From Halichondria panicea (Eukaryota; Porifera; Demospongiae; Suberitida; Halichondriidae), in NCBI RefSeq assembly GCF_963675165.1, contig NC_087384.1:5449182-5513181 (forward strand): a stretch of 64,000 nucleotides of DNA, written 5' to 3'. Shown in pieces: positions 1 through 64,000 of the stretch (its first letter is position 1; every line of letters begins with the position of its first letter). The notes under the pieces are model-generated. The model searched no databases. It saw nothing but the letters and a program-made list of their open reading frames with translations, and was not told where the DNA came from. The translations under genes and the position numbers were made by a program.

Positions 1-191
1 TACAACTCTTTTCCTCATGTTGTGTATAATTATAGCTGTACACACGGTGGCCGAGAAGGGACACTCACGAGCGCCTACCGTCACAATTAACCATGTACAT
101 AATGATTTTCTACCATTAGTAAAATTACTTGAATAACGTATCTATCGTATTATTTTGATGTCACAGAAATCAGCGGGGTATTTGATGAGGA

Positions 192-244
192 GTAATCTGA
201 TGGATTCTCTAACCTTGTGACGGTTAGAGAATCCATCAGATTAC
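192..244. repeat. Perfect hairpin, 23-base arms
   Basis: Arms at 192-214 and 222-244 are exact inverted complements around a 7-base loop. The right arm abuts the 3' end of the broken membrane-protein gene at 241-1496. It could be a very short inverted-repeat transposon; no target duplication was found. Confidence 0.8.
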
Positions 245-1496
245 CGGGTGTGGAATAGCACTATCTGAAAATGACTCTTCAATTTGTGGATTTTTAGGTG
301 TAGCTCTAAAAGCTGTGAAATTTGCTTATGCACCAGGTTTTGAGTTGTTTCTTTACCAGGAGCCACCAAATGATCAACACTGATTATTGGGACAATTCCA
401 ATGAGTGCTAGAAACGAATAAGAAAATGTACTGAAGTAAGAAGCTTTGATGCCAGCTTCATCTCCTGCGATTGCCATAATGAACACTCCACTAAGAATCA
501 GTAGCATGAAGTTATGTTATACACTTTGAATTCTTCCTTGTATGGTCGCAATGAGAGGTGTAAAAACATGAGGATGACTACAACTAAGACTCCGATTGAA
601 TAAAAATAGATAGTTTGTGAGACTGTAATAAGAATTAGATGAAGAAGAAAGCCAGTCACAGAAAACCATCGATAATCTCTGGTACCAATCGTTCCATCCT
701 TGTAGAAACCTTGGTAGCAGTTGACTAACATGTCAAGACGTTGACGCTGAATTTTCAAAGAATTGAGACATTTCTGAAACCATTTCATCGGATATATGAT
801 CAGAAATACTACAGAAAGTATTACAACAAAACTCCGACAAAAAGCTACTATTGCGTACGGAAGATGTTCATGTCCAAAGAATTCCACTGTGGCATCATAG
901 TAAAAAACATGATTTATGGTGTATTCTTTGCTGTTGGCTTTTATATGTATAATTATTTTGGTGAATATAAAAGCAAGTCAACAGTAACATTGAAGTAAGA
1001 AAGTAAAAAAATAGGTGCAAAAGCATTCACAATCGACCCTTCCTATCCCAGCTTTGACTAACTAAACCGAAAACCTTATGAAAAGGTCTCCAACTATACG
1101 TATACATCACGGCTATGCAAACTAATGAGAAAGTAAGTCAGAATAACCAGTACCAATGGATAAAAGGTAATCGCATAGTCCATGCAAAGCAAGCACCTGT
1201 ATTTGACTGATTTCTGTTGCAAAAATAGGTGGAATGACAGCACGAAAGAAATCCAGATTCCAGATGCTATAGGGGCAGCCTATAGCTTTAATGAAATTCT
1301 CAATGTACGCCTTCCCTGAAATGACAGAAAGAAAAGCTCGAATGGAAATAGGTGAAAAAAGTCCCTGGGACACACCAATGAACAACTTCAGCGAAGGAAA
1401 AGTTCTGTTATAACAAAGAAAAAGAAGAATGTTAAAGGAATGTAAGCACGCATGTCTGGCCTCCTCTGCATGGGTACTGCCATCACTCATTACCAA
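241..1496 (-). pseudogene. Broken multi-pass membrane protein (IWNLDFFR-type family)
   Basis: Reading leftward from about 1496, the frame gives hydrophobic segments around the motif IWNLDFF, then a run like ALDYAITFYPLVL, then GSIVNAF, LLSYF and VEFFG..HLPYAI, and ends in further membrane helices near 241. I recognise this order from large sponge and other early-animal receptor-like proteins whose C-terminal part is multi-pass; the function is unknown to me. The frame is broken several times: a 4-base CATG insertion at 1181-1184, an apparent 1-base loss near 1030, lesions around 920-960, and another shift near 500-510. No single frame runs through, so this is a relic or a badly decayed copy. 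A transposon fragment begins just upstream at 1503, which may have cut it off from its 5' exons. Confidence 0.6.
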
Positions 1497-1502
1497 CTAA
1501 GT

Positions 1503-1602
1503 GTAGTAGTGCCTTTGCCCTCGAGGCCTGCGGCCCTCGGGCCTAAGTCACTACTGAGCCAATATATCCCATGTGGCACTTGTGCATGTGTCACAACTAT
1601 AT
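1503..1602. repeat. One-sided copy of the 19.4-kb hairpin transposon
   Basis: This stretch is nearly identical to 19432-19531, covering the GC-rich centre and the right arm (CACTACTGAGCCAATATATC) but not the left arm. It is therefore a truncated copy of the foldback element described at 19403-19512. Confidence 0.8.
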
Positions 1603-2594
1603 CATGCATGCATGTATAATACTGTATACACACCGTCGCTATAGCAAGTAGGGTCGTCGCCCGGTTTCTGTGAAAGCATTGTCGTCGCTAAATAAATATT
1701 TCCCTAGCTCAAGTTGAATGTAGTTACCTTGCATGTAAACACAGTATGTCGTATATAACACAGAGCAATTCAATTAAGGCTCAGCAAATGCATTGTAAAA
1801 TAATGTACAAACAGTTGTGTTTGCGTCAGCTACCATGTAAGCTAAGCAGAATGCAGGCAATAGTAAGCAAATTTCAAGATGCATGCACTTGATACACTTT
1901 TTTAATGCACTCGTCTGTATGGGTATAGTGGATACAAACAAACCAACTCTGCAGTTAACCATGCTGTGGCCAAAAAAAATACGTAGAACCATTTTAAGAA
2001 TTCCATACATAATTATTACTTAATGAGTTTAAAAAAAGTGTATACATCATATATATCTCATGAGAGGAATTTGAGAACATGTCATGCAGGAGAGCCTGCC
2101 TTGCTAAGTCGCGTGACGCACTGTGACGTGAATCAATTCACACACACATGGATTAGAGTACTGTACAGCATCTAGACGTCAAATAATTGTTCTCTTGAGA
2201 ATATATTGTGCTGAGTGACCTACAGAAATTAAAGGCAACATATACAGTCACACTTTGTACCGTAGTGAAAAATTATTACTGTAATACATTTACTAACATA
2301 AACAAAGTACATGCATGTACATCAATCAACAGAAAGAGCTATACAGTACACCTTTCATATACATGTTTACTACGCCGGCAGGGTTTCTTTAAGACTAGAG
2401 GCCTAGGGCAGGTTGGCGAGTGATTTTTCACTAGCTTGAAATGTTCTGCTTGGAGTAATTAAATGTTCTATTTTCACCTGTCAATTACCCTACCCCTTAA
2501 TATTTGGAATCCATATTTTCACCTATTTGTGCAACATCCTAAAAGAAACCCGGCCCTTAATTATATACAATGTACATACAAAAATTTAAGGCAT
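1603..2594. other. Intergenic, no gene recognised
   Basis: Only short unsupported open frames are present, without splice signals in register or familiar motifs. It holds ATGCATGC-type simple sequence and the downstream flank of the exchange-factor gene, whose stop codon lies at 2595-2597. Confidence 0.5.
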
Positions 2595-5500
2595 TTACCG
2601 GACATCTGGCTGCCTCTTATCTTCAATCAGTTGGTCAGTGTCTCTACTCTCAGAGTCATTCAACTCCACCATTGCTTCCAAGAAGTGAGTACCTGTATTT
2701 ACTTCATTGTTAGTTGATGTGAGATGTTCACTGCTCTGGGCCTCAGTCATTCTATGGTCAGTAGTAGTCTGATTGTTACGTACTAAAGTGTGAGGAGTAT
2801 TGTCCAATGTGGGTGTGCCCTGTTTGGGGTGGTGGTCTTTGAGTAGTGGTGAGAACAGGGTAGCCATCAGTGGGTAGGGTGTATCCTGCATGCAGAACAA
2901 TAGGTAAAAAGAGAGGCTAAAAACTGTCAAATGTCTTTTTGGTAAAATTCGTCACTTTATACTAGAATAATTGCATGTACAGAATGTATACCAAACTGAT
3001 TCAACGTATTTATAACCAAGACCCCTTGAAAAGGACACTAGACTGAACTATTAAATTTTGAGTTCCTGTATGTATACAGTATACGGTGCAAATTTTCAAT
3101 GGTCTGACTTCATTCAGGAACTTTTTTTCAAAAAGTCTCTCCGATAGAAGTATGTGTACCTCTATGATGTTATTACATTGTTAATAGACAGAGCCATAGC
3201 ATCATGCATGATTATAAAGGGCATACTTTAGTGAGTGTGTTGAGGTACAGCTGCGGTGGTGCTCCACTGTTCTCATCTCCTCTACTAGTGGAGTTGGACG
3301 GAGTGGGAGTGGGTCTGTGTGCATCTTGCTGACTTAGTAGTGAACTGTATTTATCCTGCAGCTCCCTATGGCAACATACATGTTCATGTAAACAACATTG
3401 TACATAGCAGGTTAAAATCGTAGAGATTATAATTGTACGTACGTACACTGAACATTCATTGCAAGCTAAAAAAATGATGGCCATACAGGTAACACTGCAT
3501 GCATGTACTATACGTATGCACTCCTGGTACATGTAATACTAGTATAAGTACAATATGAACGCACACGTAGACTGCCCTCACCCACCTGATAGTGTTGTGT
3601 ATTTTATCCGCCCACTTGGTCACTGTCCCAGGGTCCAATGAGTAGAACACAAAAGACGTGTCACCGTTGGAGATCTGAGGAGTGGTAAGTGTAATTATGT
3701 ATATTAATGATGAAAGTCTATAAGAAATACTGTTAATTTGTTAGTGTACATTGAAACACTGCTACAGGTCTTGAGCAGGTGTACATGTATATAGCGTACC
3801 AGCAAATTATGTACATAGAAATTCTAAATCATTCACTCCTCAGTACTATGATAAGGGATTATTTTATTATGAACTGGCTGGGAGTCATGTGATGAGTGCT
3901 TGTTATAGGGAATGGGTTACCAGCTAGTTACACACAGCTATATACATAAAATTATATGCATGCATGCATGTATATTGTTCAATCGTTGTAAACAAAACAC
4001 GAGCTAAAGATTGCGGTTGAGTGAGTACATGTACCTCAATCAGCCGTGTGATGTCAGGTGCTCTCTCATCTTCACTGAGGAGCCTCACTGTGGAGTGGAG
4101 GAGGGGCAACACACACCGGCAATCATAGCACCTATGTCGTTAGAATGAGACCCGTATACTCGATGAAGGGTTATTGCAGTAGACTCTATAATTATATACA
4201 TGCACAGCAGGAGATGGCTATATATTTAAGTTACTACGCACAGCTAATAGTAGTATCCTGAGCGTAGCAAGGGTGCTACAAGTGCTTGAAATCACATGGA
4301 CACTGGGTAAAAAAATTTGTTCTTTCGTGGGAAAGCTGGCATCAGCTAAATTTACTCGTTATGTAATTTATGCACAGTGCACGTGATGAAGTCATAGTCA
4401 GAAACAACTTTTTATTTGTAAGTTGTACCTTTCTATATTCTTCTTCTCGGTTCTGGTTGGCTTGGCGTAGATGAGGACATCTGAGAACAGGAACACCATC
4501 CGTTCACTGGCCTTCTTGTACTTGAATGTTCGGCACACCTGTGAGTACATGTAATAGTTGTACCATGGATATCAAGGGTGTATTGGATTTGTACTACTGA
4601 GGGCACGAGGTAGTACAATAACAATACACACGCAGATATCCATGGTACAGGTAGCTTGTACTATACTGTAACAGTAGTAGCTTGTCTCCAAGGTTCCAAC
4701 TAGCTCGTTAAAGGGGCAGGACTGCTTGTATAACGCTCCACCCACCTTCATGAGCCCCCCCTCGTAAATGAAGCTGCGGGCAGGAGAGAGAATACTTGGT
4801 ATGCTTGGTCCAACCAGGCTCTGTTGAATAGAGAGCATCTTCATGAAATTCTCATGTCTTCGCACATGCTCGTTGATGTGTATCGTTACCGAGACAACCT
4901 CCGCAGATGCAGCTGCAGATTTGAAAAACTCATGCATAAATAATAGTGTTAACAACGAAAAAATACATAATTGTACAGCAAAAAAAAACTGGCAGCGGTG
5001 GGATTCGAACCCACGCCATCGAAATGACTGGTGCCTTAAACCAGCGCCTTAGACCGCTCGGCCACGCTACCGTACACACATTGAGCATTATGATCCAAAA
5101 CTAGGATTTGTGTATTGTTCTGCACCTTTTAATTTGTTGTAGTCAGTGTGAGTCCCTTTAGTGTGTTTCAAGAGATCTTCCAGGAGAAGTTTGTACCTGT
5201 GTACATGTAAGAAAAAATGTGAATATCCTTGTGACACCAATTAAGTCCATAGTGAAGGCACCGTATAACTGGAAAATTTGGCAGGTATTATTAATTTTGG
5301 CAAATGATCCATTTAAACGTAATTGGCGGCTTTTATTTTGCCCCTCAGGCGTGGCTATACTGTTGCAATGATGTTGCGTTCACCGGAAAACTTAAATTTG
5401 ATTTGGTAAAATCCGCCAAATCGAAATTGCCAAATTAAAACACTCACCAAAATTATACGGTATCATAGAATGTCTGATTCAAGTGGATTTAGCGGTTACC

Positions 5501-6599
5501 ATAGCTTCATGTACACATGCACTCATGCATCGCTGACCTGGGCACCCTCTGCACAGGAGTGATGAGGAGCGAGGAGAGGCGGAGGCCGCAGCACTCCGGA
5601 CGAGACTCAGTCGATACCACAAAACTCGAGAAATCAGAGTCTTGCCTTAGGCACTCCTGTATAGAAAAATATTTCTACCATGACAACAATTATGTGAACA
5701 CAGTTATTAGCAATTTAATCTTATTAGCACCACAACCTGTTTTCTAATCAAGAGGACAGGTGTCTATTATACTAAAGCAATAACACATAATAGTTAAACT
5801 TTGGCCTAGAGTGGCGGTACGCACACACAAAACACAACGATGTGTATGTACACTAAGTATAGGTGACCTTCCTTGCCTGCAATGTTTCGTTTGCCTGCTG
5901 GTAGTTTTCAGCGAAGGTGGAGTAGAGCTTTAGGAAGGGCCCGAGATGAGAAAAGGCTTCTCCAAGACTCCTCTTCCTCATGGAGGCAAACAGCTCTTGG
6001 TTGACGGAGAGAATGGCCTCTATATTGGAGAAGATGGCTGTAATGGTGACCTGGGGGAGGAGACAGCCCACTCGTATCGGCTTCAGAAACATCTGTAGAA
6101 ATGCACAACCATGCTACTACAAACAGAGCACTGTATATAGGACTTATATTTTATAATCAAGACTACCCTGAAAGTTTAACTGGAACTTTCATACATGTAT
6201 AACACAACTCACAGAGACTATGGTTGTGAGCTGGGATATGTATGAGTGCTCAGTGTCATAGATCTCTCTCACAATCCTTTGTCTGTGAGACTGCACTCTG
6301 TTAGAGCCTGCAGTACAAAATATTTTTATGAGAAATTTCCACGAGCATGCATACTGTTGTGATGTTGATTTGTTCTGCTATTTAATCTTCCAACTTGATG
6401 ACTGTTATCTACCTTGACTACGGAGCACTGGATGCAGTCCACTTGAGTAAGAAGGTATACTGAACGACCCATCCGTCTCATCGCTGCCTGCGACCATCAC
6501 TTGCAGCTTTGGGTGGGAGGGGCTGCTTTGGGGGTGGGGCTCGTTACTGTTGCAGGGGCTGCTCTGAGGGTGGTGTTCCAGTGGCTGGGCACACGCCAT
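2595..6599 (-). CDS. Rho guanine-nucleotide exchange factor, DH-PH
   Basis: Eleven exons: 6599-6413, 6307-6213, 6092-5868, 5656-5538, 5196-5126, 4912-4746, 4538-4429, 4131-4035, 3674-3586, 3365-3227, 2885-2595. All junctions are GT-AG, phases close, and the protein is 529 residues. Residues 1-62 are Pro/Ser-rich. The DH domain (about 66-250) starts RIVREIYDTEHSYISQL, contains FSNIEAIL and the diagnostic LLITPVQRVPRYKLLLEDLL. A PH domain follows (about 275-390; RMVFLFSDVLIYAK). The last 140 residues are Ser/Thr-rich and I see no FYVE or second PH domain. DH-PH proteins load GTP onto Rho-family GTPases at membranes to control actin. It is FGD-like in the DH core but shorter. The final codon precedes a possible GT donor (CGG/TAA), so a further 3' exon is not excluded. 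An acceptor just upstream of the ATG suggests a 5' UTR intron. Confidence 0.88.
4555..4648. repeat. Inverted repeat shared with 57.5 kb
   Basis: The ends GTACCATGGATATC and GATATCCATGGTAC face each other in an intron of the exchange-factor gene. The left part recurs in opposite orientation at about 57480-57555, indicating a dispersed short element. Confidence 0.6.
4990..5071 (-). tRNA. tRNA-Leu (anticodon AAG)
   Basis: The 82-base minus-strand sequence folds as a class II tRNA. The acceptor stem pairs GGTAGCG with CGCTGCC and the discriminator is A at 4990. The D-arm carries the B-box-type spacing, the anticodon stem CTGGT/ACCAG encloses TTAAGGC (anticodon AAG, reading CUU), a long variable arm follows, and the T-arm has GGTTCGAATCC. 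There is no intron and CCA is not encoded. It lies inside an intron of the exchange-factor gene on the same strand and should be transcribed independently by RNA polymerase III from its internal A and B boxes. Confidence 0.96.
5256..5463. repeat. Short TIR element, ACCGTATAA ends
   Basis: The ends are near-inverse copies (ACCGTATAACTGG at left, AATTATACGGT at right), with internal AAATTTGGC and GCCAAATTAA also facing each other. It occupies an intron of the exchange-factor gene and is a non-autonomous inverted-repeat element with no open frame. Confidence 0.6.
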
Positions 6600-6965
6600 C
6601 TCAACTCTGTATTAACAAACACATTATATCAATTTTATTAGGAGCTACCTCAGAAAAACACAAACTTTGCCAGCTAGATGCAGACTAGACGTAGACAGGC
6701 TAGGCCTGTTCGCGAAACTAGAAACTGTGTTTTTAATAATTATGTGTGAGCTTATATACTTGTGCGTCAGCATACCTCCTCAGTCTTTGGCAGCATCTAT
6801 AGCTAATTAACTATAGCTGGGACTTCTTGTTCTGCTCAGTGCTAGCAAGATACCAGTACAGTCACACCTACTTTTGTACAAATCGGAATATTAACTCCGC
6901 ATACTAAATTTTAACTAGATTACGGAAACCACGTGTAAAAAGACCTCTACAAAAAAACTGAAGAG
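6600..6965. promoter_or_regulatory. Bidirectional promoter gap
   Basis: The start codons of the exchange factor (6599, minus) and PIGT (6966, plus) are separated by 366 bases. The gap must hold both promoters and 5' leaders. It includes a palindromic E-box CACGTG at 6930-6935 close to PIGT, and no clear TATA box in a useful position. A splice acceptor just left of 6620 (minus strand) suggests the exchange factor has an untranslated first exon here. Confidence 0.5.
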
Positions 6966-9900
6966 ATGAATCTATCAAAGAGCTGTTTCCTGGTAGCCGC
7001 AGTCTGTCTGTTACTGTCTCTATTGAGGATAGAGGGAAAGCAGAGCCACACAGAGGAGCTGTTCCTCAAGCACCTGCCCGATGGAAGAGTGTTCGCTCAT
7101 TTTGAGTTCACCACTACATGGGACGTCCATCCTCTGCTCTTCGTACAGCCTTCCAATGGTAGACATTCAGTATTTATATGAAGCTATAAACACACCAAAA
7201 ACCCTCTAGCATACCCCTAAGCCGCCCTCTCACATGCATTCGCTTAGAGTGTACTTACAACTTCCTATATTGAGTACAGTGTTTACCGTAAAACCTCGAT
7301 TTAAAGCGACTCTCTATTTAAAGCGACACTTGGACATTCGCCCATATAGCACCATATAAATTCATTTTTTTGTGTACATTTAAACTTTACTGTTGCAAAA
7401 CGTAAAAGTGTCGCTTTAAATCGAGTTTTTACGGTACTAGTGTTGGTAATCATTACCGCACTCCACACACACCACAGTGCACCACTATGGGCTGTTCCCC
7501 AAGTCCGTGTCAGAGGTGGTGTCCCACTACCAGGTGCAAGAGGCCCACCTCTCCCTCACACAAGGAAAGTGGCGGACAAGGGTGTGGGGCTATCCTCCTG
7601 ACTCCACCCCTCCTGGAGCTGAGCTCTGGGTCTGGTTCCTACCCAATGCAGAGTGAGGAGATGGTTAAGTGGGTGTAATACATGTACATATATTAACTAT
7701 GATTTCGTAACACATACATGTAACACTGAAATTGTTGAATGTACATGTGGCCTTATAATTGTAGCTCATAGTTTGGTCAGCTTCTAAGTGCTTTATTATG
7801 CTGCGCGCTTTGAAAGTATTTATGTTGCTGTGAGTCTTCATCTACTTAAATTAGTATTTACAACAACTTGAACAATTGCTAAGTGCTTGTCACACTCTCT
7901 TGCCCCCCCCCCCCCCCCTGCAGTGCCAAACAACAATGGCCTGGTTTGGTGAACGCACTGTCTGGTTTGCTGTGTGCTCATCTCAACGTGATAGGCCCCA
8001 CCTCAACCTACCGACCTCTCCACTCATTCAGACCCAAGGGACCCGTTATCGGTGAGTGAATCGGGTCTTGTTATCATCCATGCTATTGTATAGATTCATA
8101 AAATTACACACAACGTACAATATCAAAAACACACACACATAAGTGTACTCTGTGCATGCATGTACATATCACCTGTGTAGTGTTCCAGCGACTAGTACCT
8201 ATACAGCTGACTTCGTTATCAATTGTAAAACATTGCCATAGTATCGGTATGATTATGGTTACTTTAGCCTAATGCGTTCTTTATTCTCCACAGGTAATCT
8301 CTCCTCCAGCCAGCTGCGATATGCCGCTGTTCCCAGGGAGACCGTGTGCACTGAAAATTTTACTCCCTGGACCAAGCTACTCCCATGTGGAACCTCTGTA
8401 AGTCAATCGACTAATTTTGAACTTATTGATTTCCAAGAGAACACTGTATATGCAGTGACACTGAAGGTTTTATGAGTAGCCTTTTAAGGAATTTTTGCGT
8501 GAGTACGGTGTGACCAATACGTACCAATCCACCCTCTTCTCTCAGGCTGGTCTGGCCTCCCTGTTCTCAGCTCTGCAGCTGTATGACACCGACTTCCACT
8601 CTCTCGCTCTCCACTTCTCTCCCACCTGCAAGGTACGGATGGGTATAGTACATCTTGTCTAGCGCTATACATGTGCATACAATGCACCCTACAAAGTAGT
8701 ACCTCTACCACTCAAGTACTTGAAAGTACATGTATATATATGTCTCTCTGGGTGATCGAATCAAGTAATTTATTGTGTAGGACCATTGTTATAAAATTGT
8801 TGATCTTCTCTCTGAGCTTTTCCAAAGAATAAACTGTTATATCACCTGTCTTTTACCCCCCAGGGTGGTGACTGCTCCTCTGTGGGGGTCCAGTTAGTTC
8901 AGACACTCTCTGTAGTGTTCCCCCCTCCCATCAACAGCCAGCAGTACATTGGTATGTCAGGTCTCCTGAATACATTTTTGAATCAACTGTGTACCATGGA
9001 AACCGATTAAATTTGCTAATGTAGACATTTATTTTTTGAGCTGACAATTGTTCCACCCACAGAATGGAGTCTCAAGAGTCTATTCTCCAAGTCTCTCTCC
9101 TCGTCCTGTCCTCTCTCGTCTTCAAGTCGTATTGTCATGGATACGAGCAATTTAACCTCTGGATTGGCCTTCAGCATTGACCCTCCCAGAGTGGAGGCCT
9201 CAGGCAGAGCAGTTTACGATATTGCCAGCCTTACAGGTGCTTGCACTTTACACTCTTGCCCCCAACTATTGTGCCATTGAATTATATCCTGTAGGATTGT
9301 CGAAAAAGTTTGATCTGAAGGTGAAGTCGCTGACACAGTTCGTCCCAGGTATGTATTGTGTGTATGTGTACTCCTGGTAGTGTCAAAAATACTCTTGGTA
9401 GTGTTTAATGTGAAAATTTGAGGGTCCATGAAATAATTTGATGGCGGTGCTACATGTACATGGAGTTATAAAGGAATTGCATTTTTATACAACTACACAA
9501 GGGCTAGCTGTACTAATGAAAGCACTGCGGGTGCTGATGCCTTGGTAGATGTGTCAAAGCTACATAACATAAAGCTAGCTGCAGCTAATATTGCTACATG
9601 TAATACACACACGTACGGTAAACATTTTGCATCTGGTATAAACATTTTTGCATCTGGTATTACCGTGAAACCTCGATTTAACCTCTAAAGAAGCGACACT
9701 TTACTTTACTTTTGCAAACGTAATTATTAAAAGTGTTGCTTTAAATCGAGTTTTTACGATAATCACAGGGACTCAAAGAGTGGGAAATTGTTGCTAAAAA
9801 ATGGAAGCCAAAATTACAAAGTCATGGCTGCTGCATCAGTAGTGTATAGAGCCTTGCAGCTCTCTTCTCACTCTTGCAGCTACCAATAGCTAGCATTCTA

Positions 9901-12900
9901 GTTCAGAGTTAACTAGAGTAGCAACACTCCATGGATAAGTTTTGCTACGCACTCTTCTGAAAAGGCTGCAATGGCATTCCAAGTAGGCATAACTCGAGAA
10001 CGAAGCATTATTTTGCAAATCCAAGAAAATGTTACTAGAAGCCTATAGAAACTTGTAGCATTGATCCTTGAGCAGTTGTAGCAGTCTACACATGGACTGT
10101 GTAGACACAATGGAAAAGGGTCACACAGTAGAAAGCTAGAATATGATTGTGGTGGGTTGTTGCTTTTGCTTGAGGTGATCCTGTACCAGGAACAATGGAA
10201 AAGGACCACTAAAGTAGAAAGCTAGAAAGCTAGAATTATGATTGGGTTGTTGCTTCTTTGCTTATCCTAGCCCCCAGAACATATCAGCAGCCATTATTTC
10301 TTAGACTTCAGGTTGCTTGTTCTCAGCTTCTAGTTTTATTGCTCCTGTTACAACACTGTGTTGTTGTACTATAGTCATTTATTGTATATCACTCCTGCAT
10401 GGTTTCTATAGATCTATTGTCACGATGTCAGGGTTTTTACTTCAGTGCTTTGGTTCTACAGCTCAACTATACGAATGTTACGTAGTACTTAGCAGTATAT
10501 GAGCTAAACAAACTGTCATACTGTCTTTTCAAATCCCCCATACATGCAGAAATGCCCCGCCCCCCGCTGCTTCACACACAGCGACTGTTAAAGGGCTCTG
10601 GTCACGAATGGGGCGGTCTTGTGACAGAGGTCTACAACAACCATCGTCACACCTCGGTGAGAGTGCTCTACCTGGACACCATTCCCTGGTACTTCAGGGT
10701 CTTCATACACACACTGAGCATTCAGAATGGTGAGCCAAGTACATGATGCCTATACTGTGCAGTGTGCGGCAGTCTGCTTATATAATATAATTATATGCAC
10801 TAACTTTTAAACGTCTGTAGTCATTTTGTGGCATGTATACAATCCAAATATTAAGACCACCCCCCTCCACACACACACACGACAGCCACTGTGTCATACC
10901 AGCACTACGAGCCGAGTAAGGATCGGGTGAGACCACACCTACTGGAACTCCTTCTCACCGTACCTCCCCTCACCACGGCAATCGTCAGTGTCATGATTAA
11001 CAGGGGCTTCCTTAAATGGACTGAACACCCTCCCGATGCACATCACGGCTTCTACGTCAAGTGAGCTTAAAAACAAAAGCGCGTCCACTTACGTAGGATG
11101 CATATTAACATTGAGTATACAGTATCATAAGGGATTGTAATTTGTGATTGGTTCCAGCTGTCTGTGATCATCGCTACAGTAGTGTGAATTGTGCTGCCAG
11201 TAACCTTATCAGAGTTGCATTTAGGCGGGGGCTCGTTTTTTTCGCCCCCTCGTTATTCCCCCTATAAACTTGATGGTCGTTTTGCTCAACCAAGCCCTTT
11301 TTCTAAGTGCAAATGCCAATTCACTGAAATGGCGGTGTCTTGCTGTGTGTACTGATAATATGATGTACTGACTCTATAATTATGCTAGTTCCGTTGTCCT
11401 GACGACTGTTTTGGAAGAGTGCCCCAACTGTACACAGCTATCAGACAATGGGACGAAAGGGTGAGTGAGGAGATTATTATAATAATTGTCTTGTGAAGAA
11501 TTGCTATTCACCAGCTGCTAATGGAGGTGCCGAAATCTCATTGCCATTATTATTTGTAGCTCTGTTTGTCTGTAGCTAATGTGAAATTTCTTATACATCG
11601 AATCAGCTACTATAGCCTCGATTCCAAGCCGCTGAGAAAGACGGCCTGGTATACACTGTTTACGCATGCGCCAGAATTACCCAGAATCTGGGTAATCGTA
11701 AATTGCAGTATATTTATCAGTATTCTTATTCCGCATTAGTTTGTAAAACATTGATATCCGTTTCATTTATAATGATGTCATTGAAAAAAGAAATCTAGTC
11801 CAAGTTGTGTAATGGCTGCTACCTTCTCTTCTGCTCTCGCGTACGCGTTATCCTGTGTTGGAAAACCAGGTCTAGTGAAAGACAAGCAGCTGGAGAGGTT
11901 GAAGTGTCTGTATGCTGGTGTTTATGTGGGTACCGTACCGACCGGCTATGGCAAGTCCCAGAGCAAGTCCATCTGCTTTCCAGACACTCCCTTTCTTGAT
12001 TGATGTGAAGCTTGACAGGACCAGTGCACCTCTCTCTGAAAGAAGTGTTGTGATGGTGATTTCTCCTCTTGTTTCTCTGAGTGAAGCCATCTTCAAAGTG
12101 TTGGTGTGTCTGTTCGACGTTCAGTGCCATTCTATCTGGAAGGAAGTATTGTTGTGACATTTGCCGAAAATTGGTCACAGAGTAAGTACGTGGTCATCCG
12201 AGAACTGTGTGGCCTGAATGTGTTTACAATCCGAGGGACTTGTGTGTATCCGATCCGAGGGACTTGTTGCTTGAGTGTGTATCCGGACTTGTTGCTTGAG
12301 TGTGTATTAATGGATAGTGCGCTCAATGGTAAATTTATTGTGTAAATCAATAAGTAGTCCTCACATTATGTTACGTCACAGCCACTGTACTTATCCACAT
12401 TTATTTTTTACCCACAGGTTTAACTAATTTCTTATGAGATTAACTTGTCGCCTGAGTGTGTATCCGATCCAAGCCTCAAGTTAAATCTACAGACCTGATG
12501 TTTTACTTAGCTGTCTCTGTCTACAGTATATACAGAGAGGTAGCCTCTTTTTCTTTTTTCTGTTCTCTTTATCACAATAAGATAAAATACTGTTTTAACG
12601 TTCAATGAGATAAAATACGGTAAATAATAAATTAATTGTCCACCCACGCGCCAACAGTAAATACCAGGCCCACTATTCAAGGGGCTGGAGTCGAGGCTAC
12701 AGCTACTATAGTATGTACATGTATGGTATCGATCATAACTATGTTCCACCCACTCATTTGCACACACTGCACAGTCCGTATGCCCTTAGGATACACACAG
12801 AACCATTGCTCATCTCCATAGCCACTCCAGACTTCAGTATGCCCTACAATGTCATCTGTTTCGTGTGCACAGTGATAGCCATAGGATTCGGCTCCATCTT

Positions 12901-13069
12901 CAACCTAACCACTCGTAAACTAGTTCCTGACACTAAAGAAAACAAAACTGGAATATTTTCCCGGCTGACAGGATTTCTGACGAGAGGTACTAAAAAAGAG
13001 CAAGAGGATTCAATAGAGAGCAAAGAAGAGACTGACACAAACGTTGAACAATCTATAGAGAATCAATAG
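6966..13069 (+). CDS. PIGT: GPI transamidase subunit PIG-T
   Basis: Twelve exons: 6966-7158, 7478-7652, 7924-8051, 8294-8397, 8546-8632, 8864-8951, 9063-9236, 9295-9348, 10550-10729, 10886-11060, 11389-11460, 12775-13069. Phases close to a 574-residue protein, almost exactly the size of human PIG-T. A signal peptide (residues 1-24) is followed by family landmarks [73 protein letters not shown], and TPDFSMPYN just before the single C-terminal membrane helix (about 503-523). The tail is Lys/Glu-rich. PIG-T is a lumenal-domain ER subunit that stabilises the GPI transamidase, which attaches GPI anchors to proteins. Intron 8 holds two repeats and intron 11 a transposon carrying a RecQ-like fragment; neither disrupts coding. 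Only 182 bases separate its stop from the next start. Confidence 0.96.
7284..7436. repeat. TIR element, TACCGTAAAA..CTCGATTTAAAGCG
   Basis: It lies in PIGT intron 1. The left end (ACCGTAAAACCTCGATTTAA) is mirrored at the right end (TTAAATCGAGTTTTTACGGT). An internal second copy of the ATTTAAAGCGAC motif is present. A diverged relative lies at 9661-9760. Confidence 0.8.
9661..9760. repeat. Diverged copy of the 7.28-kb TIR element
   Basis: The left end TACCGTGAAACCTCGATTTA and right end TTTAAATCGAGTTTTTACG match the element at 7284-7436, with a shortened middle. It lies in PIGT intron 8. Confidence 0.75.
9849..10095 (+). repeat. Dispersed repeat, copy 1
   Basis: This segment of PIGT intron 8 closely matches 37712-37993 (same orientation) and matches 46905-47185 in reverse orientation, with a fragment at about 40565-40632. 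Shared blocks include TAACTCGAGAACGAAGCATT and AGAAGCCTATAGAAAC. No long open frame is seen; the class is not recognised. Confidence 0.75.
11812..12100 (+). pseudogene. RecQ-type helicase N-terminal fragment
   Basis: The frame from 11812 reads [14 protein letters not shown], then the Walker A motif PTGYGKS, then SICF. After a single-base shift near 11980 the second frame continues [11 protein letters not shown] and [13 protein letters not shown], which is motif Ia of RecQ-like helicases. A short deletion before Walker A removes the usual DVFVWL-type strand. The remainder of the helicase (DEAH box onward) is absent, so it cannot be functional. It lies wholly within the TIR element at 11613-12699, so it was probably carried there by the element. 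Confidence 0.7.
12545..12645. repeat. Fragment of the 38.1-kb foldback element
   Basis: The blocks ATAAGATAAAATACTG and CAATGAGATAAAATACGGTA occur here in the same order as in the left arm at 38114-38253. Only one arm is present. Confidence 0.7.
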
Positions 13070-13251
13070 CATTTTTAATTAAGAAGTATCAATTACCATA
13101 AGAATGTGCATATACATGTACCACGGTTACATGTATTCCTGCTTGTGCTTTGCTCACACTATATAAATGAGCTGTTCCTCATAAAATTATCGTGTGAAAA
13201 CTGTGCTGTTACAATTTTGCTTAATTGTTGAAAGTTGAAAAGGCTATAATT

Positions 13252-16200
13252 ATGGTAAGTTCAGAATATACATTTTGTATATAGCTCTATTGATTGTAAA
13301 AGTCATGTATAGCTACATGTAGCTATAATTATATGTAAATAGTTATAGATCTATGGATAGTAATAGATACATGCATGATAGTTGAAGATCTATGAATCAT
13401 ATGGCATGCACTCTGCATGTGTGCAGTTCTATACAGTGAGTGATCATATGAGTGTATGCAAGCAATAAATTATACTCGTATACATTTTTAGTACGGACAT
13501 TTGCTCCTTGGTCTGGCTGGGTATGTCAAGCTCAAGCATGGGACAGAAAACTGGACCAAGAGTTGGTAAGTTATAATCGCAGCATGTGCATGTGTTAAGA
13601 TAATTGTTAATCGAGTATACAAAAGTACGATTCAAATGAGGCAATATAATTATATAGGCTTTGCATTTAAGCAAACTTTCTTGTGACAATTCTTCCGACG
13701 TTTGTAGCTGATGGAAGTGATTTGAGATAGGGGGTACCTATTACGAGACACTGTAGCAATTCATTAACTAACTCTTTAACTCAGTTGAAAATAGATCTAT
13801 GTCTATATATACAACAACAGTTGCTCCTGCATGCCATGACAGATTCCATGCATGCACCAGTTAATTAACAATTAAAATGTTTTATCCAATAAATGTACAT
13901 ACATTGTGGTATCTCTCTCAACAGTCAACACTAGCATATACGACTCCATGCAAATCTCAAATTTCTTATGGGGGAAAGCTGTTTTGAGCTATAATTGCAT
14001 TATTATAATAATATTATTATGTCTGGGTAAGCATGCATGTCCAATGGTAAGGGGAGTTAGGTTACACAACTATTATAGCGCTATACTAAAGGCTGAAAGT
14101 ATTGAGGTATACCGTTTTGAGAAATTTCTGTCACCATACAAAGAACATGAATGAAACTCAGCTAAACAAAAGCATTTATTAAGGTATATAGAGGATATTA
14201 TATAAATATACATTGAAGTTACTTCTTTTGAAAGATGGAATATATAGTTTCAAGTGTTTTGTATAGCTCCATGGGTTGTTTTCCTCAACTATATAATTAT
14301 AGTGGAGAAGTGTATGATTGAGATTGAGATGTTCACTTCAGCTAGTGAGAAACCCTCCAGTAATCTAATTAATCAGTTACGTGTAAACGTGTTAAGGACG
14401 GAGGAGTGCCTATAGTGACTGATTAGCTAAGTAGTGGAGGAGTGCTCATGAGTATTTCCTGCATGTTTTTGTAATTGGTGTCAGTTGTTAGTTTTATAAG
14501 TTAATTGTTGATTACAGTAGACTCTCGCTATTCCGGCTCTCTGAAGTACGGCCACCTCGATATACCGGCCATTTAGCTTGGCACGGAATGCTAGCTATAT
14601 GTTTACTGCACAAAACTCACCCTGAAGTATGGCCACTCGCTATTCCGTTTACCGGCCATGTGCTGGCTGTCCCAAACAAGGTTTTCAATGTAATTATATT
14701 ACGGCCGGATATGACGTTTTGGGTGTGGTTTAGCAAATAAATTGGATTACACTTAAATAGAGAACAGAATGATTCATTATCCTACATTATCCTCGAGACA
14801 AAAACTGCAAAAGTAGTCATTAGATTCGAGGTAAGGTCGTTTTTAAGCTGCGGCTATTTCCTGAGCTGCAGCCACCTCGCTATTCCGGCCAAGCTGCATG
14901 GTCCCAAGGGTGACCGGATTAACGAGAGTCTACTGTATAATATGGTCCGGAAAACTAGAACTATGTTATCATACCTACGTACTGTATACTGCATGGCCTT
15001 GTAGTATATAGTGTTCCCCTGGCCAATCCTAGCAATTTTTCACATTGCAAATGTTTTTGTGGGTCTTGTATAGAGAGATTTTACACTGTAGCCATATTAT
15101 AGATCTATGAAAAAATGATTAATCTGCTTCTTTTTTCTAACAGCAACTGTGCTGGGCTAGAAAACAACATTTTCTTGGCCTACGAGGTGTATGACGATCA
15201 GATATTCTATCAAATAGTTGATGCTGTGTGTGCAACACTAGGTAAGGGTATAGCTATCTCTGCCAGGCTCTTAAGAGTTCAAGCTCATTCCTCTGTTCAT
15301 ATTTTCCAACAAAACGTATAATGTCCCCAAACTGATATGTATACGTTACTGTATACATGCATGTATAGCTATTACTGTTATAAGGGTATAATTCCGTGAC
15401 AATTAAGCGATCACAAATTTTTGATACCCCCCCTCCACTACAGAAGCCTTTCAGCATTAGAAACCAAAATGGGTTGTGGACATTTAACTTGTTGTAAGGT
15501 ATATATGCATGCATATTTCAAAAGGGGGCGTCCAAATTTTGTGATCATCACTTGACATGGAACTACCCACATGCAACCTGCACTGTCGTGCTATAGATTC
15601 GTTCATGTATTATCATTTCATTCTGCTGTACACAGGAATGGATTGTGACACTCTTCTGTTCAACTTTGGTTACTACACATTTTCAGTCTACTGGCGAAAC
15701 TCTACTCACGACACCCTTCTCTACTGCCTGGGGGACAGTGTACAAGAGCTGATACAAAATTTAAACGCCCTTCATCACCACCTTTCTTCAAGGTATGACA
15801 AGATGATTGCTCCGGCCTTCACTTGCAACACTGTGCCTGAGGGTCTGCTTGTGCACTATCACAGCGCCAGACCAGGACTAGGAGAGTATGTTAGAGGTAT
15901 CATCACTGGATTGGCTAATCACATGTATCGGCTGAATGTCAACGTGGAGATGCTGGAACATGAGACTGTTTCAGCAAGGGCAACAAAGCACTACTATAAA
16001 TTTCGGATCACACTGAATGGGGTTAAAGATGAGATTACATTGTCAAGTATGTTACATCTGTATGTAATCCTCTTTCCTAACCCTCCATGCACACAGTAGC
16101 GTGACGTTACATACGTTAGACGTCATGGCCACTTATGTAGATGGCCATGCATTGTGCCTATACCTTATATATACTATACAGTAGACTCTCGCTATAATCT

Positions 16201-19200
16201 GGCTCTCTACGTGAGGTACAGTCACCTCGATATACCAGCTGTATCGTTAGGCACGAATTGCTAGCTTGATATATGCTGGTCAGTTATGGCTGCCCCAAAC
16301 TAGGTTTTTAATGTACGTTAATTATAACCGGATATGACGTTTTGGATGTGGTTGGCATTTGTTAAATATAGAGAGCAAAATGAATTCATTATTCTCCAGA
16401 CAGAACCGCTGTTAGATTCGAGGTAGGGCCGCTATTTAGCTGCTGCTATTTTCTGAAATGCAGCACTCGCTATTTCGGCCAATCTGCATGCACTGTCCCA
16501 AGGGTGACCGGAATAAGGATTGATGAGAGTCTACTGTCAGTGTAGTGCAAGCATGCAGTGCATGCATGCAATATAGTACATATCTTTTCAGCCCGTATAC
16601 TATACATTGCAGCTCTCCACTCTCAGCTAGGGCATGCTGATATATGCAAAGTGAGAATTGCCAAAAAGTATGGAAAAATGCAAGCGTGTAGGAGAACCAT
16701 ATATAAATGGTCAATCAGTCAGATGACGCATTTAACTACATCAGCATAATTATTATACATTGATATGCACGGTCCACATAAATCATAAACATTGTGTACT
16801 TTAAAAAGCACATTGGTACAGTGGATAATCGAATAGATAAACCACACCTTGATCCACCTGATAAACAGCAGTGCTACATGGTTGTCTGCGCATGCTCATA
16901 AGATAAGCGGGCCTGTCTCCATAGTAACAGCTGCACCGCGCATGATCATTTAAGGGACATGCCCATTTCTAAAAAGAAAATTGCCAAGCCAGATAATCGA
17001 GATTCCAGATAATGGAGGGCCAGATAATCGAGGTTCTACTGTATATGCATGACTTAATTGGCTTGATCGACGGTGCATGACGTGGTGTGAGCAGAAGAGG
17101 TCTGACAGGCGTGGTGCATGCAGCTTAAGCAATTATAGCCACTGATTACACTCAGCAATAACATACGACGTGGGTGGGCGTGGGCGGATAATTATTGCTC
17201 GATCAAAGACTAATTGCTATAGAGCTGCACCACGCCTGTCGTACCTCTTCTGCATGGGTTTGAGTATAATTTACATGCATGACTGTGAATAATTTTGCGA
17301 CATGTTGACATAAAAATTATGGCTCTCTTCCCACTCGATTGTTTCTACAGTTTTTGGTGCTTTCCCTAGCAATGTTCATGTTTAAAATATTTTTGTGGTC
17401 TGTAGATCTGCGTTAATGCTTTGCTGTATATGTGGTTTGAATGCATGTATATATATGCATGTAAGCACAAAACAGATCCTTTTCTTTAGGAAAAATATTC
17501 GTTGGGGTTTATCCATATTTAGCTCTTATTTGTTAACGTGTTGCTTGCAGAGCTCCATGGAATCAAAAACAAGAAAGTGGGAGTGATAAGGGATATAAAA
17601 AAAGTTAAAGCAAACTTCCACATTATCAAGTCGAAGTCTGAATTCGAAACTGAGCCCAAAATAAATCCCATAACATCCACTGATGTTGACTGGCCTGTTA
17701 CACCTGAGATATTTGAGTCCATTGCTCCATACCATTTGATCTTTAATTCGGACCTTAAGATACTAAGAATGAGTGTTCCATTTTCAAGGATAATTGAGTG
17801 CCAGCACATCACTGACCATCCTAAGATTGGAGACCTATTCGATATTGAGATTCCTCAAGTGGAGTTGACACATGGTAACATATTGAATGAGTCGAATGCT
17901 TTGTTTATCCTCTCGGTGAAACACAGTACTAGCTATGGTGTCGTATCAAAACGAACTCTTCGTCCGAGTTTCCGGGGGCAAATGTGTCCATTTTCGTCAT
18001 CTCTAGATTCACCGATTCTTTTTCTTGCTTCTCCTGCTGTGAACAGCTTTGAGCAGCTTGAACAGATGGGTCTGAGTATAGCAGACATTGGAAAGAGCAG
18101 CTCCTTGCACGTCCTCCTAGAAAGCAACAATGATTACACCCCACAGATGGATTTATCCAGGCAGCTAGAAAAGGCCAAAAATCAACTGGAAATGGAAAAA
18201 GCTGCAGTAGAGAAAGCCAGAAGACACACTGATCTGATACTACATAGAATGCTCCCAGTGAAAGTAGCCAGTGTCTTAAAACAAAACGGATATGTGGCTC
18301 CAATGGAGTTTTCACAAGTGTCAATTCTCTTCACAGCAATCGCAGACTTTCAAAAGATTTGCAAAGAGACCAGTTCTCATCAAGTGGTCACAATGCTTAA
18401 CGATCTGTTTACACGATTTGATAATCTGTTGGAAACTTATCAAGTCTACAAGGTATGGCTGTATGTATAGCTATATAGTACTAGGTGAGTGACTATAATA
18501 TTGTTCACTGTACACATAGTATACATGCATGCAGACTTAGCTGAGTCAGTACATACAACTTTGTGTATACCATTTTTTGTTCCGTGCATCATGATAATTA
18601 TACACAGTCATGCATGTACATAAACACAATTACAAGGGTTTGCATATAATTATACTTGTGATGCAACAATAATTATTAAAGTTTACAGTGATTGTCACTC
18701 AGTCTACCATAATAATAGCTTGACATTAGTATAAAATCATACCTCTCAATGTACTTATCCTTTTCTAATTGACTATATACATGCATGCAGGTTGAAACAG
18801 TGGCAGACTCGTACATGATGGCAGCTGGTTTCCCTGACACTGCCAAAAAGCATGCTCACGCTGTCACTAAAATGGCGTTTGAGATGAGAAGAGAAGTGAA
18901 AGAGATGAATAGCACATACTCTTACAACATTGAGGTATCATTTACCAGTTATAATAGTACCGTATTACTAGAATATTTTGCTGGGAATGAGCTAAATTAG
19001 CAGAAAATTTGACCTTTTTTTGACCTTTAACTATTGCGTTCTGGAAAGGATCATATATATTTACTAGTATTGTTGCATTTTGAGTGGGCAGATCAAAGGA
19101 AACACTGTGCCAATATCTGCCATATGGCACAGGTCAAGCCTTGAACTGTGCCACTATCTAGATACTGGCATAGTATGGCTGATGTTACCTAAAGCCCACC

Positions 19201-20402
19201 CTCCACCCAGTAACCTGAAACGGTCCCTTTTATAGTATAACACTGTTAAACAGATTCAGTGGTAGGCAGAAAACGTTTTTCATGCGTCTGGTGCATTCCA
19301 CAGCCACCACAAGTAGTTGAAACTAGTTGTCCTATAAAAGGAGTGATGTGTACACGGAAAGGAATGCACAAGGAATGCAACAAATCAGTTGTTACACAGC
19401 TCACTCGTGCGCACATGGGATATATTGGCTCAGTAGTGCCTTTGCCCTCGAGGCCTGCGGCCCTCGGGCCTAAGTCACTACTGAGCCAATATATCCCATG
19501 TGGCACTCGTGCATGTGTCACGACTATAACATAATTTAGGTTTTGCGGATTTAATTAATTGTTGCGAATTGATCAAAGTTCGCAAATGTTTGATGCTCGC
19601 AAAACATTCTAGAAATACGACGTACGGTAGTGTCAATGAAATGAATAATTATATAAACCTCAAGTGCAATAAAAAAGAGCCTTTAACGTGACTATTAATT
19701 TTCACATTAGCCCTTACTATTTTTTGGGCCATAATTATAGCTATAATAGTAGCTAATACATTTAGCTCATTGTGACAAGCTCTTTGTAATCTACATGCAC
19801 AAACACACGTATACGCACATACAGAGACACACACGCACGTGACACATGTATATACCACGCTGTTCAGTACTATTTCGTTGTCCCTATAATTATTTCCTGA
19901 TAGATTTTGATAGGCGTCCACTCGGGTCCTGTGGTAACCGGTGTTATCGGCACAAAACAACCACGCTACTGTCTGTTTGGAGATACTGTGAACACTGCTA
20001 GTAGAATGAACTCCACTGGAGAGCCTGATCGGATTCACATCAGCCAAGAAACGTTCAAGTGAGTGTGCATAATTATAAGACAAAACAGTCTTTTTTGCTC
20101 ACTATCTATTTGGGAACAAAGTTTCACTGGAAAATTTTTATTTTAATATTTGGGCATAATTATTATTATAGCGGACAATAATTATGAAAGTTGATATTGC
20201 GATTTCCCCACTCAATTATAGGCACATCTGTGATGATTCTTCCTACCACTTTATCAGTCGAGGGAAGATCTTTGTAAAAGGCCTTGGGTTACGAGCTACC
20301 TACTTTGTGGAGGAGGACCAAAATATCACTGTGCACACGCATGATAATGACACTTTGGAAGTGACCTCTATAGACAGAGAAGATCATCAATCAGAGCTAT
20401 AG
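13252..20402 (+). CDS. Soluble guanylate cyclase, beta-type subunit
   Basis: Eight exons: 13252-13254 (the ATG alone, followed directly by GTAAGT), 13492-13565, 15144-15241, 15636-16046, 17551-18452, 18791-18934, 19904-20058, 20222-20402; 655 residues. The heme-NO-binding domain has the proximal His exactly at residue 105 (NLNALHHHL), P118 (MIAPAF) and the heme-propionate motif YxSxR at 133-137. A linker domain and the signalling helix ([19 protein letters not shown]) lead into a class III cyclase domain. The first metal Asp is replaced by Ala (FTAIADF), as expected for a beta subunit. VETVADSY, the guanine-contacting Cys567 (RYCLFGD), Asn574 and Arg578 are retained. It should therefore act as a heterodimer with an alpha subunit, making cGMP in response to NO. 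Introns carry several transposons. Orthology to beta1 or beta2 cannot be settled by eye. Confidence 0.93.
14515..14935. mobile_element. Pogo/Tigger-like non-autonomous element
   Basis: It begins CAGTAGACTCTCGCTATTCC and ends with the inverse (AACGAGAGTCTACTG), flanked by TA on both sides. The CAGT terminus and TA target are typical of Tc1/mariner-pogo elements. It has 421 bases and no open frame, in intron 2 of the cyclase. Relatives lie at 16179, 21735 and 53628. Confidence 0.85.
16179..16536. mobile_element. Pogo-like non-autonomous element, copy 2
   Basis: It has the same ends (CAGTAGACTCTCGCTAT and GATGAGAGTCTACTG) and interior as the 14.5-kb copy, somewhat shorter. It lies in cyclase intron 4. 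Confidence 0.85.
16819..17041. mobile_element. Pogo/Tigger-like element, second subfamily
   Basis: It starts CAGTGGATAATCGA after TA and ends ATAATCGAGGTTCTACTG before TA. Interior repeats of CAGATAATCGAG are seen. The ends are the classic Tigger style and differ from the 14.5-kb subfamily. Confidence 0.75.
17091..17253. repeat. GC-rich TIR element, GCAGAAGAGGT ends, copy 1
   Basis: Long inverted ends (GACAGGCGTGGTGCA at left, TGCACCACGCCTGTC at right) surround the central block ACATACGACGTGGG. Copies lie at 55639-55780 and 29100-29248. Confidence 0.8.
19259..19402 (+). pseudogene. Possible transposase Cys-rich C-terminal fragment
   Basis: A short frame reads KRFSCVWC, then a spacer, then SCPIKGVMC and KEC. 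The Cys spacing loosely recalls the zinc-binding tail of piggyBac transposases. The match is weak and the rest of any transposase is missing. Confidence 0.25.
19403..19512. mobile_element. Foldback transposon with near-perfect arms
   Basis: The left arm (CATGGGATATATTGGCTCAG onward to 19438) is mirrored by the right arm from 19476 (CACTACTGAGCCAATATATC). The centre is very GC-rich (GAGGCCTGCGGCCCTCGGGC). It is intronic in the cyclase. A truncated near-identical copy at 1503-1602 shows recent mobility. Confidence 0.8.
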
Positions 20403-20884
20403 CTAGAGCATAATGTTATCTCCTGAACAACTCTGAATTCTTGTTGTTGTGAATGCTTATTTTTGTTGTTTATGAAGGATAATAATAATAGCATCGAGTC
20501 CATCGACCCATATAGCTATAATATATATAGGGCAGAGCTCAAACTAATTATTGCATGTAACGTGTTCCTTCTGTCCACAGGACCTTGCAGTTAATGTAGT
20601 TTTCAAAAAGAGCATTGCAATGTTAAAATACCTTTTTTCTAAATCTTGGATTCCTAAATGCAGATCGATGAAAGAAATTCTGTGGTTTGAAAGGGGCGTC
20701 TGTTAGACTTAGAGTTGTTTCCACCACAGTGTGAATAATAATTATAATTGACTCCCACAATGGCCATGCACACTGCACCTCCAGGAGGTCCTCACTCAGG
20801 AGGAGGTTGCAACTCGGGTGATGAGTTAACTGTTACTGTAACTTGCACATGTACTACATGTATATAGCTGCCCATGCATGCACA

Positions 20885-21400
20885 GGGGCGTATAGTCAGG
20901 ATTTGAGAGAGGGAGATGCTGGATGAATTGATTGGCCGAATTACCAACTGGCGGTGCAAAATGCGCCCAAACGGGGCACTCCCCCAGAAAATGTTTGTTA
21001 TTACATGCTCTGAGATTGATTCTAACGCAATCTGGCTAAAGAAATGAGGGTACTGCTGCTTTGAGGGTACTGGTGGTTCTTCATCTGAAGATGTCCTATA
21101 AAATGCATTGTTTTGAGTTGTGACAATTAAATCATACAGCTGCTAACCAGGTTCTGCTTGTGAATTAGCAGGACAGGGTGGCAAGCCACTTGCTGTTGCA
21201 GTTGCAGTCTGCTGAACAGTCTGCAACTCTGTGGGGGGACCTTGGTCTGCTCAGCCCACGTGGCTTTGCGCATGTGCACTGGATGCACTGACTGGAATGA
21301 ATATTTGGAGGTGGAGTTTTGAGTTCTTGTGGAGCAGAGTCTGAGGCCAGAGGGGGGTGCTGGAGCACCCTCTGCACCCATCTGGCTACGCCACTGATGC
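20885..21400. mobile_element. TIR element, CAGKGGCGTA ends (hAT-like)
   Basis: The left end CAGGGGCGTATAGTCAGG faces the right end CTGGCTACGCCACTG. ATGCATGC sequence borders both sides, compatible with an 8-base duplication but also with simple sequence. A further end-like fragment is at about 61720-61745. Confidence 0.5.
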
Positions 21401-21734
21401 ATGCGAAATATAACATAGAACCAGAGGAGGCCCCGACAGAGTATATACCTCGATTAGACTGAAATTGAGTTAATTAGCATCACTGTTGAATTTTGCACGC
21501 GACCAAGCCTAATCAGGCCTAATCGAGGTACTCGTGTCGTACCTTCTCTAGTATAGAACTGGATTGTCATAGAAAACGGTTGTCAGATCGACCGCGCACG
21601 AGTTGGACCCCTCCGCAGGGAAAAAATGCTATACCACTGACCACAGTATATAGCGGTATATATACCTCTCAAAATGATGCACGACATGTCGTAATGAACT
21701 CTGGCCATAGCTTTCTGGGGTGGTGGTGAAATCC

Positions 21735-21930
21735 AATTTTATCTGCCTAACCACACCCAAAACTTCATATCCAGCCGTAATAAAACATTAAAATACCTAG
21801 TTTGGGGCAGCCAGTACTGTATGGCCAGTATACAGAATAGTGAGTGGCTGCATTTCAGGGCAAGTTTTGTGAAGTAAACATCTATCGAGGCGGCCATACT
21901 TCAGAGAACCGGAATAGCGAGAGTCTACTG
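21735..21930. mobile_element. Pogo-like element, truncated reverse copy
   Basis: It ends ATAGCGAGAGTCTACTG followed by TA and matches the left part of the 14.5-kb element in reverse orientation (CAAAACTTCATATCCAGCCG). The other end is missing. Confidence 0.75.
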
Positions 21931-22109
21931 TATTCAATCGGACAGGCGAGCAACTATAGTTGTTTGCCTGTCCGGCAAAAATTCGACCAAAATAGGATGT
22001 ATGAGAAGTACAAAATTCTTCCCTTACACACTTGTTTTCTGCCCTGAAGGCTTGGGCAGGTACACGGACACTCTAAATAATCAAAGCGGTAATGGACCGT
22101 AACTAAGGA

Positions 22110-22160
22110 AACTGGAAGGTTAAAATGGGTTATTTGTACCCATTTAACCTTCCAGTTTAA
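22110..22160. repeat. Hairpin
   Basis: AACTGGAAGGTTAAAATGGGT is mirrored by ACCCATTTAACCTTCCAGTT around a short loop, one mismatch in the arms. Confidence 0.7.
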
Positions 22161-22641
22161 TTAAGGGTGCGTGCATGTACACACTAACAAAGTTGCTTCC
22201 ATGCACAGGTGCCCAACATCTGTTCACAAAGGCTATGGTTTCTTGGAAACACACCAGCTACCTTAGAAGTGACACTATGCACCACGCACTTACAGCACAT
22301 TCCAAAACCACAACACACGTCAGTAAACGAGGCATCGTTGAACGGATGTTTAAGAACAAAACACTATCTAAGGTTTCAGGGGTAGTGACAGATTGGCATG
22401 CTTCCAACATTAACATTACAAACTTCCTATAGGGTTAATTAAGATGATTTCAAACCTAAAATCACATGCACTGTACAACCCTGTACCGTGCATACGTATT
22501 ATATGGTACATACTTCTAAGACACAACCAATGGTATATAAGTTGCATGTTCAGGAGTTGCAATCAGAACAAGCTAGATCTAGCTGAATTCATCTCATCTC
22601 TAGAAACCATCCCGACACTGCAATAACAAGCGAGTATAGCA

Positions 22642-23724
22642 ATGAATCTGTTGTGCCTAGCACTCGTGGCTACTTCTTTCCTGACTGAGTGTGCTTCTCT
22701 CGACTTTTCGCAACCAGTAAGTGCTGCAGACTACCAGTCAATTATCAAACAAGGGTTTGCTACCAACTATTTCAAGACATGCCTTCCTACAGCCGACAAG
22801 TACCAGACCAAGAACATCCAAGACATCTACGATAAAGGGTTTCGTAATGTGAGGCTCCGCTGCCGACCAAAATTGTACGAAGATCAGTATGATACGGCCG
22901 AGTTTAATTTCTTTTTAACAAAATTAGCAGAAGTAGTTGATGAGTGTATTGAACATGGTGTTGCTCCAATCATCTCGTGGGAGCATCATTATGCCGAGGC
23001 CAGAGCTAATGAAACAGATCGCCATAATTATATCGACTGGTGGACAAGAGTAGCTGAGAAGTTGCAGGACAGAAACTACCATGCACCTTTCTTTCAACCT
23101 CTTTACGGAGTTGGGTATTGATTTTTGCAAAGGGAATTGTAAAGGAAGTTTACGGAGAAACAAAACAAAGTACGATGATTGGACATCTGAAGTAATTAAA
23201 GCGATTCGTGAAAGAGGTGGTAAAAATGCTGACCGGATAATTATTTTGCAGAAAAAACTTCACTGGGTCTTGAATACATTCGTCAAAATGCGGCTCCCTA
23301 TATGGATTCTTACATGATGGTCGAGTGGCACGAGTATGCTGCTGGTCCTACTGCTATACCAGACAGACCACGGTACTGGAGTGGAAATGGATCAGATGCA
23401 CAGAAAAGGCTATTGGTAGAAGGTGTCGAACGAGCAAGCAATTTTACGGTTGCGACAGGTATACCTACTTACTTTGGAGCATGGATGCCAAGAGACAATA
23501 AAGATGGAAGCGTGCCAGAGCCTGATGTCATCAACTTTGATCGATTTTTTGTAGATTTGTTGAAGTCTGCACAAATCCCATGGTCCCTGAACATGATTGA
23601 TAACTACTACGTCACAAAGGGGAGCAAATGGCAAACTAAAATACAGACTTTGCCACATGGGGTGGATGGGGCACCACTCAACATGTCTCGTGTTCTAGAC
23701 AATATTCTAGACGTGATGAACTAG
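22642..23724 (+). pseudogene. Secreted GH5-like hydrolase, broken copy 1
   Basis: An intronless frame opens with a signal peptide (MNLLCLALVATSFLTECAS) and continues through FRNVRLRCRP, ISWEHHYAEA, FNLFTELG, DSYMMVEWHEYAAGP, FGAWMPRDN and ends at a stop at 23722-23724. The order and spacing resemble glycoside hydrolase family 5, with FTELG in place of the acid-base NEP segment; I cannot see the usual nucleophile Glu in FGAWM, so activity is doubtful even before decay. Two lesions break the frame: a 4-base insertion (CATG, 23080-23083) just before the FTELG segment and a deletion of about 7 bases near 23250, judged against copy 2. Intronless structure amid intron-rich neighbours could mean retroposition or transfer from bacteria. 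Confidence 0.7.
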
Positions 23725-24363
23725 TCTTCTATGAAAACAATTATGCGCTGCATGTGCATGGACAATCAGTTTTTTGTATAGATAGCTTATAATTATTACT
23801 TTTTTTGTGCAGCCTAAAATGTTGGTTATAAAATTATGGTTATTATAGTGTCCCAAATCCCCAGGGCTTGCTGCAAACGAAAATAAGGCATTAATTTCTT
23901 TTTAAGAATTAAGAAGGCCTGTGACGTATAAATAAACATTATTATAATCATCACTTTTTGTGTGTGTATAATAGACTAGTTCATTGACAAGTGAAAGTGA
24001 ATGTGAAATCATAATAATTATAGTGATTATAGTGTAGTAACACTCTTTTATTAGCTTACCATTACCTCTCAGTCTTGTCTGTGGCCCAAACTCTTGTAGA
24101 ACATCAGCAAACATGCAGCAGCAAACATGGGCAGCGAAAGCGTTCCGGCTTTGGCCATTGCAAATTTGTATCAATTTAAGTTGTGCGGTGGCGATTCCAC
24201 TAGCCTCGATTCCCGGCGCCTTGTTCAAGCGGCCGGGAATCGAGGCTACGATTCCACTAGCTCAGCCTCTTAATTATGGCTTCCTGTCCTATGGCCAATG
24301 TGCATTGCTGTAGCTCAGGAGAGTTCAGAAATCATTCGATACTGCAATAACAAGCGAGCAGCA
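23725..24363. other. Spacer between the two hydrolase copies
   Basis: No gene is visible. The last 30 bases before copy 2 (GATACTGCAATAACAAGCGAG) repeat the leader of copy 1, so the duplication unit includes upstream sequence. A 48-base TIR element lies at 24201-24248. Confidence 0.55.
24201..24248. mobile_element. 48-base TIR element with 9-base duplication
   Basis: The ends TAGCCTCGATTCCCGG and CCGGGAATCGAGGCTA are perfect inverses. Exact 9-base duplications CGATTCCAC flank it at 24192-24200 and 24249-24257. It is the same terminal family as 11613, 48889 and 62189. Confidence 0.9.
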
Positions 24364-25289
24364 ATGAATCTTTTGTGCCTAGCACTTGTGGCTACTTCTT
24401 TCCTGACTGAGTGTGCCTCTCTAGACTTTTCGCAACCAGTAAGTGCTTCAGAATACCACGCAATGATCAAACAAGGGTTTGCTACCAACTAATTTCAAGA
24501 TACGCCTTCCTACAGCCGACAAGTACCGAACTAAGAACATCCAAGACCTCTACGATAAAGGGTTTCGCAATGTGAGGCTCCGCTGCCGACCAGAATTGTA
24601 CGAAGATCAGTATGATACAGCCGAGTTTAATGTATTTTTAACAAAATTAGCAGAAGTTGGGTTGATGTTTGCCAAAGGGATTGTAAAGGAAGTTTACGAA
24701 GAGACAAAACAAAGTATGATGCTTGGACATCTGCAGTGATTAAAACGATTCGTGAAACAGTGGGTAGAAAAAATGCTGACCGAATAATTATTTTGGGATC
24801 ACCAGAAAAAACTTCACTGCATGGGTCTCGAATACATTCGTCAAAATGCGGCTCCCTATATAGATTCTTACATGATGGTCGAGTGGCGCAAGTATGCTGC
24901 TGGTCCTACTGCTATACCAGACAGACCATGGTACTGGAGTGGAAATGGATCAGATACACAGAAAAGGCTATTGGCAGAAGGTGTCGAACGAGCAAACCGT
25001 TTTACGGTTGCAACAGATATTCCTACTTACTTTGGAGCATGGATGCCAAGAGATAATAAAGATGGAAGCTACCAGAGCCTGATGTCATCAACTTTGCTCG
25101 ATTTTTTGTTGATTTGTTAAAGTCTGCACGAATCCCATGGTCCCTGAATGTGATTGACAACTATACTACTTCACAAAAGAGAGCAAATGGTTAACTAAAA
25201 ATCAGATTCTGCCATATGGGGTGCCAACTGGAGCACCACTCAACATGTCTCGTGTTCTAGATAATAATTATTTTAGATGTGATGAATTA
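24364..25289 (+). pseudogene. Secreted GH5-like hydrolase, broken copy 2
   Basis: It is highly similar to copy 1 from the signal peptide onward. Lesions differ: an extra A at about 24490 creates a stop after ATNY-equivalent sequence, about 170 bases around the FTELG segment are deleted near 24657, GCAT is inserted at 24819-24822, and a base is lost near 25069. Conversely, it keeps the GSPEKTS stretch deleted in copy 1. The independent lesions show both copies decayed separately after duplication, or that assembly errors affect both. Confidence 0.75.
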
Positions 25290-25734
25290 GTGCATGCACT
25301 TTGCGACAATTTGTAGATAGCTTCTTACTTTTTTGTATACAGCTAAAATATTGGACTATATTATAATCATGATTTTTATTATCAGTGCATGGAATGTGCA
25401 AAAGTTGGGTGCATGTGGTTCACTTCTACAGTAGCTGAGTGTTTTCCAGGAAAACCAGTTGACCTGTGGAAGCAACCATGCATGCCTGGAATGAACCATA
25501 ATTATATGATATTCGAATTATATAATTATAGATACATAATTATATACTAGGAAATATTTCATTGGTGCCAGCATTGATAACAGAATTGGACATCATGCTG
25601 CATTGCTCTATAAACAGTCAATAATATGCTGTTTGCAGCTTACAATGGCAGAGTAAGATTGGTCAGGCATGTAGTGGTAAGGACTTATAAGGTTTACACA
25701 TGCATGCAGTGTTCAGCAATTTTGCAGTGATATA

Positions 25735-25793
25735 TTAGCCTCGATTCCAGGTCGCATTATAATACATATTTAATTGGCCTGGAATCGATTACA
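25735..25793. repeat. TAGCCTCGATTCC-family element
   Basis: TAGCCTCGATTCCAGG at left faces CCTGGAATCGAT at right, with an AT-rich centre. The right terminus has decayed and no target duplication remains. Confidence 0.65.
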
Positions 25794-25900
25794 TGCATTA
25801 AAACATGCATTAAAACATTTAAAAGACACCAACCCCTATATATAGTTCACGTATTATGTCGGCAAAGGTAGATCATGGTCAAGTCCATGCCTATATCAAG

Positions 25901-26260
25901 TATAGTCTGGGGGCCAGACCTAATAGCTCAGGGGCAAAATCAAGAGGCTAGGATTAGGTCTGGAGACTCTTGCAGCATTTCCGTGTGCTCTAGCGAATGT
26001 TGCCAGAGCCATGAAATGCATATCCTATATGTTATGTGATTTTTAACTGACCCAATAAAATGCGAGTATTGCCTCTGTGGAATTTGGATTGCAGCCAATG
26101 GTATTGCTACATCTACTCATTCTTTATAACCTCCAATATCACAAGTCTCCCACTAATAAATTAACATTCCAAGAGCAGGTGGAAGTGCTGCAAGAGTCTC
26201 CAGACCCCTATTCTCTCTTCCCCCTCTCCCCTCTGAGAAAAGGTCTGGCCCCCAGACTAA
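25901..26260. mobile_element. TIR element, TAGTCTGGGGGCCAGACC ends
   Basis: The left 75 bases (GGGGGCCAGACC ... GTCTGGAGACTCTTGCAG) are mirrored by CTGCAAGAGTCTCCAGACC ... GGTCTGGCCCCCAGACTA at right, with diverged middles. No coding capacity. Confidence 0.75.
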
Positions 26261-26338
26261 ACCCTGCATGCCCATTCTTTGATATATATAAAACAGCCAC
26301 CTATTCTTCTCAACGCCCAAATTATTTTCAGCGTAAAT

Positions 26339-26547
26339 TACCGTATAGCGTGTAATTTTCGTGGGGCAAAATATTCATGGTTTTCGTGGTTGGATGTCTG
26401 ACCACAAATATTTTACCCACGAATGAAGCGACCTTGCCTACCTTTACCTGCAGTGCAAGCTCCAACCACGAAAATATTACCCACGAAATGCCTCAATAAT
26501 GCTAACCACAAATATTTTGTCCCCCGAAAATTACCCGCTATACGGTA
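26339..26547. mobile_element. TIR element, TACCGTATAGCG ends
   Basis: It begins TACCGTATAGCGTGTAATTT and ends AAATTACCCGCTATACGGTA. Interior CCACGAA and TTCGTGG blocks face each other. A sister subfamily is at 34834 and 47737. Confidence 0.8.
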
Positions 26548-26976
26548 ATCACAAACACAACATAGACTATGTTACATTATACAAGTAGATCTATATAATT
26601 ATTAGAGCATCAAACTGCCATGTGCCTGCAATGTTCTATATTTATATCATTGAATAGTAATCATCCTTGATTGAGTCAAAAATACACTCACTATATCTAT
26701 TAAGTGAACTACTGAACATCATATTGGTGATGAGGATCAAACTAAGCTTACCTTCACATAGTCTAAAGCAGACGAGGATTGAGTATACTAGTCAGTCTGC
26801 GCTTCATAATTATTACTTCAAGGTTGTAATTAGGATTGGCAGAGCATTTGTATAGGTAATAACAAACAATATACTTTTTAGATCTATATCTGCACAGTGT
26901 ATACATATATACCTAGTACGAGTGTCACAAAAATCCTCTACTCTTTAGCGTTTAATCGTGCAGCTTAATTAGTGCG

Positions 26977-29908
26977 CTACAGTAGTTTGGTAGTAACAGT
27001 GGCTTGCTCGTCATCGTATATCTCATCTTCGGAGGTGAGTGGTACTATTGGGCGAGGAACAATATCATCGTACACATGATGGACATCTGTGGTATACTCC
27101 ACCATGTCAATTTGTGATCCCTCCTGACTGTGAGAAGTATTCACTGAATTTGAGGATGGGGGGCGGTGCCCATATGCAATATTTTCATTCAGTATGTCAG
27201 AGGCTTGTGCAACTTCCATGTCATTTGGATTAGAGAAGGATGTGTGAAGGTGAAGAGAGTGTGCAGTGTGTTGCTGCCTGGGTTGTACTTGAGCATGTTC
27301 TTGTATTCTTGAGGCCCTAATGTGGACATATATACATGCGTGCATGCATGCACATGCACAGTAAGAATCACAGTCACCAATGGATCAATTATAGGTTAAT
27401 ATAATATAAATACAGTCATGTGTGGTGACCATAATTATACCTATATAATTTATATAGTAAGTTACCTCAGAAAGAAAATCGTACTTTGAATAATTATAAT
27501 AATATACTATTAGGCATTAAGTAGAATCATACACATTGCTATACGTTCTTTAAAACCATGCAGCCTCTCATGCCTCTCTTTAATTTGAATTGGTATCACT
27601 ATCAGTTCTGCAGTGCTCAACTATCTCCTTGACTATATGCATGTACTGGGTTCAAGAGGCCATCTGTTTGTGTATCCTAATATTATAATAGACAGCCATG
27701 CATGCATGCATATACATGTATATATAGTCAGTACAATAGTTGTTTACCAATACTATAATCGTATATATATATATATGGATTGTGTCATATATATGACATT
27801 GGAAAGTTACTTATCATGCATGCATGGTAGAATGTTGCTGTTTTACTACAGATCCATGAAAAGTAGTACTATATGCGGAAATGCTGCAATCAGATTGGCA
27901 TTTTCAACTTCTTTCCACACGTAATATCCAAATGGAACGAGGAGCTATGGAAAGGGCAGGCATACATGTATGTACCCGTCTCTAGCTAGTCAAGTGTTAT
28001 AAGCTCAGCGCAGCAAAGCAAGCCATAACTTTTTTTACTGTTATTCGGTGTCTCAACTAAGGATAAATGTAATCTTCTACTTAACAGTGCTCATCCTAAC
28101 ACTATATCTTTTGTAGTATTGGACACTTTAAAAAAAAGCTCCCTTAGTTGTATTCGCATTCCAACCGTTATCATTTTTTACAAACGCACACATGAATGGT
28201 ATACCTTTTGCCTATTGTAATAGTGGCTTACATTCGGCTTTTCTTTTTATACAGACTGGTGATCACAGCGATAACAGCCATGGTCGAACAGATGACGACT
28301 ATCCCAATTACAGCTCCTCCTACAATCCAGTTTGTATATTTCTGTTCTGTTAAGGTGCTGTTGCACGCCAGAGTCCATGAAGTGCTTGTGTTTGTGCTAA
28401 ACAATTTTTCCAAATGTAGAACTTGGGAATTAAGAATGATCCTTTGATCTTCAACATTCTATAGGGAAGTTATAATTATAATGTCCCTTGTAATTTGAGC
28501 CTGCTATATATATACGTATCGTTGTCTTGCAATGGTATGACTAATATAAGTGGTTTACATAGCCATGAAGTGAAAGTTTAAAACAACTACGTATACATGC
28601 ATGAATGTATTATTTTACCTTCCAGATCTCAATGAGTGCAATCACATCATCAGCGGTTATTGATGGACTACTTGAGCTGCACTGGACCACAACAGTAGAG
28701 GTGAAGACAACCTCATCTGTCGCTGATTTTCCACAGCACTCAAATGATGGATTGATAATGTCGTAAGAGCATTGTTGTGACTGGGTAGTGCAAACACTGT
28801 GTAGAGCAGACTGTTTGATTTGAGATATCAGCTCATTGGATTGAACACTGTTGTTAGGCTGAAGAAATGTGCATAAGAATTTTTATTTCGAGACGCCTGC
28901 CTATAATTATGGCCATTTTCTGGCTATTAACATTTCGACATAGTTGCAATGCTATAATAGGAGTAGGGCAGAGCCACTGGTCCACTTTTACCTACTTGAA
29001 CCATGTACCCATCCGGCAGCATGAAGGCCATAGTACGGCATGCATGCAGGTGGCATTGTGTCACTATAAGATCTTGACCTAAACATGCACGCATCATTAG
29101 ATACGACAGGCACAGTGCAGCTCTAGCAATCAGTTTGATTGAGTACTAATTATCCGCCCACGATGTACCCATGCACGTAATTAGTGTAATCAGAAGCTAA
29201 TTGCTTAAACTGCACTGCGCCTGTTTGTCGGACCTCCTTTGCACCCATTACATGCTGTATAGACACAACAATCTTATACCATTAACTCACATTCCATTCA
29301 CGGCAGTTGTTCATTCCAACAAGCACTAACTGAAAGTTAGCTTTAGTGATAGCTGCGTAAGTATTACAATTTGTTAGAACATGCATGCAACTCAAATAAA
29401 ACTAACAGTTTCTCACCTTGAACCTTCACATTGAATGTATTACTATGGTCAGTGTTTCCCATGCTACATCCATACAATCCTGTTTGTTGAAAATTTACAT
29501 TGCACAGAATGAGAGTCCATATTGTGTACTGTGTTCCTGAGGATGACGTAAAGTTCTCAAATGTTAGTAGTGTTTCATTGGTGTTGGTTAGTAGCTGGTC
29601 ATTCCTAAACCAGCTGACTCGCTGGTTGTTAGAACTAACACAACTCAATGGTAGGAGTGAGTTTTCAGGTACCGACACATCACTTGGTGTTAATGAAAGA
29701 AATCCTGTACAGGTTGTATGTAATGTATATATGTATATAAGTGTATATATGTATATAAGGTTCAGGACTGATCTATTGATACGATTACTAATTATAGCTA
29801 TACATCATACACATCAAGAAACAGAGGAGTGTCACCTTTAGTTGGTGTTGTAATGAAGAGTGCTACAAAAAGCATTGTCCTTGTAGTCAGCATTATATAA
29901 CATGCCAT
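26977..29908 (-). CDS. Single-Ig type I receptor with tyrosine-bearing tail
   Basis: Six exons: 29908-29836, 29704-29417, 29352-29291, 28858-28619, 28458-28232, 27316-26977; 409 residues with closed phases. A signal peptide (about 1-21) precedes one Ig domain (Cys46, Trp56, LYGC with Cys103). A Cys-containing stalk of about 150 residues that I do not recognise leads to one membrane helix (about 266-290) ending in YKKKSR. The 119-residue tail holds DILNENIAYGH (Tyr345), VEYTTD, VYDDI and IYDDE. The tail tyrosines look like SH2- or PTB-docking sites; they do not fit strict ITIM or ITAM spacing. The NIAYG block matches the integrin beta tail at 54912-56682. Ligand unknown. A TIR element lies in an intron at 29100. 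Confidence 0.85.
29100..29248. repeat. GC-rich TIR element, copy 2
   Basis: The left part ACGACAGGCACAGTGCAGCT faces CTGCACTGCGCCTGTTTGTC. It resembles 17091 and 55639 but lies in an intron of the Ig receptor and is diverged. Confidence 0.7.
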
Positions 29909-32222
29909 TTGATCGTAGCTTTGTCTATAATAATACAGCTGGTAAGACAATCGATTTTTATATTGACATAAAATTATATAATACGTCTACACTGTCATGT
30001 ATAATTATAGCTTCTGAACTGAATCTAGATGAAATTTTAGAGTGATGATCTATAGTTTTATATTATTAGCGTGTCAATAAACTGTTTCTTTGAAAGTAAC
30101 TGTATCTATACTCTGACTTTGAATAGTGTCTTAACAGTCAAACATTCCTGTGCATGCATGTGTTTGAAATATGATACAGGAAACGTATAATATAATTATG
30201 TACTGTATTAATCGATATTCAGTTCACAACTGTTAGAAATACTATAACTATGCATATATGTACCTGCCAGACCCCAGCACACCATTCACCTATTCCCGAA
30301 CCGGGATCCGGATAGGCCTCTGGCCATTAGCGGCAACGCAAGCAAACTTGGAGACGTTGGCAGGAGCCCGGGAAGAGTTTTTATTTCTTCTTAACGGACT
30401 GGTACCCTGTAATCAGATTGGCTGGAGATAGGGTTATATTAGTTTTGCAGGTGATCAGTGTGTGTAAACACTTCAGCATAACTGTTTAGTATAATACATG
30501 CATTATCATATATAGTCCATAAATGTAGTTATTATGAGCTCTTGTGTTCTAATACATACATAGGTTACGCAATAATTGAAAACACACACTACTGCACTGT
30601 CAATCCTATATGTACAACCTACTGGTTGTACTAATCCTGTTCCACAATGCAATAGCCCAACACAGGCATTCCATATAGATTCGTAATCAGGTTTGCATGC
30701 ATGGTTGAATGATAACATTTTCTCCAATGCCTTGAATTTCAAATCGTGTAAGACTCCTTCTCACGACAATAATATTCCATGCTTCTAAGCTAGACTGTAG
30801 GAGTATATATATATATTCCATGCTTCTAAGCTAGACTCACTGTACATTCACTGCATAGAAACATATAGAAACGTGTTGCTATAGCCTAAATCCTTGCCAG
30901 GGCAGGAGTATAGATCTAGACTAAAATACTATGACTGTGTGAAAGAAACAAATGTATATAGCTAGATGTAGACTATTCTGTAACACAAAATCTACAGATA
31001 CGTGTCTTGGAATCATCAGTATATATAATTATAGCTGCTTTAATTTGTCTACTTCCTCCATCCGTATCCTGGATGAGCTCGGTCATCTCACTCTCTGCTC
31101 TCCATTGGAGAAGAAACATTGAGGTATTTCTTTCCACGTACATTTAGGTCTTAGCAATCAAACTTAAGATCGACTTCTGATAGTCAGCTTGAGAACCACT
31201 ATAATAGCGCTGATGACCGAATACTACGGTGGCCCTGAGTGCTACTCTAGTTGATAGTTCATACTTGATAGTTCAAATGCGTAGTTGCTACTTGATAGTT
31301 CAAACGTGTAGTTGGTAGTTGGCAGTTGGTATAGTTCGTGACCTTTACACCCATAATAATTGCTAGATATCTAGCTGGCCTAAGACGACAATAACTTATA
31401 TGTATAATCTCTATAGGTAGGGAGGCAATTTAAAGTCTAATCCCCCACCTATAATCCCGGTAGGGGGGCAAACAGGTTTTGCATGGCACTTTTAACATCT
31501 ATCATAACACAGCATAATTAATTGTAAAGGTCACGAACTACCAACTACCAACTGCCAACTGACAACTATAGCAACTACGCGTTTGAACTATATAGCAACT
31601 ATGCATTTGAACCATCAACTATAGGAGTAGCACTCAGCTCATGCACTCAGGGCCACCGTAATACGCACATGCATATACCTCATACTTTTTATCCTGAGCT
31701 TGACCCCAGCACAAAGGTCTGCCAGGTTCGAATGACTGCTGACCTCAGTCATTACCTCACTTTGTCTTTGTCTACTTGCATTTCCCCAGTGATCTAACAT
31801 GTGAGATCCTTAATCCAACCATTATGTCAATGTTTGGTCCAAGGTACATGCATGTATGCAGTCCATGAACAGTACATTAGGTGCATGCAGGTCAGTGGAG
31901 GATGTATTCATTTCACCTATCCTGTTTAGTATAGACATAATACCTTCGACAAGAGTGTTCAGTGAAGAGTAGTGAGAGCAGAAAAGGTAAACTCTAGATA
32001 GACGAGCACTGTCATTACATCACTATTTTTGTCAGTATAGAGTTTCTTGAAAGGTGAAATCAAGGTAAGTTAACTTTATATCATATAATATATCTAGCTA
32101 GACAGCTTCTTCTCAGTGCTCATGCATGCATGCATGCATGGCTGTCATGTGGTTACATTTTCCAGCTAGATGTCTAGCGGGGAAATACTTAATATATAGT
32201 GCCACTCTTTTTCCTGATAGGA
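29909..32222. other. Intergenic, mostly repeats
   Basis: The left part is the upstream flank of the Ig receptor. A 23-base direct repeat (ATTCCATGCTTCTAAGCTAG) occurs at about 30775 and 30817. A 436-base inverted-repeat element is at 31225. The right end holds a likely untranslated exon of the next gene with a donor CAAG/GTAAGT at 32064/32065. Confidence 0.5.
31225..31660. mobile_element. Foldback element, TACGGTGGCCCTGAGTGC ends
   Basis: The ends TACGGTGGCCCTGAG and CTCAGGGCCACCGTA are inverse. Arms of about 130-150 bases contain iterated TAGTTG/CAACTA units (AGTTGGTAGTTGGCAGTTGG at left, CCAACTACCAACTGCCAACT at right). The centre has no open frame. Confidence 0.75.
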
Positions 32223-33218
32223 ATGCCGTCAGGAGGCGGTGGTGCAGGTGCTGGTGGAGGTGGAAGTGGAGGTGGAGGTGGAGGTGGTTTTGGAGGAGGA
32301 GGGATCAGTTTTGGTGGCTATGATGGGGGGAAACTGAAAGCTGTACTTTGCTTTGTCGTGAATCTGGTGATAGTGATCCTTGTAATTGGTTCCTTGATTG
32401 GAGGTGTTCTAAGCAGTAGGTCTAATTCTACAGACATTTCTACAAGTTTTTACTCCCCAGGAGACAGTCGACTTCTGTTTCTGTCCTCATTCTTTTGTGA
32501 TGGTGGTTCTCTTGAGCTGTCTTCTAATTCAGTTAATGCTGAACTGCTACTTGTTGACTCTACCCCACCTCTTGATAACACTAACAACTTTACAATAACT
32601 GTTGATTCAAGTTTTGATCCTTTGGAGTTCCAATTCTGGCAATATCATTTACATCCTAATTCTAACATAACATTGTCCATTCAAACAAATTTTCTCATAA
32701 ATGTGTACATCATTAAAGGAAATGATAATGCAAACCGATGGAGAAGCTTACTAAATGGGGAAATCGCTGAAGAATTCTTAGAGCGAATAACAACTATCCC
32801 GGAGGTTACCTACCAAGTTGAGACAGAAGATGAGTACTACATATTTATTTATAACTCCTTAGCATCAAGGCCTGTGTTTGTGAGTGCATCTCTAACATTT
32901 GAGCGTTTTGAATACAGTGCTCCTGCTGCTGTTTTTTTGAATGGAAGTTGTGTTGTACGTGAGCAGGGACACTGTACTGTTCCAATTCCCTACAACATAA
33001 TAGAGTTACAAGAGTTTTTGGTGATTATCTCTATGCCAGCAGTTGTTGACTATGGTGAAAACATTCAAGTCTCACTTGACTGTGAACAAAGAGGATGGGC
33101 ATACGCAGTTGTCATTCTGGTTCCAATGGCTATAGGTATTACAATATTCCTTGTTAGTTTAGTGCTGTTAATTAATTCATACTCTATTTTAAAACCCATG
33201 CATGTAATAGACAATTAG
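32223..33218 (+). CDS. Gly-rich two-pass membrane protein, paralog A
   Basis: The start is set by paralogs, which all begin MPSGGG; an in-frame ATG 24 bases upstream lies before a splice acceptor (TTCCTGATAG) and is unlikely. The 331-residue protein has a Gly-rich N-terminus (about 35 residues), a membrane helix (about 41-62), a roughly 215-residue extracytoplasmic domain opening FYSPGDSRLL and containing FCDGGSLELSSNS, FQFWQYHLHPNSN and EDEYYIFIYNS, then RGWAYAVVILVP starting a second helix and a short tail. The domain is reminiscent of the lumenal region of APD-type (DUF4792/4793) membrane proteins, but no RING finger is present; this link is tentative. Coding is intronless with a probable 5' UTR intron. 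AATAAA lies at 33291. Confidence 0.8.
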   Translation: MPSGGGGAGAGGGGSGGGGGGGFGGGGISFGGYDGGKLKAVLCFVVNLVIVILVIGSLIGGVLSSRSNSTDISTSFYSPGDSRLLFLSSFFCDGGSLELSSNSVNAELLLVDSTPPLDNTNNFTITVDSSFDPLEFQFWQYHLHPNSNITLSIQTNFLINVYIIKGNDNANRWRSLLNGEIAEEFLERITTIPEVTYQVETEDEYYIFIYNSLASRPVFVSASLTFERFEYSAPAAVFLNGSCVVREQGHCTVPIPYNIIELQEFLVIISMPAVVDYGENIQVSLDCEQRGWAYAVVILVPMAIGITIFLVSLVLLINSYSILKPMHVIDN

Positions 33219-33625
33219 TCTTGTGCTGTTAGGAAAAATTATAATCACAGTACTTCATTGTATACTTATTTATTCATTTTGTTGGTATTAAATAAATGAA
33301 TAGCTATATAGAAAAATATAGCGATGCCGGGGGGGAAGAAAAATTTGGTCGGTTCTGATCTCAGACTACTGTTGTTTCGAAGAGAAAGGTATGCTGCAAT
33401 GCAGCTTACTGGCTTTGGCCTGACTTTTAGCAAGACTTTAGACTCGCCTATAAGCATGTGGAATTGCATGCATTGAGAGAGTTTCGTTAAATTGTAGCCA
33501 TGCAGACAGGATGAGCCTAAGAAGTCGCTAATATATGTTAATTGGTTCCATGCAGTCATGATATGCATGCCTATATATACATTGTGGAATCTTCTACTGC
33601 ATGTAGACCTATATATTATATATAG

Positions 33626-33722
33626 ATGTACATCAAAAAGAAGTGATCATGATGAGGTCATGCACCACTACAATGAGAATCCAGCTATCCTATATATGCA
33701 AGCAGGATGTGATTCTATAAGT
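33626..33722 (+). promoter_or_regulatory. Shared upstream module, copy before relic D
   Basis: It contains CATGATGAGGTCATGCA, then ACTACAATGAGAATCC, then AAGCAGGATGTGATTCTATA. The same blocks in the same order lie upstream of paralogs B and C, always oriented with the gene. It precedes the decayed copy at 33976, suggesting it is the remnant promoter of that copy. Confidence 0.55.
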
Positions 33723-33783
33723 AGGGAGATTCTCTATAGTGATTCTATGTTATAGAATCACTGGAGAATCTCCCTACTTATAA
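33714..33783. repeat. Hairpin
   Basis: TATAAGTAGGGAGATTCTC and GAGAATCTCCCTACTTATA are inverse, as are TAGTGATTCTAT and ATAGAATCACT nearer the loop. Confidence 0.8.
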
Positions 33784-33975
33784 TTAGTCTGGAAGTATTA
33801 GTAGTTCACACGCATGCATGCGATATGATTTCCTGGCTATAGACCTCTATACATAGGTAATAGTCTATATAGATCTAGATATACTACTACCGTACGTAAA
33901 CTGAGTTTTAGAGTATTAATTCAATAAAGGTGATTTTATTAAAACATAGAGACAAGTAGTCCACGGACCAGTGTA

Positions 33976-34760
33976 GGCTTACATCCATAACATTGTCCAT
34001 TCAAACAATCACAAATGTGTATAAGTATCATCTAAGGAAGTTATAATATGCAAACCAATGGAGAAGCTTACTAAAAATGGGGAAATTGCTGAAGAAGTCT
34101 TAGAGCGAAGAACAAATCAATATCCCGGAGGTTATCTACCAAAAGATGTATTAACTACATTTTATAGCATCAAAACCTGTGTTGGTGCATGAGTACATCT
34201 CTAACATTGAATAGAGTGCTCCTGATGCTATTAATTTGAATGGAAATTGTGAGCAGGGACGCTGTACTGTTCCAATTCCCTACAACATGATAGGGTTACG
34301 ATTATATAATATAGTCTATACCAGTAGTTGTTGCATGCATGTGACTACGATAAAAACATTCGAGTGTCACTTGTAGAGGATGAGCATACGCAATTTTCAT
34401 TCTGGTTCCAACGACTATAATTATAGGTATTACCAGGAGTGTATAAAGAGGAGTATCCAACTGTAGCAGTTGTATAGTATAAACCAGGTTTCGGTACAAG
34501 TATATATGTCATACCACGTCACACCAGACCGCATCTTAAGTGGGTGCGTAGGTGTAGTGGTTAATTAGTTAAAAATTATATCAGAATACACACGTGTGGT
34601 TTGTACCTCCAGCCCACATTTAATGGCTAACAGTTTACACAACTACAAGTGTTAGTGATGAATTCACCGAGATGTAGAATGGAATGTGCGTGGGAGTCGC
34701 ATACTCCTCTTCATACACTACTGGTATTACGTTAGTTTATAGAGCTGTTCAAATTTTAAG
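33976..34760 (+). pseudogene. Relic of the Gly-rich membrane family (D)
   Basis: From ACATAACATTGTCCATTCAA-type sequence onward this matches paralog A (about 32660-33170) with many indels and stops. The 5' half of the gene is missing. A 289-base hAT-like element at 34434-34722 interrupts the region encoding the second membrane helix; similarity to A resumes after it (GTTAGTTTA). Confidence 0.8.
34434..34722. mobile_element. hAT-like non-autonomous element with 8-base duplication
   Basis: Exact duplications GGTATTAC flank it (34426-34433, 34723-34730). Paralog A has GGTATTAC once at the same place, so the empty site is visible in the window. The ends CAGGAGTGTATAAAGAGGAG and CTCCTCTTCATACACTACT are inverse. 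The second copy is at 53924. Confidence 0.9.
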
Positions 34761-34833
34761 TTTTATGCTGTATATATATATAGGTATATTTATCAGTTCA
34801 GAAGTGAAAGTATTTATACTCGATTCTGTATAT

Positions 34834-35056
34834 ATCGTATAGCGCGAAATTTTTGAGGCACTTATATTTCGTGGATTTGCCTCTAAAAGCATTTCGTTGC
34901 ACAATTTTCGCAGAATGACTGCTTACCGGAAGCCACGCCTTTAAATCTTTGCATATTATGGCAGATAATTCTAATTAAAGAACAATTTTCGTGGACTTAA
35001 TTTTCGTGTAGGATTGCTAACCCACGACATCTGCGAAAATTTCGCGCTATACGGTA
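34834..35056. mobile_element. TIR element, ATAGCGCGAAATTTT ends
   Basis: GTATAGCGCGAAATTTTTGA at left faces AAAATTTCGCGCTATACGGT at right. It is near-identical in plan to 47737-47963. Confidence 0.85.
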
Positions 35057-35528
35057 TAGCAGGTAAATAATGATAATTATTTAGCGAGCTTTTAATTTGA
35101 CAATCTCATGCTGCAAGCATGCATAGATTTATTGATTTTGTGCAATATATACCGCACTGGGTGGGACTGAGTATCAAGAAAACATTGGCGATTTTTAATT
35201 TTAGCGACCCCACCTTGATTCTATAAATCGAATGAACCTTCCACCGGAGGGGACAACCTCCGAAAGGAGGACAAAATCTCTGCTCGGTAAATTGTCCAAA
35301 TTTATTCGGAGGTTCCACTGTACAGCAACCCATGCATATGCATAATTAATGTCGGACTGATGGAAAAGCGAAGTGAAATCCTATGATGTCTGACCACAAT
35401 GAGCAATAAGTGAAACAATTGTAATAGACAAAATTCATGGCAAGGTTGACAGAGAATACCCCAATAATGCAAATGAGAGGTCTATATACCCACGATCTTT
35501 CTCAATTATACATCAACAAAATTATTAC
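35057..35528. other. 3' flank of paralog B
   Basis: No gene recognised; a CG-richer patch at 35220-35330 contains facing GGAGG and CCTCC blocks that suggest another decayed TIR element. Confidence 0.4.
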
Positions 35529-36584
35529 TTATACAGTAGTTTCTTGATGCTTAATGGTCAGATGGTCAGGATCGAAGTCACTCCTTTCTGGTTTGGTAGT
35601 AGTAGTACTGCACTTACAATAACAGACAAACAACACGATTACAATTAGGCCAATTATTACAGAAATGGGCACCAAGATAACAACTGCATAGGCCCATCCT
35701 CTCTGGTCACAAATTAGTGAAACTCTGACATTCTCACCCCAGTCCACACGCTCGGGGATAGAGGTGGTTACCAAGAATTGTTGAGACCCAGTACTATAGT
35801 CAATGCCTACTAGGCAATTTCCTTGTTCACTGACAAAACACGACTCCTTAGAGCTTAGGTCAGGGACACTGTATTCTGTTCTCTCAAAGTATAAAGAAGC
35901 GCTCAAAAAGATCTCCATTGATAGTGAATTATGTAAAATTACATAGTACTCATCTTCTTGCTCGACTCGATATGAAACGGTAGATGTATTTTGCAAATCA
36001 TTACAATTGGCAGATGCATAGTAGAACCTCTCAGCCAAATCTTGGCTAGGGTTATCAACCCAACTGTTTGCATTATCATTGCCTTTCACAATGTATACAT
36101 CAACCAACAGATCCGTACACACAGAGACTGATATGTTAGAGTTGGGATGAAGATGATACTGCCAGAATCGAAACTCCGTTGAATCAATTGTCGACTCGAT
36201 AAAAACAGTAAATTGATTAGTGTCATTCAGAGGTGGTATACTCGTGTCTTCGATAAGAAACAGTTCAGCATCAACTGAATTAGATGAGAGCTCAAGAGAA
36301 CCACCATCGCATAAGAACGAGGATAGAGACAGCAGTCGACTATCCCCTGGTGAGTAGAAGTCCGTGGCAATATCTGAATTGTTGTTATTGATATGTATTG
36401 GTATTCCTACCGCCATGCCAATTATCAAAATCAAAATGAATATTATAGCTGTACAACCAGTACAAAATCCACTGTTCTTGTCACTACTTGTGTGGGTACC
36501 ATTCGAGCTGGATCCCCCTCCTCCACCACCCCCTCCTCCACCACCTCCACCACCTCCTCCTGCACTGCCTCCTCCTGATGGCAT
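35529..36584 (-). CDS. Gly-rich two-pass membrane protein, paralog B
   Basis: It has 351 residues, one exon. MPSGGG starts a 25-residue Gly tract, followed by Ser/Thr, a membrane helix (about 45-67, CTAIIFILILIIGMAVGIP), the conserved domain (FYSPGDSRLLSLSSFLCDGG, FRFWQYHLHPNSN, VYIVKGNDNANSW, EDEYYVILHNS), the second helix after RGWAYAVVILVP, and a 40-residue tail with SDFDPDHL. Compared with A it has an added tail and a longer loop after NSW. An acceptor ATTATAG lies just before the ATG, again suggesting a 5' UTR intron. Its divergent arrangement to the relic D and convergent arrangement to A suggest local duplication with inversion. Confidence 0.85.
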   Translation of the reverse strand: MPSGGGSAGGGGGGGGGGGGGGGGSSSNGTHTSSDKNSGFCTGCTAIIFILILIIGMAVGIPIHINNNNSDIATDFYSPGDSRLLSLSSFLCDGGSLELSSNSVDAELFLIEDTSIPPLNDTNQFTVFIESTIDSTEFRFWQYHLHPNSNISVSVCTDLLVDVYIVKGNDNANSWVDNPSQDLAERFYYASANCNDLQNTSTVSYRVEQEDEYYVILHNSLSMEIFLSASLYFERTEYSVPDLSSKESCFVSEQGNCLVGIDYSTGSQQFLVTTSIPERVDWGENVRVSLICDQRGWAYAVVILVPISVIIGLIVIVLFVCYCKCSTTTTKPERSDFDPDHLTIKHQETTV

Positions 36585-36950
36585 TCTTTCTATAATTATA
36601 CAATAATGGACTGATTTGTAAAGTGTATTTCGTATGCTGCCTATGCTGGTCTAGCTGGCTATATTGTTCATATAAAACACATTAACTCAGTGAAACTCAA
36701 ACTTAGAAAAAAATATGTGACGGCTCACAGTAGCTATATATAGATCTGTATTACTATAACTTGCACAATCATACACCACTCTATCAAATGTCTCACATTA
36801 GTTAGAGTTACTTTTTATATCGGCTATTATGTAGAGGTCCAGAGGAAATCATATCATGCATGTGCTTGAACTATCAAACTTTCATGTGACTTCAGAGTGC
36901 TAGGGAATCACTTCAGAGTACTGGAATCTCTAGAGAATGTCTCACCTATA

Positions 36951-37044
36951 CAGAATCACATCCTGCTTCATGTGGGAAAACTGGGATTCTCATTGTAGTT
37001 ATGCATGACATCATCATGGTTTACTTCTTTGATGTACGTCTATA
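36951..37044 (-). promoter_or_regulatory. Shared upstream module of paralog B
   Basis: On the minus strand it reads CATGATGATGTCATGCATA, ACTACAATGAGAATCCC, then AAGCAGGATGTGATTCT, about 370-460 bases upstream of the start. TGATGTCA resembles a CRE/ATF-type site. The order matches the modules at 33626 and 58611. Confidence 0.6.
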
Positions 37045-37711
37045 CTCTATATAGGTCTACATGTAGCAGAATTTCTCTCATGACTGCTTCCTTTGCACTT
37101 TTTTCACCCTAGTAGCTATAGGTAGAGGTGCAAGCTAATGCATGGAAGAGCAATGCATGAGACAACAGAAAAGCAGAACATTGAAAACATTCAGGTTTTA
37201 ATTAAGGGGCCTGGAGGCACAGGGTCCTAAGGTTGTGCAGTGGAATTAGTAACATAAGAGTACTGTAGACCAACGCTACGTGGCCAATTCCACAACCTTA
37301 GGAACCTCTATAGGTATTCGATCCATTAAAGTACTTTCAATTGTGATTATGTAGGCTGGACAATGATTACCTACATTAACAATTGGCTTTTATTTAGGCC
37401 CTGCTTTCCTGAGCCTTTAAAATGTCAGTGCCTCCAACTGGCTAACACTATAGTTATAGTATATGATCATAATATTTTTTGCTTCACTCGTACCTTGTGG
37501 ACGTACAATATCCAGGGTAGCCGCTTGAGCTGGTGGGTGGAGGAAAGCTACTAATAGCTAGCTTTTATACACACATTGATTATAATTATCATGATGATAT
37601 AATTTGCTGCATGCCAAATATAAATCTAGTGGGTAATGATCAACCATGATTGTTGTTAAAAACGATCGATGCCAAAAGTTCAAGTCTAATATTAATGGCT
37701 GCAAGTCAGCA

Positions 37712-37993
37712 GAGCCTTGCAGCTCTCTGCTCACTCCGCAGCTACCAATAGCTAGCGTTCTAGTGCAGAGCTAACTACTAAGTAGAGTAGTAACACTCGG
37801 TGAACAAGTTTTGCTACGGACTCTTCTGAAAAGGCTGCAATAGCATTCCAAGTAAGCAAAACTAGGTATAACTCGAGAACGAAGCATTATTTTGCAAATC
37901 CACGAATTATAATCCAAGTAAACATGACTAGAAGCCTATAGAAACTCTTACTTGCACTTGATTCATCCTTGAGCAGCTGTAGCGGTCTACACA
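37712..37993 (+). repeat. Dispersed repeat, copy 2
   Basis: It closely matches 9849-10095, sharing GAGCCTTGCAGCTCTC and CTTCTGAAAAGGCTGCAAT, and ends in a CA/GACA microsatellite. Confidence 0.8.
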
Positions 37994-38113
37994 CACACAC
38001 AGACACAGACACACACACAGACACACAAACACACTACCGTATACCTCGCTTGCGCATGCGCACCGAGGCATAATTAAGCCCCTCAAACATTTCGCGCACC
38101 GAGGTAGCCTCTA

Positions 38114-38646
38114 CACAGGCTCTCCTTTTTCTGTTCTTTCACACCGTTCAATAAGATAAAATACTGTATTAATTGTTCAATTGTTCAATGAGATAAAATA
38201 CGGTATTAATTGGAGGAGTAAAGAAAGAAATAGACGTAGAGTTAGGAAAAAGGAGATGATAGTCTGATAGAATCTGAACACACAATTGCAAATTCAATCT
38301 AGACTAGTTACTAGTAGATCATCTAGCTAAGCCTAAGGTATAGCTAGCTATAGTGCTTGCAAACTTCCAGTTTCAAGTCCATGTCCAGCTTGCTGCTTTA
38401 TTAGTCATAGATTTCTGCGTGGGCAGTCCAACATCTCTAGCTCAGCATGCCCACGCTCATTTTCACCCTTCTACCACCCTTCTACCCTCACACGACTTCC
38501 CGATACAGGCTCTCCTTTTTCCTAACTCTACGTCTATTTCTTTCTTTACTCCTCCAATTAATACCGTATTTTATCTCATTGAACAATTAATACAGTATTT
38601 TATCTTATTGAACGGTGTGAAAGAACAGAAAAAGGAGAGCCTGTGT
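38114..38646. mobile_element. Large foldback element, about 135-base arms
   Basis: The left arm 38114-38253 (CACAGGCTCTCCTTTTTCTG ... AGAGTTAGGAAAAAGGAG) is mirrored at 38510-38646 (CTCTCCTTTTTCCTAACTCT ... AAAAAGGAGAGCCTGTG). The left arm has an extra TTGTTCAA unit. The loop is about 255 bases without a gene. A one-arm fragment lies in PIGT intron 11. Confidence 0.85.
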
Positions 38647-38911
38647 AGAGGCTTACTTTTCTTAACTGTACGCCCATTTCTTTCTTTGCTGCCTCACTAT
38701 GTCTTTCATGGATGAACAGTGACAACAGCAAGAAAAAGTAAGGCCTGGGAACGAGGCTACACCGAGGCATAAGTTTATCAGGGCCTACACCATACACACA
38801 ATTAATGAAAATTCTGCTGGGCGGGGCCAAATGGGACCCCGGATGGATGTCACAGGCAAATAGTGCTCCTTGCTGGAAAGGGCAATACTTATAGAGCTAG
38901 CTATAGATATC

Positions 38912-41900
38912 ATGGTTCCTCATGCTCAAGCTCTTGCTTTTTTATTGCTAACAATCACAACATTAATTACAAAAGGTGAGTGAGAGTCCTTTCTAGACTA
39001 AAATTAATTTTGTGCACAAGATTATTCAATTTATGACTTTTTAAACTCCACATGCAGTGACTGCCCAAGTTGACCCTACCACAAGTAGACTATGCAACAG
39101 TGCAACAAGATGCAATGAATGTATTATAGCAGACCCAAGATGCGTGTGGTGTGCTGATCCAGTAAGCTCTAGCTAATTCAGTAGAGCTCAGTTTTTTCCA
39201 TTTGAAATGTCCACAACTCGTTCAATTATATTGCAGGAATACAATGGCATTATGAGATGCTATGTGAATGGTGATCCTGGATTCACTTGCAACTCTCTAC
39301 AAAACCCAGTGGGTACAGTAGTCACAGTTTCTACTCCTTCACTTGGTGATAATAATCAAGTGACTCCTTCGCGAGTGAATGTGACATTCAGACCAGGTGT
39401 GCCAAACTGAACATGATTTGACATGATCTGATGATTAACTCGAGGCCGTGCCGTGGCCAGTGGGTTATAGTCAGAGGAGGTCCGACATGCGTGCGCGAAT
39501 TACTACAAGTTCCAATGCATTGATGTCATTGCGCTCACGTGATAACATCCATGGCCAAATACACTAGCACTTTAGTGATTTGTGCACGCCGATCCTCTGG
39601 GTTGTAGTAATCAGTGGTTTGTCTGTCTACCACAAGTAGACAGCCTCAATACCAGCCGTTTGTTGTCTGAGAAAGAACGCCTGGTCAAGTTCCAATGTAG
39701 AACTCGTCTAATATTTCTTGGGCCAATAATTGCAAAATCAGCCCGTGAATATCATTATGATGCTTACGCAGCTAGCTGTAGGGGCCAAGCCAACTTAATA
39801 ACATGTTTCACGGACTTTTATTAGCAATTATAGACCAGCTAGGCCTGTAAAAAAAAAAATTATGAAGTTAAAAATGAAGGCGGAGAGTGGGTGTTTTTAG
39901 ACTGTTAGAGAAATTGTTAGGCTTCCCAAACCACACTGGTAAGTTGTGGTCACAAATAAACCTTAATTATAAGGGTATGGAGTGGGTGATTGTGGGGTGA
40001 TTTTCACAAAAAAAAGACCTGCTTGCATCCGTGAAGCATGTAATTAAGTTGGCTTGGCCTAATTATAGTATTGTTGTGCTTGTGGTTACCGAAATTATGT
40101 TCAAACTACTCAAGCCTAACCACTTGCTGACTAAGCTAAATGAGTTCTACTGACATTGGAACTTGACCAGGCGTTCTTTCAGACAACGAATGGCCTGGTC
40201 CTGAGTCTAGTACATGAAATAAAGTGTATCTGTATGATTACTAGCTGAGGCCCTTCTCTTCCGGATCTTGCTGCAGTAGTATATATAGGCAAGCTACAGC
40301 CGAGAAGGGTCACCCACCTCTACCTATGCCACCACAATTAATCGTGCGCGGCAGCTTTTTTATTAGCTACGCGCGCTTAAAGCTAAGCACTCGTGGTAGA
40401 CACATTAAATGCGCGCAGTTAAACAAAGAGCCGCCAGCGGTAGGCAGAGGTGGGTGCCCCTTTCCGGCAACCGTAGCAAGCAAAATGATGCAGTCTCTAA
40501 ACTGTGAGCTTAAATTATGCCTCAGTGCGCATGCGCAAGTGAGGTATATATACGGTATAGTGTATTTGTGTGTGTGTGCAGCTGCTCAAGGATCAATGAA
40601 GTGCAAGTAAGAGTTTCTGTAGGCTTCTAGCAGTGGCGGATCTAGAGAAACAAGCAGGCAGGTGCTGATGCAAAAGGAAAGGAAATACACCCACTTCGGC
40701 GTCATTTCCGGTTGAACATTGGCGATTTTAGGTATGGTTTGCAAGTAAAACTGTGCCTAGTCCGCACTGCGGTAGTGCAGTCGTTGCTAGTCCAGGCCAT
40801 GCAGTCAGCTTATAGCATGCACAGCTTTTAAAAGACACAACTGCATTAGATAATAGTCGAATATGCAGAATTGTCCTTACAGAATTACTAAGTGACTCTC
40901 AGTAATCCCCAGTCTGCTGCTCGATGTTTGCATACATAATTATTTTTTTTACAGTAAAACGTTTAATTAGATGGTGCAAAAGACTAACTTTTTATCACTG
41001 CTGTTCTTTAGAATGAGTGTCAAACATCCATTGTGTCTGATTATCGATGCCTTACTCTATAGTGATTCCATATAATACCAGGAGCACGTTACAGAAGGAG
41101 CGTCTAACTCTGCATGGGTTCGGAAATCGCATTATCGTGTGTTTTCCTATAAACGCCACACTGCCTTATAAGAAAAGTGTGCAGTACTGTGTACAGACCG
41201 CGGTCAGCCTGTGAATATCATTATGATTGGATTTTGTATGTAGTGCAGCAGCAGGAGAGCTAGGTTGAGCCAGAAAGAGCTATAATGAAGAGCTATAGGT
41301 CTTTAATGGATGTTGGTATACATCATGGCAGAGACTGTCATTGGTGAGGTACAGAAAAGAGGAGCATATCCAATTACTTGTAAAGAGAAAGTGACCCAGA
41401 CTAACACATACTATAGGTGTTTTGTTTTTGCAGTAGGGAGTCTTACTGGGATTCTTAGAAGAGAGAGCTTACTACCAGGCCTATAGCTAACTATAGCTAG
41501 CTGTAGCTTTTCATTTTTATTGACCTATGCTTGGTAAAATTGCAACCTATATAGCTAGACAAAAGTGTTAATGTATTTTATATTCAGGGGCACCATTTTT
41601 ATTAGTGATGCCTGCTGTCAGTCACAATTTACCAAGCCACGTATCTTTTTTATACCATCACTTCACACAGCAGTGACTGTAAAGTTTAAATTATTGTCAA
41701 TTTGCAAACAAATGAGTTTTACTCTCTATATAGACTGCATGCAGACACTGTGTTCATATAGACAAAATTACACCCTCATTCAGTGCTGAACTAATTGCAC
41801 ATTTGATCTCATACTATATAACTTAACGTCATTGTAACCATGCATAATTATAGTCAAGTGCCATTTCAAAAGTACGTACACAGGAAAACCATGCAACAGT

Positions 41901-44900
41901 TCATGCAACAACTATATTATGTTAGCTTTCATTTCAGAATGGTGCTGCGAAGAAATCTTTTGATGGTTCAAAGGATCACGCTTTAATTGATGTGTGCATA
42001 TATATAGAAGTGATCTGTGCACATTAATTTGTTAACACTCAGAGTGCATGCATGCACTGCGCCGCCACACATAGTTCCATAATAGAGGCATATTGATTGG
42101 CTATATATATTTAGTAATTGATCTGATTGGCTAAAAACATTACATTATACATGGAAGCATAGAAGGTATACTTATTCTACAGGAAGTGGACGCATATTCT
42201 ACAGGAAATGGGCGCCAATTTTCTACAGGAAGTGGACACATATTCTACAGGAAATGGATGCATATTCTACAGGAAGTGACAAATAATTTGCAGGAAGTTC
42301 TCAAAAGTTGGAATGAAATTTTTAGTGAAAGTGACAAGAAGATGACAAAAAACATGGAGTGTTCAGTCAATATTCATTCTTTCCATGTCCACTGTTGCTT
42401 TGTATTGCTTTTTCCAGTTGGGCATGGGAAGGGGGGCCAGGAAGCATCGCTTGACACTTTCTATTGAGTTTTTTAAGGTTCCATTCCGGTCCAGTCTTCT
42501 ATATACTCCCCTCCACTCTACCACAGAGCCTCATTCTTCTTCTTGTATTGTTGCAGTTAGTTCTAGGTTCTTTTTACTTGTCTTTTCTTTCCAGTATCTT
42601 CAACAAGCAAGCTCTACTAAGTTTTACTGTAGTTTTTCGTTGTTTTGAAGCCGTCTTCTTGTCTTTTTCTGTCAATTGGTGTCTCTCACACCTCTCCAGC
42701 TCGCACAAATTCAATTTCTGTTGCTACGCACCAAACCTGGCTTTTTATAACCACGCCTCGCGCATGCGCAATGAAGTCCAAGTTAGATTGACCACACCCA
42801 CTCATAGAATATGCGTCTTAGTAACCACCCTCGGGCTAACCGCAACCGCGGAGGTTACATAGACGCATATTCTACTCTTAGGTGTAGTCTATCCTATACA
42901 TAGTGCAGAAAACAACTCTGCATGCATTGATCTAACTTGTGGCCTTTGACAGAATGGCCACTTCTGAGGGGGCAGCGATCAACGCAAAGTAACTTGTACA
43001 AACAACAGTGCTTGAAAATTCTTGAACGCCCATGCACATTCGGAAGCCCATACACCCACGTTTTTCTGTGCATGAGAGGGTGCATGTGGTCTCATAATCA
43101 TTACACTCGGCATTTATAAATACCTCCCAGAAAATCAGTAAACTGGGGGGGTGTTTGAGCAACCTGAGCCCCCCCCCCCCCTCTAGCTGGATACATTACC
43201 TACCGTATATAGCGGAACATTTTTGCTGGTGCTATTTAGCTCCAGAGCCCTCGGTAAAATTTTTTATGGTTTCTATACTCGCTGCCAAAAAATCACACCC
43301 ACCAATAGCGTGATATACGGGTGCGTGGGAGTTTATCCCAGTTTTAATTTCGCGTTAACTGCTCTGCCCTTTAAAAACTCAAAATGTTCTTTTTCTAGAG
43401 TTTTTTTCTAGTGTGAGAAAAGGGATACGCCATGCAGTCACACACGCATACACACACACAGGAGCCCCTATTTCCTTTCCGCTCACAGTTCAATCAGCTC
43501 GTAACTTTCCTGTGGATGTTTACCTCCTCATGGACTTATCTGCCTCCATGAGGGATGATCTAGAAAACCTCAAAAGGCTTGGTTCTAGTGTGGGTACGTT
43601 TGAGTGTAATTGTTGGCTGCAAATTTTTATGCATTCAGTTTGAGGTACTTGTAGTACGTATACTGAAGTCATATAGATCAAAGGAAAAACCATGCAAAAT
43701 AATTATAGTACTTACTTGCGGCAACCACTGTATAGGCAGGGGCGGATCCAGGATTCTTGATAGGGGAAAGCTAAAAATATTTTACTGTAATAATGGATGT
43801 TGTTTATTATGTTAGCACATTATTGTTACACTCTTAGTAGAACACACACATAGACCTGGCAAGATCGAGCTTGCCCCTTCAAGACTCATCATGCATCTTC
43901 AAGATCGAGCATGCCTCTTCAAGATCCACCAAGACTCATCAGGACTAACCATAGAATGCAATTAGTGCAGGCCATTAGTATATAAACTGGTTGTCAAATT
44001 GTGTATAGTAGTCTTGTGAATAACCAATATCATTTATCTACAACTATCAAGTGAACCTTTTCACATTGGCGTACTCGGCAGGATTGCAAAATGGCAAAAC
44101 CTATGATTACCCCTGAGGCATTCAATGGACAAGGAAGCTGGACTGAGTGGTATGTCCACTTTCAGAACGTTGTGGAGATCAATGATTGGGATGAAGCAAA
44201 CCAGCTAAAGTGGCTGAAGGTGCGATTGACCGGACGAGCCCAGACAGCATTTCAGAGACTACCAGCCGAAACAAAAGCCAGTTTGAATAGTACAGCCGAA
44301 GCTCTGAAAGAAAGATTCGAGCCGGCAAGCCAGAAGACTCGCTATCAGGCTGAGTTCCAGACCCGCCGAAAGAAGAAGACTGAAAATTGGGCGGATCTAG
44401 CTGAAGACCTCCTGTTCCAGGCAGACAAGGCTTACCCCGACCTGGACAACAAAGCCCGAGAGACGCTTGCCCTGAATGCTTATTTGGCTCAGCTGGACAA
44501 CCCGCAGATCGCTTTTGGCGTGCGACAGAGGACACAAAAAGTCGTCTGTTTTCAAGCACAATGTGTTTCCTGCATGGCTCATCAATAATTATTCATGCTC
44601 AGTAATAAACTGGGTGTGGCCATGATAATGTAACCGTAGCTATACGTGCATGCGCAGCAGTGAGTTGATAGCTATAGCTCGAGCTAGATTCTATTTTCAG
44701 GCTTGTCATCAAGGCCAGGGGGGTGCTCAAGCCCCCAAAGCGCCCCACTGGATCCGCCACTGTTAAATTGTATATTATGATAAAACACTCTATAGTTGGA
44801 AAAATAATATTCATAGAGAGAGACAACTTGAGCTTTTTCTTAGGAGGGGCTGTCTATATATAAGGCTATCCTTCAGAAACAAAATTAGAATCAAGAAAAG

Positions 44901-47900
44901 CTTCAAGTTTTTTTGTTTCTGATCTCAGACTATTATATACAATTATGCAGCCAGAGCTCTTCAACCTTATCTAGACTTTAAGCACACACTTTATATATAG
45001 CTTGTTGCAGCTCAATAGGCTTTTTGCAGCCTCTCCAGAATCTGGGGTAGCAAAATCTGTTCATATATATATAGAAAGTTGCTGTACTTTAATATTATGG
45101 TTATGACATATGCATGCATGCACAAGCAACTATTATATAGATGTCTAGTCGTTAAATTGCTCGTCTCCAATGTATAAAAGCAGAAATTTAGCCTGAATAT
45201 TATAGTCAGATTCTGCATGTTGAGTATGTAATTCATAGTCCTCGTTCTGATGTTTGTGACCAGCTCTCATAATTATACTGTCTTGAGGGATTTACCTTAA
45301 ACGATAAAGCCATGGGTCAATCACTATATCGTGATGCATCGAAGTATACGAAGATCTATGTATAGCTTCTTAGTACAGTGCCATGTTATTTAATGTGTCT
45401 TGTATATTTATTTTACTCCGTGTACTGTGTTGTCTGTATCATTATTGTTATCTTACAGATCGTTAGCTATACTGAACGCATGCAACTACCAGATCTAGAT
45501 CTAAGTTCGTTTATTCGATATAGAAATAAACATTTGGCTTAGGAGTGAGGCTACAATGAAGCGGATAGTTATGGAACGCCGTTTGCGACAAAATTCAGGC
45601 AGAATCTGATAGGCGTGTGCATCCAATATAAAATCGATTTTTGAAGATCGATTTTTAATAATCGATTTTTTACAGTTGATTTTCGATTTACACGTGAACG
45701 ATCTTTGACAATCGATCTGATAATCGATTTTTAAAATTCGATTTTTGATAATCGATTAAATAATCGATTTTTAATAATCGATTTTTGAAAATCTATTGCA
45801 ATTGATTGATACTAGCCTCGAATCCAGGCCGATTAAAATGGATTCAAGGCTACAGTTAGGCCGCCCTTGAAACTCAGAACATGCACAAACTCCTTCTCCA
45901 CGGCCTGGAATCAAAGCTTGGCTTGGTTAGCTATCTCACATGATAGACTATAACGCAAAAGCGAAACATTATTGGAACCATTAAAAAGGAGGGCCATAAG
46001 TCACAATAAAAATCATTAATTTTAGAACTGTTCTGTTGGTGCTAATCTTATTTAGTTCCTTCGTGCACCCATTTTTGTATGTTTTCTCGCCAGCACTGTT
46101 TTATTTGGCCATCTTGTGTGTGCTTAGAGAAAGAGCTGAGAAAGAGTTTGGTGATTCCAGATAGAATAGAAGTCATGAATAGTGGCTTCTTCAATGCAAA
46201 ATTTCTCTAAGGATAGTCTCACGCCGGTGATACAGCTTTAGACAGGGACCCCCCCAGCTAGCCCCCTTCAGAGCAGTTCTAGAATCGATTATCAAAAATC
46301 GAATTTCAAAAATTGATTATCAGATCGATTGTCAAAGATCGTTCACGTGTAAATCGAAAATCAACTGTAAAAAAATTAAAAATCGATCTTCAAAAATCGA
46401 TTTTATATTAGATGCACACGCCTATCACATTCTGCCTGAATTTTATCGCAAACGGCGTTCCATAGATAGTGTGTTTATATATACTATAATATAGTCGTAG
46501 TGAAACCATAGTTTTTATAGTATAGGTAATGGTCTAAATAATCATATCATGTAATTTTCTTATTTGTATAATAAGGTATAATTTACCCTTATACTGACTG
46601 CATAGTTGTTATATATCTTTTCATACAGCTGATGAAATTGCAGACATCTCCTCTGACTTTAAGGTTGGATTTGGTTCCTTTGTGGACAAGCGAGTGTCCC
46701 CATATGTGTCATTGGATGTTAATCGTCAACTAGATCCGTGTCTCGATGGTTGTGTGAGCACCTACAGTTACAGGCATCACGTGGATCTGACTGATGATTC
46801 ACAGTTCTTTGGTGTAAGTACTACATATATCTAAAGTAAATGGTAAAGCTTGCCTCGAGGCGTAGCCGCACGAGGGATACGGTAGGGTAAAGCTGACTGT
46901 GTGTGTGTCTGGGTCTGTGTCTGTTCCAGCTGTAACTACTCAACGGCAATGCGATGAAAACTAACAGCTTCTATAGGCTTCTAACCACGTTCTCTTGGAT
47001 TTTGATTCGTGGATTTATCTGATTAGCAAAATAAAGCTTCTTTCTCGAGTTATGGCTGGTTTGACTCACAGTGAAGGCTGTTGCAGAGTCTCTTCAGAAT
47101 CTTTCATAGCATCATCTGTTCGCACAAACTTTCTATTCAGCTTATGACTTACTATAAGAGTCAGGAAAGAGCTGCAAAGCTGTATGCCTATCGTAACTAG
47201 ACGGGCGTTGCCACCCTCAACCGTTGTACGGAAGGAGGACGGGACCCAAACTTATCCACAGTTTTGTTTTGCCACCGGCTGCAATCAGATTGCAGTATTT
47301 CAAGTGGATTGATCACACCCACTTATTACCACATGTGAATTTGAACACGCTAGATTGACTGAGAGGCGTGGTCAACACCTACTTTAATAAGTGATATTCA
47401 TCTAACACCCACTTAAAAACAATGAGATTCATAATGCGCTATTGCGTAACAGGCCAGAGCAAAACTGTAGAGATAGGCTTGGTTCCCGTCCTCCTTTACG
47501 GAGGGCGGCGACGCCTGCCTATATTGTAGCCTCGAAGGCAGCCCTTGTGAACTTGACCTCATTGCAGATCCACTCCCTTTTTTAATTATTCATTGACAGG
47601 AAATAAATACTGTTACACAACTTCTACATTGTAGATCTACATGCCTATAAATCCTTGAAGATCATTCATCAAGCCATCAGATTTCCATTAAGCTCCTCTC
47701 CTATAATGACTGTGTGTCAATTCTAACATAATAATGTACCGTATAGCACGAAATTTTCGAGGCACTTATATTTCGTGGATTGGCCTCTAAAAGCATTTTC
47801 GTGCACAATGTTTGCGGAATGACTGTTTACCGGAAGCCACGCCTTTAAATCTTTGCATGTTATAGCAGGTAATTCAATTTTCGTGGACTTAATTTTTGTG

Positions 47901-50900
47901 TAGGATTGCTACCCACGAAATCCACGAAAATTAAGCCCCTCAAAAATTTCACACTATACGGTATAATACAAAATCAAACTATTTACCTCTTCTAATAGTT
48001 TTAGAGCGAAAGCAAAACATGGCGAGAGGCATTAGCACAGCGCAGCTTGCAGCACTCGTTATTTAATAGTGACCCGTTCATGAATTAGAGTTTAATTAGG
48101 GAGGTCAATAATTATTATTTATAGTGAGTGTGAGCATTGTATATATAGGGACAGTGTACTGAGTGGTCTCAATAGAGAGGTGGTTTCTTTTAATTATTAT
48201 AATAGGGATCCGGAAGTAAATACCGTACCCTCGCGAAAATAAGCCCATTTTGAATAAATGCCGATCCCCTCTTTTGCTTCAAAGTTCTTGCACAAGGGTA
48301 TTTTGACTCGATTCTCTAGCTACATGTAGCTCATAGATCAACGAAATTAGCTGAAACAATTCTAAATTTTCACTAATATCCTTCGCATAATTGGAAAAGC
48401 GCTTTAATTTGAGTCTGCAGTTGAGCATGCGCTTGAAATAAAGATTTGAGTGAAGCGCTAATAGTCCAGTTTCTACGGTAGGTGGTCATTAGGTGCAAGT
48501 ATTTAGCAGGTTTCACGGCATATATATATATTAATTTTTATGTCGTGTGTACAGGCTCAAATTGATCGTGTAGCAATCTCTGGAGGTCAAGATACTCCTG
48601 AGGGTGGTTTCGATGGAATGCTCCAGTCTATTGTTTGTACAGACGTGAGTTGATTTTATAATATCACAGTTTCAGATATTACCCGCCCACATGCAGTTAA
48701 TTGGATGGAGAGATGTATCACGTAAGCTGCTTATCTTCATAACTGACGCTGGATTCCATATAGCAGGAGACGGGAAGGTTGGTGTGGCTTAAAAATTATA
48801 CTGAGCACACATGCATATACATGCATGCACACACGTCTGTATTTTGGGTATTATTACCATTGTGTATAAGATATTATTATACCGTAATTAGCCTCGATTC
48901 CATGCCGCGAAGAGAAAGGCGGCCTGGTATATTTTGTATGCGCATGCGCGTACATTACCCCAAAAAGGGGTAATCCGTGTATATTTGTGGATACTGTCAG
49001 TAAAATAAACCGTATACTATTTGTATTCTGAAGTTGCAGTCAGTTACATAGCTGAAGTATTGTGCAAAGATGACTGAGTTCTTACGCCCTTTATTGTATC
49101 AAGCCAAGTCTCTACTTAACGACACCCTACACTGTAAGGCTACAGATGTTATAGGAAAGGCATGGTGTGTTCCTGTGGGTCCCCTGATGAGGCTGTGGTA
49201 ATATGGACCAGGCAAGTCTTCTGCTACTAAATCTTGCCTTTATGTTCAACAGGAAGTTATTGCTGAAGATAAAGAAGCTAATGATTACACCTGAAAGCTT
49301 TTAATAAGCTTTAACTCGACACTCAGGAAGTTTAATATTCACTCAAGATCTACTGATGTATTAAAGAGTCAACCACTCTTCCTAGCTGGCAGCTCTACTG
49401 TCTGGGAGGCCTTCTTGAACCGTCTCTTTGATAAACAGAGCTAGAAGAAGCAACACTGCTGCAGCATAATTATTCTACTTTGATTAGTGTCTCTGAAAGC
49501 TGCCATTGTGGTCACATTGTCATACGTATTGTAACTTTGTCCATTTTTTACAATTTGTATAATGAAATTGTTGTCAATTATTTCGCGCATGCGCATACAA
49601 AGTATACCAGGCCGCCTTTCTCTTCGCGGCCTGGAATCGAGGCTAGCTACACAGCAGCTACAGGTGGGATGGGCTTAATTTTGAAACGGTATTCTGTCTC
49701 GAAATTACTCCCACCCAGGTGTTTGCCTCGAAATTACGCCCACTCATTAAGAAACTCTGAGGCGCTTGAAATACAATGAATACATCAACATACAGCACTG
49801 GTAATGCATGGGTGAAGTAACTAGGTATAAGAAAAGTATATACAAGTCAAGACTTAGAGTTTGCATCAGAAAGTTATTCCTTGTCACTGTCAGAGTCTTC
49901 AACAAAGATTCGGGGAAGATTGTCCTTAATTGTCTGCAAATAGGAGCAATAATTATTGGATCTAGCTATCTAGCTATCTTTAGAGCTAACCAGCTTACAC
50001 AAGAAACTGCTAAACCTTTTCTGACAGCTGCATGCTCACTAACAAGATTGCATCATTTCAAACTCAAAAGCGAAGGTGGGCATATTTTCGAGCGTGGGCG
50101 TAATCTCAGTAGAATACGGTAATACTTTTTATATACCCTTGAAGCTCTTTTCCAAACTGACCATTATTTAATATTGAAAGGTGCATGGTCCTTTAAATTC
50201 AAGTGCATGGTAAAAAAACCTGTACAGTTGTTAATTTTTGAGCAAGCAAGCAATTGACACACTAGATATATGTCTGTCTATATATCCCTCAATCTCAGCT
50301 TGGGGGTGTAGTCCTGCCTAATGACGGGTCATGTAAGATCAGTGGCACCACAGCACCTCAGGACTATAACGACTGGATCACTCTGGACTATCCCTCCATT
50401 GGGCAGATTGCTCAGACCTTGAGAGCAAACGGAATCATCCCAATATTTGCAGCTCCAGCGATAACACTGCCGGTTTATCAGGTGACTATCAGCATGCACA
50501 TATATAGTCACAATTATTATTCCATAAAATTAATGAACTGAATGTGTGTACAAGCATGCATGTAATGATGATATCGTAGTGGATGTATACTTTGAACCTT
50601 TATATTGTATGTATAATTCAGAGCGAAGAGAGGCTCTAACAGGTCACGTTGAGATTTTGTAACTTTAAACTTGGAGGATGTGTTAGTGATTGTACTAAGG
50701 ACACTTAGCTCAATTCTACAGCTCAGAAGGCATTTTTTCAAACATTCTGGTTATAAGCTAGATAACGCCTCTTAAAGTGACATTTCGATCAGATCATTTA
50801 CAATACAGTGGCCGGGCTCCGCCCAGCTACCACTGACCATAGACAATATAGCATTACATTATCTCTATGCTCTGACACACCCCAACATTTGAATGTGATA

Positions 50901-53900
50901 GTGTGGTGATGAAATACGTAGCAAGTTGCATCCCTAGTTATGTATAGTGTATGTATATACTTTGAACTTTGTTCTTTGACTCCACCAGTCGTTGGTACGG
51001 GAATTGGGAGAGGGGGCTTTCTCTGAAACACTAGATAGAGATTCTGGAAACATTTTAGATCTACTTCGGGACAGTTATAATGTGAGTTTTCCATACCAGT
51101 AGACGTTTTATGTGCTGTGTTGCGATTCATTTTCAGAATGTGTCTCAGAAGATTGTTTTCGATAGACAGCAGGTGCCAACAGGAGTCTCTGTGGATATCC
51201 AGCTATCAAGTTGCCCAGGGCCGTGAGTTAAATTTGTATGCACAAATTATATATTACATATTTTCAATTACACCCACTTACCCCCCTTGATTCTCTCTCT
51301 CTCCTCACACACTCTCAGAGTCGTGGGAGGTGTTTGCACTGGTGTTTTGATTGAGAACAATGCTACCTTTAATGTGGTGGTCACACTACAAGAGTGCACT
51401 CCAGATAACAGTGGCACTGTACAGTAAGTATAATACAAACACCTTCTATTTTGAACTCGGACTCATGAAATTGACAAATTAGCAAATTTTACAATGATAT
51501 TTACTTAAAAGATGTACATGCGTCATTAATTTACAGCAATTTTATACTTTCGATTAATTGATTGATACAGGGTTCCTATTCGAGTGGTTGGCTTTGGAAC
51601 TTTCATTTTCAACTTGGAAACAATCTGTACCTGTCCTTGTGACAATGACACAGTGAGTGCATGACAGATTGTGTTCTGATGTTCAGAGGAAGCAGTTTCG
51701 TCTTGAACGCTTGATCTGTTCCAGGATAGATCTATAGCTAGTGCATGCTATATTAACTTTAAAGTCTCACTGCACAGTGAACATCTTGCATCATATTGGC
51801 GCATGCGCAATAGTGGGCGCTTCTACGATTGCAATTAGGCCTCTACATGCAGGACGGTTAACTACGTATGTGTTTTAGTTAACTGCATATACAGTGTAGC
51901 TTTGATGTGCCTTAAAAATGATAACTTACATCACCACTAATTGATCTATAGAAAAGAGCCATGTTTGACGGTACTAAGACTCAAAGCGACAGCAGAAACA
52001 CGCTCCAACAAGATGGCTAAGCCATGGGCGTGGTTTAGATACAATTATCCAAGAAGAGCTTGCAACTCCAGTAAGGCTAGGACGTCAAATGGTAAACGCT
52101 TGGACCAAGGAAGCTCTTGAGCATCTGTAGGAGTCAATGTGTTGCTCAACTAGCTCTTTGACGGCTGCAAAATCCGGCATAGTCTTGTTCTTTTTGCAGT
52201 CTACATCGTGGATTGAATTGTTGCTAGGGGGAGGTCCTTTTATAGTGATGCGGTCACGTGGTATAAGTCAGATATGCCACACCTACTCAGAGGACTTGCA
52301 CCCCATATATCCTCCTCTTAGGTGGTATATCCTATACATATAATATATAGGCTGTCAATGCTAGATACATAACTATACAGTGTGGTTGCCTATACATGTA
52401 ATTGTTCAATGTGTGCTTATTATTTTCATTGCAGTCTCTGAATAGTCCAACCTGCAACAGCAATGGAACACTGGGGTGTGGACATTGTGACTGCAACCCT
52501 GGAAGGTGAGCGTAGTGGCCAATATTCCTCTTTACCCTGTATATATCCCGTAGATTTGGAGAGTTCTGTCAATGTGATGCAACAGGACAGGGTGGTGTAC
52601 AACAGATGTGTCCGTACGTTAACTTTTGTTTAATAAATTTGAAGAAGTTTTATTCACCTAATATCTGATGTGCAGACTTGGCCCCACTGAAGTTCAGTGT
52701 ACTAGCACTGACAGAGGGATGTGTGTGTGTGGGGAGTGTGTGTGTAAGAGGGATCAAGCTGTGAGTCAATAAATTATTGTCTGTTTTTTATCACCCAATT
52801 GTTAATGCAGGGTTTCTTATTTTTTGGACCTGCTTGTGAGTGCAATCGTGATGACTGTCCCTCATTCAATGGAGAGCTGTGTTCTGGAAGGGGCGAGTGT
52901 ACGTGTACTGGGTGTCGATGCAATGTGGAGCCTAGCACTCAGTTGCTATATACTGGAAATGCGTGCGAATGCTCGCCAGTTACTGATTGTGTCGACCCTA
53001 ACAACGCATTGGTATGTTGTGTTAATCCCAACACTCCACTGTAATTGATATAATGGTTTCGTAGCTGAGTCTTACATTAGTACGTATACAATATCAATCC
53101 TTTTTGGATAATGTAACGAGTCTATTTTCCTTTACAGGAAATATGCAATGGGCGCGGTACCTGCGATTGTAGTGGGCAGTGTTATTGTACGTTCCCCTAC
53201 CTAGGAGATTACTGCGAGTTGTGTTCAGGAAACACAAGCTGTCTAGATAATTTATGCCACTCCAATCGAGAGTGCACTGCCTGTGCAATAGAACTTTTGG
53301 ATTTGTTCACCGATGCAGCCACTTTTTTTTCAATTGAAACTTTAACAACCCTGCCGAATGAAACAACTCTCAAATTTGACGCCACAACCAAGAATTTTCA
53401 GCTTCATCTGCCCCGTGGCTATTGCCCAGAGAATTGCTCTCAAGATATTGTTATTATCAGTGGAACTAATGATGTCGACTATATCATCGATAGTAAGAGA
53501 ACACAAAACATACCTCCCTGCATGTTAATTGTGTATCACGCCTGGTATTCATAGTTATGTTCTTGGGAAACTGGTAATTTATAAGCTCCTAACTCCATAT
53601 GCTCATAATGTATAAGTAGTATATGTACAGTAGACTCTCGCTATTCCGGCTCTCTGAAGTACGGCCACCTCGATATACCGGCCATTTGGTTTGGCACGGA
53701 TTGCTATAGCTATATGTTTACTGCACAAAACTTGCCCTGAAATGCGGCCGACTCGCTATTCTGTATACAGTGCCCTAAACTATAGGTTTTTAATGTAATT
53801 TTATACAGCCGGATATGACGTTTTGGTGTGGTTTGGCAGATAAAATTCTTAAAAATAGAGAGCATAATCATTCTGAATCATTCTCCTTGAAACAGAATGG

Positions 53901-56761
53901 CAAAATTAGTCATTAGATTCAAGCAGGAGTACATTAAGAGGAGTATCCAACTGTGGCAGTTGTAGTGTTAACCAGGTTACGGTAGGAGTATGTCATACCA
54001 AGTCACTATCAGACCGCATTTTAAGTGGGTGCGTATAGTGTAGTGGTTACATGTAATTAGTTAAAAATGGTACGTGTATCAGAATACATGCACACGTGTG
54101 GTTTGTACCCCCAGCCCACATTTATCATGGCTAACAGTTTACACAACTACAAGTGTTAGTGACATTCAGTCCTGTAGAATGGAATGTGCGTGGGAGTTGC
54201 ATACTCCTCCTAATGTACTCGTGGTTCGAGGTAGGGTCGTTTTTTTGTCCCAAGAGTGGCTGGATTAACAAGAGTTTACTGTAAACTGCATGGTTGTATA
54301 TTATATTCTCGTTATATAGATCAGATGGCAACTCGCTGTGAGTATATCGGACCTACCTGTACCCATCGTTACTATGTAGCAGTCCACAAGATACCTCTCC
54401 AGTTTACTGATGTACACGTTGAGTTCAGACGATGTAAAAGCTTAGACAATTTGAACGCATACATTTAAGGTTTTTCTGTATAGATTGCAGTCAAGTGTCA
54501 GCCTTAGTTCCTACTTGGGTTGCTGCTGTGGTCAGTGTCACTATAACTGCCGTACTCTCTATTGCTTTAATAATAATGATCAAGCTACTTATTGTAACCA
54601 TGGTAAGTTGACCGAACACCGACATTGAGCATGGTGAAATTGTGTGTAAATTAAGAGTGCAAGTAAACTGTTTTTATTGAACTTGAAATGTTAATCGCAG
54701 GACAATTTTATGATTCGAAAGCTTGATCAGCAAATCTCAAGTATTAGGGCTACGTTGGTGAGTCACTTTGTAAAAGTAGCTACATGTTTACCCTATAAAT
54801 ATGTCACCTTTAATAAATGATATATACAGTAAAGTATGCACGCATACATGGGAAATAATTCTACAACAACATTATGACACACAACAACTATTCAGACTAC
54901 GACATACTCAGGTTATTCCAGATGCACTAGATCTTGTAGAGCTGAATTCTAACAAGGCTTATGGACAAGTGAGGATATCTTTCGTGATTGTATACTGTTA
55001 ACATAATAATTATATCAAATACATGCATGCATGCAGGCAGTCAGTTCCAATACACAACATGGAAGGAATACTAGCTCTGAGGTTGGCAACAATAATTTTG
55101 GCAATTATAGCTAAGCATTCAAAATCAGAGGGTCATTTGTCAGTGGAGGTTGATGAAAAACTGTATCACTCCTTAGTATATATAGCCACATTTGTATATT
55201 ACATTTTGGGTGCGTAGTCCACCTGTAATTATGCATGCTCGCTGTTTTCATAATCCTGAATTCCACAGACCCCCCTATACTCAGAGGTTGATCCAATGGC
55301 ACTAGAAGAGGAGCATCTATATGAGGTTGGCAGCTATATTATCAGGGCCGTAGATAGCTTAGGTTTGCAGGGGTGGTAAAATAACAGCTAAACATTTTTA
55401 CTACTGAAAAAGGTCAACATGCAGTTATTTCATATCCTCTGAGTATAGCAACTTCTAACTTGCTGTGGCACCAACTTAGAGCAACTAAAACAAGATAGCT
55501 TGAACTAGGAAGGTGCTCCTGCTTCCCAGAGGCGCAGTGGAGCTCACAATTTACCTAAAAAAATTTTATCAGCAGTCAGGATGCGCATCAGATAGCCCTG
55601 CCCACATCTCAATTTCATTACATCGCTAATCACCAGAGCAGAGGAGGTCCGACAGGCGCGGTGCAGCTCAAGTAATTAGCCTCCGATTACTCTCAGCAAA
55701 AACATACGACGTGGGCGGTGCGTGGGCGGATAATTATTGTTAATTGCCTGAGCTGCACCGCGCCTGTCGTACCTCCTCTGTCACCAGAGGAGGTAGGACA
55801 TGCATCACATGCGCTTCAATAATTAAAAATCCAAGTTTAACCGCAAAGATTTAGACAAGGATTTGTGCATGAAAAGTGATGATCTTCAAGCAGCCAAAAC
55901 AGCAGCGATCCCACAGTAATTTTCTCTAAAATTTAGCTATCATGTAGTAAAAGGATAGTACTAACTTGTGGATCAGCGATCCCAGTGGGATCCCGGCTCA
56001 ATAGCTTGAAATTTACCATCAAACCTAGTGGTTTTTACTGTACATAAGCTACTACGGAGAGCAGTCTAGGGAGGTTAACTCAGGTTGGTTACCGTCTTCC
56101 ATAACAGTTTACAACATTCAAGATTACTAGAAGGTGACGTGAGCTTGCTAGAGCACTATACAGTACGTCATCTACCACGGGCACCATACATAGCTACACT
56201 GAAATGTAAGGAAAGGTTAAAGGTCAAGAGCCTAACGTAAACATTGTATGCCACACATTCCATTGCCGTGTGACTGATGACACACGTCACAACCTTCTCT
56301 GTCTATTAAATCACTAAAAGCATTGGGCCTGTGCAGATCAATGTTTACAGTAATTTTGGCAAAAGATCTAGAATGCCAGGAGGTCCGGGGGGGGGGCAAC
56401 TGCTCCCCTGCTGTCTATGGCCCTGAAATTATGATGTGAAATTCTGGTATTTAAGTCTTGTTTCATACAGACCATCTCTGTATGTGGTGATGAATCACTT
56501 GACACCATAGAGCTGCAGTCAAACAATGCTTATGGACAAGTAGGTTATTTTACATGGTGGCACCATCTCACTCCTATTCCTTATGACTCCCATGTCTGCA
56601 GACCCAGACCCATTTTGAAGTTGATCCAGCACTACAACAAGAGCTATGTGTTGATTTGCAATCTAACGTGGCATATGAGCAGGTAAGTTAAAAACTATTC
56701 ATTATCTTACCATACTTTTAAAATGCATAATATTATATAGGTTGCTGAGGTTGGCCACTAA
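38912..56761 (+). CDS. Integrin beta subunit with modular tyrosine tail
   Basis: Twenty-five exons: 38912-38975, 39058-39161, 39237-39396, 43489-43593, 46629-46813, 48555-48644, 48697-48777, 50299-50481, 50989-51081, 51137-51222, 51319-51423, 51571-51652, 52435-52505, 52554-52613, 52676-52760, 52811-53011, 53138-53492, 54320-54433, 54484-54602, 54701-54757, 54912-54968, 55269-55325, 56471-56539, 56602-56682, 56741-56761; 894 residues. In order: signal peptide, PSI domain ([14 protein letters not shown]), beta-I domain with MIDAS DLSAS (125-129), ADMIDAS DD (132-133), PEGGF (Glu222) and TDA (Asp253), hybrid domain, Cys-rich I-EGF repeats, beta-tail domain and a helix ([20 protein letters not shown]). 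It pairs with an alpha subunit for adhesion. The 113-residue tail lacks a canonical NPxY and HDR motif and instead has three NxAY motifs. Large introns hold many transposons. Confidence 0.95.
39656..40192. mobile_element. Inverted-repeat element in integrin intron 3
   Basis: AAGAACGCCTGGTCAAGTTC at about 39673 faces GAACTTGACCAGGCGTTCTT at about 40158, and GGCCAAGCCAACTTAATAA at 39783 faces AATTAAGTTGGCTTGGCC at about 40040. No coding capacity. Confidence 0.75.
42174..42300. repeat. Tandem repeat, about 25-base unit
   Basis: Five imperfect copies of a unit built on TATTCTACAGGAAGTGGA follow each other in integrin intron 3. The related string GACGCATATTCTA recurs, with its inverse, around 42805-42875. 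Confidence 0.75.
43824..44066 (+). mobile_element. Probable 5' LTR of a Ty3-like retroelement
   Basis: It starts TGTTACACTC and ends TTTTCACA, contains TATATAAAC (about 43979) as a TATA-like box, and is followed at once by TTGGCGTACTCGGCAGG, which has the form of a primer-binding leader. No matching 3' LTR is in the window; boundaries are inferred. Confidence 0.5.
44091..44588 (+). pseudogene. Truncated retroelement gag
   Basis: A 165-residue frame begins [20 protein letters not shown] and has the capsid-like pattern of Ty3-type Gag ([33 protein letters not shown]). It stops without nucleocapsid zinc knuckle, protease or polymerase, so it is a truncated transposon remnant in integrin intron 4. 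Confidence 0.8.
45570..46464. mobile_element. Foldback element with AATCGATTTTT-iterated arms
   Basis: The left arm starts ATGGAACGCCGTTTGCGA and the right arm ends TCGCAAACGGCGTTCCATA. Arms of about 200 bases contain many AATCGATTTTT units in mirror order. The centre (45815-46250) includes a TAGCCTCGAATCC-type fragment. It lies in integrin intron 4. Confidence 0.85.
46905..47185 (-). repeat. Dispersed repeat, copy 3 (reverse)
   Basis: Its reverse complement follows 9849-10095 and 37712-37993, more diverged. It is in integrin intron 5. Confidence 0.65.
47200..47517. mobile_element. TIR element, ACGGAAGGAGGACGGGA ends
   Basis: GTACGGAAGGAGGACGGGACC at left faces GGTTCCCGTCCTCCTTTACG at right, with further outer similarity (GGCGTTGCCACCCTC and GAGGGCGGCGACGCC). 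Confidence 0.8.
47737..47963. mobile_element. TIR element, ATAGCACGAAATTTT ends
   Basis: It starts TACCGTATAGCACGAAATTT and ends AAATTTCACACTATACGGTA. Its interior is nearly that of 34834-35056. Confidence 0.85.
48889..49645. mobile_element. 757-base TIR element, about 60-base near-perfect ends
   Basis: Left and right ends (TAGCCTCGATTCCATGCCGC at left; inverse TAGCCTCGATTCCAGGCCGC at right) match for about 60 bases including AGAAAGGCGGCCTGGTATA and GCGCATGCGC. The interior has a broken open frame starting near 49070 that I cannot identify. No clear duplication flanks this copy. Integrin intron 7. Confidence 0.85.
53628..54281. mobile_element. Pogo-like element split by a nested hAT-like element
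   Basis: The outer ends CAGTAGACTCTCGCTATTCC and ACAAGAGTTTACTG lie next to TA. The interior matches 14515-14935 until 53923, where the nested element begins, and resumes at 54223. Integrin intron 17. Confidence 0.85.
53924..54222. mobile_element. hAT-like element, nested copy
   Basis: It is about 90 percent like 34434-34722 by eye. Flanks GATTCAAG and GGTTCGAG are each one or two transitions away from the empty-site GATTCGAG seen in sister pogo copies, so they are an aged 8-base duplication. Confidence 0.8.
55639..55780. mobile_element. GC-rich TIR element, copy 3, 9-base duplication
   Basis: CAGAGGAGGTCCGACAGGCG faces CGCCTGTCGTACCTCCTCTG. Exact duplications TCACCAGAG flank it (55630-55638, 55781-55789). 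Integrin intron 22. Confidence 0.88.
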
Positions 56762-57710
56762 CTCTCGGCACAATCCACCACCATGCAGTTCATCAACAGA
56801 TGTATATTATTATTACTCGCAAACAATTAGCTAAGAACAATGTGTCATTCCCTAAATGTATAAATTATAGCCTTCAGCCTGATAGACACACTTGATAAAA
56901 TAAAATTTTCCACACACAGTGAATTTTGTTAATCTATAGGAAACACGCAGAATACGAAATAGTTATCAGTAATCCGGTCACTGATGCTGAATGTGCATGA
57001 ATATATAGATATATATATAAACTGAGAACTATATAGAGGAGAATCTGTACTACGTATCCCATGTATAGGGAAGCTATAGGTGTCAATCTCAGGATACTCC
57101 AGGGTACAAATCCCATGTACCCTGCTAGGGTGTACATTCATGTACCTTGACTTATGATCAACCTAAAGCCCACCCTCCACCCTTAAAGGGCTCTCTCTTT
57201 TATAGGACACTACTGTGACACGTCACACTAGGATCACATTGTGAAGATCAATTGTTCAGTATCCAATCAGATTCACTAAAACTACCCGACCCCATTGTAA
57301 CTGGGGTGGGAAGTTGTAAATGCGGTTTGTCAAGTGCAAGTATACGCACACAAAATGTGCACATGCAGTGCATGCACGGCAGGGATCAAAGAGTGTTTAC
57401 TACTACTCAGTTATAAATGGGTTGGACAACAGCTTCTAATCAATACGTGTTCATAGTACAAGCTGCGCCCTCAGGGAATACATAGAACTGCATGCCCTTG
57501 GTAGTACAAATCCAATACTGTAACACCCTTGATATCCATGGTACAACTATTACATATACATTACTGCATGTGTACAAGAATTTTGTAAAAATTTTATTAT
57601 GATCTCTTTCCCCTATATACTCTTTTCCAATATCCCCCACTTTTATCTTCCTTCTTTCCACTATTATGATGCCCCACTCTCTATTCCTTTCTTTCCCACA
57701 CACAGGCTAT

Positions 57711-57782
57711 AATTATTTGGTAGAAGTACTCAACTAAGAGTGGTGTCTGGAGTTTTGGTGTCGTGCTGTATGAGATTGGGAC
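57711..57782 (+). pseudogene. Tyrosine-kinase domain exon remnant
   Basis: After an acceptor-like CACACACAG, one frame reads KYSTKSGVWSFGVVLYEIGT, the F-helix region of tyrosine kinases (usually SDVWSFG). A stop precedes it in frame, the invariant Asp is Gly, and no neighbouring kinase exons are seen. Confidence 0.55.
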
Positions 57783-58610
57783 CATACTATAATAAGAGGA
57801 ATAGTGGTGTGTGCGGTATCATAGAAGAAGCTAGATATAGAATTTGTTACTCGGAGAATATGGTTGTTGTGCACCCGCTGTTTACTGGTTTTGGCCATTA
57901 CTATTGCATGCTCATTCATAACAGCTAAAAAAAAACCATCAATCTCTCAGATTTTATAGCCAAGTTTATTGCAACTGGCAAGACTTTAGACTCATCTCCA
58001 TTCTTGAGCCTGTGGAGAATGTCTATATATCTAATAGAATTGATTGTAAGTCACTAACCATGCATGCAGAGTCTATAATTATATAGGCCTTGGCGGATTA
58101 TGCTCTATTTTCTTCTCAAGCTATTTTTCCATGCTACTATTAATTGTCAACTATCAAACTCACTCTATAGGAGTCTAATTGAGTGCTGAGTGACAGTATA
58201 CAAAATCAATTATAGGATTTTCAGGAGCGACGTAATTATATATACCGGTAGTTATGGTACACGTTAAACCAAGTTTTGTGTAGTTAGATCTACATCGTTC
58301 TTTTTGATAATCGTATTACAACAGCCAGCTGTAGGTAGTCTTCTACATGTATAAAAAAGATTCAAACTGTTTAGACAATAATTGCCACACTTTTTTTCGG
58401 CTTATGCCTATTGTTCTCGTCAAAGTCAGAAAATGTGCCTATTTTTCCCAGCATTATTCTCAATGCTCCAGGAGTAGCTATATACCTAAAATTATGCTAG
58501 CATAATCTGCCAAGGCCTACCTAGAATTATAGGCAGTTGTTAATACGCTGGTGCCAGTCATGACCTAAATTGTGCAATTCTACATGTATACCTTAGATAT
58601 ACATTAAAAT

Positions 58611-58775
58611 GAAGTAGATCATGATGATGTCATGTACCATGCATGCATTATTTATGAGGAATCAATTCTGCTATATATACTTATATAGTCATGTAGACGC
58701 AGATCACGATGTTGTCATGCATATCGCATCACTATAGAGAATCCCACATGAAGCATGCAGGATGTGATTCTATAG
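58611..58775 (+). promoter_or_regulatory. Shared upstream module of paralog C
   Basis: Two related sub-copies: CATGATGATGTCATGTACC at about 58621 and CACGATGTTGTCATGCATA at about 58707, followed by TATAGAGAATCCCACATGAA and GCAGGATGTGATTCTATA. It lies 360-520 bases upstream of the start codon, as in paralog B. Confidence 0.6.
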
Positions 58776-59130
58776 TAGTGACTCTGTGTGATTCTCTATA
58801 GAGTACCGAGTATACTCGGTGTAAACTGAGTTCACTTGATCATTTCCTGGCTTGTGACAGCTAGGTTGATGTACTGAGACCTCTCTGATAAATAGACTGG
58901 TCTGCATGGTGCATGATATGCATAAGTATAGATCTATACAGACTGACTATAGATATAGACTGTGAGTCTTCAATTCTTTTCCCCCTTTTTTAAGGTAAGT
59001 GTTTTATCTATAATTATAACATGCATGCATGCATGGAGCTATAAGTATAGGTGCAGCATACAAAATATAGCTAAAAATCAGTCTGTGATGTTAATCAAAT
59101 TTGCATTAGATCTATATACCTAAATAAAGA

Positions 59131-60263
59131 ATGCCGTCAGGAGGAGGCAGTGGAGGCGATTTGCTCTTTGGATTTGTTTGCGGGGTCATATCTACATTAG
59201 GTGTTTTGCTCGTTTGTGGCATAATAATTGGTGTTGCGATAGGACTAAATAGGGCAGGCGAGTCCATGGACAATTCAGATGACGATTCAGATTCTACTGT
59301 TACTATTTCCACTGACTTTTACTCACCAGGAGATAGTCGGCTGTTGTCTCTATCCTCGTTCTTTTGCGATGGTGGTTCTCTTGAGCTCTCGTCCAATTCA
59401 GTTGATGCTGAACTGTTTTTTATCAACGACACAAGTATACCACCTCTGAATGACACTAATCAATTTACTGTTTCTATCGAGTCGACAATTGCTTCAACAG
59501 AGTTTCGATTCTGGCAGTATCATCTTCATCCCAACTCTAACATATCAGTCTCTGTATGCACAGATCTGTTGGTTGATGTTCACATTGGGAAAGGCAATGA
59601 TAACGCAAATAGTTGGGCTACTAACCCTATAGCCAAGATTTGGCTGAGATATTCCAATATGCACCTGCCTGTTATAATGATTTGCCGAATACATCTACCA
59701 TTTCATATCGAGTCGAGCAAGAAGATGAGTACTATGTAATTTTACATAATTCGCTATCAATGGAGATCTCTGTAAACGCTTCTTTATACTTTGAGAGAAC
59801 AGAATACAGTGCCCCAGATTTAAATTCCAAGGAGTCGTGTAATGTCAGTGAACAAGGAAACTGCCTAGTAGGCATTGACTATAGTACTGGGTCTCAACAA
59901 TTCTTGGTAATTACCTCTATCCCCAAGCGTGTGGACTGGGGTGAGAATGTCAGAGTTTCGCTAATTTGTGACCAGAGAGGATGGGCCTATGCAGTTGTTA
60001 TCTTGGTGCCCATTTCTGTAACAATCGCCCTTATTGTAGCCGTGGTGTTGGGAATTGTCTGTTATTATAAATATAGTACTACCACCAAATCAGCAAACAT
60101 CGAAATGCCTCGGAGTGACTTCAACCCTAACCCTCCTCCAAATATCTCTGGAAATGTGCACACGATTGCGAGTGATTTCGACCCTGACCCTCCGACCAAT
60201 AATTCAAGAAGTGTTGACAAGATTGACCCAGACTTCAACCAGGATTATCTTCCTGAGAACTAA
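59131..60263 (+). pseudogene. Gly-rich two-pass membrane protein, paralog C (frameshifted)
   Basis: The frame from MPSGGG is highly similar to paralog B until NSWATNP; an extra AT at 59629-59630 shifts it. The second frame resumes as LAEIFQYAPACYNDLPN and runs through the second membrane helix (GWAYAVVILVPISVTIALIV) to a stop at 60261-60263. The N-terminal Gly tract is short. The tail is longer than in A or B and has three similar units (SDFNPNPPP, SDFDPDPPT, PDFNQDY). Apart from the 2-base lesion there is no stop, so this is either a very young pseudogene or an assembly error in a live gene. Confidence 0.8.
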
Positions 60264-61317
60264 TATAGTTTGTGTGATGTACATGTGTATATATATAATG
60301 CTTCACAACCTGGTTAAATGCAGATTTAGTCTAGTTTTTAATGCAATAGTTTTGTCTCACTTTGCTTTTATTTTAACACTTTTTTAATATGCATGGAGCG
60401 TTTCAGAAGAGCATGTGAGTGCAAGCTCGAGTTAATTCCGTGACTCGGTGCCGAATACGTGCCAAGACAATGTGTATTATAGTGTCAGAGCTGTTATATT
60501 TAGCAGGTATGTGTCCGATGCGTGGGTAGAAGAATACCAGACACGCACGGCGTACTCACCCTGTGACCCATGGCTTGCATGTCACGGTACTCACTCACAC
60601 TTCACATTATATGTTAATTCACCATCTGAACTGTGCCATATAATTATAGCAGATATATTGGCACACAGAGGTCAACATAGATGGGTGTGGCCCGCCTCCA
60701 AAGGGGAGACGGGTAGGAGCCCTACATACATGTATAATTATATATTATTTACTGATTCAGTCCGTATCCTAGGTGATGTCCAGTAATTATATTATATAAT
60801 TACTTCCCCCAGGCACTATTCTTATAATCTACTTCCTCAGCAGATTTGAATTGATATGATGCATCTTGACAAAATTTGGTACATTGCACGCAATAAAATT
60901 CAAAAATGTTGTGTAAGCTTGACAGTATTGAACTGAACTAGCTGAAGCCTGTAATCAAATTCTTGCTCTGTGCTTTCTCAGTAGTCAAGGCTGTGGCTCA
61001 GAAGTAGACAATTACAAGTAGACTGTGGTGTTGTTGACAATAACAGACTAGTTCAGAGCTACAGTACAGGTAGATAGCTAGCTAGCTACATGTACAAACC
61101 TCACAGCTGCATTTAGTGGTGGGCGGGTCTGGTCAAAGTTTATGCATGGCTTCCAGCTAGCTGAACCTAGCTAGCTCATGTAGCTCCACAGTAGTACTGC
61201 TAGTTCTATGCCTGTAACTGTTCTAACTGCATAATTCTGAGGCTGTGAGAGCAAGTTTGACTGTCTCCACTGATGTTCAAATGACTGTTTTGCTGTTTTT
61301 GCAGTAAATAAATCAGT

Positions 61318-61426
61318 TGTTGACTGGTTGCCTAGTAATTATGGTTTATAAACAACCTCAGCCTCGGGCTACGCCCTCGGCATTGGTTGTTTATAAGCCA
61401 TAATTACTAGTCAACCAGTCAATAAC
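61318..61426. repeat. Inverted repeat, about 38-base arms
   Basis: TTGACTGGTTGCCTAGTAAT at left faces ATTACTAGTCAACCAGTCAA at right, with GTTTATAAACAACC and GGTTGTTTATAAGCC nearer the GC-rich loop. Confidence 0.8.
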
Positions 61427-61439
61427 TATAACATAATTA

Positions 61440-61525
61440 TAGCCTCGATCCCAGGCCGAGTTTTCGCTTTTATAACGGGTAGGCTAACGTTATAAAAGCG
61501 AAAACTCGGCCTGGGATTGAGGCTA
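61440..61525. mobile_element. TAGCCTCGAT-family foldback element
   Basis: TAGCCTCGATCCCAGGCCGA is mirrored by TCGGCCTGGGATTGAGGCTA, with the arms continuing through GTTTTCGCTTTTATAACG. It is a nearly perfect 86-base hairpin without a clear duplication. Confidence 0.85.
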
Positions 61526-61989
61526 AGATAAGAAGCAAAGAACAAGCTATAGATTTAGACCAGAATAGCTCACAGTTTAGAGACTAATTGTTTTGCTTGC
61601 CTACTAACTAGCTAACTGCAGCAAGATTCCGAAGAAAGGGAGTGCTCAGCAGATAATCAGATACAATAACTTGAGCTGCAGAGTAGTAGAGATCCAGAAA
61701 AATGGGGGGATTTGCCCCCTTTGCCACCCCCTGGCTACGCCACTGGACCCCAAGTGGAGTATGTATGGTTTTTTGGTCAAATACAATTATGACTAAAATT
61801 AAATTATACACTTCCGCTTATTGAGGAAGTTACGGGTGTGTTTTCAATTAAAATGCTATGAATATCATTATCATTAAAATGCCTCAATCCGTGAGAAACT
61901 ACAAATTGACTATGCATGGCCGAACTTAGTCGATCCCGTGGAAAATATCGAGGGTGACTAAATTTACACAATATCAAGAGTATAATTAA

Positions 61990-62310
61990 GATAGAGAAGA
62001 GAGTATCGATACTGTACATCAGATGTATGCGGAGAGTAACATGTTGAAATTTGCACACTGACCAATCCAAGTGTGGGTGATGTAATCTATCAAGAAAGTA
62101 GATTACATCACCCACACTTGGATGGGTTGATAGATTACACCACCCACGCTTGGATTGGTCAGTGTGCAATTCCAAGCGTGACAGATACTAGCCTCGAATC
62201 CAGGTCGATTAAAATACGTATTTTAATCTGCCTGGTCTCGAGGCTAGACAGATACAGGAAGTCACGTTACTCTCCGCATGATGTACAGTTTCGATACTCT
62301 CTCTATGTCA
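61990..62310. repeat. Long palindrome just upstream of the ankyrin gene
   Basis: Successive blocks on the left (AGAGTATCGATACTGTACAT, GCGGAGAGTAAC, TTGCACACTGACCAATCCAA, GTGTGGGTGATGTAATCTA) recur inverted on the right (TAGATTACACCACCCACGC, TTGGATTGGTCAGTGTGCAA, GTTACTCTCCGC, ATGTACAGTTTCGATACTCT). A third partial unit lies in the centre. The right arm is interrupted by a 58-base transposon. Confidence 0.85.
62189..62246. mobile_element. 58-base TIR element with 9-base duplication
   Basis: TAGCCTCGAATCCAGG and CCTGGTCTCGAGGCTA face each other. GACAGATAC occurs exactly at 62180-62188 and 62247-62255. Confidence 0.9.
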
Positions 62311-62358
62311 TATACTCTGACAATACTGATCCAGAGCTCATATAAATAAAATATAAAC

Positions 62359-63722
62359 ATGGCAGAACAAGGTCTTCATCTTGCTTGTAAGAAAGGTCAC
62401 TATCAGACTGTTGAAACTCTCCTGAACCATGGATACAATGTGAACGGAAGAGATTCTCATGGAATAACTCCTCTCATGTATGCATGCTTACATGGCCACA
62501 CTGACATTGTGAGGCTGCTACTGAGTAAAGGGGCTGATGTCAACATGCAAGACCATAATGGGTGGTCTGCTCTGATGGCAGCAAGCAAAGATGGACATAC
62601 AGATGTCATCCACATATTGATAGAAAAAGGAGTACAAGTGAACATGCAAAAGAAAGATGGGTGGTCTGCTCTGATGGCAGCTAGTCAAAATGGGCATAGT
62701 CATTCTGTCAAAGTATTGATAGAAAAGGGAGCACAAGTGAACATGCAAATGAAGAATGGATTGTCTGCTCTGATGATAGCATGCGAAAATGAACATAACA
62801 GTGTCGTCAAACTATTGATAGAAAAAGGAGCACGAATGAACATGCTAAGGAATGATGGGTGGTCTGCTCTCATGATAGCATGTTATTGTGGAAGAGGGGA
62901 AGTAACTCAAATACTGCTTGACCATCACGCTGATACAAATATTCAAGATACAGATGGTAAAACTGCATTTAGCTGTGCATGTGAAACAGGGCACACTGAG
63001 ATAGTTGAATTATTGCTATCCTGCAAGCATATAAAGACACTACCTCAAACAGTGCATGCAGATACATTTTCCACGCCCAAATCTTCGGAACAGGAAAAAG
63101 GTGATTGTATTTCTAGATCCATACCATGCATGCACTTTGTCAATTCAAACTCTGTTGTACAGAAAAATACAATGTTTCACAACCTGAAGAGGTAGAATCA
63201 GTCACCAATGCAGTGCGAGGGAAATGTCTGGGTGCATTTGACCAGCACACACAAGATATACAGAGAACAACATCTCCATCCAAACAAGTCAAAATCGAAC
63301 AAGGTATGAATATGTTCAGTTAATTATATATACTCAGTGACATAATTATGCTATATATATTATTATACTCTTGCTACTACAGACCTGTCCTTGAAGGGTT
63401 TGTCCATGGAGCTGAAGACAGTGACAAACCCGATAATAAGGAAAAACAACCAACAAGGTTAGTAAATAGCAGAAACTATAGAGCACTGAAGTGCAAACCC
63501 TCGGCTTAATTTGAAGTTTAGTGAGTCTACATGCAGCCTCGAGTCAAAGTCGCGTGTTAATCTTCTATGGGCCGGGCCAGCAATGTGCAGGTTTAATTTA
63601 GCTTTTGCTCGCTTTTATTCGACAACAAAGTTTTTAACATCAAAATCTGCCAAATTTAAAACTATACTATACCTTTTGTGTTGAGGCTATCCATGGCACA
63701 AACACAGTGCTATCGCATCCAG
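62359..63722 (+). CDS. Ankyrin-repeat protein, 5' part (runs off window)
   Basis: Exons 62359-63100, 63163-63303, 63383-63457 and probably 63686-63722 join in phase; the gene continues past the right edge. About seven ankyrin repeats fill residues 3-230, with consensus features such as GHTDIVRLLLSKGADVN and DGWSALMAAS..GH. Repeats 3-5 are very alike at DNA level, pointing to recent internal expansion. After the repeats the sequence is Ser/Thr- and charge-rich with no domain I recognise. Ankyrin repeats mediate protein binding; the C-terminal effector domain, if any, lies outside. The ATG was chosen because it opens the first repeat directly and is preceded by AT-rich leader. The fourth exon is less certain. 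Confidence 0.8.
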
Positions 63723-64000
63723 GTGAGTCACACAGACAGACAGACAGACTGACTGACTACCATAATTAATTAATATATACCCTCAAAATATGTTACCTTA
63801 TAAGGTATATAGTAGTGCATCAGTTGAATTCCGGCACTTATCGGTAAATGTAAATCTATTTATAGGAATGAAGTTACTATAATTATAATAGGTATATATA
63901 TAGGATTCTATTAATATCACAACTTAACAGAATAAATTTGATACAGAGCATTATTATAAGGATTTAGAATTTAAAAGAGATAATGTCCGATCAAATACAG
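63723..64000. other. Intron or flank at the right edge
   Basis: It begins with a donor GTGAGT and a CAGA/GACT microsatellite. No further exon is evident before the window ends. Confidence 0.5.

What the first reader, a model, noticed from the sequence alone, without database searches (positions are those of the whole stretch)
27170..27200. Same tail motif in an unrelated Ig receptor of the window
The Ig receptor tail has ILNENIAYGH (Tyr345), aligning without gaps to [10 protein letters not shown] of the integrin. The extracellular parts are unrelated. A common intracellular motif in two receptor classes points to a shared adaptor or kinase target, a tyrosine code not described in standard motif sets that I know of.
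Basis: partly seen in the sequence, partly recalled or inferred. Interest (0 to 1): 0.75.

Follow-up and report, generated by a model that had tools for sequence, protein, structure and literature searches.

The report
Shared tyrosine tail motif across receptors
In this animal's genome many membrane proteins with unrelated outer parts carry the same short tyrosine tag on their inner side, which may let one small set of adaptor proteins listen to all of them.

Summary
ILNENIAYGH is at 27166-27195 (minus strand), Tyr345 of a six-exon Ig receptor; the beta-integrin tail carries the motif three times, not once. Genome-wide, LxxNxAYG occurs 375 times against 47 for the reversed pattern. Changing Tyr to Phe (46 vs 75) or Asn to Asp/His (81 vs 74) removes the excess. 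A partner motif, P-[VILMF]-YEEV, occurs 293 times against 4. Hosts include beta-integrins, FN3/Sushi and IgGFc-binding receptors, tyrosine kinase loci and an apparent type II membrane protein. In array tails fetched without regard to the motif its Tyr and Asn are present in 34 of the 34 that reach the site; pN/pS is 0.044 in the motif and 0.71 in the linker. In the integrin, Sushi and one kinase class it sits at phase-0 exon ends and shares synonymous codons, which points to shared descent. The Ig copy shows neither sign and looks independent. The core is the known NxxY class; Asn -3 and hydrophobics at -6/-8 best fit IRS/FRS2/Dok-type PTB docking, and the genome encodes such PTB domains, three of them in one ORF. 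Binding and phosphorylation are untested. Eight paper searches (partial listings) showed no description of it.

The parts
26977..29908 (-). Single-copy Ig receptor gene, six exons (29836-29908, 29417-29704, 29291-29352, 28619-28858, 28232-28458, 26977-27316), 409 aa; single-pass, tail inside
   Evidence: splice model; Pfam; besides its own exons only four matches, E 0.045 or weaker
27166..27195 (-). Tail motif ILNENIAYGH; Tyr345 codon 27172-27174
27058..27078 (-). Second acidic tyrosine site HVYDDIV (Tyr379), YEEV/YEEI-like
   Evidence: translation; similar HVYEDVLPQ in the L003 tail
50266..56761 (+). Beta-integrin gene (VWA, EGF repeats, TM, tail), partial model
54701..54757 (+). First integrin tail exon after the TM exon, [19 protein letters not shown]
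   Evidence: by eye
54912..54968 (+). Integrin tail mini-exon [19 protein letters not shown], phase 0-0, first motif copy
   Evidence: start by eye
55037..55081 (+). Integrin tail mini-exon [15 protein letters not shown], phase 0-0
   Evidence: by eye
55269..55325 (+). Integrin tail mini-exon [19 protein letters not shown], phase 0-0, other tyrosine sites
   Evidence: by eye
56471..56539 (+). Integrin tail mini-exon [23 protein letters not shown], second motif copy
   Evidence: start by eye
56602..56682 (+). Integrin tail mini-exon [27 protein letters not shown], third motif copy (AYE variant)
   Evidence: start by eye
56741..56761 (+). Terminal exon VAEVGH-stop
   Evidence: by eye

Best explanation
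The motif is a reusable phosphotyrosine docking site, consensus [IVM]-x-L-x-S-N-x-A-Y-G, placed in the cytosolic segments of many membrane proteins of this genome and often paired with a PVYEEV site. Shown here: it is far more frequent than controls, its Tyr and its Asn are each needed for the excess, it tends to lie on the cytosolic side of a transmembrane stretch, and it is under strong purifying selection in one large array. Inferred: a receptor-linked or Src-like kinase phosphorylates it, and IRS/FRS2/Dok-type PTB adaptors bind the NxxpY core with extra contacts to the hydrophobics at -6/-8, while Src-type SH2 domains read YEEV. Different outer domains would thus feed one adaptor layer. 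In the integrin, Sushi, L004/L005 and C-terminal kinase classes the site spread at least partly as a unit at a phase-0 exon end; in the Ig receptor it is best read as an independent single instance (Tyr345) next to a YDDI-type site.
For: Enrichment 375 vs 47, and 32 vs 4 in a sub-pattern with a complete list. Tyr to Phe 46 vs 75; Asn to Asp/His 81 vs 74. P-[VILMF]-YEEV 293 vs 4. Strict TM plus basic residues within 2 kb upstream: 9 of 15 motif clusters, 1 of 15 permuted-pattern places. Array tails fetched by TM DNA: motif Tyr and Asn in 34 of 34 that reach the site; pN/pS in 33 of them 0.044 (motif), 0.07 (PVYEEV), 0.24 (between), 0.71 (linker), 0.26 (end of the TM). In 19 aligned instances, picked by [LMIV]..N.AY, position -8, which was not used for picking, is I, V or M in 17. 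14 IRS-type PTB matches, three in one ORF; nearest solved relatives FRS3, FRS2 and Dok1. Both PTBs aligned there share the RRYG and GRR arginines with FRS3; that these are the phosphate-binding Arg212/Arg227 positions of IRS-1 (named in PMC3507883) is my inference. Ig tail shuffles 10 of 1,000,000.
Against: No phosphorylation or binding data. Pro at -2, typical of NPxY, is usually absent. The Ig receptor has Asp, not a hydrophobic residue, at -8. That IRS-1 uses -6 and -8 is recalled; the passage seen names -9, -8 and -7 (PMC5962649). The genome-wide excess partly reflects amplified gene clusters; the nine TM-positive clusters belong to about four families by eye, and two (L029, L031) show identical TM and tail. 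Strict TM was not found in 6 of 15 motif clusters. A Dok-like PTB (L021) has no Arg pair at these places by eye. The Sushi/FN3 domains found in L001 belong to a copy whose motif is broken by a stop.
Confidence: 0.6

Rival explanations
1. The pair PVYEEV + AYGx[VL] is an ITAM-like unit read by a tandem-SH2 kinase (Syk type) rather than by PTB domains.
For: In most array tails YEEV and YGP[VL] lie 13 residues apart; P-[VILMF]-YEEV is massively enriched.
Against: Asn -3 is required genome-wide, while SH2 specificity lies after the Tyr (PMC3507883, passages and section 13); residue +3 is not fixed (YGHR in the Ig receptor, YGVH in the C4 kinase locus, YGQ then a new exon in the integrin); in the Ig receptor and L003 the order of the two sites is reversed.
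Confidence: 0.2
2. It is a phosphorylation-independent sorting or endocytosis signal of the NPxY kind, read by Dab/Numb-like PTB adaptors.
For: NxxY core; one host has a true NPAY (L037); nine PID-type PTB matches exist.
Against: Position -5 is polar in 18 of 19 aligned instances, where I recall Dab-type ligands having an aromatic or hydrophobic residue; no excess with Phe; co-occurrence with YEEV suggests phosphotyrosine signalling.
Confidence: 0.12
3. The Ig receptor's copy is a chance match, although the motif is real elsewhere.
For: No exon border after it; codon sharing with bordered classes 0.404 against 0.365 expected; no paralogue to test conservation; Asp at -8; with the motif masked, 8 of 9 other tails show no similarity at the 0.05 level.
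Against: 10 of 1,000,000 shuffles; whole-tail similarity to L003 reached in 0 of 2000 shuffles, and in 19 of 2000 with the motif masked.
Confidence: 0.08

Closest known systems
NPxY / NxxY PTB-docking motifs (insulin and IL-4 receptor I4R motif; integrin beta tails)
   Same: Asn at -3, Tyr at 0, cytosolic segment, residues upstream of Asn constrained; PTB domains present in the genome
   Different: Pro -2 usually absent, Ala -1 and Gly +1 favoured, reiterated in unrelated membrane proteins, at phase-0 exon ends in several classes
FRS2/FRS3-type PTB ligands (FRS3-ALK complex 2kuq listed)
   Same: Nearest solved relatives of two of the genome's PTB domains; the ALK site as I recall it is an NxxYG site
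   Different: Here many non-kinase receptors carry the site, and the candidate adaptor has three PTB domains in one ORF
Src SH2 ligand pYEEI
   Same: PVYEEV and VYDDI follow the acidic +1/+2, hydrophobic +3 rule
   Different: Val rather than Ile at +3 in YEEV; found together with an NxAYG site
ITAM / ITIM receptor tails
   Same: Short tyrosine motifs shared by receptors with unrelated ectodomains
   Different: Spacing, required Asn -3 and variable +3 do not fit either definition (definitions recalled)
Choanoflagellate HMTK1 PTB (PMC3082566, passages seen)
   Same: A PTB domain that bound NPXY-type peptides and also pYEEI
   Different: A kinase-linked PTB of a unicellular organism; the three passages seen mention no shared receptor tail motif

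Membership tests
NxxY / NPxY PTB-docking motif | Asn at -3 needed | tested here: met
   N to D/H 81 vs 74 control, no excess; N in 34 of 34 array tails that reach the site. N in the 19 aligned instances is by selection
NxxY / NPxY PTB-docking motif | Tyr at 0 needed | tested here: met
   Y to F 46 vs 75; Y in 34 of 34 array tails that reach the site, of 40 fetched without regard to the motif
NxxY / NPxY PTB-docking motif | Pro at -2 | tested here: not met
   Ile in the Ig receptor, Lys/Asn/Val in the integrin; among the instances printed Pro only in L037
NxxY / NPxY PTB-docking motif | Cytosolic location | tested here: met
   Ig model; strict TM upstream 9 of 15 vs 1 of 15; apparent type II case L037
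Shc/Dab-type PTB ligand | Hydrophobic or aromatic residue at -5 (recalled) | tested here: not met
   -5 is polar in 18 of 19 aligned instances
IRS-type PTB ligand | Hydrophobic residues at -6 and -8 (recalled; PMC5962649 passage names -9, -8, -7) | tested here: inconclusive
   -8 is I/V/M in 17 of 19; -6 is L in most but was part of the selection; the Ig receptor has L at -6 but D at -8
IRS-type PTB ligand | Phospho-dependent binding to a PTB domain | not testable with these tools
   candidate PTB domains found, no binding assay
ITAM | YxxL/I-x(6-12)-YxxL/I (recalled) | tested here: not met
   array YEEV-x13-YGP[VL]; Ig receptor Tyr345 has Arg at +3 (YGHR)
ITIM | [SIVL]xYxx[ILV] (recalled) | tested here: not met
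   Ig receptor has I at -2 but R at +3; integrin has K, N, V at -2
Src SH2 ligand | pYEEI-like | tested here: inconclusive
   P-[VILMF]-YEEV pattern 293 vs 4; binding not tested

The most novel reading that the evidence does not exclude
This animal lineage built its own counterpart of the ITAM/ITIM system: one tail code (LxSNxAYG plus YEEV), spread partly as an exon cassette and also evolved repeatedly, couples integrins, kinases, Sushi and Ig receptors to a shared multivalent reader, possibly the triple-PTB FRS2-like protein.
Probability: 0.35. Interest if true: 0.85.

Novelty: new variant of a known kind. Interest (0 to 1): 0.7.

Why it matters
If right, a large set of receptors of unknown ligand in one animal converges on one inner docking code, so their signalling could be studied through a handful of adaptors. 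It would also be a case of a short linear motif spreading between receptor families on an exon unit, and an independent parallel to the immune tyrosine motifs of vertebrates.

Tried and rejected
Chance in the genome: rejected, although the reversed pattern gives 47 matches, and identical TTTGAGGAGAATATAGCGTATGG copies on several contigs look like a dispersed repeat, not receptors. Places that are not receptor tails by my reading: L010, L013 (a repeat-rich ORF) and L016 of the 14 loci; L038, L041 and L043 of the 15.

The permuted pattern LxxAxNYG gave 140 vs 63; by reading the 100 listed places this is largely a 17-base satellite and AATTATGG words, so it is a noisy control. The 15 control places are the first of its list after satellite and repeated places were left out, all on C1 and C2.

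Ala to Ser/Thr/Pro gave 231 vs 417, no overall excess, but the list shows a paired LKANESYG/LKSNQSYG family on C1 and two LNTNQTYG, so Ser and Thr occur.

Integrin-to-Ig whole-tail similarity: shuffle p 0.058, and 0.76 with the motif masked: no homology shown beyond the motif. In one search the first residues typed for the L003 tail came from its intron (seen); one search repeats the test with the spliced tail, and the result stands.

Codon sharing was first tested with a grouping chosen after seeing the data and 29 of 42 instances (0.587 vs 0.372, sd 0.054, for six classes; 0.402 vs 0.367, sd 0.048, for eight). Two of its six classes (array, C10) mostly lack the border, so I repeated it with all 42 instances and a fixed rule.

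In one search, 33 of 40 fetched tails were used. Six were dropped because the frame breaks before the site (L066, L071, L073, L074, L079, L080) and one because it reads past the usual stop (L072, motif intact). The filter asked for NQ near the end; searches show that no tail reaching the site lacks it. The 40 are the scored ones of 232 first-look candidates.

No structure prediction was run. No other species was compared: says G000 has no relatives here.

Papers: eight searches; one search returned nothing, the others showed at most 15 papers each of up to 377; no title listed names such a motif. Opened: PMC3507883 (passages and section 13), PMC3082566, PMC5962649, PMC7260276 (passages only).

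Mended: array hosts are called FN3/Sushi (no Ig match), the codon test, the L003 test, and what was selected.

Full report
What is there. On the minus strand a six-exon gene (29908-26977) encodes a 409-aa protein: a hydrophobic start, one Ig domain, a cysteine-containing second segment, a transmembrane stretch followed by KKK, and a 118-aa tail with ILNENIAYGH at Tyr345 and HVYDDIV at Tyr379. Pfam gives Ig_3 and I-set with E-values of 1.2e-4 and 3.1e-4, below the curated cut-offs. The gene is single copy: besides its own exons, only four matches of E 0.045 or weaker were found. On the plus strand lies a beta-integrin gene (Integrin_beta VWA, E 1.2e-12). Its tail is made of small exons that by eye start and end in phase 0, and three of them end in the motif: [20 protein letters not shown] and [10 protein letters not shown]. 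A close paralogue of the integrin, with the same three sites, lies about 50 kb further on (L015).

Is it more than chance? In the whole genome the DNA pattern for LxxNxAYG has 375 matches, the pattern read backwards 47. A sub-pattern whose list is complete has 32 against 4; another has 126 against 32. Point changes act as an in-silico scan: Tyr to Phe 46 against 75, Asn to Asp or His 81 against 74, Ala to Ser, Thr or Pro 231 against 417, with one paralogous Ser family in the list. In the Ig tail itself 10 of 1,000,000 shuffles contain the motif and none contains both tyrosine motifs.

Where does it occur? I grouped the 32 places of the complete sub-list into 18 clusters; three had been fetched already (L006, L007, L015) and the other fifteen were fetched, with fifteen places of a permuted pattern as control. 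One rule was applied: a strict transmembrane stretch with basic residues after it within 2 kb upstream. It was met by 9 of 15 and by 1 of 15. The nine fall into about four families by eye. By my reading of the translations, 12 of the 15 motif places are receptor tails or other cytosolic segments and three (L038, L041, L043) are not. One of the twelve (L037) is an apparent type II protein with the motif, there LSFNPAYG, before the transmembrane stretch. Of the 14 loci chosen by hand, L010, L013 and L016 do not look like tails.

Host domains. Sushi and a sub-threshold FN3 match lie beside the motif in L007. FN3 and Sushi match in an array copy of L001 whose own motif holds a stop; an ORF of L002 had no match. 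IgGFc-binding domains lie beside it in L009 and L036. Tyrosine kinase domains lie in the C4 cluster (L011), where I did not prove that kinase and motif share one gene, and in L014, where a kinase end below the cut-off shares an ORF with LQSNEAYD. The parts scanned of L003, L006, L012, L037, L040 and L042, and two ORFs of L008, had no match.

Selection. Forty array tails were taken by similarity of the transmembrane and juxtamembrane DNA, not the motif. Six break before the site. In the 34 that reach it the motif Tyr and Asn are present in all; one has Thr for Ala and one Arg for Gly. In 33 aligned tails the YEEV Tyr is present in 32; pN/pS is 0.044 for LNTNQAYG, 0.07 for PVYEEV, 0.24 between them, 0.71 for the linker and 0.26 for the end of the transmembrane part. 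Pairs of sequences are not independent, so these are point values without errors. The partner pattern P-[VILMF]-YEEV has 293 matches against 4.

Origin. A GTA or GTG directly after the codon that follows the Gly, as at a phase-0 exon end, is seen in 19 of 42 instances: 6 of 6 integrin (two paralogues), 4 of 4 of the L004/L005 class, 3 of 3 C-terminal kinase, 3 of 5 of one Sushi class, 1 of 1 in L005 minus, 1 of 3 IgGFc, 1 of 4 array, and none of the 16 others, the Ig receptor among them. The Gln at +2 in that group may therefore reflect the splice border, not the protein. The five classes with the border in at least half of their instances share the same codon at 0.647 of same-residue positions against 0.378 (sd 0.065) expected from codon usage, reached by 0 of 1000 simulations; the eleven others 0.43 against 0.37 (sd 0.032), reached by 51 of 1000; the Ig receptor against the bordered classes 0.404 against 0.365. 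So part of the spread is by common descent of the DNA, probably exon shuffling, and the Ig receptor is best read as an independent instance. Its tail does resemble that of L003, a protein elsewhere of which two ORFs upstream had no Pfam match: the score was reached in 0 of 2000 shuffles, and in 19 of 2000 with the motif masked.

Mechanism. A required Asn at -3 and Tyr, with specificity before the Tyr, is how PTB domains read ligands (PMC3507883, section 13 read); SH2 domains read residues after it. Position -8 is I, V or M in 17 of 19 aligned instances and was not used to pick them; I recall hydrophobics at -6 and -8 from the IL-4 receptor peptide bound by IRS-1, and a review passage names -9, -8 and -7 (PMC5962649). 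The genome has 14 matches to IRS-type PTB and nine to PID, counted exon by exon. One ORF holds three IRS-type PTB domains, nearest to FRS3 and FRS2 among solved structures. A survey found canonical FRS2 only in Bilateria (PMC7260276, passages), so this relative deserves a tree of its own. A choanoflagellate PTB bound both NPXY-type peptides and pYEEI (PMC3082566, passages). I therefore favour PTB docking of NxApYG together with SH2 docking of YEEV, at 0.6. The binding steps are inference.

Limits. Patterns ignore introns. Counts include arrays of recent copies, so 375 is not 375 independent events: 217 of them have a fifth codon starting with C and a third starting with A (375 less 126 less 32), in the listed part mostly LNTNQAYG of the C1 array. 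Lists are cut at 100 places per search.

Noticed in passing
L020, G000:C11:6543207-6544241: One open reading frame carries three IRS-type PTB domains (FRS2/FRS3-like) and several YANV/YANI/YQNI sites; candidate multivalent reader.
   Followed up: partly
G000:C1 about 11.45-14.5 Mb: LKANESYG-like and LKSNQSYG-like sites, often about 195 bases apart, a Ser variant of the motif in its own family.
   Followed up: no
G000:C1 from 11.2 Mb on: Large array of receptor tails ending in LNTNQAYGP, 232 first-look candidates for the TM exon; possible recognition repertoire.
   Followed up: partly
L037, G000:C2:1654093-1656393: Apparent type II membrane protein with NPAYG and NAAYV before its transmembrane stretch.
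   Followed up: partly
L006, G000:C1:10020400-10025400: Tail with several canonical NPxY sites (NPIYA, NPVYA, NPIYS) beside LSGNQAYGG.
   Followed up: no
window 32193-33215, 35532-36650 (-), 59128-59736: Three ORFs matching APD1-4 domains, named after E3 ubiquitin ligases I recall from plants.
   Followed up: no
window 22627-23721 and about 24365-25290: GH5 cellulase-like gene (Pfam Cellulase E 3e-7) followed by a degraded tandem copy by eye.
   Followed up: no
window 15545-18467: HNOB, HNOBA and guanylate cyclase domains: part of a soluble guanylate cyclase gene.
   Followed up: no
G000:C1, C3, C8, C9: Identical TTTGAGGAGAATATAGCGTATGG copies, a dispersed repeat that mimics the motif.
   Followed up: no
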